DNA of 64,000 nt from Mesostigma viride. Lineage: Eukaryota > Streptophyta > Mesostigmatophyceae > Mesostigmatales > Mesostigmataceae. The position numbers and the translations under genes were made by a program. The DNA lies in NCBI GenBank assembly GCA_009746045.1, contig RPFO01000076.1:3484420-3548419 (forward strand). The letters run 5' to 3'. Positions 1 through 64,000 of this stretch are shown piece by piece (the stretch's first letter is position 1; every line of letters begins with the position of its first letter). The notes under the pieces are model-generated. The model had not been told where the DNA came from and made no database searches. It was given only the letters and a program-made list of their open reading frames with translations.

Positions 1-28
1 TTAGGGAGTACACCGTGTCTACACCACC

Positions 29-733
29 CTATTGTGCAGGTGGCGGTGATTGCACCCCAGCATATGGCAGGTAAGCACCAAAACTGTAACTTGCCTGACA
101 GACATCCGCATTGCATTGCATGGCATCATAGTAGGCAGTGTAAACATGGTACGCGTGATCAAGCAAAAGATTACGGGTGATAAGGATGGGGTATGGCCCT
201 GCACGCGACCCCAACCACAAGTAGTCCAAGTGCATTCCCGCCTGCCCTCCCGCCCACGCCCCACTTGCCCGCCCGCCTGAAAGCATGCGCTGCTGCCTCA
301 TGAAGACGCTATACGGTGTGCCTATGGGTTTAGTTTGTCCAACCTGTTGATGCCTCTCTGCAGGTGTCCCTACAAGTGCCATCTGCACCCTAGCGGCACC
401 CCACCTGTTGATGCCCGAGTTGACATATCCCAGCAGGCTGCTGCCCCACGACGAGACGCGCGCCAGCGCAGACGGGCTGGGCGCGGGGCGGGACGTGTCC
501 ACCTCACCCTCCGACACGGGGGGCTGCATGGCGGCTCTCCTCTTTGGCGTATGTGCCCCCTGCGGCGTGGCCTCGACCGACCAAGGTAACAGCAGCAACA
601 AGGGTAACAAGCAGCATCGACATAACACGCAGCAGCAAGGTAACAAGCGGCAAAAATAAATGCAGAGCAAGCAGCACCGAGGCATGAAGCAGCATGGCAC
701 AAAAAATGATACTACTACCGCGATAACCAGCAC
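29..733 (-). CDS. possible hypothetical protein, 234 codons
   Basis: An open frame of 234 codons starts with a Leu/Cys-rich hydrophobic stretch (about residues 1-47) that could be read as a signal peptide. That stretch is encoded by a CAGCAA/AGCAGCA-rich low-complexity tract, so the hydrophobicity may be a by-product. The second half (about residues 130-234) has a more ordinary composition rich in Tyr, Gly and Ala. I recognise no domain, and no neighbour gives context. In GC-rich DNA such a frame can arise by chance, so this is a weak candidate only. Confidence 0.2.
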   Translation of the reverse strand: MLVIAVVVSFFVPCCFMPRCCLLCIYFCRLLPCCCVLCRCCLLPLLLLLPWSVEATPQGAHTPKRRAAMQPPVSEGEVDTSRPAPSPSALARVSSWGSSLLGYVNSGINRWGAARVQMALVGTPAERHQQVGQTKPIGTPYSVFMRQQRMLSGGRASGAWAGGQAGMHLDYLWLGSRAGPYPILITRNLLLDHAYHVYTAYYDAMQCNADVCQASYSFGAYLPYAGVQSPPPAQ

Positions 734-2121
734 TGAGGCCGGCTCTGAGACTGGTGTTGGAGTGGCATGTCAACTGGGCCATGCCCAAAACCAAAGGGGG
801 CTCTATGCCATTAAAAGAAGATGCTGGTGAGGGTGTTTGCCCAAGTCAACCTGAGCGGCCTACCTGAGCAGTCGTAGGTCAGGTGCAGGCAAATTACAAG
901 AAGTAAATCATTAGCAAGTTGCCTAGTAGCAAGTTGCCCAGCAGTACTAGCTTAATGCAGTGCGCGCGGGCATGTGTTTCAATTTGTATAATATTTATTA
1001 TAAACTGTATCAATGCAATGTGAGTACCAAAGGGGTGTCTAGTTTGAGTGCAATGTGAGAACTTGGAGTAGAGGCGCTGGTGTCACTTGAAAATTCATCG
1101 AACTACTTGGGTCTACACTAGCGAGTTATGACAGTTTACCATCCTTGCAGCTGTCAATGAAGACCGTGGTTGGCAACAGCGGTTACAGCTACGAACACAG
1201 CAGCATTTGACAACTGAGAAAATGTGTCGCATGCGGCATACGTAGTGCGAAAATGATGAGCACACTCGAGGCCCACAATTGCGGCAGAGCTGCTCCCTGC
1301 AGCAAGTTAGGTAGTGTCTCCCTCCAACACGCTCAAAGGATATGTCCCACAGTGCATTCTGCAGACTAACTTGAACGTTGCACGAGATCAAGCCTAATTG
1401 GAATAACATGACCACTCTAAGCCCAGCATTGCAGCACGAACTCGGTAGGAGAAAAGGGTTGCGCGACCAATGTACAAAATATTCCCAATGTGGTGAATGT
1501 CAATGCCCGCCTGGCGAGCTGTGCAACAATTTTACTTCATACAATTTGCTTCCCGACCCTATCCAATTCAGCATGTTATAATAGATATTTTGGAAACAGC
1601 GGAGGCGCACCTGTCGTCAATGGGAGGGGAGTTACGTTCTACAATGCACTGGACATTCCCATGCGCATTGAATTCGTTAGTACCCCCAAACTCTTCCGAT
1701 CCGGACACAGCACAGGCTGATGCCTTGGCAAGTCAATCGGCCATTGCCTGCAAGGCCGCCAAATGTCGCCAATGGAGACCAGCAACTCGCCTCCACGGCC
1801 GCAACGGCAGCAGTGGTTTGGATATGGGAGGTAGGCTGCGTGGTGACGGGCGAGCGTCACGCGACACCTAATCATGGCCTAATTATTTATTCACGCCGCA
1901 GAGCGCAGTGCAGGCGGCCATGCGATGAGAATCTGGTTTGATAGTATCTCTCCCCTCCAATCCCGCGCCAAGCCGCCAAGATCCGGCGCGTGGGGAACTG
2001 GGGATCAAAGTTACACCGCCCATTTTCGGTACTTTTCCAGATAAATAGGTGTACGTTTATTCCAAATATATCCAATAGGATCCCATTTTTGGCAATTTCG
2101 GGGAAATGGGAATATTTATCA
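734..2121. other. intergenic stretch, no gene seen
   Basis: Several open frames under 130 codons exist on both strands, but none shows a recognisable domain, codon bias or splice structure. No tandem repeat was noticed. Confidence 0.4.
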
Positions 2122-2309
2122 GGCGGAGCCAATTTTCGGAAGAACCGTTAGGTTCGCCAGAATTGGCGAAGCTTATAAGGCCGTACACGTGATAAAACAT
2201 AGGAATAAGGGATGAAGATCCGTCAATCCATACATACATACATCCACCGAATTTGTCCCTAATTTGCAACCATAAAGTGGGTGAGGTTCTTCCGAAAATT
2301 GGCTCCGCC
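2122..2309. repeat. short inverted-repeat (foldback) element
   Basis: A perfect 25-bp inverted repeat has arms at 2122-2146 and 2285-2309, separated by 138 bp without coding potential. The arms begin GGCGGAGCCAATTTTCGG. No target-site duplication is evident outside the arms. A small MITE-like or foldback element fits, but no transposase links it to a superfamily. Confidence 0.5.
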
Positions 2310-2370
2310 GTAGAGTTTCAACGGGCAAGTTGCAAACACGCACGTTACTTGATTATCCAATTAACTGAAA

Positions 2371-2430
2371 GACCAGAGAGGTGAAATGGGAAGTGAGTAT
2401 CAGCGAATAGTAATCCTAAATGAAGGTAGT
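2371..2430 (+). repeat. dispersed repeat, copy 1 (copy 2 at 36167-36224)
   Basis: A ~60-bp stretch containing GAGTATCAGCGAAT and AATGAAGGT recurs with small indels at 36167-36224. Both copies lie next to AT-rich sequence with 'gaaatgggaatatt/gaaatgggtatatt' motifs. This looks like fragments of one dispersed non-coding repeat family. Confidence 0.5.
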
Positions 2431-2441
2431 CAAACACCGGT

Positions 2442-3042
2442 GTGAAGGTGACAGGTCGGAAGCTGGGGCTATTAGGCGACCGACATTCAACATCTTTTAC
2501 TGCACAGGGCAATCGGGGTAAACGCGACCCTCAGCAGTCGGTTTCACCACGATGCGACATGCCTGTGCACCTTCCCCTCGGACTGGAAACAATTGAGCAC
2601 CGCTTTCTCTACTGCCAAGTGAGCGGGGTGTGGCAATGGTTGTTTAACGTATGGTCCGCATGGACCGCGCTGCCACATTCCACATTAACGCTATCCGTGC
2701 GTTGTATCATATTCGGTATGGCGGGGACCCCAGGGGATGAGTTATCCGACAGTCAACTAGCCTGGGTATGGCTACGCACTAATAATATGTTGTATGCGAT
2801 CTGGACTATCCGGAACGAGACGGTTTTCAAAGTGCGGCACGAGTGCACCAAAGCCGCCAGCCGTGGTGAGGCGGTTTATCTTCCTCTGGAACTCAGCAAT
2901 GCGTCGCGCTTGGCTCTTGGCGCAAGAACAATACAAGGTGTGGGACCCCAGGCCCAACAATGACAGGCCCAGCCCCTTGGAGCTCTTCCATACTCTCCTG
3001 GGACGCAACAGGGTGTTTAATTACTTGCATTCCTCACGGTGA
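2442..3042 (+). pseudogene. LINE 3'-end remnant with zf-RVT-type zinc-binding domain
   Basis: The frame at 2442-2963 contains a Cys-rich segment followed by ETIEHRFLYC and a Trp-rich stretch (VWQWLFNVW), then AIWTIRNETVF. This order is typical of the zf-RVT domain that follows the reverse transcriptase in many plant and algal LINEs. Around 2830 the likely coding frame moves to that of 2794-3042, which continues with a helical stretch ending in WLLAQEQYKVWDP, so a frameshift splits it. No reverse transcriptase remains upstream. It is not visibly related to the LINEs at 16.7, 44.5 and 48.1 kb, which lack this motif, so a second LINE lineage is likely. Confidence 0.55.
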
Positions 3043-3131
3043 CCTTACGCGCGTCACTTGGCTCCCCTGGTCACATAATGCTCCTTTCTAAACCTTTCAC
3101 CTATCACACTACCCTCAGTGGGTAACCAGCT

Positions 3132-3239
3132 GGTCGATACGTGGTACCTCTTAACCTAACGATATTCCTATTGGTTAATAAAAAATACCCATTTACCAGG
3201 AAAGGGGCTAATAGGGGGGTCGATACGTGGTACCTCTTA
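3132..3239. repeat. 22-bp direct repeat, two copies
   Basis: The 22-bp sequence starting GGTCGATACGTGGTACCTCT occurs at 3132-3153 and 3218-3239 on the same strand, 64 bp apart. Its function is unknown. It is too long for an ordinary target-site duplication. Confidence 0.5.
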
Positions 3240-3255
3240 GGGTGGTTTTACCGGA

Positions 3256-3291
3256 TTAGGATACATTTGCACGGCTTCAAATGTATCCTAA
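3256..3291. repeat. hairpin, 14-bp perfect stem, 8-nt loop
   Basis: Arms at 3256-3269 and 3278-3291 are exact reverse complements (TTAGGATACATTTG). A second hairpin lies 52 bp downstream. Confidence 0.6.
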
Positions 3292-3342
3292 ATGCACCAT
3301 TGGCAAACATGGTTTCTGGACATGGTCAATATCATTCATATG

Positions 3343-3375
3343 TTTGGCAAGCATGATATGATCATGCTTGCCAAA
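3343..3375. repeat. hairpin, 15-bp perfect stem, 3-nt loop
   Basis: Arms at 3343-3357 (TTTGGCAAGCATGAT) and 3361-3375 are exact reverse complements. The surrounding AT-rich DNA also repeats 'tctcttttcatat' near 3385 and 3447. No gene is apparent. Confidence 0.6.
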
Positions 3376-3769
3376 GATGTCGTCTCTTTTCATATTTCAC
3401 ACATATATTATCGGCCTCGGCGTGCCATGCTTCCACGTTTGTTGTCTCTTTTCATATATTGTAAATATGATCAATAAAATTCCAAACATGACCATGTTGG
3501 AGACTTCAAGTGGAGCATCATGATTACTGTTTTCACTATTACGTAACCCATGGTTCATGTTAACATGGCATAATGAGCAATCCTATTGACCCCATGACTA
3601 ATGGTGAAGTTAATAAAGTTACATCGTGGCACGTCACTATAGATAGCATCAAGTTGCATCATTGTGCATAAAGTAGTTTAGCACTGAGTTGGCATGCCAA
3701 CACCAGGTACACTAAATAAATTAAAACCAGAATTGATCAACAACCCAGTATCCAAATACAGTATCCATA
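3376..3769. other. AT-rich intergenic stretch, no gene seen
   Basis: AT-rich sequence without a supportable open frame. It ends where the truncated LINE tail begins. Confidence 0.4.
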
Positions 3770-4180
3770 TATATTAAAAATATAATTACTTACAGCAGAG
3801 TGAAATCACTCAAACCAAAGCAAACGCCCAGCTATAAACCTATATACAGAGCCATGTCAAAGCTCTATACTACGATAAGACCAATGGAAACGCCTAACGG
3901 GAGGAACCTAATAGCCCTGCTGCACCGCAAAATCAGCCCGCGTACGGCGGAGCATGATGTCAGCCATGGCCCGAGTCAGCGCCACCGACAAGCGCTGACG
4001 CCAATATGACGTCCAGGTCCGCGCCGACCATGGGGCCCGCTGGCCCTCCAGGTCCAGCCGATCCTCCCGGAGCCGGCAACACTCCTTGAAGAAGGCGGAG
4101 GTCAGGGGCCCCATGGCCCCAAACTCCTCCAGGACAAAGGGCACCACACGATGGTGCCCGACGTCGCCGTAGGCCAGGAG
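3770..4180 (-). pseudogene. 5'-truncated LINE: RLE-domain C-terminus and 3' tail
   Basis: On the minus strand the last ~79 codons of an RLE-type LINE protein are open at 3908-4147 (FVLEEFGAMGPLTSAFF ... TRADFAVQQGY), nearly identical to the copies at 61.0-61.8 and 63.1-63.9 kb. After the stop comes the shared 3' tail, including AGCTGGGCGTTTGCTTTGGT and an AT-rich end near 3776. Homology stops near 4175-4180, where 'atatatatgcagg' replaces the coding sequence. That is a typical 5'-truncated insertion. The nuclease motif itself is missing here. Confidence 0.75.
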
Positions 4181-4320
4181 ATATATATGCAGGTCGTACT
4201 ACAGGTACAGCCACGGCTGCCACGCGGCTTCTGCAGCGAGCTCTTTCTCCTAGACAATTGCTCTACTGGTCGATCCCTACAGGTCGGTCGACTTGGACCA
4301 TGATGTGTCAAGAACAGTTA

Positions 4321-4560
4321 ATTGACGGACTTAAACAAGATGTTTGTCTACATGCAGCTGTCTGCACCTAACTAACGCGAAACCGCGTGCTACCAAATAT
4401 AGGGGGAAATGCATGAGTAACACATGTCAACGCACAACCGGTGGAAATCACGCGATACCAACCGCGGCAACAGTGGTGTGAACATAGCGGGCACTGACAT
4501 GCAACAAAGCACCAGCAACGGCATCAGTAGCAAATTGTAGTAGCGGAACAATAGCCACTA
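4321..4560. other. intergenic, nothing recognised
   Basis: No gene or repeat seen between the truncated LINE and the CAG/CAA-rich tract. Confidence 0.35.
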
Positions 4561-4564
4561 CATC

Positions 4565-4822
4565 AATGCAACAACACATCAGCCCAGCAACACAGCAGCA
4601 GCATGACCGTAGCACAGCAGCAGCACAACTGTAGCTCAGCAGCACGGCCGCAATGCAGCAGTGCATCAACACAGCAGCACGGCAGCAGCACGACAGCAAT
4701 ACATCAGCGGCACGGCAGCAATGCAGCAACACATCAGCACAACAGCACAACAGCAGCACGGCAGCAATGCAGCAACAGTAGCATGGCAGCACAGCAGCAG
4801 CAGCAGCAGCAGCACATGAGCA
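4565..4822 (+). repeat. CAG/CAA-rich low-complexity tract
   Basis: Imperfect repeats of CAGCA, CAACA and GGCAG end in a short pure CAG run at about 4795-4814. Open frames on both strands (poly-Gln/Ser or Ala/Cys-rich) are by-products. It lies just beyond the stop codon of the minus-strand DDE-like gene. Confidence 0.6.
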
Positions 4823-4850
4823 GCTCAATGACAACAACGCTGCTCGCGCT

Positions 4851-6380
4851 TCAGCAGTCGTCGTCGTCGTCGTCATCGTCATCGGCAAGGATGAGCGCTC
4901 GCTTCCGACGCCGGGAGGCGCCTGCGTTGTTGTTCTCCGCCACATCGTCGCTGGGTGGAACCATCTCGCGCAATCGAGCCTCGGCCAGGGTGATATCCGG
5001 CGCTTGCAACGCAGGGACGACCACACCGGGGCACCCGCAGATCTGTGCCTCCAGCTCGTGGAGAGGCACGCAAGAAACCGCGTCCTCCTCCCAACGGGCA
5101 CCCCAGTACATGGCTACCATGTCGTTTTGCGTGTCGACAACAGCGACACGACCATGGTACCTGCCGTCCCGGCTTTCGGTGCGACCGTCCGCGGATGTCA
5201 CACGCTCCGACGCCCAATGACACACGACTTGCCCTACGAGGTTGCGGCTGCCACTCTTGACCTGCAGCGTTATGCCTTCCCAGCATGCCTTCGCCATGCC
5301 GACGATGCCCTTCGAGCATTCAGCATCTTGCCACTTCACGACCGGGTGTTCCGCGTCATAGGGCACCTCCTTCAGCGCCTTTAGGCACTCCTTGGTGAGC
5401 TTTTTGTTCGCACCCAAGGAGACTGCATGGGGCGGCTGACCTCGCTTGCCCACCACTTGTGTCAAGACGAGGTCTGACGCGGTGATGATCACCGTGTGCG
5501 CCGCAGTGGTTGGCGGATGGGGCCATTGCGCAATGTCTGGGTTCCACGGGTGCCACGTGTCACGCAATTATGCTTAGCGCGGTATACAAAGAGCTCAATA
5601 GAAGGTTGGCCGCCATCCTCCTTCGCAACCACCTCCTTGATGATGCCAAAGAGGACTGGAGTCCACGTGAGCTTCGAGTTGCAGAGAACACTAGCTGAAG
5701 GGTGCCAGTATAGAACAGCGGAGCCTTTCTCAACGCCTTGCATGCGCTTCAAGTAAGCGACCTTGGCTGTCATGGCCCTGTCTTCTGCCGCCCATTCCTG
5801 CTGTGTGTGGCCATCATGACGAACTCGGTCTACCAGCGGGGTGACGCGCACCGCCTCTGCGTCGACCAACGCCATGCATGAAGTGCTCTTCTTGCGTCGG
5901 TGGTGGTTCAGGCGCTGCATCGTGCTCACGCAGGGCGGAGATGTCCGCGCGAGATGGCCACGGCAAAGGGCGCCACTCCTCAGGCACCTCCTCAGGGGCA
6001 TGTGGGACTTTTGCGAAAAAGGCCTCGTTTGGCTTGATGGTGTCGGGCGGAAAGTACCACTGCCAGATGCCATGGGGCAACTTCTCGACCCTTGTTTTGA
6101 TCGACTCCAGCTCCTTCCCCAGAAACTCCATGTTCAATGGTGCGAAGGCTGGGGTGTCCTGCAACATCGGAATGCGGTCTGGATCCACAAGTCGGACGCC
6201 AAACAGCGGCCGCCCCTCCGCATCAAACTTGTAAGGCTGTGTCATCGCCTTCCCGCACCGTGGCGCGCCTTCCTGTCGAGTCCCCGCGGGCTGCCACGGC
6301 GTCTTTTGGGACTCCGTGGTCCGGTAGGACAACCAGGTCTCTGCGTTGCCCTGTACCTGGAAGAAGACGGCGTGGTGCAC
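4851..6380 (-). pseudogene. C-terminal region of DDE-transposase-like protein, three frames
   Basis: Reading from 6380 down, protein-like sequence passes through three frames. The first (6380 to about 5865) starts VHHAVFFQVQGNAETWLSY and contains IWQWYFPPD. The second (about 5880-5570) includes MALVDAEAVRVTP and GSAVLYWHPS. The third (5567-4851) includes TVIITASDLVL and ends in an acidic tail after RRRKRAL. Proteins with this DDE-like core usually carry a similar C-terminal part (inference from general family layout). The frame changes near 5870 and 5565 have no plausible intron, so they are indels or sequence errors. Part of the same gene as the blocks at 8338-9003 and 8970-10187. Confidence 0.5.
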
Positions 6381-8337
6381 CTTCATTGAGCGACCGCGTT
6401 TTTCAGGCACCGGCTGTGCCGCTCCGCCGCCCGCCGGCTGCGCCGCCGGCCCGCCGCGCGCCGGCTGCCCCGCCCCGTAGCCCGTCGACAGCCCCGCCCC
6501 ACCGCGTGTCGGCTGTGACACCCCGCCGCGCACAGGCTGCCCCGCCCCGCCGCCCGTCGACTGCCCCGCCCCGCCGCCCGTCGACAGCCCCGCCCCGCCG
6601 CATGCCAGCTGTGCCGGCCCGCCGCCCACGCGCGCCGGCAGCGCCGCTGGCCCCCCGCACGCCGACGGCCCTGCCCCGCCGCCCTGCCCCGCCCCGCCGC
6701 CCGTCGACAGCCCCGCCCCGCCGCCCACGCGCGCCGGCAGCGCCGCTGGCCCCCTCGCGCCGACGGCCCTGCCCCGCCGCCCGTCGACTGCCCCGCCCCG
6801 CCGCCCGTCGACAGCCCCGCCCCGCCGCCCACGCGCGCCGGCAGCGCCGCTGGCCCCCGCGCGCCGACGGCCCTGCCCCGCCGCCCGTCGACTGCCCCGC
6901 CCCGCCGCCTGTCGACAGCCCCGCCCCGCCGCCCACGCGCGCCGGCAGCGCCGCTGGCCCCCGCGCGCCGACGGCCCTGCCCCGCCGCCCGTCGACTGCC
7001 CCGCCCCGCCGCCCGTCGACAGCCCCGCCCCGCCGCCCACGCACGCCGGCAGCGCCGCTGGCCCCCGCGCGCCGACGGCCCTGCCCCGCCGCCCGTCGAC
7101 TGCCCCGCCCCGCCGCCTGTCGACAGCCCCGCCCCGCCGCCCACGCGCGCCGGCAGCGCCGCTGGCCCCCGCGCGCCGACGGCCCTGCCCCGCCGCCCGT
7201 CGACTGCCCCGCCCCGCCGCCCGTCGACAGCCCCGCCCCGCCGCCCACGCGCGCCGGCAGCACCGCTGGCCCCCGCGCGCCGACGGCCCTGCCCCGCCGC
7301 CCGTCGACTGCCCCGCCCCGCCGCCCGTCGACAGCCCCGCCCCGCCGCCCACGCGCGCCGGCAGCGCCGCTGGCCCCCCGCGCGCCGACGGCCCTGCCCC
7401 GCCGCCCGTCGACTGCCCCGCCCCGCCGCCCGTCGACAGCCCCGCCCCGCCGCCCACGCGCGCCGGCAGCGCCGCTGGCCCCCGCGCGCCGACGGCCCTG
7501 CCCCGCCGCCCGTCGACTGCCCCGCGCCGCCGCCCACGCGCGCCGGCAGCGCCGCTGGCCCCCCGCGCGCCGACGGCCCTGCCCCGCCGCCCGTCGACTG
7601 CCCCGCCCCGCCGCCCGTCGACAGCCCCGCCCCGCCGCCCACGCGCGCCGGCAGCGCCGCTGGCCCCCGCACGCCGACCGCCCTGCCCCGCCGCCCGTCG
7701 ACTGCCCCGCCCCGCCGCCCGTCGACAGCCCCGCCCCGCCGCCCACGCGCGCCGGCAGCGCCGCTGGCCCCCCGCCCGTCGACTGCCCCGTCCCGCCGCC
7801 CGTCGACTGCCCCGCCCCGCCGCCCGTCGACTGCCCCGTCCCGCCGCCCGTCGACAGCCCCGCCCCGCCGCCCACGCGCGCCGGCAGCACCGCTGGCCCC
7901 CCGCACGCCGACGGCCCTGCCCCGCCGCCCGTCGACTGCCCCGCCCCGCCGCCCGTCGACAGCCCCGCCCCGCCGCCCACGCGCGCGGCCGCCGCTGGCC
8001 CCCCGCACGCCGACGCCCTGCCCCGCCGCCCGTCGACTGCCCCGCCCCGCCGCCCGTCGACAGCCCCGCCCCGCCGCATGCCAGCTGCATGCGCCGGCCC
8101 GCCGCCCGCGCGCCGGCTGCGCCACTGGCCCGCCGCCCGTCGACTGCCCCGCCCCCCGCCCGCCGACTGCCCCGCCCCGCCGCGCACCGGCAGCGCCGCC
8201 CCGCTGCCCGCTGACTGCCCCGCCCCGCCGCGTGCCGGCTGCGCCGCCGCTGCCGCCCCGCCGCGCACCGATGGCGCCGCCCCTCCGTGCGCCGGCTGCG
8301 CCTCGCTGCACGCAGGCTGCACGACATCACCACGCAC
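6381..8337. repeat. GC-rich minisatellite, 104-bp unit, inside the DDE-like gene
   Basis: The landmark GTCGACTG recurs at 6783, 6887, 6991, 7095 and 7199, exactly 104 bp apart. The unit is built from shorter CCCGCCGCCCGTCGAC modules, with some shortened units near 7530, 7700-7850 and 8000. Because 104 is not a multiple of 3 and stops are absent, all frames on both strands stay open, giving spurious Gly/Arg/Ala- or Pro-rich frames of up to 900 codons. On the minus strand the block is bordered by AGG|GTGCGT at 8337 and AAG|GTGCACC at 6380, both phase 0. It could therefore be an intron, although the pyrimidine tract at the 3' side is weak. Confidence 0.85.
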
Positions 8338-9003
8338 CCTGGTGACCTTGATAACCTGATCCTCCCTACCGGTCATCCAATCTACCGTGCTGCACCAACC
8401 GGCAAACGACTCGCGCTGCAACGGAGTGAGAAAGTTCCTGACATCGTAAGCGACCCCCAATACCTTGACCTCCGTGCCAGCGGGGACGGTCGAGTTGCAG
8501 TTCGCAGCTGCACCACTAGGCTGACGGAATGCCTCTTCTATGGCCGCCACCCAGCTCTCCAAAGTTGGGTACTTGTGCACGAAGCTAGGCCCCCCCGCCA
8601 CAGCGTGTCTCATGTAGGCCACAAGCACGCCGAATTTCTGATCTGGGTCGGCGTGCGTGTGGCCCACGAGCATGCGGTGCATTTCGACGACGTCGAAGAA
8701 GCCAACGTGTACGAGCCACCATGCAAACAGTAAGACGGTGTGATTCCGGTTTTCACTCCCACCGTCCAGTTGCAGGACCAAACACCTGGGCATGTGCGGC
8801 AGCCCCGCCCTCCTCCATGGCTGGTCCCTCATCAACTGCGCCAGGATGTGCATCAGCATCGTGACGGTGACACTGCCGGAGAGGTTGTCGGTCATGAGGA
8901 CCCATGCGAGAACGATGAACCACATCGCCTTGTACCCATGGACGGCCGCACAGAAGAGCGAGAACGGCATCATGCCACCTGCATAGCTGCCCCATGAGTC
9001 GGG
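8338..9003 (-). CDS. DDE-transposase-like catalytic core, part 2 of a frame-broken gene
   Basis: This ~220-codon segment continues the protein encoded at 8970-10187 after a frame change at the C6 run at 9004-9009. It holds LVLQLDGGSENRNHTVLLF and, ~30 residues on, GHTHADPDQKFGVL. This pairing of a 'D..S.EN.N' motif with 'GHTH.D.D..F' marks a family of DDE-type transposase-like proteins common in eukaryotic genomes, matching what I know as the DUF7869-type domain. With the upstream INLDKLDHAKTYW motif, the three acidic residues expected of a DDE nuclease are present. The segment ends in VIKVTR, immediately before the 104-bp array. Confidence 0.6.
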
Positions 9004-10187
9004 CCCCCCACCAGCTTCGGCCAGTATGTCTTGGCGTGATCCAGCTTGTCGAGGTTGATCGACAAAATGGCCGTCAACATAGCGGCCACCATCGCGCAGG
9101 CAAGCTCGCGCCTCAACCAATAGTTCTGGCGGGTAAACCAGGCCAGAGCGACATGCTGCTTGATTTGGTTGTCGACGTACTTCCGTTGTGCCTCAGTTGA
9201 AGCACCGCGGCGCCGCATGCGCAGTTCCACGCAGTCCGCGCAGTGACCGGTGCTCTTGTTGTGCGGGCATACCACCACCTTCGGGCTCCTCTGCCCTGGG
9301 AAGTAGTCGCCTTTGCAGTAGGTGCGCCAGATGCGGTAGAATGCGTTGTAGCCTAGCACCTTGGCCCCTTCCCCCGCTTCTGCCACCACGTCTTCAACGT
9401 ACATGGCGTGCATCTCCTTGATGGACATGACGTCCATGAAGACAACGCCAGCATGAGTCGGGTCATGGTCTGCGATCTGCTGCACCAACTCGTGCATCCA
9501 CATTGCTGCGTGTTCGCCAACCTCCGAACGCCCCCGAGCATCACGCTCAGGTGGTGCGTGCTCCAGACCAACACCGAAAGTCGCTAGGTCGTTGGGATGC
9601 ACGGTCAGGAAATACTCCTTCGCCGACACGACCGACGCCACCAGATTGTTCCAAGTCGCCCGGGTAACGCCGGCCATCTTCCGGATGGCAGATGCACAAC
9701 CGGTGACGGTGTACATGCACCCCGCAATCACCACGTCCACGTGTAAAGGGCCGGTAATGATGTACTTCTTGTAACGGCCACCGTCGGCAGGGGATTCTAC
9801 CTCGATGTTGCCCACGCCGGCCGACCGGATCACGTCGCAAAGGGAGGCCATGCGCTGCTGGTCCGTTTGGTTGTACAGGAACTCTCGAAAGGCAGTCCAC
9901 GACCTGGTATCGGTAAGTAAGGTGCCCACCTTCTCGAGGCAATGCTCCCCACAAGTCGGACCGCACTTCCTGGCCTTGGCGATGTCCTTGTCAACGGACT
10001 TCAATTTGGAGGCGAGAAGCCGGGCGCCATCTTTCTTCCCACTGCGCTTCGCTCGAGAGGAAGACGTGCCGGGCCCCATTTCCGTGTGAAGCAGGTCGTC
10101 GTCAGAGCCGTCAGAATCCACGCCCCAACTAGCTTCAGAACTCGCATCCGAATCCACCAGGTCTGGCACATCCCATTCTTCATCCAT
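8970..10187 (-). CDS. DDE-transposase-like protein, N-terminal part
   Basis: ATG at 10187 opens 405 codons. Residues 1-60 are acidic and Ser-rich, followed by a basic RAKRSGKKDGAR stretch and a Cys cluster KCGPTCGEHC near 75-85. A second Cys/His cluster VVVCPHNKSTGHCADC lies around residue 315, followed by a helical R/K-rich segment and ILSINLDKLDHAKTYW, which should hold the first catalytic Asp. The frame runs out 11 codons after a G6 run; a one-base change there would join it to the core at 8338-9003. Upstream of the ATG lies a ~180-bp-period repeat. Likely a domesticated or decaying transposase; no terminal repeats were recognised. Confidence 0.6.
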   Translation of the reverse strand: MDEEWDVPDLVDSDASSEASWGVDSDGSDDDLLHTEMGPGTSSSRAKRSGKKDGARLLASKLKSVDKDIAKARKCGPTCGEHCLEKVGTLLTDTRSWTAFREFLYNQTDQQRMASLCDVIRSAGVGNIEVESPADGGRYKKYIITGPLHVDVVIAGCMYTVTGCASAIRKMAGVTRATWNNLVASVVSAKEYFLTVHPNDLATFGVGLEHAPPERDARGRSEVGEHAAMWMHELVQQIADHDPTHAGVVFMDVMSIKEMHAMYVEDVVAEAGEGAKVLGYNAFYRIWRTYCKGDYFPGQRSPKVVVCPHNKSTGHCADCVELRMRRRGASTEAQRKYVDNQIKQHVALAWFTRQNYWLRRELACAMVAAMLTAILSINLDKLDHAKTYWPKLVGGPTHGAAMQVA

Positions 10188-10197
10188 GTTAATAGGA

Positions 10198-10600
10198 AAT
10201 CTACTGTATTACACCCGGTGGTGCTTGGACAGAAGCAAGAAACCCCGCCCACCGCTCAAATGTGGCGCCCAACAAAGCCCCAAACTGATTTCTTCAATAA
10301 GTCTAAGTACTGTTCTACATCCGGTGGTGGATGGACACAAGCAATAAAGGCCCCGCCCACACCTCAGATTTCTTTAGAAAATCTACTGATCTACATTCGA
10401 TGGCGCCTTCACAGAAGCAGGAAACTCCGCCCACCGGTCAAATGTGACGCCCAACAAAGCCCCAACTGATTTCTTCAAAAAGTCTACTGTTTTACACCCG
10501 GTAGTGCTTGGACAGAAGCACTATGTAAAGCCCGCCCACACATCGGATTTCTTTACGAAAAACCTGTTTTACATTCGATGGGGTCTTGACAGATTCAAGC
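10198..10600. repeat. tandem repeat alternating ~101- and ~80-bp units
   Basis: The motif 'tctactgt..tacacccggtggtgcttggacagaag' and variants recur near 10200, 10302, 10382, 10483 and 10562. Spacings alternate long, short, long, short, so the higher-order unit is ~180 bp. It sits directly upstream of the DDE-like gene's start codon. Confidence 0.65.
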
Positions 10601-10654
10601 AGCAATACTCGTTTCTACCTGCGTGCGACTGCTGCGGCTGAGTGCTGCAACTTG

Positions 10655-11215
10655 TCTTCACGTCCCAGTCTTCATGTGACAGTCCTGGTCTTCACGTCTT
10701 CACGTCTTCACGTCTTCACGGCTTCACGTCTTCACGGCTTCACGACTTCACCTGAACTTGCGGCGTATCGTATCTTTGATACCTTGCATGCACGTCTTCA
10801 CGTCTTCACGTCTTCACCGCGTCTTCACCTGTCTTCACCACGTCTTCACGTCTTCACGTCTTCACGTCTTCACGGCTTCACGGCTTCACCTGAACACCTG
10901 AACTTCACCTGAACTTGCCGTATCGTGTCTTCACGTACGTCTTCACGTCTTCCCGTCTTCACGTCTTCACGTCTTCACCGCGTCTTCACCTGTCTTCACC
11001 ACGTCTTCACGGCTTCACGTCTTCACGTCTTCACGGCTTCACCTGAACACCTGAACTTCACCTGAACTTGCCGTATCGTGTCTTCACGTCTTCACGTCTT
11101 CACGTCTTCACGTCTTCACGTCTTCACCGCGTCTTCACCTGTCTTCACCACGTCTTCACGGCTTCACGGCTTCACGTATTCACGGCTTCACCTGACCACC
11201 TGAACTTTGCGTATC
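10655..11215. repeat. 8-bp minisatellite (ACGTCTTC)n with higher-order pattern
   Basis: The core unit ACGTCTTC is repeated with interspersed CGGCTTC and CCTGTCTTC variants. Longer blocks ending in 'cctgaacttgccgtatcgtgtcttcacg' recur roughly every 130-170 bp. Open frames here (Ser/Arg/Leu/His-rich) are by-products. Confidence 0.8.
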
Positions 11216-12084
11216 GTATCTTTGATACATTGCATCATTTGCATGCCTTGGAGCTGCACGTCGTCAAGCAGTGTCACCCAGTTCCCGCTTGATTCAAATG
11301 CACTTCGCGCTTGAATTCGTGACTTCGCCCCGCTCAAGGTGGAAAGAATGATGGGCACTAGCCACGGGAACTATGCCCGATGCTGATAGCCGAAGCGATG
11401 ACATGGACGAATTGATTGATTTGTGTTATGCCGGGGACGATTGTAGAAAATGGGTGCTAGGAAAGAAATCTGGTGCCATGAAAGTAGATTTTTTGGCCGG
11501 TGCAAACCACCAATGCGCCGGCCGATGTGGCAAGGTCCTGCACGGCATCTGTACGCATATTTTCAGGCACGCAGACGACGGTGACGGCACGGAATGGCAA
11601 TGCTCTGACTGCGGCGGCCCTCCACGATGCCAGCCGTGCGCCACGCTCGAGCAGCCAGGGCACACTAGCAACATTAAGCCCACGGAGCCTTCCACTATCA
11701 GCCCAGAGTGCCCGGATGTTTCGTTTCGCACGCCCGTCACCGAGGATGACCTGACTTTCGATGATGATGGCGGTTGTGATGATGAAGCTGCAGGGGCAGA
11801 GGATGACTTCCATCATGATGGGGCTGCAAATGCGACAAACGAGAAAGATTCCGCGATGTCTCCTCAGCGTCCTGCCGACGAGCATGGTCATTCAAACCCG
11901 GGTTTGGGGCTGGACGCCACTAAGGAGGCTGTGTTCTTTTCCCCTCTACCTGAGGCCGGCGTTCCTGAAAAGCGGGACGATGGCACGCCGGTCCCTACTG
12001 CAAGCTCTTTTAGCCGCAGTGGACCGATGGCACTGTCTGTCGTGGAAATTTCTGGCTGGGATACCCTCGGGGTGGTGGGGGGGG

Positions 12085-13713
<1,629 letters not shown>

Positions 13714-13719
13714 ATCAGA

Positions 13720-14221
13720 GGTCACCCCAGGTTATCCCCTGACCCCTTGGTCAGCTCCCAACCTTTCCTTGGGAACTTGGTGCTAGATTAAAGTCAAGGC
13801 ACATTACCTAGTCCAATGGCTGGGATTAAAGGATGCCAAGAACGTACTATTGTGAGTTCCTGATCTTTTACAGTTATCACAGGCGCCCGTTCTTATGGCA
13901 CCCGCCTTGGCCAGCCTTTCCCTTTTATGCTCAAAGAGACTCAGGTAGCACCCATGCAAATACTGCCTTATTGGGGAGCCCATGTCTTCACTGGGTGTTA
14001 AGCCCAGGAATCACTCATGCCAGGCTGTGGCTCTGCCGGGGAATTGAACCCCACCCCAATATCCAGGTTTAGAGGTGACCTGGAACTTTGAACAAGACAA
14101 ACATTACAACCAGGTGAACAACATGAGAAGGACATGATTATGTTTTATTCAAGCACTATATAACCCCGAATGTGGCTCCCTGGCAACCATGTCCCACATG
14201 GTCACACAACCAGGTTCTTTA
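13720..14221. other. non-coding stretch with a tRNA 3'-end-like sequence
   Basis: No supportable gene. At 14026-14050 the plus strand reads TGGCTCTGCCGGGGAATTGA and continues ACCCC. Reverse-complemented, it resembles a tRNA T-arm plus acceptor end with CCA. This is what a primer-binding site downstream of a 5' LTR, or a SINE fragment, would look like. A TG-start candidate exists near 13635, but no second LTR copy was found, so neither is established. Confidence 0.25.
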
Positions 14222-14456
14222 TTAGCAACAGGTTGAAACAAGCACTAGAAAACATACGTACAGCAACCTGTAAGAACCAACATTCGGGTTGCCCTTGCAT
14301 GGCCTAACTGTTTGAGGCCAAAGGCGTCGACTTAAGTCCTGGCGACTCTTCTGCCCTGGCAGGTGTTGCTGCGGCTGCACTGACTGGTGCCGGGCTCCAC
14401 TCGTGGGATTCGATCTGGGCCGGGCCTCATTCTCCCCAACCCGTTCCATCCGCTGG

Positions 14457-14720
14457 TTAAAACTCAGCCTGCATTCGCTGCGGCTGGTATTCCTCCCTAT
14501 TATTATCCATCCTATCGTCTCCTCGTGGCCTTCGCGACTCACGGGAGGTACTAGCCAGCTCACCTGGGTGACCTACAGGACTGCCTTGCTGGTAGGACGA
14601 GCCCTGTTGTGATACCTCATGTACCTGGTACTCTGGGCTGCCCTGCCTATCCAAGTCTACACCTCCATCCTCGGAATGACTCCTAGCCGTGCCGCGTACC
14701 TTCTTTTTACCCCGCGGCAT
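14457..14720 (-). CDS. small basic protein, possibly retroelement Gag-like
   Basis: An ATG at 14720 opens 88 codons starting MPRGKKKVRGTARSHSEDGG, hydrophilic and rich in Gln, Arg and Ser, with no cysteines. It lies downstream of the Caulimo_VI-like ORF on the same strand. Both are richer in A/T codons than the surrounding GC-rich genes. A highly basic start followed by a disordered tail is common in Gag-type proteins, but this is only a comparison of character. It could also be an exon fragment. Confidence 0.3.
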   Translation of the reverse strand: MPRGKKKVRGTARSHSEDGGVDLDRQGSPEYQVHEVSQQGSSYQQGSPVGHPGELASTSRESRRPRGDDRMDNNREEYQPQRMQAEF

Positions 14721-14966
14721 GTTTACCAGTACCACATCCACAAGAGAATGAAGGAAGGAGAGAGGAAGAAGGAGGAAAATGCCTTCACGCCCACAAGCAA
14801 TCAACCAAGCGACTGCCCTACGTTATTCTGCTGATGTCAGCTATTATACAGTAAGCTATAATTAGTACTCTACTCCTCTAGAAACTAGGTGGCTGCCTAG
14901 GTGGGGTGCTGACAGTGAGTTGGCTGAACGTGACTGTGACAGCCTGTGTGTCCCCCGTCCTGCTCT

Positions 14967-15302
14967 CTACTGTTGCACTATTGGGTGCACAGCTACGACC
15001 CTAGGCATTGGGCGAGTCCTAATCTCCTGAGGTGGTGCCTCTACGTGCAAGCCTACTGGACGTGTAATGTATTCCTGGATAAACCTATCTGCTTCCCATG
15101 CTGTCTTGAATCCCTTAAAGATAGCCCTATGCCTATCCACTATATAGCTCTTGCAGTCTACCCAGCTATAGAAAATACCTACTTTCCCTGTGCCTCCATC
15201 ATGTGCCACAGCATAGTAAAGTTGCCTAGATACATCACTATCCCAACCCCCAAGTGCTCCATTATTATATCTAATATTATTTCTATTATTACTATTAGCC
15301 AT
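14967..15302 (-). CDS. small protein with viroplasmin/RNase H1 N-terminal-type domain
   Basis: ATG at 15302 opens 111 codons. After an Asn-rich start, residues ~28-75 read LYYAVAHDGG ... GIFYSWVDCKSYIVDRHRA, then IFKGFKTAWEADRFIQEY. The pattern Y-A-V ... G-I-[FY]-x-S-W-x-D-C-K ... F-K-x-F-x-T-x-x-E-A is that of the Caulimo_VI (viroplasmin) fold, which also forms the N-terminal hybrid-binding domain of eukaryotic RNase H1 and occurs in some retroelement proteins. Here it stands alone, with no RNase H catalytic motifs nearby. Codons are AT-richer than neighbouring genes. It might bind RNA/DNA hybrids. I do not call it a viral insertion, because no other viral gene is present. Confidence 0.55.
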   Translation of the reverse strand: MANSNNRNNIRYNNGALGGWDSDVSRQLYYAVAHDGGTGKVGIFYSWVDCKSYIVDRHRAIFKGFKTAWEADRFIQEYITRPVGLHVEAPPQEIRTRPMPRVVAVHPIVQQ

Positions 15303-15309
15303 CACACAT

Positions 15310-16680
15310 GTCGTCTATTGCCAGCAGACAGAGATAGAAAAGAGAAAGGAACCTTTTCACCTCTGGTGTGTGACCTGTCACAGGGGGGGGGATGCCAACT
15401 GGCTCTAATCTCAATCACTATCACAGAAATCAGGAGCTTCGCGCTCCTAATTCCATACAAGAGGGTAGCCTCCGTGATAACTGCCCGCCTTTTCGCAAGG
15501 ACGAAGCCACGGAAACCACCCTACCAGCGCCCACAGCTTTCGCAGCCAGGACGCTAGTCACAGTACGTCACAGGAAACGACAATTCACAAACAAAACAAG
15601 GATGGGCGCACATATCCTCACCTCCTACGCGTGCAGGCAAGAGGGACGGAGCAAGGCGGTTGCCTGCAAGCGACTACCACATACTGCATGACAAAACGTA
15701 CCTTGACGTTGCTCAGCCGACGTTCCTCCCTGGCTTGTGGCGCCGATTCCTTGTGTGGTGCAGAGCCGAGCTCCCCGTCGGTGCCCAGTCGACAGGAGAT
15801 GCTTCTAAGCCCTACACTATGACCGCCCTTTCAGCTAGACGATGCCGCCGTTCACCACAGCCAGTTTCCCAGGCTGGCGGGTCGAACTCGGCTTTCTATC
15901 TCGCTAAATATTGGGCCGGCCCTGCGCAGGCCCTGCGCTATTAAGAATGCACCTTGCGGCTTAAACACAAGGGCTCTTCGCGAGCACCTGTGGAAAACCT
16001 CTAGAACTACCTCCGATCCAGTGTTACATCCCGAGCCGGATGGTGCGAAAGATCTAATCTAGTATAAGGTGCAGTTTAATCAGCCGGCATAGCCGCGCAT
16101 CCGCGTACCGCTATAGCAAGCAAAGATCACAGTAAATTGACTAACTGAGCCGCGGTTTATCCTCAGCTAGGCCTTATAGCATGATTAATTAATCTAGCTA
16201 TATAACACGGCATGTCATGAGGCAAATGACATCCGGATTAGTGCCCCTTGGTCTGAGAGAGTCGTCAACACTTGTTTCATTAATCATCAAACCAAAAAGA
16301 GCGAGTCCATCGTCCTCAGACCAATTTCACCTAGCTGCGCTAACAAGCTGGCAAGTTGGTGTGCAGGCGCGCCGACATGCGCGCCGATCTTCCAGATACT
16401 GCCGTCAAGCCCCAATAGTTTCTGTCTGACGTCTAGGGCCGGCCCGGCCCCTAGAAGATCTCGTACTTCTGGCTAGGCCCAAAATAACTGGTCCGAAATA
16501 CACAAAGTACATACCAAATAAACACACAAAGTCCCGAACTTAGGACAAATTCCCAAATAAGTCCCGAATTGAGTCCTATAGTCCGGCGGACTATGAAAGC
16601 GAGCTATAGAAAGTCCCAAACGAATAACAAATGACTTTCGACTTATTTATTGAAGGCATTGTTACGCCCATACAAAGGTC
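15310..16680. other. intergenic, no gene seen
   Basis: Open frames up to ~200 codons exist (for example through 14946-15557), but they are antisense to the Caulimo_VI ORF or low-complexity. No repeat array or RNA gene was noticed. Confidence 0.35.
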
Positions 16681-16689
16681 TGGGCCGTA

Positions 16690-17180
16690 ACATTGACCTC
16701 AGTGTCGTCTAAGAGGCGGAGTGGGGGCGGGGGCCCGGCCGCATGCCGAGAGCCAGGGCCTCCGGTTTGGGGCTGATTTCTAGACCAACAGCCCGAGCCT
16801 CAAGCGCCAGGCAGTCCAGCCAAAGTTGGGCAGACTCCGGCTTCTTGATGAGCCTGATGTCGTCGGCATAAATGAGGTCAGCTAGTAAATTCTGCCTGTT
16901 GGTCGGCCCCCCTTGCCCCAAGCTCGTTCGTAATCACTAGGCCAAGGGCACGGCCTGCAATGCTAGCAAAGGGGGCACGTGCCTGGCGCATAACATAATC
17001 CACTACAATAATAAACAGGTCAACGGCGACAGGACGCAACCCTGCCAGACGCCGGTCTGCAGTGGACATGGCGGGGTAAAGCCATGTTGAGTGCGCACCG
17101 AAGTGGTCGACCCCTCATACAGCGTGTGGATGACGGTAATCAGGGGAGTGGGGACGCGAGCGCGAGCAAGGACAGCCCAT
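16690..17180 (-). pseudogene. LINE reverse transcriptase fragment with YADD
   Basis: The minus strand encodes, with frame changes, HTLYEGSTTSV, GVWQGCVLSP, LFIIVVDYVMRQARA and then LADLIYADDIRLIKK. These are the palm motifs of a non-LTR reverse transcriptase, with catalytic YADD, closely related to the LINE at 44.5 kb. The piece ends near 16700. A TTAATTAATTAA tract separates it from the pieces upstream. Confidence 0.7.
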
Positions 17181-17239
17181 TAATTAATTAATTAATAGAC
17201 ACGTGAGCATAAGCACTCAGTGGGAGGGGAACATGGGAT

Positions 17240-18330
17240 GGAATGGATGGTATAAGCTATCTAGGTCCTAGTTACAGGGGTGTGGGCACCGCGGCCCGAA
17301 TCGCTATGAATGCCATATGCTGTCACACGCGGAGCCCCCACAGGCTTTGGGGTGGTCTCCTTCATCACTACTTGCCATCTATCCTTGCGCACCATCTGCC
17401 TCCATATTACAGACAAACCAGGAGGCTGCCCGGGGGTGAGCCCGTCACGTCTAGTGTAGCACATGTCCATGCCGAGTCTATCACGAAAAGTCTACGGGTG
17501 GCGGCCCTGCCGCGCGCGGCCGGGGGCACGCCAGGTGAGGACATATCGCCCAGGCTGGGCGGGCTTGGTGCCAGCTAGTCTATCGGAGGTATCTACCTGA
17601 TCTGTGCGGGCCAGGTGCCCGGCTAGGCCCAGGCGCCTGTGCCTAATAATGTGGGAAACATAGGGCAAATCAGCGTACAAATCCTCATTACTAATTAATG
17701 TGCAAACCAAAGGGGATGTTAAGGGCCTTGCGCAGCATCTTGGTGACGGCGCCGTCGAGTCGTTGCTCCAGCTCCTGCATCAATGTCCACGTCTCGGCGC
17801 CGTAGGCAGGACAGCCCATAGAGCGGCCCAGAGGACAGAATCAAAAGCCTTGATGAAGTCGACGAAGATCAGGATGGCGGGAAACTCACCAGGCTGCAGG
17901 AGAGCGATTTCCTCGAAGAGGCGGCGCGCGACGAAGATGGCCATGACGGTGTTGCGCCCCGGACGAAAGCCAATTCGACTCTCCCCAAGGTGCATGACAG
18001 TTGAGAGCAGAACGAAGGCGGTTGAGGATCATGCGCATGAACAACTTGAGTGTGGCGCTCTGGATGCAGACTCCGCGGTAGTTGGCGGGGTCGTCAGGGG
18101 AACCTTTGTTTTTGTACAGCATTATACGGTAGCTGTGCTGCCACTCAGGAATTGGCGGCGCATCGGCAAGCAGGATCCAGTTGCAGACGTCAAGCAGGAA
18201 CCCCGTGAGCGCCGTCAGTTTAATCACCGGGGCGGGGAGCTGGTCAGGGCCAACGGCGGCGTAGAAGCGGAGTTGCTAGGCGGCGGTGCTCAGCTCAAGC
18301 TCGGTGAACGGCGGTAGCTCGACGCTCGTT
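17240..18330 (-). pseudogene. LINE remnant: RT N-half fused by deletion to C-terminal domain
   Basis: From 18227 down the minus strand reads SYRIMLYKNKGSPDDPANYR and GVCIQSATLKLFMRMILNRL, then in another frame FRPGRNTVMAIFVARRL and FVDFIKAFDSVLWAALW. Next comes AYGAETWTLMQELEQRLDG, which belongs ~200 residues further on in intact relatives. The YADD-containing middle is therefore missing; a fragment of that type lies downstream at 16.7-17.2 kb. The C-terminal part (17710-17260) contains HRRLGLAGHLARTDQVDTS and GLSVIWRQMVRKDRWQVV. Multiple frameshifts show it is dead. Confidence 0.7.
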
Positions 18331-19011
18331 ACGGTCGGCCAGGGGTTCCGTCAGGGCCGGGTACGTGTAGTCCTGCTCAGCGGCGGGCGGCATGGGCGGC
18401 GCAGGGACGCCTGCAGGCGCCAGGCGTGCGGCCGCCAGAGGGCCAAGCGGCGGAGGCGGCGGGGGGGCGCCGAGCAGCCGGGACTGGGAGGAATACCACT
18501 CGCCAAGCTGCGGTGAGCCAGAGAGCGTCCGCGGCGCCGGCTGCGGTGCCGCCGGCTGGCCGTTGGGCGTGACGCAGGCGGGTCCAGGCGTACTTGCCGT
18601 GCTGGTCCATGAGGGGGCCGAAGTACTCGCGGACTATGGAGGTCCTCCTGCTCCTTGGTCGCCTGCCGGATGGCCGAGTGGTAGGAACTAGAGATAGCTA
18701 CATTCATCCACCCCATCCCATAAACATTTCCCTGAGGACTTGTGCTCACGTGATGCAGTTACGTGTAAATTAATCAATTAACTACTACTATTTAATTAAC
18801 TACCCTAGTCCTTCCACAACGCTGGATCGCCATGCGACCAGGAATAGTTGTCTCACTTAATGAGTTGTCCGTGCCCAAACAAATCATGTTGACGCTGCTT
18901 GGCAGCGGCTTCTGAACAACGTGCGTGCACAAGCAGGCTGCTTATTATTTACACTACCCGCACTCTACCAATGACACTGCAAAAATTTTTGTCGACCCCT
19001 TTACAACATCT
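18331..19011. other. LINE upstream region and AT-rich spacer
   Basis: 18350-18620 on the minus strand encodes EYFGPLMDQHGKYAWTRL and a low-complexity stretch that is probably the decayed pre-RT part of the same LINE. 18750-19011 is AT-rich, with no gene seen; it should include the 3' UTR of the uracil phosphoribosyltransferase gene. Confidence 0.4.
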
Positions 19012-22000
19012 TCACTCGCTGCCGGTGTTGAAGCACCGGTCCCCACAGTCACCTAGCCCTGGGATAATGAACCTGAATGAGCACGCACGGCATGCACAGC
19101 ATGTTTGTCGTCTCAGTTTATGAAACCAACAGGGCATAAGTCTGAGTGTAGCACCAAGGGGTGTGGGGTGTGTGGGGGGGAAGCCTTGCACTAAAATGCT
19201 GCCAAGAAAACCAAACAGGGAGTGAAGCCATAACAGTACACGGCATGTGTGTGTGCGGGGGAGGGGGGGGGGGGGGAAAGGAAGTAGAAAACAGGCGCGT
19301 AGCCCTACAGCACATAATGAGGGTAGACTGAGATGAAAGATGAAAGAATTGCACGGAGGCTGTCCTCCCATTTTCTTGTCATTGTGGCAGGATTCTGTAC
19401 TTGCAGACAATGTCCCCCCGTATTGGTGGACAAATACAATAGAAAAAAATAATAAAGAAGGAATAAGGCAGAAGGCAGAAGGAAGACGGGAGAAGGCAGA
19501 GGGCAGAGGGCAGAGGGCAGAAGGCAGAAGGCAAAAGGCAGAAGGCAGAAGGCAGAAGGAAGACGGGAGAAGGCAGAGGGCAGAGGGCAGAGGGCAGAGG
19601 GCAGAGGGCAGAGGGCAGAGGGCAGAGGGCAGAGGGCAGAGGGCAGAGGGCAGAGGGCAGAGGGCAGAGGGCAGAGGGCAGAGGGCAGAAGGCAGAAGAG
19701 GGCAGAGGGCAGAGGGCAGAGGGCAGAGGGCAGAGGGCAGAGGGCAGAGGGCAGAGGGCAGAGGGCAGAGGGCAGAGGGCAGAGGGCAGAGGGCAGAGGG
19801 CAGAGGGCAGAGGGCAGAGGGCAGAGGGCAGAGGGCAGAGGGCAGAGGGCAGAGGGCAGAGGGCAGAGGGCAGAGGGCAGAGGGCAGAGGGCAGAGGGCA
19901 GAGGGCAGAGGGCAGAGGGCAGAGGGCAGAGGGCAGAGGGCAGAGGGCAGAGGGCAGAGGGCAGAGGGCAGAGGGCAGAAGAGGGCAGAGGGCAGAGGGC
20001 AGAAGGCAGAAGAGGGCAGAGGGCAGAAGAGGGCAGAAGAGGGCAGAGGGCAGAGGGCAGAGGGCAGAGGGCAGAGGGCAGAGGGCAGAGGGCAGAGGGC
20101 AGAGGGCAGAGGGCAGAGGGCAGAGGGCAGAGGGCAGAGGGCAGAGGGCAGAGGGCAGAGGGCAGAGGGCAGAGGGCAGAGGGCAGAGGGCAGAGGGCAG
20201 AGGGCAGAGGGCAGAGGGCAGAGGGCAGAGGGCAGAGGGCAGAGGGCAGAGGGCAGAGGGCAGAGGGCAGAGGGCAGAGGGCAGAGGGCAGAGGGCAGAG
20301 GGCAGAGGGCAGAAGGCTGAAGGCTGAAGGCTGAAGGCTGAAGGCTGAAGGCAGAAGGCAGAAGGCAGAAGGCAGAAGGCAGAAGGCAGAAGGCAGAAGG
20401 CAGAAGGCAGAAGGCAGAAGGCAGAAGGCAGAAGGCAGAAGGCAGAAGGCAGAAGGCAGAAGGCAGAAGGCAGAAGGCAGAAGGCAGAAGGCAGAAGGCA
20501 GAAGGCAGAAGGCAGAAGGCAGAAGGCAGAAGGCAGAAGGCAGAAGGCAGAAGGCAGAAGGCAGAAGGCAGAAGGCAGAAGGCAGAAGGCAGAAGGCAGA
20601 AGGCAGAAGGCAGAAGGCAGAAGGCAGAAGGCAGAAGGCAGAAGGCAGAAGGCAGAAGGCAGAAGGCAGAAGGCAGAAGGCAGAAGGCAGAAGGCAGAAG
20701 GCAGAAGGCAGAAGGCAGAAGGCAGAAGGCAGAAGGCAGAAGGCAGAAGGCAGAAGGCAGAAGGCAGAAGGCAGAAGGCAGAAGGCAGAAGGCAGAAGGC
20801 AGAAGGCAGAAGGCAGAAGGCAGAAGGCAGAAGGCAGAAGGCAGAAGGCAGAAGGCAGAAGGCAGAAGGCAGAAGGCAGAAGGCAGAAGGCAGAAGGCAG
20901 AAGGCAGAAGGCAGAAGGCAGAAGGCAGAAGGCAGAAGGCAGAAGGCAGAAGGCAGAAGGCAGAAGGCAGAAGGCAGAAGGCAGAAGGCAGAAGGCAGAA
21001 GGCAGAAGGCAGAAGGCAGAAGGCAGAAGGCAGAAGGCAGAAGGCAGAAGGCAGAAGGCAGAAGGCAGAAGGCAGAAGGCAGAAGGCAGAAGGCAGAAGG
21101 CAGAAGGCAGAAGGCAGAAGGCAGAAGGCAGAAGGCAGAAGGCAGAAGGCAGAAGGCAGAAGGCAGAAGGCAGAAGGCAGAAGGCAGAAGGCAGAAGGCA
21201 GAAGGCAGAAGGCAGAAGGCAGAAGGCAGAAGGCAGAAGGAAGGAGGAAGAAAGAGCGAGGCTCATACCCCTTGTCGTTGACCTCTGAGTCTAGCATGGC
21301 TGCGTACACCCTCATCCTGCAGGGCAAAGGATGGCAACACAAACAGTAACAGGCAAGTCACTGCCAGACCCATATCAGCATCAATATGCGCGGTGTTGTC
21401 TGAAATGAACAGCATGAAACAAACTAAATAAGAAAGGGGATTTTATTCATTGGAAATGATTTTGGGGCGGGCTTGGAACTCCTATGACAGTGAATTGCAT
21501 CAAAATGCTGGAAGAAACACAAGCGTACGCAAACACACACACAGTGCCATGATTTCAAAGCATTTGATCCTGCTCATCTTATTCACCGGTCATCTTATTC
21601 ACTTACCCAGGGTACTTCTTGCTCATCTTGTTCAGCGCTGGCGGCGCCGCTAGGACCGAAATCTGAAGAAGCACAGCAGCACGTCACGATGAATGAAAGC
21701 AAAGACACATGCACCATTAATAATTACGTCTGATGAGACAGATGGCAGAGAACACGCAACCGCAAGGGGGCCGAAAGTATCCTTCATGCGAACGAATCAA
21801 ATCATGCTGACGTCGCCTTCATGCATGCGCACACATCCGCACACATCCGCCAATTTTTCAAGCGCTTGAGCATGCAGGCACCGTCAAGCCAGTCGCCCCC
21901 CTTCCCCCCCCCCATTTCTTCACACACAGATCCTGCGCCTCCCCCGCCCCCTTTCCCCCCCCCCTATTTCTTCACACACAGATCCTGCGCCTCCCCCGCC

Positions 22001-25000
22001 CCCTTCCCCCCCCCCTGCTGATGGTGCCTCACCACATACCTCCCCTAATAAGGCAGCGTAGTACACAGATCCCGCAACTGCTCTGTAACAGCGGACACAG
22101 ATCAGAGGCGAGCCAGTTGTGCCAGCGTAATCTAAAGGTAGTCCGCCACGTGTTGCCAGTCATCTATCTCGTTATCACATTTTGCCAGTCCGTTGACGTC
22201 ATCAGGGTACCCTGGCCGTACCACGCGGGGCAGTGGCGATACAACTGGTACTAGTATGGTAGTAGTATGAACATACTACACTAATATGATAGTAGTATAA
22301 ATCAGGCAATGGCATGAAATCAGGTACGGGCGTACCATGTGTAATTTGAAAATTGCTAGAAAAGGGCGTACCACGCGGATGTTCTTGGGGTTGCCACCTC
22401 GCGAGATCACCTCGTCCAACGCCATCATGATGGAGCCCCCTGCAGGGGCGGGGGGGGGAGGGGGACGGGGGAGGGGAACAACGACATGGGGTGATTAGGC
22501 CATGGCAAGCGTGCAGGCGAGTGTTGTACGAGACAACCAGCGCAGGCCGGAACTCAGTATGTTTTCATTCGCCAACATGCGTGCCTTTGCATGGCGTGAA
22601 TGCTGGCAAAGGCCAATTAGATAATAGGGACACCCCACGCTGCGGGTGCGCAGCTGGTCTCCCTGAACGGCCGATCCTGTTGGCCATATGCGGCATAAAC
22701 AAGCATCAACGCGCATGAACAAGATACCCACAAGTTAATACAGGGGCAGGTCACAACAAAAGCTTATACAGCGGCATGAACAAGATACCTCATAGCTACT
22801 ATACCGCAGGTCAACCCACATTTCATAGCAAACATGCAGCGGGGCGTAGTTGCAGCCAGCAGGAGCAAGGAGCCCGGACTCTTATTGCATCCAGAGGCCA
22901 AACACACGCTGCCTAGTCTGAACCCTATACTACAAGGGGATTCGCCAGATAAGCTGTTAAGGCCACAACTGCTACACATGGCAAGGCCGGCTGGCAACAC
23001 AACCATGGCAACGCACTGGGACGTAAGGTGCTCTCTTTCCAATAAAAAAGCTCCCGCGTCGCAAGCATGTGGTCTCCATGGCCACAGCCACCCACACCGC
23101 GCTCATGCCCTGTGCAGTTCCTATGCCTGGCATAAGAACTGCACAGGGCATGAGCGCGGTGTGGGTGGCTGTGTGAGTATGCCTACAACCAGATCGCGCT
23201 GATGCCCCGTGCTGATGCTATCACCGGCACTCACCGGTCGCCAGCATTGGGTCGCAGACGAGGATGATGTCCTTCTCCGAGAACGAGGGAGGCAGCCTGC
23301 GGGAGAAAAGGGGGAGGGGAGGGGAGGGGAGGGAGGGGAGGGGAGGGGAGGGAGGGGAGGGAGGGGAGGGGAGGGGAGGGGAGGGGAGGGGAGGGGAGGG
23401 GAGGGGAGGGGAGGGGAGGGAGGGGAGGGAGGGAGGGAGGGGAGGGGAGGGGAGGGAGGGGAGGGAGGGGAGGGGAGGGGAGGGAGGGGAGGGGAGGGGA
23501 GGGAGGGGAGGGGAGGGGAGCGAGCGAGAGAGCGAGAGAGTGAGAGAAGGGGGGGGGGGGGGGGAGTGTACCAGCCATGAAAAAAAGGGAGATAGGTAGA
23601 TAGATAATTAGATGTAAGAGGGGAGGCATTCTGCGGGGAGAGATGGGCGCGGGTGGGTGGGTGGGTGGGTGGGTGGGTGGGTGGGTGGGTGGGTGGGTGG
23701 GTGGTGGGTGGGTGGGTGGGTGGGTGGGTGGGTGGGTGGGTGGGTGGGCAGGTGGAGATACAGGATAGACCGCTTTTATTCAGATGCTGTAGCCCTTTTA
23801 GGCCATGCTTATTGCTTAAGGGGTCTCAAGGCCGGGGTTGAACACACACAGACACACAGAAAAGACAAGCGTTTGTGCCAATATAGCCCTTTCAAAATTC
23901 ACCTGCATCCATGCAGCCTCCACGTCATGCGTGTGGCGCGAGGCGCATGAGGTGGCAGGCGCGTAGATGCATTTTCAGCAAGGTGAGGGGCATGGTAGAG
24001 GAGAGACGCTCAAGGATGATGTGGCATGGACCTACCGGTTCAGGTACATGGATGGCTGCAGCGTCTTGTCGTCTCGGATAATGCCTGGCAAGCCCGCACA
24101 AAAGAACATGGCAGACAGGTGTATGCAAACGGCACAACGAGAGCAGTCGCCGCAGCATTTACTTAGAGAGCAGGCAACCCCGGATTGGAGTACAGGGGAT
24201 GCAGCCAGCTGTCTGCCAGGTGCACGGGAGCATAACACTCCTTGCCTAATACTAGCGTTTTAGAGAAACAAAGCAATTCTGCCGCCGTCATGGCGATGGT
24301 GGTTAAGACGCGCTTGGAAGAACCGATGCACCTACCAGCATAAGAGTGAGAGTACCTTGGTCGACCAGGAACATGACCGCCGACCATTGCAGTGTTTGCC
24401 ACCAAGAGCAAGAATCTTAGCTACCGCACACAACTCTTGGCATCAAATGTGGCCACCTCGTCACAGCCAAGCATCAAGATGGCAAGGAAAGGCGAGGCCA
24501 ACGAAAACAAGTGCGCCACAGCTCCAACATGGGCCCTCAAGCTTCCCTTCCACAGCGACCCATGGCCCACCTGCGTGCTTGGCCGGTGGACCTATACCGC
24601 GGGTCATCACAGGAATGGTGGGACCTTGGTCATCGTCAGGCTGTGACGGCTGTCCCTATTCATGTAAATACAGGCCACCGGACAGCTCACCTACGTGGTA
24701 CGTCTTGCACAGCGGCAATAATGTGTCGGTTTTCTCCAGCAGGGCCAGGCCCGCGCGCAGTATGGGCACCACCTGGGATGGGGGAGGGGTGATTGGCAAG
24801 GGGGTGATCGGTGGGACGGCGAAAAGAAGTCAGCAAGCCGGCCGACAGGCGCGCACATGACCTGGTGGAGCGGTGGCTCTGAAAACCTGCCAAAGGGTGT
24901 GTGCTCTGTGAGCGTATGTGCATGTGGGGAAGATATAAAGAGTGCGTGTGTGTGTGTGACCTAGAGGGTATCACTCTGGTATCACATTGAGAGAGTAGCA

Positions 25001-28000
25001 TCTGTAGAGAGAGTAGTATATAGCGATAGTATATAGAGACAGTGATCTCCTGCACTGGTGTAAAAGCTGACGATATTTACTGAACTGGGTGCCTCACTGG
25101 GTGCCTCATAAATTTCTTGTAGCGCTGTTCTATATTCCCTCTCTCTACATGCATGACCAACCGGGTGCGCCCCTAAAAAGTTATTCACAAACACTATTAA
25201 CAAAAAAGATATCGGCATTCCAGACTTTCAAGACATAGAGCTTTCGTTCTGTGCAAGACATAGAACACGGTAGAATGATCGAACATGCAACTTCATGGTG
25301 ACATCCGGAAGCACTGGCACATATGGGTTGGTAGACTTCTGAACCCTTCAAAACGCTGTCATGTCGATACATAATGCTTTATGTATCACCGCCAGATGAA
25401 CTCTATCAATAAACTGCATCAAGAAACCGCTAATTAAGCCGACCCTAGCCCCAGGACCCCAAAATTGTTACCACGTGTGGAGAGGCCGTGACTTCATCCA
25501 CACGATGGCTGAGGACGATGGGTGTCGGTAACGGTGAGAACCCAGTTGGATAGTAAGGCCTCACTTTGACGGACACGACATTCTGAGAAGCCACCTTCAC
25601 GGACACGGTGGGGTTGCCCACAACCTTTTACTCTTTGCGACCCGGTCGCGGCATGTAGACACCTCACTTTCACGGACACGGTGGGGTTGCCCACAACCTT
25701 TTACTCTTTGCGACCCGGTCGCGGCATGGAGACACCTCACCTTCACGGACACGGTGGGGTTGCCCACAACCTTTTACTCTTTGCGACCCGGTTGCGGCAT
25801 GTAGACACCTCACCTTCATGGTCACGGTGGGGGTTGCCCACAACCTTTTACTCTTTGCGACCCGGTCGCGGCATGTAGACACCTCACCTTTACGGACACG
25901 GTGGGGTTGCCCACAACCTTTGACTCTTTGCGACCCGGCTCGCGGCATGTAGACACCTTACCTTTACGGACACGGTGGGGTTGCCCACAACCTTTTACTC
26001 TTTGCGACCCGGCTTGCGGCATGTAGACACCTCACCTTCACGGACACGGTGGGGGTTGCCCACAACCTTTCACTCTTTGCGAACCCGTCGCGGAATGTAG
26101 ACACCTCACCTTCACGGGCACGGTGGGGTTGCCCACAACCTTTTACTCTTTGCGACCCGGCTCGCGGCATGTAGACACCTCACCTTCACGGACACGGTGG
26201 GGTTGCCCACAACCTTTTACTCTTTGCGACCCTGCTCGCGGCATGTAGACACCTCACCTTCACGGACACGGTGGGGTTGCCCACAACCTTTCACTCTTTG
26301 CGACCCGGTCGCGGCATGTAGACACCTCACCTTCACGGACACGGTGGGGTTGCCCACAACCTTTTACTCTTTGCGACCCGGCTCGCGGCATGTAGACACC
26401 TCACCTTCACGGACACGGTGGGGTTGCCCACAACCTTTCACTCTTTGCGACCCGGCTTGCGGCATGTAGACACCTCACCTTCACGGACACGGTGGGGTTG
26501 CCCACAACCTTTTACTCTTGGCGACCTGGTCGCGGCATGTAGACACCTCACCTTCACGGACACGGTGGGGTTGCCCACAACCTTTTACTCTTTGCGACCC
26601 GGCTTGCGGCGTGTAGACACCTCACCTTCACGGGCACGGGGGGGTTGCCCACAACCTTTCACTCTTTGCGACCCGGCTCGCGGCATGTAGACACCTCACC
26701 TTCACGGACACGGTGGGGTTGCCCACAACCTTTTACTCTTGGCGACCCGGCTCGCGGCATGTAGACACCTCACCTTCACGGACACGGTGGGGTTGCCCAC
26801 AACCTTTCACTCTTTGCGACCCGGCTCGCGGCATGTAGACACCTTACCTTCACGGACACGGTGGGGTTGCCCACAACCTTTCACTCTTTGCGACCCGGCT
26901 CGCGGCATGGAGACACTTCACCTTCATGGACACGGTGGGGTTGCCCACAACCTTTTACTCTTTGCGACCCGGCTTGCGGCATGTAGACACCTCACCTTCA
27001 CGGACACGGTGGGGTTGCCCACAACCTTTTACTCTTTGCGACCCGGCTTGCGGCATGTAGACACCTCACCTTCACGGACACGGTGGGGTTGCCCACAACC
27101 TTTTACTCTTTGCGACCCGGCTCGCGGCATGTAGACACCTCACCTTCACGGACACGGCGGGGTTGCCCACAACCTTTTACTCTTTGCGACCCGGCTTGCG
27201 GCATGTAGACACCTCACCTTCACGGACACGGGGGGGTTGCCCACAACCTTTTACTCTTTGCGACCCGGCTTGCGGCATGTAGACACCTTACCTTCACGGG
27301 CACGGTGGGGTAGCCCACAACCTTTCACTCTTTGCGACCCGGTCGCGGCATGTAGACACCACCTTCACGGACACGGTGGGGTTGCCCACAACCTTTCACT
27401 CTTGGCGACCCGGCTCGCGGCATGTAGACACCTCACCTTCACGGACACGGTGGGGTTGCCCACAACCTTTCACTCTTTGCGACCCGGCTCGCGGCATGTA
27501 GACACCTCACCTTCACGGACACGGTGGGGTTGCCCACAACCTTTGACTCTTTGTGACCCGGCTCGCGGCATGGAGACACTTCACCTTCACGGACACGATG
27601 GGGTTGCCCACAACCTTTTACTCCTTACGACCCGGCTTGCGGCATGTAGACACCTCACCTTCACGGGCACGGTGGGGTTGCCCACAACCTTTTACTCTTT
27701 GCGACCCGGCTCGCGGCATGTAGACACCTCACTTTCACGGACACGACATTCTGAGAAGCCACCTTCACGGACACGATGGGGTTGCCCACAACCCTTTACT
27801 CTTTGCGACCCGGCTTGCGGCATGTAGACACCTCACCTTCACGGACACGGAGGGATAGCCCACAACCTTTTACTCTTTGCGAACCCGTCGCGGAATGTAG
27901 ACACCTCACCTTCACGGGCACGGTGGGGTTGCCCACAACCTTTGACTCTTTGCGACCCGGCTCGCGGCATGTAGACACCTCACCTTCACGGACACGGTGG

Positions 28001-31000
28001 GGTTGCCCACAACCTTTTACTCTTGGCGACCCGGCTCGCGGCATGTAGACACCTCACCTTCACGGACACGGTGGGGTTGCCCACAACCTTTCACTCTTTG
28101 CGACCCGGCTCGCGGCATGTAGACACCTCACCTTCACGGACACGGTGGGGTTTGCCCACAACCTTTGACTCTTTGCGACCCGGCTTGCGGCATGTAGACA
28201 CCTCACTTTCACGGACACGGTGGGGTTGCCCACAACCTTTCACTCTTTGCGACCCGGCTCGCGGCATGTAGACACCTCACTTTCACGGACACGGTGGGGT
28301 TGCCCACAACCTTTCACTCTTTGCGACCCGGCTCGCGGCATGTAGACACCTCACCTTCACGGACACGGAGGGATAGCCCACAACCTTTTACTCTTTGCGA
28401 CCCGGCTCGCGGCATGTAGACACCTCACCTTCACGGACACGGTGGGGTTGCCCACAACCTTTTACTCTTTGCGACCCGGCTTGCGGCATGTAGACACCTC
28501 ACTTTCGCGGACACGGTGGGGTTGCCCACAACCTTTTACTCTTTGCGACCCGGCTCGCGGCATGTAGACACCTCACCTTCACGGACACGGTGGGGGTTGC
28601 CCACAACCTTTTACTCTTTGCGACCCGGCTTGCGGCGTGTAGACACCTCACCTTCACGGGCACGGGGGGGTTGCCCACAACCTTTCACTCTTTGCGACCC
28701 GGCTCGCGGCATGTAGACACCTCACCTTCACGGACACGGTGGGGTTGCCCACAACCTTTTACTCTTGGCGACCCGGCTCGCGGCATGTAGACACCTCACC
28801 TTCACGGACACGGTGGGGTTGCCCACAACCTTTCACTCTTTGCGACCCGGCTCGCGGCATGTAGACACCTTACCTTCACGGACACGGGGGGGTTGCCCAC
28901 AACCTTTGACTCTTTGCGACCCGGCTCGCGGCATGGAGACACTTCACCTTCACGGACACGGTGGGGTTGCCCACAACCTTTCACTCTTTGCGACCCGGCT
29001 CGCGGCATGTAGACACCTCACCTTCACGGACACGGCGGGGTTGCCCACAACCTTTTACTCTTTGCGACCCGGCTTGCGGCATGTAGACACCTCACCTTCA
29101 CAGACACGGTGGGGTAGCCCACAACCTTTGACTCTTTGCGACCCGGCTCGCGGCATGTAGACACCTCACCTTCACGGACACGGCGGGGTTGCCCACAACC
29201 TTTTACTCTTTGCGACCCGGTCGCGGCATGTAGACACCTCACCTTCACGGACACGGTGGGGGTTGCCCACAACCTTTCACTCTTTGCGACCCGGTCGCGG
29301 CATGTAGACACCTCACCTTCACGGGCACGGTGGGGTAGCCCACAACCTTTCACTCTTTGCGACCCGGTCGCGGCATGTAGACACCACCTTCACGGACACG
29401 GTGGGGTTGCCCACAACCTTTTACTCTTGGCGACCCGGCTCGCGGCATGTAGACACCTCACCTTCACGGACACGGTGGGGTTGCCCACAACCTTTTACTC
29501 TTTGCGACCCGGCTCGCGGCATGTAGACACCTCACTTTCACGGACACGACATTCTGAGAAGCCACCTTCACGGACACGATGGGGTTGCCCACAACCTTTT
29601 ACTCCTTGCGACCCGGCTTGCGGCATGTAGACACCTCACCTTTACGGACACGGTGGGGTTGCCCACAACCTTTTACTCTTTGCGACCCGGCTCGCGGCAT
29701 GTAGACACCTCACCTACACGGACACGGTGGGGTTGCCCACAACCTTTTACTCTTTGCGACCCGGCTGGCGGCATGTAGACACCTCACCTTTACGGACACG
29801 GTGGGGTTGCCCACAACCTTTTACTCTTTGCGACCCGGCTCGCGGCATGTAGACACCTCACCTTTACGGACACGGTGGGGTTGCCCACAACCTTTCACTC
29901 TTGCGACCCGGTCGCGGCATGTAGACACCTCACCTTCACGGACACGGTGGGGTTGCCCACAACCTTTCACTCTTTGCGACCCGGCTCGCGGCATGTAGAC
30001 ACCTCACCTTTACGGACACGGTGGGGTAGCCCACAACCTTTTACTCTTGCGACCCGGTCGCGGCATGTAGACACCTCACCTTTATGGACACGGTGGGGTT
30101 GCCCACAACCTTTTACTCTTGGCGACCCGGCTCGCGGCATGTAGACACCTCACCTTCATGGACACGGTGGGGTAGCCCACAACCTTTTACTCTTTGCGAC
30201 CCGGCTTGCGGCATGTAGACACCTCACCTTCACGGACACGGTGGGGTCCAGCGCCGTGACCTCTGCCAGCCCGCACGGGGTCTCCACTTGGCCCGTGATG
30301 GTTGCCTGCGATGGTGACCAGTGCAAGTAGGGAACAGCAATGTGCCCACCCCACAAGCAGATGCCACGCAGGTCAGGTCAATGAAAAGAGCCCTGTCCTG
30401 AGTGTTAGCATTTCATCTTCGGTGTTAGCACTGGCTAATATATCAACGTTAGCATCTGCACTAGTTGTCGGGTTGAGAGTTGAAAAATCAGGGTTGACAG
30501 CTGAGAATACATTTTACATGGCGGCGACTCTCTCTTAAGCAGCTGACAGAGCCTGCCGCCATTTTCTAACCCGACCACAACCCCCCCAACATTCCCATTT
30601 AAATAGGGGAACCCCTGCCTTTCATTAGCTTAGCCATATGCTGACGATTTAATTTCTCAAATCACCCAGGCACCACCCTGGCCGAGAGGTATGCATGTGA
30701 GGAGAAGGACACAGCCTCAAGATGGACAGGAAGGCAGCGGACCATGCGAGGCAGCACGCTTGACCTCCTTTGCCGCCTTGTGGCTAGTACGAGCACAGCC
30801 TGCACGCGCCACACCTCAACGATAGACGATGTAAGAGCCACACATCACCAATGACTGTTCAAGCGCCACACATCAAATATAAACATTCGAGCGCCACACC
30901 TCAAATATGAACATTCGAGCGCATACACATAAACCCACCAGCAGGTCCCGCGTGGCTTCGTAGATGAGGATGTGGCCGAGCTCCGCGATCGCGCCACCTG

Positions 31001-34000
31001 TCCACACACAGCGGTTGCCAGCAGCGCGCCCAGTCTCGCACGCTCCGCGTCGTGAATACATGGACTACTTGACAAACATGGCAAGGTACATCGCTGGGTG
31101 CATTGTGAGCTCACGCTGTGAGCAACTGCAAACAAAAAGTCCATACAAAATGATCAACAAACTGAAAGCTAATACTAGCCATCATGCACACATCCTTGGG
31201 GGCAGCACCATCAATCAAGTGCGATGCAATCGACTGTTGGCATTTGAACGCACGCATTGATGAATCGAAAGATTTATGAAAAGTCAAGGTTGACGTGTCA
31301 TTATCAACAGTCACGGCCATCTCGGCCGAGGAGGAGGACTGAAAAAAACAGGAAAAAAAAAAAACGGGGACAAATATCAGGGGTCCGAGGTCTGCAACCC
31401 ACCTGACCCACTCCATACCACACGCAGCCACGCACCCGCTGACTCGAAACAGGAAATGAAATGAACTTGGTGTTGAGCCTGTGTCTGGGCATGCCCACGC
31501 GCGCACTGTCCCTGCGTCACACCACCTACAGTCTCCTGGCCATGCGTATGCGCGCACGCGTCCCCTCTCTCCTGGCCATGCGTATGCGCGCACACGTCCC
31601 CTCTCTCATGCCACCTGGGCCACGTGTGCACGCTTGCCCTCTCTCATGCCACCAGGGCCACGCGCGCACGCTTGCCCTATCTCATGCCACCGGGGCCACC
31701 CGCACACGCTTGCCCTCTCTCACGCCACCAGGGCCACGTGCGCACACTTGCCCTCTCTCATGCCACCGGGGCCACGCGCGCACGCTTGCCCTCTCTCATG
31801 CCACCGGGGCCACGCGCGCACGCTTGCCCTCTCTCATGCCACCTGGGCCACACGCGCACGCTTGCCCTCTCATGCCACCTGGGCCACGCGCGCACACTTG
31901 CCCTCTCTCATGCCACCAAGGCCACGCGCGCACGCTTGCCCTCTCTCATGCCACCGGGGCCACGCGCGCACACTTGCCCTCTCTCATGCCACCTGGGCCA
32001 CACGCGCACGCTTGCCCTCTCTCATGCCACCTGGGCCACGCGCGCACGCTTGCCCTCTCTCATGCCACCGGGGCCACGCGCGCACGCTTGCCCTCTCTCA
32101 TGCCACCAGGGCCACGCGCGCACGCTTGCCCTCTCATGCCACCTGGGCCACGCGCGCACGCTTGCCCTCTCTCATGCCACCTGGGCCACACGCGCACGCT
32201 TGCCCTCTCTCATGCCACCAGGGCCACGTACGGAAGACAGAGGAGGGCGTCTGCTTGTTGCGCGCGACGGCCACCCAGTGCTGGATGAGGGGGTGCGGCG
32301 GCACGATCACCTGCATGGGTGGGGCACGCGTGGTGGGATGACGCAGCAGCGGGTCGGGCACGCTCAGGGGTAGGCATCCGGGTGGGTTGTGTCTGTGCAT
32401 GCAAGTTTAGGCCGTATGGCCGTGCATGCGCACAGGTGTGGCTGATGGCGAATCACCGTGCCCATATGGGTGATAGTTCCTCGCGACGCCACGCCATGCC
32501 ACCATGATGACGATGACAACCACAAGACAAAGGCATCGCAAGCATACGAGATCGAGATCGATGGCAGTTGCAAGGGCAACGGCAATGGCACTCCTCGTGC
32601 AAGGATGCCCCAAAAGAACGCCAGACTGTGATTGCGACGTGCTCCCGTTGACGAGACAGGAGAGAACCGCCCCCATATTTCAGAGAGAACATTGCTAACA
32701 GGGGCCCATCTCAAGCAACGCGAGAAGGGCAACCGGTACGTTGCCACGTGTCCACGTTGGGAGGGCACACGTGAGGGCCGTGGCGAGGTGCCCAGACCAC
32801 AGGCTGAGCGCACCCACTCTGCCAAGCGCGCAGCAACAGGGTGCGGCCCCCCTACCCTGTCACTGGCGCACCCCTTATCCTGTCATGGCCGCCCCCCCTT
32901 TCCAGTCATGGCCGCCTCCCCTTGCTGTCATGGGGACCTCTTTCACCAACAGGGCGATGAGCGCCCGCACGAATACTGGCAACCCAGGACGGGGCCACCA
33001 GGGACAGGGGCCTTGCGTTTACCCAGCGACAATCATGAGAAGAGATGAGATAAAAGCCTCCATCGTCCTTGGTACACCGTGGCGCGGTCGCAATAATTAG
33101 TTAAATTTTTCCTCAGCAAGCAAATCGATTATCAAGAATGAATATCAAGCGAACCAAACCATGGACAGCTGGCCGGAGGGCTACTGACCCTCGGTGTGCA
33201 GCCCCTCAGCAGGCAGCCCTGGCCTTGTGCAAGTGGCATGGTGTCATACGCGCAGCAGTGTGCCGTATGCACGGCAGCTAACACCTACTGCCGTCATTGC
33301 TAATGCCATCAGGCTCATTACAGGAACATATGCAAGTGCATTTTCTTGCGAGGGCAATGTCAGGCAATTCAATAAAGCATCTGGCCTTGATTAGTCTGAT
33401 AACCACACAATCTATCTTCACAAGACGCAAATGTGCAGCATCCTACGATGCTCACGTCTCTGCAATGTGCTGCATGGCAACCACTAGACGGGATACCCAC
33501 AGCAACAACCCCTTCGTCTGGCACGAGCACGAATGCGGAATAGACACACCACGTTCGGTACCTACGTCAGCAATCACAACCAGGCCCGACCAACTTCAGT
33601 AACCCTATTTGCACTAGCCCAACTTTGCGAAAGAAAGCGCGCGACTGGCCCAGCCCCTCATGCACGTTGCCGATGAAATGCAAAGGAGGGCTTGAAAGCG
33701 CTGGAGGGGGCTTGAAAGCGGGGAAGAAAGAGACTGATGGGTGGGGTTTGGGGATGGGGAGAGGAAGAAAGGCTATTTCTTATTTATGAATCTAGGAATA
33801 TGTGGTTCCGGGTGGCGCCTCACCAGCATCTGCGACGACTTGGTGGGGTCGGTCACCGCGGCCTTGGTCGAGCCTGCCTGGCTCAGCACCCTGGTCAGGC
33901 CCAGGGGCTGGGACGAGCGGTACGGGCCGGACCAATTGAGCGCCTCACCGAACATGATGCGCCGCGACTGGGATGGGTCATGTGCAGCAAACAATCGATG

Positions 34001-34309
34001 CAATGACAAGGTGGGGTGGGGTGGGAAGATTTTTTAAAACAAGCGTCATGACAATGCAAGTGCGCCCTAACATACGGTCGGTGCTCGGTCTTTCGTTCGG
34101 CTGACCGTTCGCGGAAGGGCCTGCTTGCCAAAAAAATTTCTCTGGCCACGGTACACGGCACAACGTGAATAACGTGGATAGACCCTCCCTACCTTCATAT
34201 TCGTGTTTGCCGCGGCTAAAGCCAGGAAAGACTGCAACGCGAAGTCCGAAGTTAGCGGCGAACGCAACACGAATGCAAGAAAATTGCCGACTATCAATCC
34301 TTGCGCCAT
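19012..34309 (-). CDS. UPP: uracil phosphoribosyltransferase, 12 exons, probably organelle-targeted
   Basis: Makes UMP and pyrophosphate from uracil and PRPP (EC 2.4.2.9, pyrimidine salvage). Exons, 5' to 3' on the minus strand: 34309-34193, 33967-33824, 32310-32232, 30997-30939, 30305-30228, 24772-24691, 24084-24036, 23296-23235, 22439-22372, 21662-21607, 21316-21269, 19072-19012. They total 903 bp (300 codons plus stop), every intron is GT-AG, and all phases agree. Key parts: VIVPPHPLI (88-96), [18 protein letters not shown] (116-133), [13 protein letters not shown] (160-172), [10 protein letters not shown] (187-196), the PRPP loop [12 protein letters not shown] (215-226) and uracil-site region [12 protein letters not shown] (282-293). 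Residues 1-87 precede the conserved domain and are probably a transit peptide (inferred); the first exon and start ATG are the least certain. Core residues are intact, so it is probably functional. Closest in style to plant plastid UPP (from memory). Confidence 0.92.
19469..21246. repeat. 7-bp minisatellite (GGCAGAG)n then (GGCAGAA)n in UPP intron 11
   Basis: Mixed units at 19469-19570 are followed by almost pure GGCAGAG to about 20307, five GGCTGAA units at ~20313-20347, then pure GGCAGAA to ~21240. On the gene's strand it is a CTTCTGCC tract starting about 27 nt after the exon 11 splice donor (GTATGA at 21268). Long Pro/Ser/Ala/Phe/Cys/Leu frames on the minus strand and Ala/Glu/Gly/Arg frames on the plus strand are artefacts of 7-bp periodicity without stops. 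Confidence 0.95.
21893..22018. repeat. ~52-bp tandem repeat, about two copies, UPP intron 9
   Basis: A unit with 'atttcttcacacacagatcc' followed by C-rich runs starts near 21914 and 21966, with C-homopolymers between. It lies within intron 9 (21663-22371). Confidence 0.7.
22217..22378 (-). repeat. duplicated exon 9/intron 9 junction
   Basis: CGTACCACGCGG occurs at the true junction (22367-22378, on the gene strand CCGCGTG|GTACG) and again inside the intron at 22217-22228, 150 bp away. The second copy therefore carries a decoy 5' splice site. Confidence 0.55.
23083..23173. repeat. 91-bp near-perfect palindrome in UPP intron 8
   Basis: Arms at 23083-23120 and 23136-23173 are exact 38-bp reverse complements. 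After one C/A mismatch the inner 6 bp (TATGCC/GGCATA) pair too, around a single central T, leaving essentially no loop. It lies between exons 8 and 9 and would be transcribed as a very stable hairpin. Confidence 0.9.
23306..23570 (+). repeat. GGGGA/GGGA purine minisatellite and G15 run, UPP intron 7
   Basis: (GAGGG)n and (GAGGGG)n units run from about 23308 to 23520, then GAGCGAGAGA and a long G run near 23551-23564. On the gene strand this is a ~250-nt C/T tract ending in TTTTCTCCCGCAG, the acceptor of exon 8, i.e. a greatly expanded polypyrimidine tract. Confidence 0.9.
23650..23749 (+). repeat. (GGGT)n tetranucleotide tract, UPP intron 7
   Basis: About 24 GGGT units with one irregularity near 23702. 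Strong potential for G-quadruplex on the plus strand; on the transcribed RNA it is (ACCC)n. Confidence 0.9.
25556..30250 (-). repeat. 73/74-bp minisatellite, ~60 units, UPP intron 5, containing the exon 5 splice donor
   Basis: Landmark GTGGGG spacing is 73 bp (25608, 25681, 25754), or 74 bp where GCTCGCGG replaces GTCGCGG. On the gene strand every unit contains ACCCCACCGTGTCCGTGAAG followed by GTGAGGTGTCTACATGCCGC. The first 20 nt equal the last 20 nt of exon 5, and the rest equals the start of intron 5. The array begins at the real donor (30227) and fills 4.7 kb of the 5.5-kb intron. Variants with CTTACC give GTAAGG at the donor position (near 25949, 26843, 27288, 28869), a better splice-donor match. 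Confidence 0.95.
30854..30921. repeat. ~34-bp repeat, about two copies, UPP intron 4
   Basis: 'gcgccacacctcaaatatgaacattcgagc' and a variant lie side by side, starting about 17 nt downstream of the exon 4 donor on the gene strand (donor at 30938). Confidence 0.6.
31590..32229. repeat. 38-bp minisatellite, ~17 units, UPP intron 3
   Basis: The CTCTCTCATG landmark repeats every 38 bp (31753, 31791). On the gene strand the first unit starts within the splice donor of exon 3: TTCC|GTACGTGGCCCTGGTGGCAT is followed by units GTGGCCCAGGTGGCATGAGA. Frames on the plus strand up to 286 codons (His/Pro/Leu/Ala-rich) are artefacts of the 38-bp period. Confidence 0.9.
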
Positions 34310-34834
34310 TTGCAGACACAGCGATATCAGAGGAATCCGTTGCGCCAAATAGACTCCCGATTTCCTGGTCTACAATGCAAGGCTAGGAGGTAACCATGGG
34401 TACATATGATTACGGAAAACATAACGCTGCCTATTTCTTCGACATAAAAACTTAACTCCATGGGGGTAGTAGCGCCGATATCCGGCGAGTTGAGACACGC
34501 GCGCACTCACATTGCTCGCAAGGCCGCAAGGTCTGCATTTTCCTTTGCTGGATGGAGCTTTGCAGAGTAAATTCTGCCTTTCTCCAGTAGCCGCGACTGC
34601 TGGCCGAGCGGCGCTGAGAACACCGGCAACTTCTGGTGCAACCCTGCACGACATGGCAGTTGCTCGGGAAATTCCGCTTCTGAGGAATTCAAATGCCTGT
34701 ACTTGTTACTGACGGAGTAAGCATGCACATCAATTCAAGGCACGGAGATGGCCGCTAACCAAATAAAGCACCGCAGCTCGCAATGCACACGCGGGGGTGT
34801 GCCTGCACTCTGCAGTTGGGCGTTGGCGATGGCA
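34310..34834. promoter_or_regulatory. presumed UPP upstream region
   Basis: The ~525 bp between the UPP start codon and the DNA transposon end should hold the 5' UTR and promoter by position. No TATA box or other element could be assigned by eye. Confidence 0.3.
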
Positions 34835-34836
34835 TA

Positions 34837-35759
34837 CAGTCATTCCCGCGTTAAGTTGCGTTCCCGCGTTAAGTTGCGGCGCCGAAGTTTGGGGGGCGAC
34901 CGCAACTTAAGCATGGAGGCCATCGCAACTTAACGCGGTAATTGACTCGATTTGTAGGTGTCAGGCCATTTTTGGCCGCACAAGAGGCCATTTTTTGCCA
35001 AGTCCGGACCCGCTACGTGATTTTAGGCGCCAAATACGCAAGCCCCACTGGCGCGCAAATTTCCCCGCCTGCTGGCTTAGGTGAAAAGCGCGAATGCAAC
35101 CTTACAAACTCAGTTTTGCAGCCTGCGGGCTGCGGGACATAAGAATCCACGACCATGCAGGGTCTGTAATTGAGACATCTTGCCGGACTGAAATTACCAC
35201 CATCACGCCGATGATCATGCCGAATGCACGGCACCACAGAAGGGCAAAGACAAGGTCGTTGAGGCCATAGGCAGTCTCGCTGCCGGCATGTGGCCTCCAT
35301 AATCTGAACAGCAGTGCTGTTATGATTCTTTACATGCAGGCCATTGACAGTAAATGAAGCTTCCCGCACGACTGTTCCCATGTTTTGTCACAGTCAAACG
35401 TGAAGCCGGCCGGGCTGGCAACTAAGTAACCCGCCAAAAAGAGAGCCGAAGTCCGGTCCGAGAGGGTTAAAACACACCGATTTGTGGTTTAAAATGCAGC
35501 CACTGCGTGGCTGCCCACGGCGTGTTTTGCAGCCCGCCTTTGTCCACTAAAATACTATCTGGCCTGGAAAATGGACTTTGGCCGGCTTTGACGCTGCAGA
35601 TGGATCGGGCTTGACGAGAGATGTCGAATGCCGTATAGAAGTCCGTCAGAGGAGGAGGTGGTGGGCTGCTAGCCTAATTCTACCGTTAAGTTGCGTTCCC
35701 GCGTTAAGTTGCGGCGCCAAATTTTAGGGGGCGATCGCAACTTAACGCGGGAATGACTG
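34837..35759. mobile_element. non-autonomous DNA transposon with pogo/Tigger-like ends
   Basis: Perfect 24-bp terminal inverted repeats lie at 34837-34860 and 35736-35759, starting CAGTCATTCCCGCGTTAAG, each flanked outside by the dinucleotide TA (34834-34836 region and 35760-35761). Subterminal copies of CGCGTTAAGTTGCG occur in both orientations near each end. The 5'-CAG start, TA target and repeated TTAAGTTGCG motifs match Tc1/mariner-superfamily pogo/Tigger elements. The interior has no transposase, so movement would need a partner in trans. Confidence 0.65.
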
Positions 35760-35761
35760 TA

Positions 35762-36385
35762 ATTCCACGTTATCGGTGGGCCATGGCCCGTAATTTGCCG
35801 ATGGCGGACCGAGTGACGACTGACGACGTCGTCGGCCTGAGATGCGGTCAGGGTTGCGTGGATGGTGGCAAAGCGCCGGAAAGTCGGGAAGATAGGACTG
35901 CAACCGATCGTGCCGTTTGTAGCTCGCAGATAGTTCATAGTTGAGGCTGGAGACCCTAGAATATACAATCGAGATTGTGTGCTGTAAGCGGAACCACAGA
36001 CAAACAATCGAGATTACGGTCGCGCGTATTAATATTTCGTGGAATTTCGGGTATAAGTGCATGAAAAGTGGGTATTTATTATTATCCAACAAATCTGGCC
36101 GGAACTGCTTTTTTCGGGGAAATGGGTATATTTCGGGGAAATGGGTATATTTATTAGCCAGTTATGGACCAAAGAGGTGAGAGGGGAAATGAGTATCAGC
36201 GAATCCTAATGAAGGTGGGCACACACAAATCCGGAACTGCTTTTTTCGAGTTCCAGGAGTTCCACCCAGTTCCGGTCGAATTAGCGGTCGTATCCAATTA
36301 AATTTCTAATTGGACGGTCAAATGTGGAAACCTCTAGTTCCGGAACAGACTGAATCAGGACCCTAACTCCCCGGAACTGACGAAT
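35762..36385. other. repeat-derived stretch, no gene
   Basis: Contains copy 2 of the dispersed repeat (36167-36224), a duplicated 'cggggaaatgggtatattt' near 36114 and 36134, and repeated 'ccggaactgcttttttcg' at ~36100 and ~36228. No coding evidence. Confidence 0.4.
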
Positions 36386-36740
36386 GTGGAAAGGGCCTTA
36401 ATAACTTATCCCAGTCGCGCTACTGTAAGCGCTGGAGGTGAGGGTATTGGAAAAGCACGTGCGCGTGGGAGCGGCCGACTTCAATGCTTGTATGCCTGTC
36501 GCGTGTTCCCAGCCACAGAGCCACTCTTCTGGCAGTTCGTCGCAAGCTTGCGTCCGCGTTGTTTTTCACGAGAAATGCGATTTACTGCGGGCAGGAAAAC
36601 GAAAGATTACGGATTTTTCATCGTGATGAGAAAAGCACGATGACAGGGGGTGTTACTAGCCCACCCTGGCATTAGCGACGGGCATATGCCGGATGTTTTT
36701 CGTTGCCATGTAGCTCTAGCCGGAGCTTTGTGTTCCATCC

Positions 36741-36982
36741 ATGAGGCAACGCGTCATGGTAGCTATGCGCATGCCGCAGAGGCAACAGCTCCTGTACGGA
36801 GTGGCATTTGCTGTGCTGATGTTCGCAGAGACTGCCGCCTCGTCAGGCACCGTCGGTTCAACTGGCATCCAGGCTGCCTCGGGATTTGACCAGGGAGGTG
36901 GGGGCACAAGAGGCTGTGCGCAGCTGCAACGGCAACAGGCTGCTATGACATCTGCATTGGCGAAATTGGAAGTCACGCTTGC
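36741..36982 (+). CDS. possible first exon of an unknown protein
   Basis: ATG at 36741 begins MRQRVMVAMRMPQRQQLLYG with a hydrophobic stretch (YGVAFAVLMFAETAASS, about 19-35), followed by Gly/Ser-rich sequence and a Gln-rich helix. After GAAGTCACGCTTGCG comes GTACGT, a good splice donor, at 36983. No downstream exon could be matched, and the frame stays open to 37088. A secreted or targeted protein start is possible; chance is not excluded. Confidence 0.25.
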
Positions 36983-37360
36983 GGTACGTGCTTGGGATAT
37001 GACCCGGAGCGTGTCTCCAGGCCGTCTCCCAGTTATTGCATTGCTACCATCGAAGCCAGAAATATCACATATTGCCGGCTACCGCTGACGTGCCGCGGAC
37101 GGCGTCGAGCTGGAGTGTTCAACTAGCATGATGATAAAATGCTCAACTAGCACGATGGCAACTCTCGCGAATCCGTGACTACGGATGCAATTAGTTTCCG
37201 GTGCTTCCGTTTTTGTCACAATGCCGCGTGAGAGCATTTTCATACCTCTGATGGATTTATCCAGGGACATGTAATGGTTAAAACAAGTTGTCTTGTTGCA
37301 CCCAGGGAGTTCTCCTGTTAGTTGCGTGTCTACAATTGCAATGGTGGTGAAGCTAGGTAA

Positions 37361-37640
37361 GGGTGCCAGATAGAAGCGGATAGGTTTGAATGTGTGTGAT
37401 AGAAGCGGATAGGTTTGATGCGTGTGATAGAAGCGGATAGGTTTTATGCGTGTGGTACAAGCGGATAGGTTTGATGCGTGTGATAGAAGCGGATAGGTTT
37501 GATGCGTGTGATAGAAGCGGATACGTTTGATGTGTGTGATAGAAGCGGATAGGTTTGGTGCGTGTGGTAGAAGCGGATAGGTTTGATGCGTGTGATAGAA
37601 GCGGATGGGTTTGATGCGTGTGATAGAAGCGGATAGGTTT
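37361..37640. repeat. 28-bp minisatellite, ~10 units
   Basis: 'agaagcggataggtttgatgcgtgtgat' and variants recur every 27-29 bp (37372, 37401, 37429 and on). Minus-strand frames rich in Ser, His and Thr here are artefacts. Confidence 0.9.
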
Positions 37641-38580
37641 GATGTGTGTTATGGTCATCTACGGGGAATTGGTTTGTAAACGTGCTTCCCAGGGCTCGGG
37701 CCCTACTGAGCACATGTGCAGTGAATCGTCAGATGACAGCACACCCCGTGAATGAATCCTCATACGACAGTGCGCCAACACACTTCACACAGCCCGCTGC
37801 ACTTACCACTACTGCTGGCTGCCGCTCCCGTTGGTCATTCAATGCTGGACTAGAAATTTATCATGTTGGGGGGCATAGTATCCATTGTTGGGGGGCATAG
37901 TATACATAGCCGGGTGGGGCATGGTGTGCATAGTCGGGGGGGGGGGTTGCACCTCGATCCCACGGTCCCACGGTAGCCTGCTCTCAGCCCTCCAGCGGTT
38001 CAGTAGGGGTGTATTCACCATAGGGGTAGCCTGCTCTCAACCCCCGGTGGTGGCAGCTCCCCTTGGGGGTGGTTGTCGCGAAGCTGGATCAGAGAAATGT
38101 GTGGCCTTGCATGGGGTAGAGGGGGCGCCCTCACGTGCCATGGTCCACCTGCCAGGATGCGCGTGGGATAGCCGGGTCTTCTTCATCGACCACCTGTAGC
38201 TAGCCTCAAGACCTTAAAGGATTCCACCTTTAGATAGTGATCTCGTTGATTTCCAGGTCCATTGCCCTGTACAGGGTGTGGCCATCAGTGCCAGCCATGG
38301 GAGGTGTGTCAGTGGGCGGTTCCATGTCGGGGATCATGCGAGGAGGCAAAGGGGGGGGGAAGGAAAGGGGGTTATGACGGGGGGGGGGGGGGGGGAAGGA
38401 GGGGAGGCAGGGAGGGGAAGGGGGGTTCAAAGCTTGGGGTCGAAGGGTGGGGTAAAAGCGTGGGCTAAAAGGGTGAGGCCAAAGTTTGGTCCAATGGGGT
38501 GGGGCCAAAGGGTGTGTGTGGGATCCTGAACGTCTTACGCGAAGGAGAGCGGAAGGTTTGTAAGCAGATCGGAGGTGCTG
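37641..38580. other. no certain gene; possible small exons
   Basis: Mostly simple-sequence-rich DNA. A plus-strand candidate exon GVCGILNVLREGERK (about 38513-38557, followed by GTTTGT) could precede the large exon at 39353. On the minus strand PPTDTPPMAGTDGHTLYRA and MDLEINEITI end at a stop at 38230. Neither can be confirmed by eye. Confidence 0.25.
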
Positions 38581-39340
38581 CCTCCCACCCCACCCATCCC
38601 ACCCACCCACCCACCTGCCCCCCACCCACCCCACCCACCCACCCAAACAAACAAACAAACAAACAAACAAACAAACAAACAAACAAACAAACAAACAAAC
38701 AAACAAACAAACAAACAAACAAACAAACAAACAAACAAACAAACAAACAAACAAACAAACAAACAAACAAACAAACAAACAAACAAACAAACAAACAAAC
38801 AAACAAACAAACAAACAAACAAACAAACAAACAACCTGCCCCCACCCCCCCATCCCCACCCCCCCACCCACCTGCCCCCCACCCCACCCACCCCACCCAC
38901 CCCACCCACCTGCCCCTCACCCCGTCTGACCCCCACCCACCCACCCACCCACCCGCCGCCGCCCGCCCGCCCGCCGCCCGCCCGCCGCCCGCCCGCCCGC
39001 CCGCCCGCCGCCCGCCCGCCCGCCCGCCCGCCGCCCGCCCGCCCGCCCGCCCGCCCGCCCGCCCGCCCGCCCGCCCGCCCGCCCGCCCGCCCGCCCACCC
39101 GCCCGCACACCCACCCACCCCGCCCGCCCGCCCGCCCACCCACCCCACCCACCTCACCCAACCCACCCACCCCACCCAACCCACCCAACCCACCCAACCC
39201 ACCCAACCCACCCACCCACCCACCCACCCACCCAACCCACCCACCTGCCCCCCACCCCACCCACCCCACCCACCTGGCCCCCACTCCGTCTGACCCCCCC
39301 AACTTGCCCCGCCTTGCCTGCCCCCACTGACCCCAACGCC
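38581..39340. repeat. compound microsatellite: CCCA, (AAAC)n, CCCG, CCCA blocks
   Basis: C-rich CCCACCC units (38581-38640) are followed by a nearly pure (AAAC)n run of about 48 units (38641-38833), then CCCAC blocks, a CCCGCCCG block (about 38953-39132) and CCCAACCCACC units. It ends just before a pyrimidine-rich CCTCACCAG that is a good splice acceptor for the plus-strand exon at 39353. All open frames on both strands inside it are artefacts. Confidence 0.9.
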
Positions 39341-39352
39341 CCCCCTCACCAG

Positions 39353-42300
39353 GATGGCTTCGAGAGGCAGCGTGATGCGCTTGCGCGCCAGCTGTGCTGT
39401 GTCCCTCGGATGCGACTAGCAGAGATGCGCGACCACCTCGCTGCTGCCGTATGCACCGCCGGCCGCGCGGACGTGGCGGGTGCCAGCGCGCCGGTGGAAC
39501 ATTCGCCCCTCGTCCCGACCAACGGGGCCAGCGATGCGCCGGTGGGCATCGGGGCACCAGACGAGCGTCCATCCCTTGCCACAGGGGCCGCCAGCGCGTG
39601 TGGCATGTCGCCCGTTGGCCAGGTGGCGCGAAGTCGTGCGGAGGGTAGCACGACAGACGTGCACGGAAGAGACGCGCATGGAAGAGAAGATGTGCTGGTG
39701 TACGCACTCTCACTGCTGGGCGCGGGTGTGGGTGCTGCGCCGCGTCCAGGGGGGGAAATGGGCAGTGAACCAGGGGGGCAGGGGGCAGAAGTGAGCGGGG
39801 TTGCAACGAGGCGGGCCAGCGGCGCGCCTGCAGGGAGGGCAGCGCTGCAAGGGGGGGTAAACGCGCTCTTCGGCTTAAAGCCAACGCGGGGTTTCGAGCG
39901 AGGTAGCCTATTGGATGCGGGCATGATGGACGACAGGCAAGAGGGCAAGCGCATGTTGTCGGATGACAGGCCAAAGGGCTGGGGCACGTTGACGGATGGT
40001 AGTGGCTGGCCAAGGGACAATTGGTGGCCCTCAGCACATGCCAGCCGTGACGTGGGGGACGACGCTAGTGACGTGGGGCTTCACGTGGGGGCTGATGTGG
40101 GGCGTGACGTGGGGCAGCATCTGGGGACCGCCTGCGGCCGAGCCATCGCGTCGGCAGCCGCGGGCGTTGCGGTCTGGCCACCTTCTGCGCTGTCGTGGCG
40201 GTTGGGGTTGCTGTCCCTGGTGGATGCTGCCATGTCGGACAAGGTGGCGCCCGCTGGCATGCCCTACACGGTGCCAGCTGGCATGACCGACAAGATGGTA
40301 CCAGGGGACCACGGGGGTGGAATAGATGCCGCTGCCGCCTGCGTGTGTGCGGGGCGCAAAGACGCGAGTCCTCCCGCGGGTGCGCCGGGTGTGGATGCGA
40401 GCAGCATGCGGATGTGGGTGGCGGCGGCAGTGGCCAGCCCGCTGTGTGCCGCGTCCCTGCCAGCTGTCACGTCTCTGCCTGCTGTCACGTGCAGGAAACT
40501 CTTGGCGGTCTTGGGTGGAAGCTGGTGGCTGGGGGACGGCCAGGCGAAGGATGGTGGCCGCTTGTCAGCAGAGGATGGAGACGTTTTGGCCGCGGAGTCT
40601 ACTGGCCCGTCGCCAGCGGTTGATGGTGGCCAGTTGCCAGCGGGGCACGTGGACCGTTTGACAGCCGGGCGCGATTTTGGGCATTACCCAATAGCTTGGC
40701 ATGTTGCGGGGCACATGAGGGGGCCCAACAACCACATGGGGCTCCTACAGCTTCCGCCGTCACATCTGGCAAGGGGGCGCGAGGGTGAGACATCAGAGGG
40801 GAGGTCCAAGGGCCAGCCTGGTCATCTTGGGGGGGGAGGGACAGGTCCCGACTGGCTTATAGGGGGAGAAATGGGACCTGGTTTCAGCGAGGGGGTAGGA
40901 ATGGGGGATTGGGTAGGGGGCAGAGCGCGGCTCGAGGAGGAAGGCAGCAGGAGAGGCCCGCAGGGGGGGCCCAGGGACCGCGGCCAACCAGCAGTGCCCA
41001 CTGGGCGCCGCCGCTTGCTGGTCATGAGGCGGCGGCGGCGACCCGCAGCCCCTGTGCCCACCGCGCCTGTGCCGCTGCCCCACCTCATGCAGGTGTTCCA
41101 GCAGCAGCACCAGCAGCAGCAACAACAGCCATTATTGCCTACTCCGGTTGCCTGGAACAGCATATTCCGCACGCCCAACTGGACGGACGCGGGTGCCCAC
41201 ATGCTCGACAGCGAGAGTTTCCCCTCTCCGCCGGCACTGCTCACGATGGAGAGCTGCCTAGCGGCCTTCCTCCCCGGCAAGGTATCCCGTCGCACGGCAG
41301 CGCAGCGCAAGCAGCACTGCACGGCCAAGGTGGCCAAATCCGCACGCATTGCAGCCAGGAATGCGCGCGCTGCAGACCCCCCGCAAGCCCCCTCGCCAGC
41401 GCTTCACCGGGGCCCCGCGCCGCTCTCCCAACGGGTGTCCCAATGGATGTCAAGGGGGAGCCGTGGCCGGCAGCGCTTCTCAACGCAGACTGCTGGCAGC
41501 GCTGTCAGTCAGGGGGCCACTGTGGCCAGTTATCAGGCGGCCATGCAGGGCAGTGGCGCGCCCACACACGCTGTCTTCAACTTGGATCCGCGACCCACGC
41601 AATCTCCTGCCACCGTGGCCCCCCAAGTGCCCGCCGACGAGTTGCGTGTGGAGGCACTTGCCACGTGGGACCCTAATGCGGCTGGGATGTCGATTGGGAT
41701 GGCGCGCAGCGGCGTCGGGGGCACTCGCGCTGGCCCGAGGGAGCGAGGGGTGGCCCCGAACGTGCCACAAATTCCGGAGCAATGGGTGGGGTCGGATGTG
41801 CCACAAATTCCCGACCAAGGGGTGGGGTCGGAGTTGCCACAAATAGGGGCCCAAGGTGTGGGGTCGGAGGTGCCACAAATAGGGGCCAAAGGTGTGGGGT
41901 CGGAGGTTCCACAAGTAGGGGCCCAAAGGGTGGGGTCGGAGGTGCCACAATTAGGGGGCCAAGGGGTGGGGTCGGAGTTGCCACAATTAGGGGCCCAAGG
42001 GGTGGGATCGGATGTGCTACAACTAGGAGACCAATGGTTGGGGTTGGATGTGCCACTATCGGGTGAGTGGTCAGCAGCCACAGCCCATGGCACGGCCCAG
42101 GCAGTGCCAGGCAGCGTGCTGCCAATTACCGCGGTGGGGCAAGGCGGGCCCGTCGGAGGGGCGTCTCTCGCTGCAGACCTTGGAGAGACGGGCATGCAGG
42201 GGACAGACAATCGCGGCGGTGGCTCCGCTCCGGCAATGGTGGCGGTGCAGGGGACGGGTCAAACTGGGACCACCAGCGTGGTGGACAGTACTCCGACTGT

Positions 42301-43135
42301 TGTCGACAACACTGCCTCCACCTTGTACACTTCCCCCGCTGCTATTGACAATGCAGCTCCCACCACCTCCGAGAGTACTCCGACCGCTATTGACGCCACT
42401 CCCATGACCTTCAAGACTACCCCCGCTGCTATTGACAATACAGCTCCCACCACCTCCGAGAGTACTCCGACCGCTATTGACGCCACTCCCACCACTTTGG
42501 ACACTACCCCGCGCGTGCCCCAGGAGTGGGTGCCTACACCGGGTGGCGCGGGAGCGAGACATGCAGACGCGGCTACCGGCACGAGCAAGGTGGCGGGCCA
42601 GCCGGGCCAGGGAGAAACGTTGGTACAGGGGAACGCTCGAGAGAGGGAGAACGCAAGTTCCGGGGGCATGGTGGCGAGCAGTGACGGGGGCAACCAGTCT
42701 CCAGTTGATGGCAGGGGCCCGCTGTGTGCAGAGGCGCAGTCAGGGTCTGGCCAGGTGGCAGGCCCAAGCGTGCGTCAGGAGGCGGGGGCGGGGGGGGGGA
42801 CAGGGGTGGAGGAAAGAGGACCATTTGCCTCTGCGCCTCAGCAAGGGCTTGGCCAGGCGTGGCACCAAGGGGGCCTGCCACAGGGCAATAGGGAACAGGG
42901 CATGTGGCATCGTGCACCGCAGGACGAGAGTGCAGTGGGCGGCTCCTCGGCCGCTTTTCGTGAAGGTGCTGGGCACAGGGGGTACAGCGCCAGGCGGCCA
43001 CACGTATTGTTCAGGCAAAGCGCCGGGGACTACGACCTGGGGAGGGAAGTGGCGCACATGTGGGGGCACCTTGGGGCCGCCCGGCGCGTGTACCGAGTGA
43101 GGCCGGGGGGGCCTACGGGGACGTATCGTTATTGA
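39353..43135 (+). CDS. large low-complexity protein, unrecognised, long terminal exon
   Basis: About 1,260 codons are open from a likely splice acceptor (CCCCTCACCAG at 39352) to TGA at 43135; the frame also extends slightly upstream but without an ATG. No known domain. The N-terminus (DGFERQRDALARQL) is helical. Residues ~580-595 hold a basic VMRRRRR patch, then a Gln tract (QQQHQQQQQQ), then an ordinary-looking segment NSIFRTPNWTDAGAHML to SLAAFLPG-type residues and a Lys/Arg/Ala-rich helix (about 605-685). Eight tandem 12-residue repeats of the VPQIGAQGVGSE type lie at 41762-42049, and a 29-residue repeat (TSPAAIDNAAPTTSES) lies at ~42330-42500. Such an open run in GC-rich DNA is very unlikely by chance. 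Probably a real disordered nuclear or surface protein, function unknown. Confidence 0.55.
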   Translation, partial: DGFERQRDALARQLCCVPRMRLAEMRDHLAAAVCTAGRADVAGASAPVEHSPLVPTNGASDAPVGIGAPDERPSLATGAASACGMSPVGQVARSRAEGSTTDVHGRDAHGREDVLVYALSLLGAGVGAAPRPGGEMGSEPGGQGAEVSGVATRRASGAPAGRAALQGGVNALFGLKPTRGFERGSLLDAGMMDDRQEGKRMLSDDRPKGWGTLTDGSGWPRDNWWPSAHASRDVGDDASDVGLHVGADVGRDVGQHLGTACGRAIASAAAGVAVWPPSALSWRLGLLSLVDAAMSDKVAPAGMPYTVPAGMTDKMVPGDHGGGIDAAAACVCAGRKDASPPAGAPGVDASSMRMWVAAAVASPLCAASLPAVTSLPAVTCRKLLAVLGGSWWLGDGQAKDGGRLSAEDGDVLAAESTGPSPAVDGGQLPAGHVDRLTAGRDFGHYPIAWHVAGHMRGPNNHMGLLQLPPSHLARGREGETSEGRSKGQPGHLGGGGTGPDWLIGGEMGPGFSEGVGMGDWVGGRARLEEEGSRRGPQGGPRDRGQPAVPTGRRRLLVMRRRRRPAAPVPTAPVPLPHLMQVFQQQHQQQQQQPLLPTPVAWNSIFRTPNWTDAGAHMLDSESFPSPPALLTMESCLAAFLPGKVSRRTAAQRKQHCTAKVAKSARIAARNARAADPPQAPSPALHRGPAPLSQRVSQWMSRGSRGRQRFSTQTAGSAVSQGATVASYQAAMQGSGAPTHAVFNLDPRPTQSPATVAPQVPADELRVEALATWDPNAAGMSIGMARSGVGGTRAGPRERGVAPNVPQIPEQWVGSDVPQIPDQGVGSELPQIGAQGVGSEVPQIGAKGVGSEVPQVGAQRVGSEVPQLGGQGVGSELPQLGAQGVGSDVLQLGDQWLGLDVPLSGEWSAATAHGTAQAVPGSVLPITAVGQGGPVGGASLAADLGETGMQGTDNRGGGSAPAMVAVQGTGQTGTTSVVDSTPTVVDNTASTLYTSPAAIDNAAPTTSESTPTAIDATPMTFKTTPAAIDNTAPTTSESTPTAIDATPTTLDTTPRVPQEWVPTPGGAGARHADAATGTSKVAGQPGQGETLVQGNARERENASSGGMVASSDGGNQSPVDGRGPLCAEAQSGSGQVAGPSVRQEAGAGGGTGVEERGPFASAPQQGLGQAWHQGGLPQGNREQGMWHRAPQDESAVGGSSAAFREGAGHRGYSARRPHVLFRQSAGDYDLGREVAHMWGHLGAARRVYRVRPGGPTGTYRY
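41762..42049 (+). repeat. 36-bp coding repeat, eight units
   Basis: In-frame 36-bp units encode V/L-P-Q-[IVL]-x-x-[QK]-x-V-G-S-[DE]. Differences between units are mostly single substitutions, so the repeat expanded within a coding frame. Confidence 0.85.
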
Positions 43136-44590
43136 CCGGGGGAAACACGATAGCGTGCGTAGACGTCCGTCAGGTTAGAATGACCAGTTCCCCCTCCCAC
43201 TTAACCCTCGATAATGTGCATCTGAACGCAAATGGTTTCACTATTTGCGGCGTGCCAAATCAGAATGTTCGCTACTCTGATTCCTGATCATCCACGCCAT
43301 CAAGAGTTTTTAAGGGGACGGTCCCGGCGCGTATATTTTGGCGCCGAAAAATTCGCGGTACCCGTCCGTACCGTGAAAAAGTGGTGCACGGGGCGCGCAC
43401 CCCTACCGGAGCTGGCCATGGCGACGTGCTTTCAGGCAGAGTAGAAAAAGATAGCTCGCGGAATGCAGAGAAACTGAGCGAATCTTAAAGACGATGAGTA
43501 AATGATACTACTTCGTAGCGGAGTTCGCGTTTTTTGCAGTGTCGATGATTTTATTGATGACCATCGCCACGGGGGTCCAATCTGATGTTTTCGTCGAGAG
43601 GAATAAATTAGAATGCACGCTGGCGGCGGTGATTGTCAGGTTTTATGGGCTTTACCTAGCGTCAAGGATGCGTTTAAATTGTTATTGGTAAAGCTTTAAA
43701 ATATTTGATGGGTTTCGGCAAGATTTCCGTCATGATCGGTAAGACACTCTCCAGGCTCGCGGGATGCGCGTCTTATTATTCCATGGAAGGTTGTTCTTTC
43801 TTGCGCCGCTGGGCGAAGGACAATTCCGGTAATGGTACGATCGTGTGATCAACGTGACCCTATGGATGTTTCGCTTCCTTTATGGGTTATCAACGCAAGT
43901 TTTCGGCGTGAACCCAACTTAAGGCGTGAATGATTCTACTAAATTCTACTAATTTGAATTAAAGATACTCAAACATACTATTCTGAACTACTTTGAACTT
44001 GGAATGCCGAAACCCTATATGACCCGTGAACACAACTTAAGCCAACCCAACTTAAGGCGTGAATGCCTGTACTTTTTCACGTGAAACGTGAGTTCCAGAA
44101 ATGCACGACCTAGCCATGGCGGCTTTCGCCCATGCATGCAGTTTACGTTTGCGGACGATTTAGCATTTTAGCTGGTAAAACTCAGGAAATAGATTTTATA
44201 TGTCCTAAAGATGACACAAGCCAATTTTTAGCTCGTGGGGATGTGATGTTACGGCCCTAACCCATGTTTGGGCGATTTACCAGGTTTCGGCACCGCTCTT
44301 GCTGGTAAAAACTGCGACCAGGCAGGTTGACGGAATTGATGACTAAATTTGCTCTACGGTGCAGTTCGAAGGGTTTATATGCTTCTTTCTACTTATTATC
44401 ATGCATGTGTGTAGAATTAAGTCAGTGGCAGTAAAGATTTGATGATTTCGACCACTCTGTCATGTCATGTGTGTGCCGCAAGTGTCACTTTTGCGGGCAC
44501 CGCCTGGGCCAAGATAACGCCATCCATGCATGGTAAATGATGATTGTGCACGCCTAGCTCATAATATAGTCCACCATAATGATGAAATCG
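43136..44590. other. intergenic; decayed DNA-transposon end at 44069
   Basis: No certain gene. 43281-43444 (plus) encodes RVYFGAEKFAVPVRTVKKW, which resembles a helix-turn-helix of the kind seen at the N-terminus of pogo-type transposases (weak). At 44020-44071 the minus strand reads TACAGGCATTCACGCCTTAA and continues like the 34.8-kb element's end, flanked by TA. This is probably the end of a related, diverged element. Confidence 0.4.
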
Positions 44591-45630
44591 GAATGTGGCA
44601 AGGTTGTGTCCTGTCCCCATACCTGTTCATTATTGTCGTGGATCACGTCATGCGCCGGGCACGTGCGCGCTTTACTGCTCTTAAGGGGTTCGAGCCCGGC
44701 TTGGACATCCTTAACGAGCGCGGGCACGGCGGGGTTAGCACGGGTTACCGCCTGGCTGACCTGATTTATGCGGACGACACCACCCTCATCGCGCGCCCCG
44801 AGCACATTCAGACCTGGCTGGACTGTCTGGGCCTGGAGGCGAGGGCGGTGGGGTTGGAGATTAGTGTCAAAACTGAGGCGATGGTGATTGGGGCCTCCAG
44901 TCGTCCACCGCTACCGCGCCTGCTCGACGGGACGGAGGTCCCATTCCGCGACCGCTTCAAGCTGTTGGGGAGTTGGCTTCCTGACACTGCCGACGATGTG
45001 GACACCCGCATCGGCCTTTCCTGGGCCAAGCTCCGTTCGCTCACCACCTACTGGCGCTCCAAGGGCCTGGACGAGCACCGCAAGCGCATGCTCTTTAAGG
45101 TCCTCGTCCTCACGGTGCTCACGTATGGCGCCGAGGCATGGACACTCACGGCAACACTGGCAGCCAAGCTAGACGCCACGGTAATCCGGATGCTCCGACA
45201 GGTCCTGAATGTCGGGTTTTCTCAGCGTAGGTCATTAGAGTCTTTGTATCACGGTATGCCTCGTATTTCGGATGAGATTAGGCAGCGTAGGATAGCATTT
45301 GTAGGACATCTTGCTCGCACCAGCCAGGTCGACACCGCCCTTGGTCTGGCCGGTCCCCAGCGGCTCGGCCAACCAGGGCGGCATATTTTGACCTGGCCTG
45401 GCCCCAAGAACATTCCTAAAAAGGTAGGGAAACATGCCATGACCTATACCCAGATGTTGCTGGACGACCTAGTGGTCCCAGCCCAGTTTGAGTACCGCAT
45501 CCACTCTCTCTCCCGTCTTTGGACTGCCATGCAGGACAAGACGCGGTGGAAGAAGATTGTCAAGGCGCACACGCCAGCCCCTGTGGGCAAGCCGCCTCCC
45601 CCCAAAAGGAGGAGCCGTTTTGATGAGTAG
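44530..45630 (+). pseudogene. 5'-truncated LINE reverse transcriptase, copy 1
   Basis: The open frame holds the C-terminal two thirds of a non-LTR reverse transcriptase. MWQGCVLSPYLFIIVVDHVM opens the conserved part, followed by LADLIYADDTTLIARP (catalytic YADD), GLEISVKTEAMVIG, FKLLGSWLP (thumb), LTYGAEAWTL, RRIAFVGHLARTSQVDT, and a Trp-containing C-terminus ending in PVGKPPPPKRRSRFDE. Homology begins abruptly at about 44590, inside the motif before YADD, so fingers and endonuclease are missing. The 3' region after the stop (GCGGCTTCCTCCACACCACC, then ATGTGCTACATGATCTCCCA) recurs after copy 2. No frameshift in what remains, suggesting fairly recent insertion. Confidence 0.8.
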
Positions 45631-45742
45631 CGTAGATAGGCTTTTCTAGACTAGATATAGCTTAGAGTTAGGTTAGTTCGATTACGCGGCTTCCTCCACA
45701 CCACCCATCCAACCTGGAATATGTGCTACATGATCTCCCACG

Positions 45743-46312
45743 GTGCTTGTTATAATAGATAGACATGTTATCATGCTTGGCATGATCGTCCTCACGGTGC
45801 TCACGTATGGCGCCGAGGCGTGGACCCTCCCACCCAAACTGGCAGCTCGGCTCGACGGCACAGTTTACAGGATGCTCCGGCAGGTCCTTAATGTAGGTTT
45901 TTCCGAGCGTCCGTCATCAGAGTCTCTGTATCATGGCATGCCTCGTGTTTCGGGCGAGATTAGGCAGCGTAGGATAGCATTTGTAGGACACCTTGCCCGC
46001 ACCAGCCAGGTCGACACCACCCTTGGTCTGGCCGGCCCCCAGCGGCTTGGACAGCCAGGGCGGCACATTCTGACCTGGCCTGGCCCCAAGGACATTCCCA
46101 AAAGGGTAGGGAAACCTGTCACCAACTACGTTCAGATGTTGCTGGACGACCTAGTGGTCCCAGCCCAGTTTGAGCACCGCATCCACTCTCTCTCCCGTCT
46201 TTGGACTGCCATGCAGGACAAGACGCGGTGGAAGAAGATTGTCAAGGCGCACACGCCCGACCCTGTGGGCAAGCCACCTCCCCCCAAGCGGAGGAGGCGT
46301 TTTGATGAGTAG
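45743..46312 (+). pseudogene. 5'-truncated LINE, copy 2, C-terminal domain only
   Basis: From about 45786 the sequence is homologous to copy 1 from LTVLTYGAEAWTL to the C-terminus (...KPPPPKRRRRFDE), with about 5-10% nucleotide differences by eye. It follows the 3' tail of copy 1 directly, in the same orientation, so the two insertions are head-to-tail. Confidence 0.75.
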
Positions 46313-46483
46313 TGTAGTTAGGATTTTCTAGATAGAGTTAGGATAGTTCGATCACGCGGCTTCCTCCACCCCATCCATCATGAAATATGTGCTACATGAC
46401 CTCCCCACGGAGGCATGTTATAATTTAATTTAATTTAATGATCTCCCAACGGAGACATGTTATAATTTAATTTAATTTAATTT
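46313..46483 (+). repeat. LINE 3' tail with (TTTAA)n ending
   Basis: Shared 3' UTR followed by two blocks of TATAATTTAATTTAATTTAA separated by ATGATCTCCCAACGGAGACA. The short AT-rich tandem tail is the expected end of a target-primed insertion. Confidence 0.65.
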
Positions 46484-46485
46484 TA

Positions 46486-46797
46486 ATGCATGGTAAAGCT
46501 GAAATATCGTTACCTCATCATTTCTTGATGTTCTTACATGAGTTTAAGCTTGCAAGTCGCTGTCAGTTTCGAATCTTGATGCGCTTTCTTGACCGTTGCC
46601 TGCTGCCCCTCTCTAACCCCCCCTTTTTTGATGATGTTACCAGGCATTTGCCTTACCCTACAAGTGTACTTTTGCAGCTTTTTAGGCGCTGTGTGGGTTT
46701 AAATACCTTCATAGATGTTAGTTATTCTTTTGCTACGTTCATACTGCGTGATTTTATGGCCATGGGCTGCATCAAGCTTGCTTTCAAGCTTATACGG
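46486..46797 (+). CDS. possible host exon, unknown protein
   Basis: About 104 codons beginning MHGKAEISLPHHFLMFLHEF, with a natural hydrophobic/helical composition (SVLLQLFRRCVGLNTFIDV, LRDFMAMGCIKLAFKLI), ending at GTGAGT (46799), a strong splice donor. A possible following exon near 46870-47017 reads RACRYLVRVFESFRMMKMNG. The start ATG overlaps the LINE tail, so it may be an internal exon. I do not recognise the family. Confidence 0.3.
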
Positions 46798-47216
46798 GTG
46801 AGTGAAGAATCTTGGTGGTGATAAACCACTGTCATCATGTGCCTGCAAGTATCAAGGAGACAACCAGCGTAGGCCAGAAATCGGGAGAATCCGGACCATG
46901 GTAGCTCGAGCCTGCCGTTATCTTGTCCGCGTGTTCGAGTCGTTCAGGATGATGAAGATGAATGGTGATGGAAATGCGTATCTTTGTGCATTGAAATTAT
47001 GGCTGGCTTACGTGTAGAGCGACTAGATGACCTAGACGGTGGGGCCGGAGACAGCATGCTTGATCAGGGCGTGTGTTTCGAGCCTAACTGGCCGGGAGTG
47101 TCTAGTGGTGAGCACCATTGCTGCGATCGCTCTCCCACCATTTACGAGGATTAATACCCGCAAATGGAAAACCACTGAAAAGGTAGCTAGTCAGTCATCA
47201 CGTTAGCCATGCCATG

Positions 47217-47565
47217 ATTCCAAACGTCCAAGAACTGCACACGGTGCAAAGGCAAAAAGCCGGAGGACAGCACTTTCAAATGTGCGGCAGGAACCAAAAG
47301 CCCGCAGATGCCAGAAAACATCGTGTTGCTGCAGCGACGCGACGATGTGCATGGACAACGAATCCAGTGCCAAGCTCGGAACGGCCGCAAAGGAGATCTG
47401 GCATCACAGGGTTCAGATGTGCGGAGATACTATGCGATCCAGCCTGTCCACGACCTGTTTGTAGAGCTTGTGCCAAGGGGCAGCACCGAACAGATGTGGG
47501 TGACGTTGCAAAAAACATCGGACTTGACGGAGCATAATGTCTCGGTCATAGTCTTTGACCAATAA
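47217..47565 (+). CDS. possible exon with CxxC motif, unknown protein
   Basis: A plus-strand frame reads FQTSKNCTRCKGKKPEDSTF, continues MPENIVLLQRRDDVHGQRIQ and ends VSVIVFDQ at TAA 47565. A CxxC pair and a third Cys suggest a small metal site. A stop lies just upstream, so any start must be by splicing. Composition is protein-like, but evidence is thin. Confidence 0.25.
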
Positions 47566-47569
47566 ACGC

Positions 47570-48125
47570 TGCAAGAGTTCACGCCTGCAAGTATGTTGGC
47601 CATGCCATGGCAAGGCATAACAGTGTTAGCCATCTCTATTCTTGTTAAAAACAAGTGAAATATGCTTAACCTACCCATGATACTTGTGGTTAAGGCTTCA
47701 TAGGCTCTCACACATATACTAAGGTAATACAACTGCATTATGATGATGCAAGTCTGTTGTCCTGTTATGCTAGAAGGGAAATGAGTTGATTGGCATGGTT
47801 GGTTGCCACGGTGGTGTGTAGTATGACCGCACTTACATGCTTGCACATAATTTGCTAGCAACCTCGAAACCCATTCTTAGGGCTGATGGTTTTTGGTGAG
47901 TTTCAGGTAGACTAAGCTGTGGCCAAATTGAGCCCAGTTTTTTGCCATGTTTCAACAACTATATTGTTTACATGCCTATATTTTTTCAACATGCATATGG
48001 ATTTTATTGAATTTCCCAACTCGTCCTTCCACAGAAAATTGCCAAATCGCGAGTATGGGTTGACACCCTTGTAGAATTTTACATTATTTGGTCAACATAT
48101 GATTTTTTAGGCATATGCCCAAGCA
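47570..48125. other. AT-rich intergenic stretch, no gene seen
   Basis: No domain-bearing frame, repeat array or RNA gene was recognised. Confidence 0.4.
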
Positions 48126-48150
48126 TTAGCATTACTTTCTTGAGTTTTCG

Positions 48151-49469
48151 CATGATGCTGTACAAGAACAAGGGGTCGCCAGCCGACCCCGGCAACTAGA
48201 GAGGGGTGTGCATTCAAAGCGCCCCCCTCAAGCTTCTCATGCGGCTCATCCTGAACCGCCTGCGCACGGCCCTGGACGCTCACCTCAGCGAGACTCAGCA
48301 CGGCTTCCGTTCAGGTCGCAACACAGTACAGGCGCTCTTCGCTATACTCGCCGACTTGTGGAGGAACTGCAACGCCTTCAGCCTAGCTGGTGAGTCCCCT
48401 TTGCACCTTGTGCTGGTGGACTTCATCAAAGCCTTCGATTCGGTTTTTTGGCCTGCGCTTTGGGACATCCTCGAGCTGTTCTGGATCCCCCGCCCCCTTA
48501 TTGCTGTCATCCGCAACCTGTATGAAGGGTCCACCACTTCTGGTGCGCACTTCTTACGGGACCACGCCACCATGCCCTTTACAGAAGGGTGTGTGGCAGG
48601 GTTGCGTGCTGTCGCCCTACCTGTTCATTATTGTGGTCGAATACGTAATGATTCAGGCGCGCAAGCGATTTGCCCGCATCGTGGGTAGGGAACCAGGGGT
48701 GCATGTTGCTAACCACTTCTGGCATGGTGGAGCGGAAACGGAGATTCGTTCGGCTGGCAGAAATCATCTACGCAGACGACACCACCCTCTTCAAGGACAC
48801 TGGGCACGTGCAGACATGGATTGACTGCCTGGCGCTATCGAGGCCCATGCAGTGGGGCTTGAGGTCAGCAAGAAGACAGAGGCCCTGGCGGTTGGGCTCA
48901 CCCACTCACCGCCACCCCTCTATCTCCTAGACGGCTCTCGAGTCCCGTTATCGGGACCGCGTCAAGCTGCTGGGCAGCCTGCTTCCCAGCTGCGAGGTTG
49001 ATGTGGACCATCGCATCTCCCTCGCCTGGCACGCTTTAATTACGCCAGTACCGGGCCCTGTGGCGCAAGCCCCTGGGCAGCAAGATCCAGAAACAGGACC
49101 TGTCCTCGACTCCTCGTCCTTCCTGTTCTCACGTATGGGGCCGAGACGTGGACCCTCACCGCCGACCTGGCCCGCAAGCTGGACGGCGCGGTCACCAACA
49201 TGCTGGGCTCCATTTTCAGAGTAGGATATGCTGCTCATGTCCGCAATGAGGACATGTACCACGGCATGCCATATAGATCACCAGCGGCGCCTGCAGCTCG
49301 TAGGGCACATAGCTCGCACCAACCAGGTAGACACCTCACGGGGCCCCCCCGCGGGACTGCGACCAGCTCAGCCTGGCCCGGCTGGCCGGCACCTCCTGAC
49401 GTGGGCCGGGCCCCGTGATGTTAGACGCCGCAAGGCCCGCACCTTCAAAGAACAGCTAGTAGAGGACAT
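48151..49469 (+). pseudogene. decayed LINE interrupted by the LTR retrotransposon (5' part)
   Basis: RMMLYKNKGSPADPGN followed by a stop opens the RT homology, then GVCIQSAPLKLLMRLILNRL, TQHGFRSGRNTVQALFAIL and LVDFIKAFDSVFWPALWDIL. After a frame change come GVWQGCVLSPYLFIIVVEYV and, in a third frame, LAEIIYADDTTLFKDTGHV. The C-terminal domain (LVGHIARTNQVDTS ... FKEQLVED) runs into the LTR retrotransposon at 49470 and resumes at 57106-57255. Several frameshifts and a nonsense codon show it was dead or dying. Same family as the copies at 16.7-18.3 and 44.5 kb. Confidence 0.75.
49465..49469 (+). repeat. 5-bp target-site duplication GACAT, left copy
   Basis: GACAT lies immediately before the left LTR and again immediately after the right LTR (57106-57110). 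Removing the element and one GACAT restores an uninterrupted LINE reading frame across the junction. Confidence 0.85.
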
Positions 49470-49938
49470 AGTTAGTCTCCATGCTCTGCTGTAGACTAAG
49501 TCTCAAAGGCATTGTGAATCCAACGCATGAATAAGCCTTGTAAACCTACGTTGGTATGTGAATATAAATACCACGTGGGCTATGCAGATAGGAATGCTAG
49601 TCGAGTCGCATACGTTTCCCTAGATAGGTACTTTGGGTACTGAGGTACGTGACAGATGTCAGTACCCAGTATACGTAGTGTCCTGTCATTGGACGGTACT
49701 AGAGTATCCTAGATAGGGACCGTACTGCAGCGTGCATTGATCTGTGATCGCACGATGCAGTGACTAGACGCTACCTGTCATCGTGTGGCCTCGGGCCAAC
49801 GGTCTGCACCCAACGGTCACTGGCGGCGCAGCCGGTGAGAGGAACGTTGATAAAGGGTAAACCTATTTTCTAATGAACCAAGCAATTCATTGCTCAGCTT
49901 CAGTGTTCTCAAGCAATATATCCCACCGCATTCTAACT
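49470..49938 (+). repeat. left LTR, 469 bp
   Basis: Begins AGTTAGTCTCC and ends CATTCTAACT. The right LTR (56632-57105) matches along its whole length at roughly 97% by eye. The ends form a 6-bp inverted repeat, AGTTAG/CTAACT, rather than the usual TG...CA. The LTR carries AAATACC/TATAAATA-type sequence around 49562-49572 that could serve as a promoter. Confidence 0.9.
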
Positions 49939-49956
49939 TGAATTTTATTTGCTACC

Positions 49957-51102
49957 ATGGCTATCACGAACAAGAATGTCGCTAAGAAGCTTACCTACAA
50001 CGAGGATGATGATGGGCAGGATCGGCGGATGCCCAGAGACAACAACAAGAAGCCGGCTGGCGATGCGGCCATTTCCAAGAAAAAGAAAAAGAACAAAAAG
50101 ACTCACAATGGTTGCCAGGACGAGGGGACGGCGGCTGCAAAGCCGACCGACCTACCCCCCTCCCCTGCGAGGCCGGAGGCCGAGACGGCTCCCCCCGGGG
50201 AGACCGGCTTACCCTCGACTCCGGCGGCCGCCCCAGCCGCAACCACGGCTGGCGCGGCCATGGCTGCGGAGACCTCGGTGGTAAACCCCACTGAGGCTCC
50301 ACAGTCCGGCCCCACGTTGCCATCTCTTCGGGAGCGTATGCCCCGTCAGACGGCCTCGGTGGCACCGGACGGGACGATTACCTTTCGTCCCGCCACATCA
50401 AACCTTAATGTCCCTTTCGCCCAGGGACACAACCACATTGAGCTAACGTTTGGGCGACCCTCTGCGTCCCTTCTTCGCAAGAAGAAGGACATGGAGAGTA
50501 TTAAACTCGCACGGGTGGTGCGAAAACCTGTGGAACCCATCGCCGGACAACCAATGTCCGACGATGAGGTATCCGACACTGCCAGTCTCCCCGATGGGGA
50601 GACTGAGATCAATCTTACCCCAGCGCTCCTGGCGGTCGAGCAGGCCGCGCTGGTGGCAAATGAAGAACGCCGAGCGCGGCAGCGGGACCGAGAGGTCCGC
50701 CGAGAGGCGGCTTTTCGGCTCGCCGCTAAGCGGCAAGAATATGAAGAGGAAGCCGCCCGTCGCCTGGCTACCCACCAGGCGATGGCGGACGCGTACCGCG
50801 AGGCCACCCAGCGGTTACGTGACCTCTTAAAAAATGCTGACTATCCCATGGACTATGCGGACAGTCAAGACCTGGCCGAGCTTGCTCGGTCAGCACACTT
50901 TAAAACCATGTCCTCCATCACCCAAGCCAGGGTCACGGAGGCCATCTTGGCCAAACATGGGGTGGTAGCTGAAGAAGCCCCCCCGCTGGAAACCACCAGC
51001 AAGAAACCCTCTCCCCCCAACCCCTGCAGTACAAGGAGGGACTGCTGGCCCTGGGCGCGAGGAAGGGCAAAGAGGCGGACTGTCCAGTCCGGCCTGCTAT
51101 GA
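49957..51102 (+). CDS. gag: LTR retrotransposon Gag, N-terminal part
   Basis: ATG at 49957, 18 bp after the left LTR. The start is basic and disordered (MAITNKNVAKKL, a KKKKKNKK patch near residue 45), then Ala/Pro-rich. Residues ~225-300 form a long charged helix rich in Arg, Glu and Ala (EERRARQRDREVRREAAFRL), probably a coiled coil. The reading is in frame up to about residue 350, near a C6 run at 51013-51018. The best protein then continues in another frame through YKEGLLALGARKGKEADCP and EDEAAFQAALREHEVRKEMK (to about 51350), before returning to the original frame. Confidence 0.7.
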   Translation: MAITNKNVAKKLTYNEDDDGQDRRMPRDNNKKPAGDAAISKKKKKNKKTHNGCQDEGTAAAKPTDLPPSPARPEAETAPPGETGLPSTPAAAPAATTAGAAMAAETSVVNPTEAPQSGPTLPSLRERMPRQTASVAPDGTITFRPATSNLNVPFAQGHNHIELTFGRPSASLLRKKKDMESIKLARVVRKPVEPIAGQPMSDDEVSDTASLPDGETEINLTPALLAVEQAALVANEERRARQRDREVRREAAFRLAAKRQEYEEEAARRLATHQAMADAYREATQRLRDLLKNADYPMDYADSQDLAELARSAHFKTMSSITQARVTEAILAKHGVVAEEAPPLETTSKKPSPPNPCSTRRDCWPWARGRAKRRTVQSGLL

Positions 51103-51357
51103 TCATGGGAGAACCACTCCCTGACATACCCGAGGATGAGGCTGCCTTTCAGGCAGCCCTCCGGGAGCATGAGGTACGCAAGGAGATGAAGCGTCTCATG
51201 CGGGAGGAGGCCAGGAGGAGAGCAGAGGCAGACACCCCTGCCCGCCCCTCCACCGATGGGGCTGGACCCAGTGGGGTTACCCGGACACCCCCGGGCTCCC
51301 CCAGGGCCACCATGACCCCCCTCCCCCTCCCCCACCACCCCAGGTTCGCCCTGTGGG

Positions 51358-52600
51358 TTGGGGCCCCCTCCCAACCAGGGGGGGTGGCCAGGACCCCAGG
51401 AGGCCCTGGGGGGAGGTGCAGAGGTGCCACAGGCACCCAACAGGCCTGCTGAGGCCCCCCCAAGGAGCGGGGATGTCCTGGAACAGCTCGCCATTCTCCA
51501 GGCCCAGCTGGCCTCGTTGCAAGATCAGCAGTTAACAGCTAACCAGCTGCAAACTGTCGAGGGCCTGCGCGCCCTGATGTCGCGGTATGAGCGGGGGACC
51601 ATCAACCTGGACCCCACCCGCCTGCAACAAGCAACCGACGGCTTCTTGAGGGCCAACCCCCCTCTCACAGGTGTGTTTAACCCTCATAAAAAGGAATCCA
51701 AAATCAATATTGCTGGCTTGCCTGAGGGTCACACTGTTGAACAAGCTAAGCAATTTGTTTTTGCTTTGGAGTATGGGATGGAAGGTCTTAACCTTAGACA
51801 TCAGTTTAAGGCTCTCAGGGCCTCCTCCACATTCCATCAATCATCTCCTGCAATCAGAGCATTGATTCAAACCTATCAGGAACGTACCCTGACACCTGAA
51901 GCAGCCATTGAACAGTGGCCTACCTTTATCACTGATCTGAAACAGCTAGTGCTTACCAATAACCACATGGAAGCAGTAGAACGTTTCAACTGGCTTGCTG
52001 CATATAAGGTGAACAAGAATAACCTCTCTGGGGATGCAAAAACATACAGGGTAATGATTGAGAAAGACCTTGAGCTTCTCAAGCTCCAACCAAGGTATCT
52101 CATCCACACCTGGCTAACAAAAGCTAATTTGCAACCTTCTGTCCTGGCTACCCTGCTTACAGGCCTCAAGTCCCTCTGGGACAACTTCAGAGCTGCCATG
52201 CTCTATATCGAGGAGGCAGTGGACCCCCTGGGTACTGGCAACCCAGGCCCAGGACCCCAAGGTCCAGGGTGTCCAAGGCCACAAACGCAAGGGGCAGGCC
52301 AGCCAGGGGGGGCACCCAAGACCCACAAGTCCTCCCACCAAGGGGGCAGTGGCTCTCAGGGGCGTGGCAACACGTGGCACCGTGTGCCCCTGCATGGCAA
52401 CCCAACAACAACAACAACAAAACAACAACACAGCACAACAACAACAGGTCCCAGCAGGGCAATAACAACAACAGGTCCCAACAGGGCCAAAACAACAACA
52501 ACAACAGGTCCCAGCAGGGCCAGAACCGGTCCCAGCAGGGAAACAACAACAACAACAACAACAACCAGCCTGGCAACCCTGGCCATAAGGTGCCTGAGGT
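51358..52600 (+). CDS. gag: LTR retrotransposon Gag, capsid part and zinc knuckle
   Basis: This frame includes DVLEQLAILQAQLASLQDQQ (coiled-coil start) and a ~230-residue capsid-like helical region (FALEYGMEGLNLRHQFKALR, RFNWLAAYKVNKNNLSG, IEKDLELLKLQPRYLIHTWL), then a Pro/Gly/Gln/Asn-rich linker. A zinc knuckle can be seen near 52590-52635: CLRCF in this frame, RGHARHNC in the next, together close to C-x2-C-x4-H-x4-C. The knuckle spans a frame change, so it is broken as read. The frame stays open without homology to 52812. Confidence 0.65.
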
Positions 52601-55600
52601 GCTTCCAGAGGGCACGCACGGCACAACTGCCCCAACAACGACTCCCTGGCCAACGTGGATCTCTGCCCGGGCTGCTGGCACGCACGTCATCCCCTGGGGC
52701 CTCCAGGCAGCCGTTGCAACAGGCCTCGCTACCAAACAATGTGAGTTCACTCACCTTATGTACTCTGAGGATGATGATCTCATTACCATTGGGGATGGCA
52801 ACCAGGGCATAATTGATTTTGAGGCAGCAACCTTACTGTCCTCCCAACACCCTGTTCTGGAACCTTACATAAAAGCACTAACCCCTACTGTTGACAACTC
52901 CATAGATATCAAGGAGCTTGCTCATCAGCTGCACCTAGCCATGGGTCATGAAACAGTGGCTGAGGAACTGGCCAGACGGCTGGGGGGTAGTAGCATGGGA
53001 AAACAACTCAGGAATGCAGTAAAACTGGCTAGACAACACTGTCAAGAATGTCAGTTCAATAGCCCCAAACCTCAAAAATGGCATACTGCAACTCCTTCCA
53101 CCAATAGGGGCATGATAGTGGGGGATGTGATGCACATCAACAAAGATGTCCAACCCTACCTGATCCTAAAAGACTCATGGTCCAGGTTCACAGTAATGGA
53201 ACCCCTACCTGGCATGTCTGCAGGGCAGCTACGTGTTGCACTCATGATTGCTTTACCCAGATTCTACCCAGTTGACAGAATTTTGCTTGATCAACAATTT
53301 TCTTGTCTGACTGACCTGGAAGGGTGTGAAGCAATAGAGATTGCTGGGCTGGAAGATCATGAGGGTCAGGGGGTCATTGAAAGAACCATCAGATCTGTCA
53401 AAACCCTACTAGCCAAAAATCCTTCCAAGGATGCTACTTCAGGGGTCTATTGTGACAGGGCACTCTGGTGTCATGAAATGTGCACAACCCTAAACATGAG
53501 ACCTGTCTTGCATGCCACGTGGGGTGAAGTAATCCCAGCAGGCCTGCAGGCAGGTGTATATCCCCCAGAGGTGATAGCACTGTACAACACTGCACGTGCA
53601 CAAACCTCAGCAAAACTGGCAGAAAAAGATAAAACCCATTCCAGGCCAGTATTCCAAAAAGGTGATCAAGTTCTCTATTACAAGGAAAACAGCTTTGGTA
53701 AGGTTGGAACTTGGCTAGGTCCAGTTACCATCCGTGGATTTACCAAAAACAGCAAGACCGTGGAGGTCAAGCACAATATCAATGGGAAGCGTCACAGGGT
53801 GAGCTGTCATAGAATTAAGAAGTATTATTCTCCCATGGCAGACGTGCCTGGGGAAGAGTCTTTAAGCATGGACTCACTACTTCTATCTGGCAACTCCAGC
53901 ATGCCCAGCAGTAGCTCTGAGCCACCAATTACTGCTGTTGACAGCACCACAGCACCCTCTGTGAACCCTTCCACCCTCAGTGAAGCCAGGCCCACTTCAC
54001 AACCTGGGGATTGCTTAACCAGGCACGAGGTAGCTGGGTTGGAAGCATTAGCTCAGCCCCAAGGCACGAAATGTCTGCCAACCTCCCGCTCTGAGGTCAA
54101 ATTGGCAGTCGCCTTGCAAGCATTACACAGGTCACATAAGCAACAAGCTGCTGTGGCCGCAGGGTTGGCAAAAGTCTCAGCTGTGTGCACTAGTCAGGAC
54201 CCCTGGACCCTGGCAATAGACACTCAGGCACAGGTCAGTGTGATCAGTGCACAAGCCATCCCTGGTCTTGAGATTGCACCTTCATTTTGGGCACGGGTGC
54301 AGGATTTCTCAGGCCAAAGCTCACTGGATGTAGTGGGACAAGTGATGCTCCCTATACTTGGTATTCAGACACCCTTCCAGGTGGTGGAGGGGTACTCTGG
54401 TAACACCTTGTTGGGGGAACCTTTTGTATCCTATCCTGGGGTGCTTATCTCAGCTAATGAGCTCAGTGTCACAGGGGTGGGTGCAGTTCCTCTGGACCAC
54501 TTTAAAATCCCTCTCTCCAGTATTGTCCCTGGTATGGATGCTGTCATCAAGGCAGTCAACACTCAGTATGCACCAGGGGAGATCCCTGATCTGGACAAGT
54601 TAGTGCACAGCCAGTTCCTCCATCCCTCAGCCTTTGGGCTGGGTAAGTGGGACATAGCCATGCACTCACCCCACCAAATCTCCCACGTCATACAAGAATG
54701 CAAAACACAAAAAGGGTTTACCAAGTGGCTGATGGCCATTGTCCACCAAGCCAGGCAGGAATGGGTCCTGCCCAACCCCAAAAACCCTCAATACAAACCG
54801 CCTGTCACCCCTTCATGGGACGTGCCAGAGGGAGCCAAAAAGCTCAGATTAAAATTTGTTCTCAAACAAAAACCACAAAAAGTGGGCTCCCCAATCTTCC
54901 ATGCCAGACCATGTGTCACAGAATTAAAGGGGACATCCACACTGCCAAAAGGGGAAACATACACACCTGGGCTGCAACAAACCTCACTCAGGATCATGCT
55001 CTCCCTATTCCTCCACAACCTCAATGCAGGCCAAGACTATGTCTGCAAAGCCACTGACATTAAAAGGGCCTTCCTCAGGGGGGACCCAGAAAAGGCTGAA
55101 TCTGTGTGGAAAGGGAAGGTGTACGTGGTAGACACCCCAGCTGTGTGGAAACCTTACATTGATGAGCCCCACCTTATCATCAACATTGGGGTGGAAGGGC
55201 TTGTCAGTGCCCCAAAAATTTTCAGAGACTCAGCAGAGGAAGTATTCAAAAAGCTCAAGGCCACGTATGATGACCTGGACCCATGCTTTTTTGTTGTACC
55301 CACCCCCTCTGGACTGCTGTTCTTTGTGTGGCATGGAGATGACCAACTCATTTGTGGGCCTAGAGCTGAGGTGGAAACCTTTATTCAGCAGGTCCAGGAA
55401 TCATATGAGATTGGCAAACAGGTGGAATTGAGCACAACCCCCATCCAGTTCTGTGGCATCATGTTGCAGCTGCACAGGCAGCCAGATCAATGGGTCTGCT
55501 CTCTCTCTCCTCCTGCAGAATATATTCAAGATTGTCTAGATCTGCTGCATCACACCTGCCTCCCCTTACACATGTGTGCCACTGTTCAGGGCAAACTGGG

Positions 55601-55733
55601 GTGGTGGTCAGCCATCTGTGGGGCTCCCTTAGCTGTCATCAGCAGGGTCACCCATGATGTTCTAGTCAAAATCAAATGCAGTCACATCAGGAAGTTGATC
55701 CATGACTGCCCCCCCTCATCCTCCATGGCCTGA
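52269..55733 (+). CDS. pol: LTR retrotransposon Pol: integrase, protease-like, reverse transcriptase
   Basis: Meaningful from about 52740. Integrase: zinc site HLAMGH ... HCQEC (residues ~222-260), core with GDVMHINKD, ILLDQQF and GVIERTIRS giving D-D-E, and an SH3/GPY-like C-terminus GDQVLYYKENSFGKVGTWLG with HRIKKYY. A Ser/Pro-rich linker follows. At ~640-735 comes a retropepsin-like unit: LAIDTQAQVSVIS with DTQ instead of DTG/DSG, then NTLLGEPFV like the second strand motif. RT (RVT_2 type) has ATDIKRAFLRGD (~925) and FVWHGDDQLICG (~1018), so the usual YVDD is HGDD. No protease motif lies between the zinc knuckle and integrase. The frame ends at 55733, where RNase H continues in another frame. 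Confidence 0.8.
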   Translation: MSKATNARGRPARGGTQDPQVLPPRGQWLSGAWQHVAPCAPAWQPNNNNNKTTTQHNNNRSQQGNNNNRSQQGQNNNNNRSQQGQNRSQQGNNNNNNNNQPGNPGHKVPEVLPEGTHGTTAPTTTPWPTWISARAAGTHVIPWGLQAAVATGLATKQCEFTHLMYSEDDDLITIGDGNQGIIDFEAATLLSSQHPVLEPYIKALTPTVDNSIDIKELAHQLHLAMGHETVAEELARRLGGSSMGKQLRNAVKLARQHCQECQFNSPKPQKWHTATPSTNRGMIVGDVMHINKDVQPYLILKDSWSRFTVMEPLPGMSAGQLRVALMIALPRFYPVDRILLDQQFSCLTDLEGCEAIEIAGLEDHEGQGVIERTIRSVKTLLAKNPSKDATSGVYCDRALWCHEMCTTLNMRPVLHATWGEVIPAGLQAGVYPPEVIALYNTARAQTSAKLAEKDKTHSRPVFQKGDQVLYYKENSFGKVGTWLGPVTIRGFTKNSKTVEVKHNINGKRHRVSCHRIKKYYSPMADVPGEESLSMDSLLLSGNSSMPSSSSEPPITAVDSTTAPSVNPSTLSEARPTSQPGDCLTRHEVAGLEALAQPQGTKCLPTSRSEVKLAVALQALHRSHKQQAAVAAGLAKVSAVCTSQDPWTLAIDTQAQVSVISAQAIPGLEIAPSFWARVQDFSGQSSLDVVGQVMLPILGIQTPFQVVEGYSGNTLLGEPFVSYPGVLISANELSVTGVGAVPLDHFKIPLSSIVPGMDAVIKAVNTQYAPGEIPDLDKLVHSQFLHPSAFGLGKWDIAMHSPHQISHVIQECKTQKGFTKWLMAIVHQARQEWVLPNPKNPQYKPPVTPSWDVPEGAKKLRLKFVLKQKPQKVGSPIFHARPCVTELKGTSTLPKGETYTPGLQQTSLRIMLSLFLHNLNAGQDYVCKATDIKRAFLRGDPEKAESVWKGKVYVVDTPAVWKPYIDEPHLIINIGVEGLVSAPKIFRDSAEEVFKKLKATYDDLDPCFFVVPTPSGLLFFVWHGDDQLICGPRAEVETFIQQVQESYEIGKQVELSTTPIQFCGIMLQLHRQPDQWVCSLSPPAEYIQDCLDLLHHTCLPLHMCATVQGKLGWWSAICGAPLAVISRVTHDVLVKIKCSHIRKLIHDCPPSSSMA

Positions 55734-55738
55734 ATCTG

Positions 55739-56238
55739 ATGGAAGACATCCACATACACAGTGTCATGGACAGCTCCATGGAGAGCAGAACAATCAATCA
55801 GATGGGGGCACGGGAATCAGGGCTGTTTTTTCTCACCAACAGGTCAGATTACATGTCCCTCACTTCCTGGTACAGCAGGCTACACCGCAGAAAACCTGGC
55901 AGCAGCAACTCAGCTGAATGTCGTGCTGTGGTGTCTGCTGCATTGCATGCTCGTTCCCTGCAGCACATGCTCACCTGGCTACAAACCCAGGCAGGCAGCA
56001 CATGCAATGTCATCTCACATCTCTATACTGACAGCAATCTGTGATCAGTTTTCTAACCAAGAAATCTGTTTCTGCTGCTGTCCACACTGACCTGGATTGG
56101 GTGATCCTCAAACAGGAGGCACCTACTTTCCAGCTGGACTCATGTGGAGATGAGGAAACCCAGCAGACGCTTAACGAAGCTGCGGGATGCTGCTGGCCAA
56201 CAGTACCAGCTCCTCTTTCAGAACATGAACCCCTATGA
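55739..56238 (+). CDS. LTR retrotransposon RNase H, two frames
   Basis: First frame (55739-56044): MEDIHIHSVMDSSMESRTIN, then SGLFFLTNRSDYMSLTSWYS, SSNSAECRAVVSAALHARSL and LYTDSNL. This matches the copia RNase H layout, with Asp, Glu (AEC) and Asp (TDS) at the catalytic positions. A frame change at ~56042 leads to FLTKKSVSAAVHTDLDWVIL and the end of Pol at 56238. The junction with the RT frame near 55725 is also frame-shifted. Confidence 0.65.
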
Positions 56239-56631
56239 TATCAGAGTCAGTGTTTGAATAAATGACTGGCCATAGCACAGTACACAACCACCACACCCCC
56301 TTACCACAGCGATAGCTGCTGGGCGCCATAAAATTCAACACATTCGTTGTGGGGTGTGAGTGCTGGCTAGGTCAGATTTGTATCCATTTGCAGCTTGAGG
56401 ACACAAGCTTTGTATCCATTTACTTAATGTGTGCTTCAGTAACTGGCCAAACCAGCCAGCTGTGTACACCTTATTTAATGTGCAATATAACACCTGGCCA
56501 GAACAGCCAGCTGTAACCAACCTGGCTCAACCAGCCATGTCTCTTTTGTACCCCTAATCAACTTAAAAACAATAACAATAATGTTGGGGGTGCAGACCTG
56601 CATTAAGAAATAAATAATAAAACAATACTGG
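56239..56631 (+). other. retrotransposon 3' non-coding region
   Basis: Between the end of Pol and the right LTR. Contains several 'acctggcc..accagccagctgt' repeats (about 56445-56535) and AATAATGTTGGGGGTGCAGA, which might include the polypurine tract, though it is ~40 bp from the LTR start. No ORF. Confidence 0.5.
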
Positions 56632-57105
56632 AGTTAGTCTCCATGCTTTGCTGTAGACTAAGTCTCAAAGGCATTGTGAATACAACGTATGAATAAGCCT
56701 TGTAAACCTACGTTGGTATGTGAATATAAATACCACGTGGGCTATGCAGATAGGAATGCTAGTCGAGTCGCATACGTTTCCCTAGATAGGTACTTTGGGT
56801 ACTGAGGTACGTGACAGATGTCAGTACCCAGTATACGTAGTGTCCTGTCATTGGACGGTACTAGAGTATCCTAGATAGGGACCGTACTGCAGCGTGCATT
56901 GATCTGTGACCGCACGATGCAGTGACTAGACGGCTACCCGTCATCGTGTGGCCTCGGGCCAACGGTCTGCACCCAACGGTCACTGGCGGCGCAGCCAGTG
57001 AGAGGAACGTTGATAAAGGGTAAACCTATTTTCTAATGAACCAAGCATTCATTGCTCATTGCATTCACTGTGTCTTCAAGCAATATATCCCACCGCATTC
57101 TAACT
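56632..57105 (+). repeat. right LTR, 474 bp
   Basis: Same ends as the left LTR (AGTTAG...CTAACT). Differs from it by about seven substitutions and a few small indels, mostly in the last 60 bp. Followed by GACAT, the second target-site copy. Confidence 0.9.
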
Positions 57106-57255
57106 GACATGGGGGGCCTAGGCCTCTCCGTGATTTGGAAGAAGATGATGGACAAGGCCAAGTGGGCCCAGGTCATAGAGGACCACGAGCCCCCCCCTGT
57201 GGGGAAGCGCCCGTGTGTGCAAACCCGCGAGAGGCACGCCAGACAGCTCCCCTAG
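57106..57255 (+). pseudogene. decayed LINE, C-terminal end after the retrotransposon
   Basis: After GACAT the LINE frame resumes with MGGLGLSVIWKKMMDKAKW and HEPPPVGKRPC, ending at TAG 57255. Corresponding C-termini in other copies read GLSVIWRQMVRKDRW (17.4 kb) and SLSRLWTAMQDKTRWKKIVK (45.5 kb). Together with 48151-49469 this is one LINE copy split by the insertion. Confidence 0.8.
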
Positions 57256-57570
57256 CCCCTAAATGGTCTGGCTGCCGATTTTCCGCCTAAAACTGAGTTA
57301 CAGCCGACACGTCGGCACCTTCTCGGGGGACCAAATGCCGCGAAATCTATTGAGAATTAGGAAAAGTTTAGCTGAGAAGATCGAAAGTTTATAAGTTTCC
57401 TCACAGCATGGTACTAGGGTTTGCATACTTTTGACAAAGTTTAACCCATGTTCTGGACCGTCCAAGGTGGGGGGGTACAGGGTTTTTTGGGTACTTTTGG
57501 GTGCAGTCGGTACCGACGTACGACGCAAAATTCACGTTCGCACGTGATTTTCTTGTGTGACACCCCGTGC
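57256..57570. other. piggyBac upstream region
   Basis: No gene. TTAACCC occurs at 57440-57446; piggyBac elements insert at TTAA and often begin with C-runs, so it is a candidate left end, but no matching right terminal repeat was found downstream. Confidence 0.25.
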
Positions 57571-58050
57571 ATGGCGGCCGCGCCCACGACCATGGCAGCC
57601 TCAGGGCGGCTCGTTAGGGGCCTTAGAGTTAGCGTTCCTGCGGTCCTGTTCGGGGCTGACTGGGCAGAGGATAAATATGGTGAAAATTATGCGAATGTGC
57701 GCATACCAGGGACAGTAACGCGGGTGACACGAGACAAAACGCAGGCATTTTGCTTGTTCGATGGCGATAAAAGGCCGCTCCCACTCACGAAGGACCAGGT
57801 TTTTGAGTATCTGGTGGCTGCTGACGATGTGGGGGATGGTGCCGATGAAACTCCTGGCCCGGCAGAGGCGCGGGAGGCGACCCCTGAGGCGGATGAGGTG
57901 GAGCAGTCGGACGCTGGGTCTGAGGAGGAATACGAGGAGGAGGAGGAGGATGACGGCGAGGATGATGAGGAGGACATCGAGGAGTCTCCGGTGAAGAAGC
58001 GCAAGCGTTCACGAGCCAAGAAAGCTGCCAAGCAGGCAAGCACCCCCCCC
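57571..58050 (+). CDS. piggyBac transposase, N-terminal part (frame breaks at C8)
   Basis: ATG at 57571. Residues ~12-85 (GRLVRGLRVSVPAVLFGADW ... FCLFDGDKRPLPLTKDQVFEYL) are rich in beta-prone residues and resemble a Tudor/agenet-like SH3 barrel in pattern (inference). Then follow a long acidic stretch (EEEYEEEEEDDGEDDEED) and a basic SPVKKRKRSRAKKAAK segment that could be a nuclear localisation signal. The frame diverges at a C8 run (58043-58050). The next frame continues RKKGRKSLAARAPDSDPEEE and leads without a stop into the catalytic region, so the two parts are one protein apart from this single indel. Confidence 0.65.
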
Positions 58051-60053
58051 GGCGCCAGAGGATCGATGGGGGCAGAAAGAAAGGCCGCAAATCGCTGGCC
58101 GCGCGGGCACCGGATTCTGACCCGGAAGAGGAGGAACATCTGCAAAAGCAGTCCGATGGCGTGGAGGACATGCCTGAGCAGGATGTGGGCGATCCGGTGC
58201 TAAGCGACGATGAGCCTGCTGATGAGGGGAGTGCCTCGGATCCTGCACGAGGGTGGGTTTTGGGGGTGGGAGCACCCGACGACCTTGTGCAGTCTTTGTC
58301 GACAAACATTGCTGTCGACGTTGCCATGCCAACTCCTGAGCAGGCCAAGCTGCCTGGCGGCAACCAGACTAAGTACCAGGAGAGCCCTGTCGACATCTTT
58401 GCTCTGCTGTGGACACGAGATGAGGTGCTGGGCCCAATTGTGGAGGAGACAAACAGGTATGCCAACATGAAGCTGGCCACTCTGCCACCCCAGGCACGTG
58501 AGTGGACGCCATTGACCATCCATGAGCTGGCCAAGTGGTTGGGGATCCTGGTTACCATGGGCCTGGGGCGCCTGCCTAACGCACAGCTCTACTTCACTGA
58601 CCGCAAGGTGGGCATGTCCACAGCCCCGGGCCTGCAGCACGCCATGTCATTCAAGCGTTTCCAGCAGATCACACGCTTCCTGCACTTCAGGGACAGTGCT
58701 TTCAAGCCAGCCAACACCGAGTGCCGCGAGTACCGCCTCTACCAGTTCGAGTGGCTCGAGATCCACCTCAACAAGGCGTACAAGAAGTACTGCACGCTCG
58801 GGGGAAAGTGCGCCATCGACGAGCGCTGCGTGGGCACCGGCCACAAGTACTGCTGCATTCGCTGCTTCAACCCACTGAAGCCAGCCCCCTTTCACATCCT
58901 GGGGTACTCCGCGTGTGGCCACCCCAGCGGCTACCTGTGGCACTACCACACGTACGACAAGCTGCCGGAGGAGCAGCACACGGTCAAGGTGGTGCAGCTC
59001 CTGGGGGAGACCCTGCCCCACCCCATGGACGTGGCCATGGACAGGTGGTACACCAGCCGGCCAGCCGTGGAGTGGCTGCATGAGCAGGGCCACAACGTGG
59101 TCGGCACGGTTGTGCCCAACCGCAGGGGCATCCCCTGGGCTGAGCTCAAGATGCTCATCCCCAAGGGCAAGGCACTCAAGCAGGGCTTCTACGCGTGGGC
59201 AGTGCACGAGGAGACGGGGCTGCAGGCGCTTGTGTGGATGGACCGCAAGCTCGTGTACCTGCTGCAGAAGGGGTATGGCCTGCAGGAGGTCTTGGTGGAC
59301 CGCCATGGCGGGCGTGGCAATGCGAGGGTGAACGTCCCAGCACCGTCAGCCGTCCCCAACTACTGGTCATGCTACAAAGCAGTCGACCTGTTTGACCAGC
59401 TGGCTGCAGAGTATGACGTGGGCAGGGCCCTGGTGAGCAGGGTGTGGTGGCACAGGGCCTTTGGGGCCCACCTGGTGAATGCCATCACCAATTCATACCT
59501 GCTGATGACCTTCGTCAACCGCGGCAAGTCCACCATGACCCACTACACCTTCCTGTCCCTGCTGGCAGCCCAGCTGGGCGAGAACAAGTGGCCAGGGGCG
59601 CCTGCCCCTGTCAGGCAGCTCACCCTCACACCAACCAGGGAGGGACGGTGGGATGGCAACCACCAGCCTGAGCGCATTCCCTTCGTGATCGAGGCTGACT
59701 GCGCGGTCTGCTCCGCCACAACCACCACCGGTGCCCGCAAGCGCACAAGCTCGTGGTGCCCAGAGTGTGACATTGCTCTGTGCACCAGCGTGGACTATCC
59801 GTGCTTCCAGATTTTCCACTCAGGCCAAGTGCCAGGGCTGGACGTGATTCCAGGGGAGTCAACCCCTGACGCCAGGCACTCCAAGAAACTCACCGAGAAG
59901 AGCGAGCCGGGGAGGACCTGGGCAGGACAAAGGCAGACCCGCAGGACGGCAGGGCCTGGTTCCACCCTGCAAGGGGTCGCTAGGAAGGCCTGGCTGAGGG
60001 CCAACTGCCCCATCAACAAGAAGAAGAAGAAGAAGTCAACCACCCCATCATAA
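58051..60053 (+). CDS. piggyBac-type transposase, catalytic part (DDE_Tnp_1_7)
   Basis: The frame is open from the C8 run; first ATG at 58161, 630 codons to TAA 60053. It catalyses cut-and-paste transposition at TTAA in the family. Features (numbering from 58161): WTPLTIHELAKWLGILVTMG (~113-133), FKRFQQITRFLHFRDS, first Asp CAIDERCVG (~216), second VAMDRWYTSRP (~292), third KAVDLFDQLAAEYDVGR (~410-425) and VWWHRAFGAHLVNAITNSYL. Near 510-555 a Cys-rich finger CAVCSATTTTGARKRTSSWC, then CPECD, IALC and CFQIFH, matches the C-terminal DNA-binding finger of piggyBac. It ends in a Lys-rich tail (NKKKKKKS). All catalytic positions are present. Only the upstream indel and the unseen terminal repeats argue against an active element. 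Confidence 0.85.
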
Positions 60054-60827
60054 ACTGGGTGTATTGTACGCCATAGGCAGTTTGCACACTAGTGGCTCCT
60101 CTTGAGAGGCTTGTGTGTTGCTTATTTTAATTGTGCATGTGTGCCCATTATCAGTTTGTAGGGCATGAACATCTGATTGCCACATGGATGAGCATGTAAT
60201 GTGTTGGTGGTGTTATATGTGCATGGTGGTGTATCTCACTTGTAGGCTCATCGCTCAGCCTCGTGAATGGTATATAGCCAAGCAGTGTCTCCATCCCGAG
60301 CCAGTTTATTTTACATTGCCACCTTGTGTTGCCAGTCTAGTGCACCCAGTTTGAGCTTAGATGGACAATAATTAGGTTGGGGATGTGACCTTGTCTTGTG
60401 ATGAACATCGTTGCATGCCAGCGGCCCCTACTCATGGCGCTTTTATTTGCAAGCATAATAAACCATTTTATTGCATATAATGAGTCAAAACTATCAAGGA
60501 AGTTCATATTTTACATCTATGCTATTAGTTGGGTCCCAGGACCTACAATAATGACAGCCACCCTAGAGATAGCATGTGACACGTACATGAAACAAGTACT
60601 GCCGATGCATCGGCACCTTCTTGTACAGGGTGTAACTACTGGCATACCCATCCAACCATGGACCCCAATGGCTCAAACTATTCACCAACTAATTCTCCAT
60701 CATCCCTGAAGTGGCAGGTGCCTAGGTATTTTTGCCTAATTCACAACACACATTCTACCAAAAATGAAAACGCGCGTCTTGACCCCCCTGACTTTGACGG
60801 CAGTTATATATAGCCTACCCTGCATAT
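60054..60827. other. piggyBac 3' flank, no gene
   Basis: No domain-bearing ORF. A frame of 103 codons at 60398-60709 has no recognisable feature. No inverted copy of the 57440 sequence was found, so the element's right end is not located. Confidence 0.4.
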
Positions 60828-61020
60828 ATATTCATTATAGCTGGGCGTTTGCTTTGGTTTGAGTGATTTCACTCTGCTGTAAGTAATTATATTTTTAATA
60901 TATATATTCATTACCTTTTTTTAAAATATATATTCATTACCTGGTTTATAGCTGGGCGTTTGCTTTGGTTTGAGTGATTTCACTCTGCTGTAAGTAATTA
61001 TATTTTTAATATATATTCAT
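60828..61020 (+). repeat. two LINE 3' tails in tandem
   Basis: The tail AGCTGGGCGTTTGCTTTGGT through TATATTTTTAATATATATTC occurs at ~60838-60912 and ~60951-61020, each without its coding part. These are extreme 5' truncations of the RLE LINE, placed immediately before a third, longer copy. Confidence 0.75.
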
Positions 61021-61905
61021 TACCTTCGTGCTCTTCCCATGGCCCCCCCATTCGCCTTGGCTCCCAGCCACTACTCGGTGGCGCTCCGGCACCAGCTATT
61101 TGCCCCGCAGCCTCTTGTTCCGGCCGGGCGGCCTTGTGGTAGCTGTGGGCAGCCGCTGGATCCCACGGGGACTCACTACCTTGCCTGCATGGGGGGCCAA
61201 CAGAATCAGAATTGGTATTTGTATTTGCACACTGTCCTCCTGACGGTGGTGCTCGCCATGATTCGGTCGGTTTTCCCCCACGCGAACATCCGGTCCGAGG
61301 ATGCGGATGGCGCTGCCTTCTATTCCCCCAACCACCGGCCTGACATCGTGGTGCTGGACTTTGAGGGGGGTGGCCGGCATCTGCTTATTGACGTTTCGGT
61401 GGCGCGGCCCTTGGCTCTTAGCCACGTGGCTGGGGCCTCCCTCACGGCAGGTTACACGGCGGACCGGGCGGAGCGGGCCAAGCTCCTGGCCTACGGCGAC
61501 GTCGGGCACCATCGTGTGGTGCCCTTTGTCCTGGAGGAGTTTGGGGCCATGGGGCCCCTGACCTCCGCCTTCTTCAAGGAGTGTTGCCGGCTCCGGGAGG
61601 ACCGGCTGGACCTGGAGGGCCAGCGGGCCCCATGGTCGGCGCGGACCTGGACGTCATATTGGCGTCAGCGCTTGTCGGTGGCGCTGACTCGGGCCATGGC
61701 TGACATCATGCTCCGCCGTACGCGGGCTGATTTTGCGGTGCAGCAGGGCTATTAGGTTCCTCCCGTTAGGCGTTTCCATTGGTCTTATCGTAGTATAGAG
61801 CTTTGACATGGCTCTGTATAGAGGTTTATAGCTGGGCGTTTGCTTTGGTTTGAGTGATTTCACTCTGTTGTAAGTAATTATATTTTTAATATATATATTC
61901 ATTGA
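61020..61905 (+). pseudogene. 5'-truncated LINE, RLE-domain copy A
   Basis: Uninterrupted 238-codon frame 61039-61755. CGSCGQPLDPTGTHYLACMG gives a C-x2-C-x9-H-x3-C zinc site (residues ~34-52). About 50 residues on come SPNHRPDIVVLDF and GRHLLIDVSVARP, whose PD...D-x-S layout fits the PD-(D/E)XK restriction-like endonuclease found at the C-terminus of some LINEs. RAERAKLLAYGDVGHHRVVP and FVLEEFGAMGPLTSAFF follow. The 3' tail ends at about 61905. Homology starts in mid-ORF (compare copy B), so RT is absent. Confidence 0.75.
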
Positions 61906-61976
61906 GAATGATAGATTACGGAGGTGAGATACCCTGCATATATATTACGCGGGTATACTAACACTGTGCCGACTGG

Positions 61977-62799
61977 ATGGGTCTGCATGTGAGCTTGAAC
62001 GATCAGGGGAAGGCTTGGCTTCACTCCGTTTCCCTTGAGGGGAGCGTGGGGTCCGCATTCCTGCGCGCCCTCCCCATGAGCCCTTTGTTCACACTGGTTC
62101 CGGCCCTTTACGCCATCGCTCTCCGCCACCAGCTCTTTGCCCCGCAACCTCTCATCACGGCGGGTGCGTCCTGCGGCAGCTGCGGGCTTGCTCTGGATAC
62201 TACTGGGACGCACTACATCGCGTGCATGGGTGGCCAGCAGAACCAGAACTGGTTCCTCTATCTCCATACCGCTCTCCTCCGGGTGGTGTGTGCCATGGTT
62301 GATGGTTCGGTCGGTCTTTCCCCACTCCACCATTAAGTGCGAGGACGCGGATGGGGCCGCCCTCTACTCACCCAACCACTGCCCCGACATTACCGTGCTT
62401 GACTACGACGGGCAGGGTTGCCACCTGCTCATCGATGTCTCCGTGGCTCGGCCGCGTTCCGGTCGCCACATCCTCCGGGCGGCTGTGGATGCCGGCGCTG
62501 CTGCCGCTGTGGCTGAGCGCGACAAGTTTGCCTCCTACGGCAATGTGGGGCCCCACCGGGTCATCCCCTTTGTCCTTGAGGAGTTCGGGGCCATGGGCCC
62601 CAAGACAGCGGAGTTTTTCCACGAGTGCTGCCAGCGCCGTGAAGACCGCCTCGACCTCGAGGGTCAGACCGCCCCGTGGTCGGCCCGCACGTGGTCCTCG
62701 TATTGGCGGCAGCGTCTGTCACTCGCCCTCACTCGCACCGTGGCTGATGTGTTATTCCGCCGCACCCGGGCCGACTTTGTCGCGACCCATGCGGTCTAG
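61977..62799 (+). pseudogene. diverged LINE RLE-domain copy C with one frameshift
   Basis: WLHSVSLEGSVGSAFLRALP opens the homology; CGSCGLALDTTGTHYIACMG is the zinc site. A 7-bp duplication near 62300 (ATGGTTGATGGTTCGG) shifts the frame from 61977-62336 to 62137-62799, which continues VFPHSTIKCEDADGAALYSP, CPDITVLDYDGQGCHLLIDV and EEFGAMGPKTAEFFHECCQR. Its 3' sequence after the stop differs from copies A and B. Several substitutions per line suggest an older subfamily. Confidence 0.7.
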
Positions 62800-62975
62800 A
62801 TTCCTTCCAGGCCTGCATGGTGGGCCGGCAGCGCTGTTGCTGCGTGTAGTTTTGTGATGTATAGTTAGTTGTACCTTGTGCCGCTGGCGTGATCCTTGGA
62901 TGTCTGTGTCAGATTACTATTAATTTCTTCAGGGTTATTCTCCCAGTTCTCGGGTTTTTCCTTATGTTGCATGCC
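62800..62975 (+). other. 3' sequence of LINE copy C
   Basis: GC-to-AT transition after the stop codon, without an ORF; ends where the right arm of the inverted repeat begins. Confidence 0.4.
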
Positions 62976-63004
62976 TATCTCACCTCCGTAATCTATCATT
63001 CTCA

Positions 63005-64000
63005 ATGAATATATATTATAATAATATAATTACTTACAGCAGAGTGAAATCACTCAAACCAAAGCAAACGCCCAGCTATAAACCTCTATACAGAGCCATG
63101 TCAAATCTCTATACTACGATAAGACCAATGGAAACTCCTAACGGGAGGAACCTAATAGCCCTGCTGCACCGCAAAATCAGCCCGCGTACGGCGGAGCATG
63201 ATGTCAGCCATGGCCCGAGTCAGCGCCACCGACAAGCGCTGACGCCAATATGACGTCCAGGTCCGCGCCGACCATGAGGCCCGCTGGCCCTCCAGGTCCA
63301 GCCGGTCCTCCCGGAGCCGGCAACACTCCTTGAAGAAGGCGGAGGTCAGGGGCCCCATGGCCCCAAACTCCTCCAGGACAAAGGGCACCATGCACACGAT
63401 GGTGCCCGACGTCGCCGTAGGCCAGGAGCTTGGCCCGCTCCGCCCGGTCCGCCGTGTAACCTGCCGTGAGGGAGGCCCCAGCCACGTGGCTAAGAGCCAA
63501 GGGCCGCGCCACCGAAACGTCGATAAGCAGATGCCGGCCACCCCCCTCAAAGTCCAGCACCACGATGTCAGGCCGGTGGTTGGGGGAATAGAAGAAGGCA
63601 GCGCCATCCGCATCCTCGGACCGGATGTTCGCGTGGGGGAAAACCGACCGAATCATGGCGAGCACCACCGTCAGGAGGACAGTGTGCAAATACAAATACC
63701 AATTCTGATTCTGTTGGCCCCCCATGCAGGCAAGGTAGTGAGTCCCCGTGGGATCCAGCGGCTGCCCACAGCTACCACAAGGCCGCCCGGCCGGAACAAG
63801 AGGCTGCGGGGCAAATAGCTGGTGCCGGAGCGCCACCGAGTAGTGGCTGGGAGCCAAGGCGAATGGGGGGGCCATGGGAAGAGCACGAAGGTACGCCGAG
63901 CCCACACTCCGCAAGGAAAGCGAGAACAGCCACGCACGTCCCTGGGCGTTGAGGTCCGCGAAAAGAGCAATCCAATCAGCCGTGTGCAGAATACCCGCGT
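63005..64000 (-). pseudogene. LINE RLE-domain copy B, runs off the window
   Basis: Minus-strand copy with its 3' tail at 63005-63080 and stop near 63152. Coding homology continues to the window edge: from 64000 it reads AGILHTADWIALFADLNAQG and RAWLFSLSLRSVGSAYLRAL, upstream of where copy A is truncated. A 4-bp insertion (near 63390) shifts the frame between the nuclease motif and the C-terminus. More of this element, possibly the RT, should lie beyond 64000. Confidence 0.75.

Follow-up and report, generated by a model that had tools for sequence, protein, structure and literature searches.

Each of the internal repeats of Epstein-Barr virus carries exons. The human polyubiquitin gene UBC is built of head-to-tail units bounded by AG|GT, which in principle provide both a donor and an acceptor, and its copy number is shaped by repeat expansion (PMC10809524). 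The array described here appears to share both features, but while the UBC units are coding, 228 nt long, in frame and end in CAG, the present ones are intronic, mostly 74 nt long, end mostly in AAG and would be only candidate splice sites. Duplication of a segment spanning an intron-exon border, splice signals included, has been described for intron gain in a potato RdRp gene, where, according to the part of the report available, a single acceptor-side duplication led to a new intron (PMC4974935). The segment duplicated here at the exon-intron border likewise contains splice signals (20 exon nt and the intron start), whereas it is present in about 62 donor-side copies inside an intron. Tandem arrays crowd intron ends in the green algae Chlamydomonas and Volvox, which is reminiscent of the four arrays discussed below; the units in that survey are of 1-50 bp, and the available part of it does not describe arrays copying a junction (PMC3887541). 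Symmetrical stwintrons are also complex introns with donor-side complications, but as presented in the accessible text they are nested and have terminal inverted repeats (PMC8469720), while the repeats in the present case are direct and in tandem, with no significant RNA structure. Minisatellites of earthworms sit in introns as well, with no junction copies described in the sections available (PMC12783039). Among the titles and opening lines of abstracts listed from the open literature, a direct precedent for a junction-copying repeat in a cellular intron was not found, which is no proof of absence. A search with the junction 26-mer gave no matches in viral_contigs and genome_contigs, both of which are poor places for a eukaryotic repeat.

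The array and its host gene

The host gene lies on the minus strand, with exons E2 to E12 and the stop codon at 19012..33967 (the start of E2 being provisional) of the window, i.e. the whole 64-kb stretch of DNA that was analysed. Its spliced frame runs uninterrupted to the stop and matches PF14681 over 206/206 positions (Pfam, E 2.9e-65), which identifies it as a uracil phosphoribosyltransferase (UPRT); a PDB search with the E3-E9 part also returned UPRT matches (best E 9.8e-28). The gene is eukaryotic and belongs to uracil salvage. The exon borders follow from the frame, the fit to the family and the GT/AG rule taken together. All 11 placed acceptors are CAG, a count that this way of placing them makes partly circular, and the acceptor of E2 is outside the Pfam match. 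Exon 5 (in the E2-E12 numbering; 30228..30305, minus strand, 78 nt, 3' end ACCCCACCGTGTCCGTGAAG) was placed by the continuous frame and PF14681; it is in frame with the UPRT family and needs the first donor of the intron that follows. This intron 5-6 (24773..30227, minus strand, 5455 nt, GTGAGG...CCCAG) has a predicted donor and acceptor, both placed from the uninterrupted UPRT frame, and leads to exon 6 (24691..24772, minus strand), which is supported by the frame, the PDB alignments and PF14681.

The preliminary description had reported an array of about 60 units in this intron, starting at the true donor and derived from the exon 5/intron 5 boundary, and all three points are borne out. Sequence, TRF and segmentation give 62 units with 63 junctions at about 25565..30247 (minus strand); the first 40-mer copy, at 30208..30247 (minus strand), is the true exon 5/intron 5 junction according to the frame and the 40-mer match, so that the true donor is the first of the 63 exon/intron-type junctions; and what is repeated is the intron start together with the 20 nt at the 3' end of exon 5. 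The end of the array is 792 nt from the acceptor of exon 6. With head-to-tail units in the 10-100 bp range and variant copies (94% matches in the TRF 74-bp rows), the array has the make-up of a minisatellite. According to the segmentation, 47 of the 62 units are of 74 bp, the others being of 73 (six), 72 (two), 71 (two), 75 (two) and 103-104 bp (three), and in 58 of the 62 the length is not a multiple of 3. The three long units are those with a 30-bp insert, of which two copies are internal (29536..29565, consisting of GTGGCTTCTCAGAATGTC and a second copy of GTGTCCGTGAAA, and 27733..27762, placed by segmentation) and one is terminal (25565..25594, all on the minus strand). The terminal copy ends in GTCAAA, and the next junction continues into the unique intron sequence GTGAGGCCTTACTATCC, which may represent the start of the intron as it was before the expansion. 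The number of junctions was obtained from 66 raw matches, after removing three inside the insert and moving three by 1 or 2 nt.

Every unit carries a copy of the junction, as had been claimed, but the copies are not identical throughout: the exact 40-mer is present 21 times, and the donor 9-mer AAG|GTGAGG at 46 of the 63 junctions, the remaining types being AAA|GTGAGG (7), AAG|GTAAGG (4), AAG|GTGAAG (3), AAG|GTGGTG (2) and TAG|GTGAGG (1). GT is retained at all 63 junctions and AG|GT, the unit border of a dual-specific array, at 56 of them, while 7 of the 62 unit ends lack AG. The junction-spanning 32-mer has 60 matches at ≤3 mismatches (0.00 expected from 100 shuffles), all of which, within the window, fall inside the array; introners (transposon-borne introns) would have copies scattered over different genes. 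The intron does contain dozens of donor-like sites, as the preliminary description stated, since 51 of the 59 AGGTRAG motifs on the whole minus strand of the window are located in the array.

Choice among the 63 donors

Scoring of all 63 junctions as donors, a check which the preliminary description had called for, gave the same score (3.91) for 46 of them, donor 1 included, and a higher one for five. As donor 1 does not score above the decoys, strength alone cannot select it. The trinucleotide CAG occurs at 1.29 per kb in the array (6 in 4663 nt), about 11-fold below the 14.5 per kb of the remaining gene sequence, and three of these six belong to TTCTCAG in the insert units, the only CAG found in more than one unit. 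Since the placed acceptors are CAG, and the array units mostly end in AAG with CAG being rare, a CAG acceptor on the other side of an exon is available to the first donor alone. In large introns, the preferred 5' splice site is the one with the shortest distance, over the exon, to the 3' splice site, as stated in the available part of the source (PMC9225289). With pairing across the intron, on the other hand, the advantage should lie with the last decoy, at 792 nt from the acceptor, and not with the first donor, at 5455 nt, which speaks against the choice of donor 1. The locus has the features of a natural experiment of a kind difficult to construct: in a single gene, 63 nearly identical donors, spaced mostly by 74 nt, face the same acceptor, and donor usage would tell whether the choice is governed by exon definition, by the order in which the sites are transcribed or by their distance from the acceptor. 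Only the first of the 63 donors, joined directly to exon 6, yields an intact enzyme. Useful isoforms from the decoys are not supported by the frame: when any of the other 62 donors is connected straight to exon 6, an in-frame stop results, caused in every case by one stop located at the border of units 1 and 2.

A different outcome would follow if the units were self-removing modules (dual-specific or recursive splicing), with GT...AG units being cut out stepwise later and the exon 5-exon 6 junction restored. After the choice of a decoy, complete segments would at first remain upstream of exon 6, and the array would be harmless by construction. Most units are indeed GT...AG segments, because the period spans one AAG|GT to the next, and the counts of AG|GT and GT at the junctions are in agreement with this reading, as are the pyrimidine content before the consensus AAG (0.69, inside the placed-acceptor range of 0.50-1.00), the best unit-end acceptor score (7.02, where placed acceptors range from -6.53 to 12.71 with a median of 1.74), and the splicing of tandem dual-specific AGGT sites in human UBC (PMC10809524). 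It is nevertheless unlikely, considering the AAG at most unit ends compared with CAG in 11/11 placed acceptors, the unit ends without AG, and the fly recursive segments, nearly all of which were found to be >1 kb in the part of that study available (PMC6110457).

The same acceptor preference bears on the proposal that the array supplies alternative exons, either a 30-nt in-frame microexon per unit (the preliminary description had proposed one for several units) or, in the units with the insert, a microexon of 18 nt that follows TTCTCAG. Of the 55 pattern-matched segments, 51 are of 30 nt and 33 encode one same 10-residue peptide, and TTCTCAG does provide the recurrent CAG mentioned above. The acceptor of the 30-nt microexon would however be AAAG and not CAG; the segment shows no clear excess of conservation over the remainder of the unit (varying columns 11/29 compared with 14/39), one copy contains a stop and four are of 31 nt; and two UPRT PDB alignments show no insertion of 6-10 residues at this site. 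Alternative exons are highly unlikely.

Function, origin and growth of the array

No sign of function was found in the array when donor conservation, RNA folding, poly(A) motifs and decoy-exon 6 joins were examined. The idea that the donor copies are kept for a purpose is not reflected in their conservation between the units of the array, as the donor columns do not differ from the rest of the unit; recursive splice sites would be expected to exceed their surroundings in conservation, which is a matter of comparison between species as well. In the raw test, positions -3..+6 of the donor are variable in 7/9 columns compared with 23/65 elsewhere (p = 0.026), which is more variable and not less, but two of these seven columns vary only through alignment gaps, caused by a deletion of 2 nt that does not touch the GT, and without them the result is 5/9 (p = 0.29). 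An RNA hairpin hiding the donors was considered and rejected, as the consensus unit reaches -21.5 kcal/mol with z = -0.48 (equalled by 55/200 shuffles) and no special structure is seen for the first unit (z = 0.31). The same applies to a special fold as DNA (z = 0.53 for the consensus unit and -0.38 for the first unit). A search of Rfam gave no matches at gathering scores.

These results bear on the possibility of a U1 snRNP landing array, in which tandem donors would hold U1 on the nascent RNA and either slow splicing as decoys or prevent premature polyadenylation. The density of donor motifs (51 AGGTRAG in 4.7 kb) is in favour of it, and the consensus donor pairs with the U1 end at 7/11 positions, within the 5-9 of the other donors of the gene. 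Protection from early polyadenylation, which had been put forward earlier, is not supported: there are neither TGTAA nor AATAAA in the array or its 792-nt tail. This is mild evidence, because the frequency in the other introns (two TGTAA and two AATAAA in 8715 nt) predicts no more than about one for the array. In addition to the lack of conservation of the donor columns, the donors are predicted to be mostly paired (median open probability 0.0007 for the later ones and 0.0044 for the first, with a regional median of 0.0022), and a U1 landing array is very unlikely.

Most likely, the array is an accidentally expanded repeat that does no harm. The sequence points to a minisatellite which probably took up the junction and expanded through unequal exchange, and which would be tolerated since exon definition picks donor 1. 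A tandem duplication, evident from sequence identity, took in the end of exon 5 (20 nt) and the intron start. Since exon 5 encodes part of the aligned UPRT sequence, copying presumably went from exon to intron. Expansion to 62 units then probably proceeded by slippage or unequal exchange, in part through the copying of whole blocks of some 27 units: the mean difference between units is 3.31 at lag 27 compared with 3.83-4.69 at the other 43 lags, and the longest run of units differing by ≤1 column is 4, compared with a shuffled maximum of 3 (60 shuffles), which supports but does not prove such blocks. At a looser cut (≤2 differences) the test fails, with a run of 5 and a shuffled maximum of 6. 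The same pattern bears on the assembly. Long tandem arrays are prone to misassembly, and the true array might be far shorter or longer; simple over-assembly of one unit would, however, not give both scattered variants among the units and lag-27 blocks, and we regard an artefact as highly improbable. The tolerated minisatellite would have no selected function, and the spliceosome would keep to the first donor, favoured by exon definition and first-come co-transcriptional recognition because the 78-nt exon 5 has a CAG acceptor just upstream while the decoys are nearly without CAG nearby. The GT present at 63/63 junctions could hint at constraint and thus against mere tolerance, although the whole unit varies little.

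Donor-adjacent arrays in other introns

Four of the nine arrays in the introns of the UPRT gene begin ≤20 nt from a donor. Besides the one in intron 5-6, TRF places a 36/38-bp array in intron 3-4 (31532..32228, beginning 3 nt past the donor), a 28-bp array of 2.6 copies in intron 4-5 (30858..30930, 8 nt past the donor) and a 7-bp array of about 255 copies in intron 11-12 (19456..21252, 16 nt past the donor), all on the minus strand. The placement was tested with array ends set by hand (25565-30247), and then again with TRF ends at four score thresholds; depending on the threshold, P is between 5e-5 and 0.0014, post hoc. This placement is a new observation here, and resembles the trend published for green algae, as far as the available part of that survey goes (PMC3887541). 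It raises the question of why tandem repeats in this gene start at 5' splice sites. One answer would be a self-healing intron, in which any number of GT...AG steps restores the same exon junction and most of the roughly 60 donors are harmless, so that such arrays grow at donors genome-wide; we find this quite improbable. The presence of four donor-adjacent arrays in one gene is cited alongside that reading. A Pfam search with 20 of the 212 filtered open reading frames of the window gave matches for five: RVT_1 (two), RVT_2 (under the cut-off), DDE_Tnp_1_7 and TFIIA (just above the cut-off).

The UPRT gene and the array in intron 5-6

The gene coding for uracil phosphoribosyltransferase (UPRT) lies on the minus strand of the window, running from ~34.0 to ~19.0 kb. 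Its 11 placed exons, E2-E12, form a single open frame that stops at 19012. Their borders, which were set by eye according to frame, family fit and GT/AG, comprise 10 donors with GT and 11 acceptors with CAG. The model begins at E2, whose start is unplaced, and the first exon(s) lie outside it. The joined peptide covers 206/206 positions of PF14681 (E 2.9e-65), while its E3-E9 part alone matches this family with an E of 1.9e-42 and UPRT structures with a best E of 9.8e-28.

Intron 5-6 (30227 to 24773, minus strand, 5455 nt) is occupied by the array from the true donor of exon 5 (donor 1) down to 25565, which leaves a 792-nt tail. The segmentation gave 62 units and 63 junctions, in agreement with the preliminary description of some 60 units beginning at the real donor; the junction set corresponds to 66 raw matches minus 3 located within a 30-bp insert, with three others moved by 1-2 nt. 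Of the units, 47 are 74 bp long, 6 are 73, 2 each are 72, 71 and 75, and the three insert-bearing ones are 103-104 bp. The repeated junction joins the final 20 nt of exon 5 to the initial bases of the intron, and a 32-mer spanning it has 60 matches with up to 3 mismatches, against 0.00 expected. The claim that every unit carries a copy of this junction holds for the GT, which is kept at 63/63 junctions, but not for exact identity, as the exact 40-mer occurs 21 times and the donor 9-mer AAG/GTGAGG is found at 46/63 junctions. AG precedes the GT at 56/63. On the entire minus strand of the window, 51 of the 59 AGGTRAG motifs are inside the array, and the plus strand contains 8.

Donor choice among the repeated junctions

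Using a matrix built from the nine other donors of the gene, donor 1 scores 3.91; since 45 other junctions score equal and 5 score higher, donor strength cannot single it out. It is the upstream neighbourhood, not strength, which sets donor 1 apart from the 62 decoys (the other donor-like junctions). The CAG acceptor of exon 5 is located 78 nt upstream of it, and CAG occurs 6 times in 4663 nt of array (1.29 per kb), compared to 14.5 per kb in the remaining gene. The UPRT acceptors as placed have CAG in 11/11 cases, a count which is partly circular as AG was a placement criterion. According to the available text of a study of alternative splice-site use, the 5' splice site preferred in large introns is the one with the shortest distance across the exon to the 3' splice site, and in short introns the one with the shortest distance across the intron (PMC9225289). 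Taken with the nearby acceptor and the scarcity of CAG in the array, this rule suggests that donor 1 is used via exon definition, in which case the spliceosome would take donor 1 and ignore the decoys. Splicing any of the 62 decoys to exon 6 would lead to a stop ahead of exon 6; all such joins would meet the same stop, at the border of units 1 and 2, and it therefore counts as one fact, not 62.

The nearest known system, judging from the available part of its description, is human UBC, in which splicing at tandem dual-specific AGGT sites removes or keeps units (PMC10809524). As in UBC, most units of the array are themselves GT...AG segments, so stepwise removal, each step being self-restoring, would be possible in principle. 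That it could occur as a routine is argued against by the units ending in AAG, by the same shortage of CAG, and by the loss of AG at 7/62 unit ends.

Growth of the array and tests for function

In their variant patterns, units lying 27 units apart resemble each other most, with a mean difference of 3.31 (vs 3.83-4.69 for the other 43 lags tried). When the unit order was shuffled 60 times, runs with at most one differing column reached 3 units (4 observed) and runs with zero differences 2 units (3 observed), while at two differences or fewer the observed run of 5 is below the shuffled maximum of 6. Growth of the array partly by duplication of ~2 kb blocks is thus supported, though not proven. 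The 30-bp insert is present at the far end of the array and in two inner units, with spacings of ~1.8 and ~2.2 kb. The far end reads GTGTCCGTCAAA-GTGAGG-CCTTACTATCC, followed by unique sequence, and may be the original intron start. The nearest origin story, judging from its available text, is a tandem duplication across an intron-exon border in potato (PMC4974935).

Within this one genome, the array gave no apparent sign of function. Constraint on the donor copies finds no support, as donor columns are not less variable from unit to unit than the remainder (5/9 vs 23/65, p = 0.29, two gap columns excluded); with gap columns kept, 7/9 are variable (p = 0.026, in the direction of more variability). 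The 30-nt in-frame microexon previously suggested finds no backing in conservation, which is not clearly above that of the rest (11/29 vs 14/39 variable columns). RNA folding of one unit is no better than shuffles (z -0.48). Neither TGTAA nor AATAAA occurs in the array and its tail, which says little alone because the other UPRT introns hold just 2 of each in 8715 nt.

Repeats beside donors and other features of the window

Of the nine TRF arrays in UPRT introns, four overlap a donor or begin no more than 20 nt from one (at -20 nt in intron 5-6, 3 in 3-4, 8 in 4-5 and 16 in 11-12), and among these four only the intron 5-6 array extends into the exon. Random placement within the same introns reaches four with P = 5e-5, in a test conceived post hoc, after data inspection. 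Repeating it with TRF ends at differing thresholds gave P values of 0.0014 (19 arrays), 0.00026 (11), 0.00012 (9) and 0.00006 (8). Acceptor-adjacent arrays amount to 1/9 (P 0.25), or 3/19 with the most permissive threshold (P 0.011). The donor-adjacent arrays agree with a survey whose available text describes repeats as concentrated at intron ends, most of all in its two green algae (PMC3887541).

A 7-bp array (19456-21252, ~255 copies, plus-strand AGAAGGC) starts 16 nt past the donor and occupies most of the last UPRT intron. The 5-bp array at 23311-23524 seems to form the polypyrimidine tract of exon 8, since it is pyrimidine-rich on the gene strand and stops 14 nt short of the acceptor. Intron 8-9 carries a 45-bp inverted repeat (98%, arms 1 nt apart, 23083-23173), around which a 121-nt stretch has an RNA fold of -103.6 kcal/mol (z = -14.2); it has no match in Rfam and might represent either the precursor of a small RNA or what remains of a short transposon.

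Elsewhere, a TFIIA alpha/beta-like ORF (12014-13613, 36.9 bits, cut-off 36.2) contains a long CAG-repeat stretch and a candidate donor GTGAGT at 13525, with another array 25 nt on, at 13550. A GC-rich array of ~104-bp units (17 copies in the main row) is found at 6410-8309, and a CAAA microsatellite (47.8 copies, 100% match) at 38644-38834. Reverse transcriptase (RVT_1) pieces at 44518-45627 and 48200-48685, RVT_2 at 52128-55730 (under its cut-off) and a DDE_Tnp_1_7 transposase ORF at 57969-60050 together span 44518-60050.
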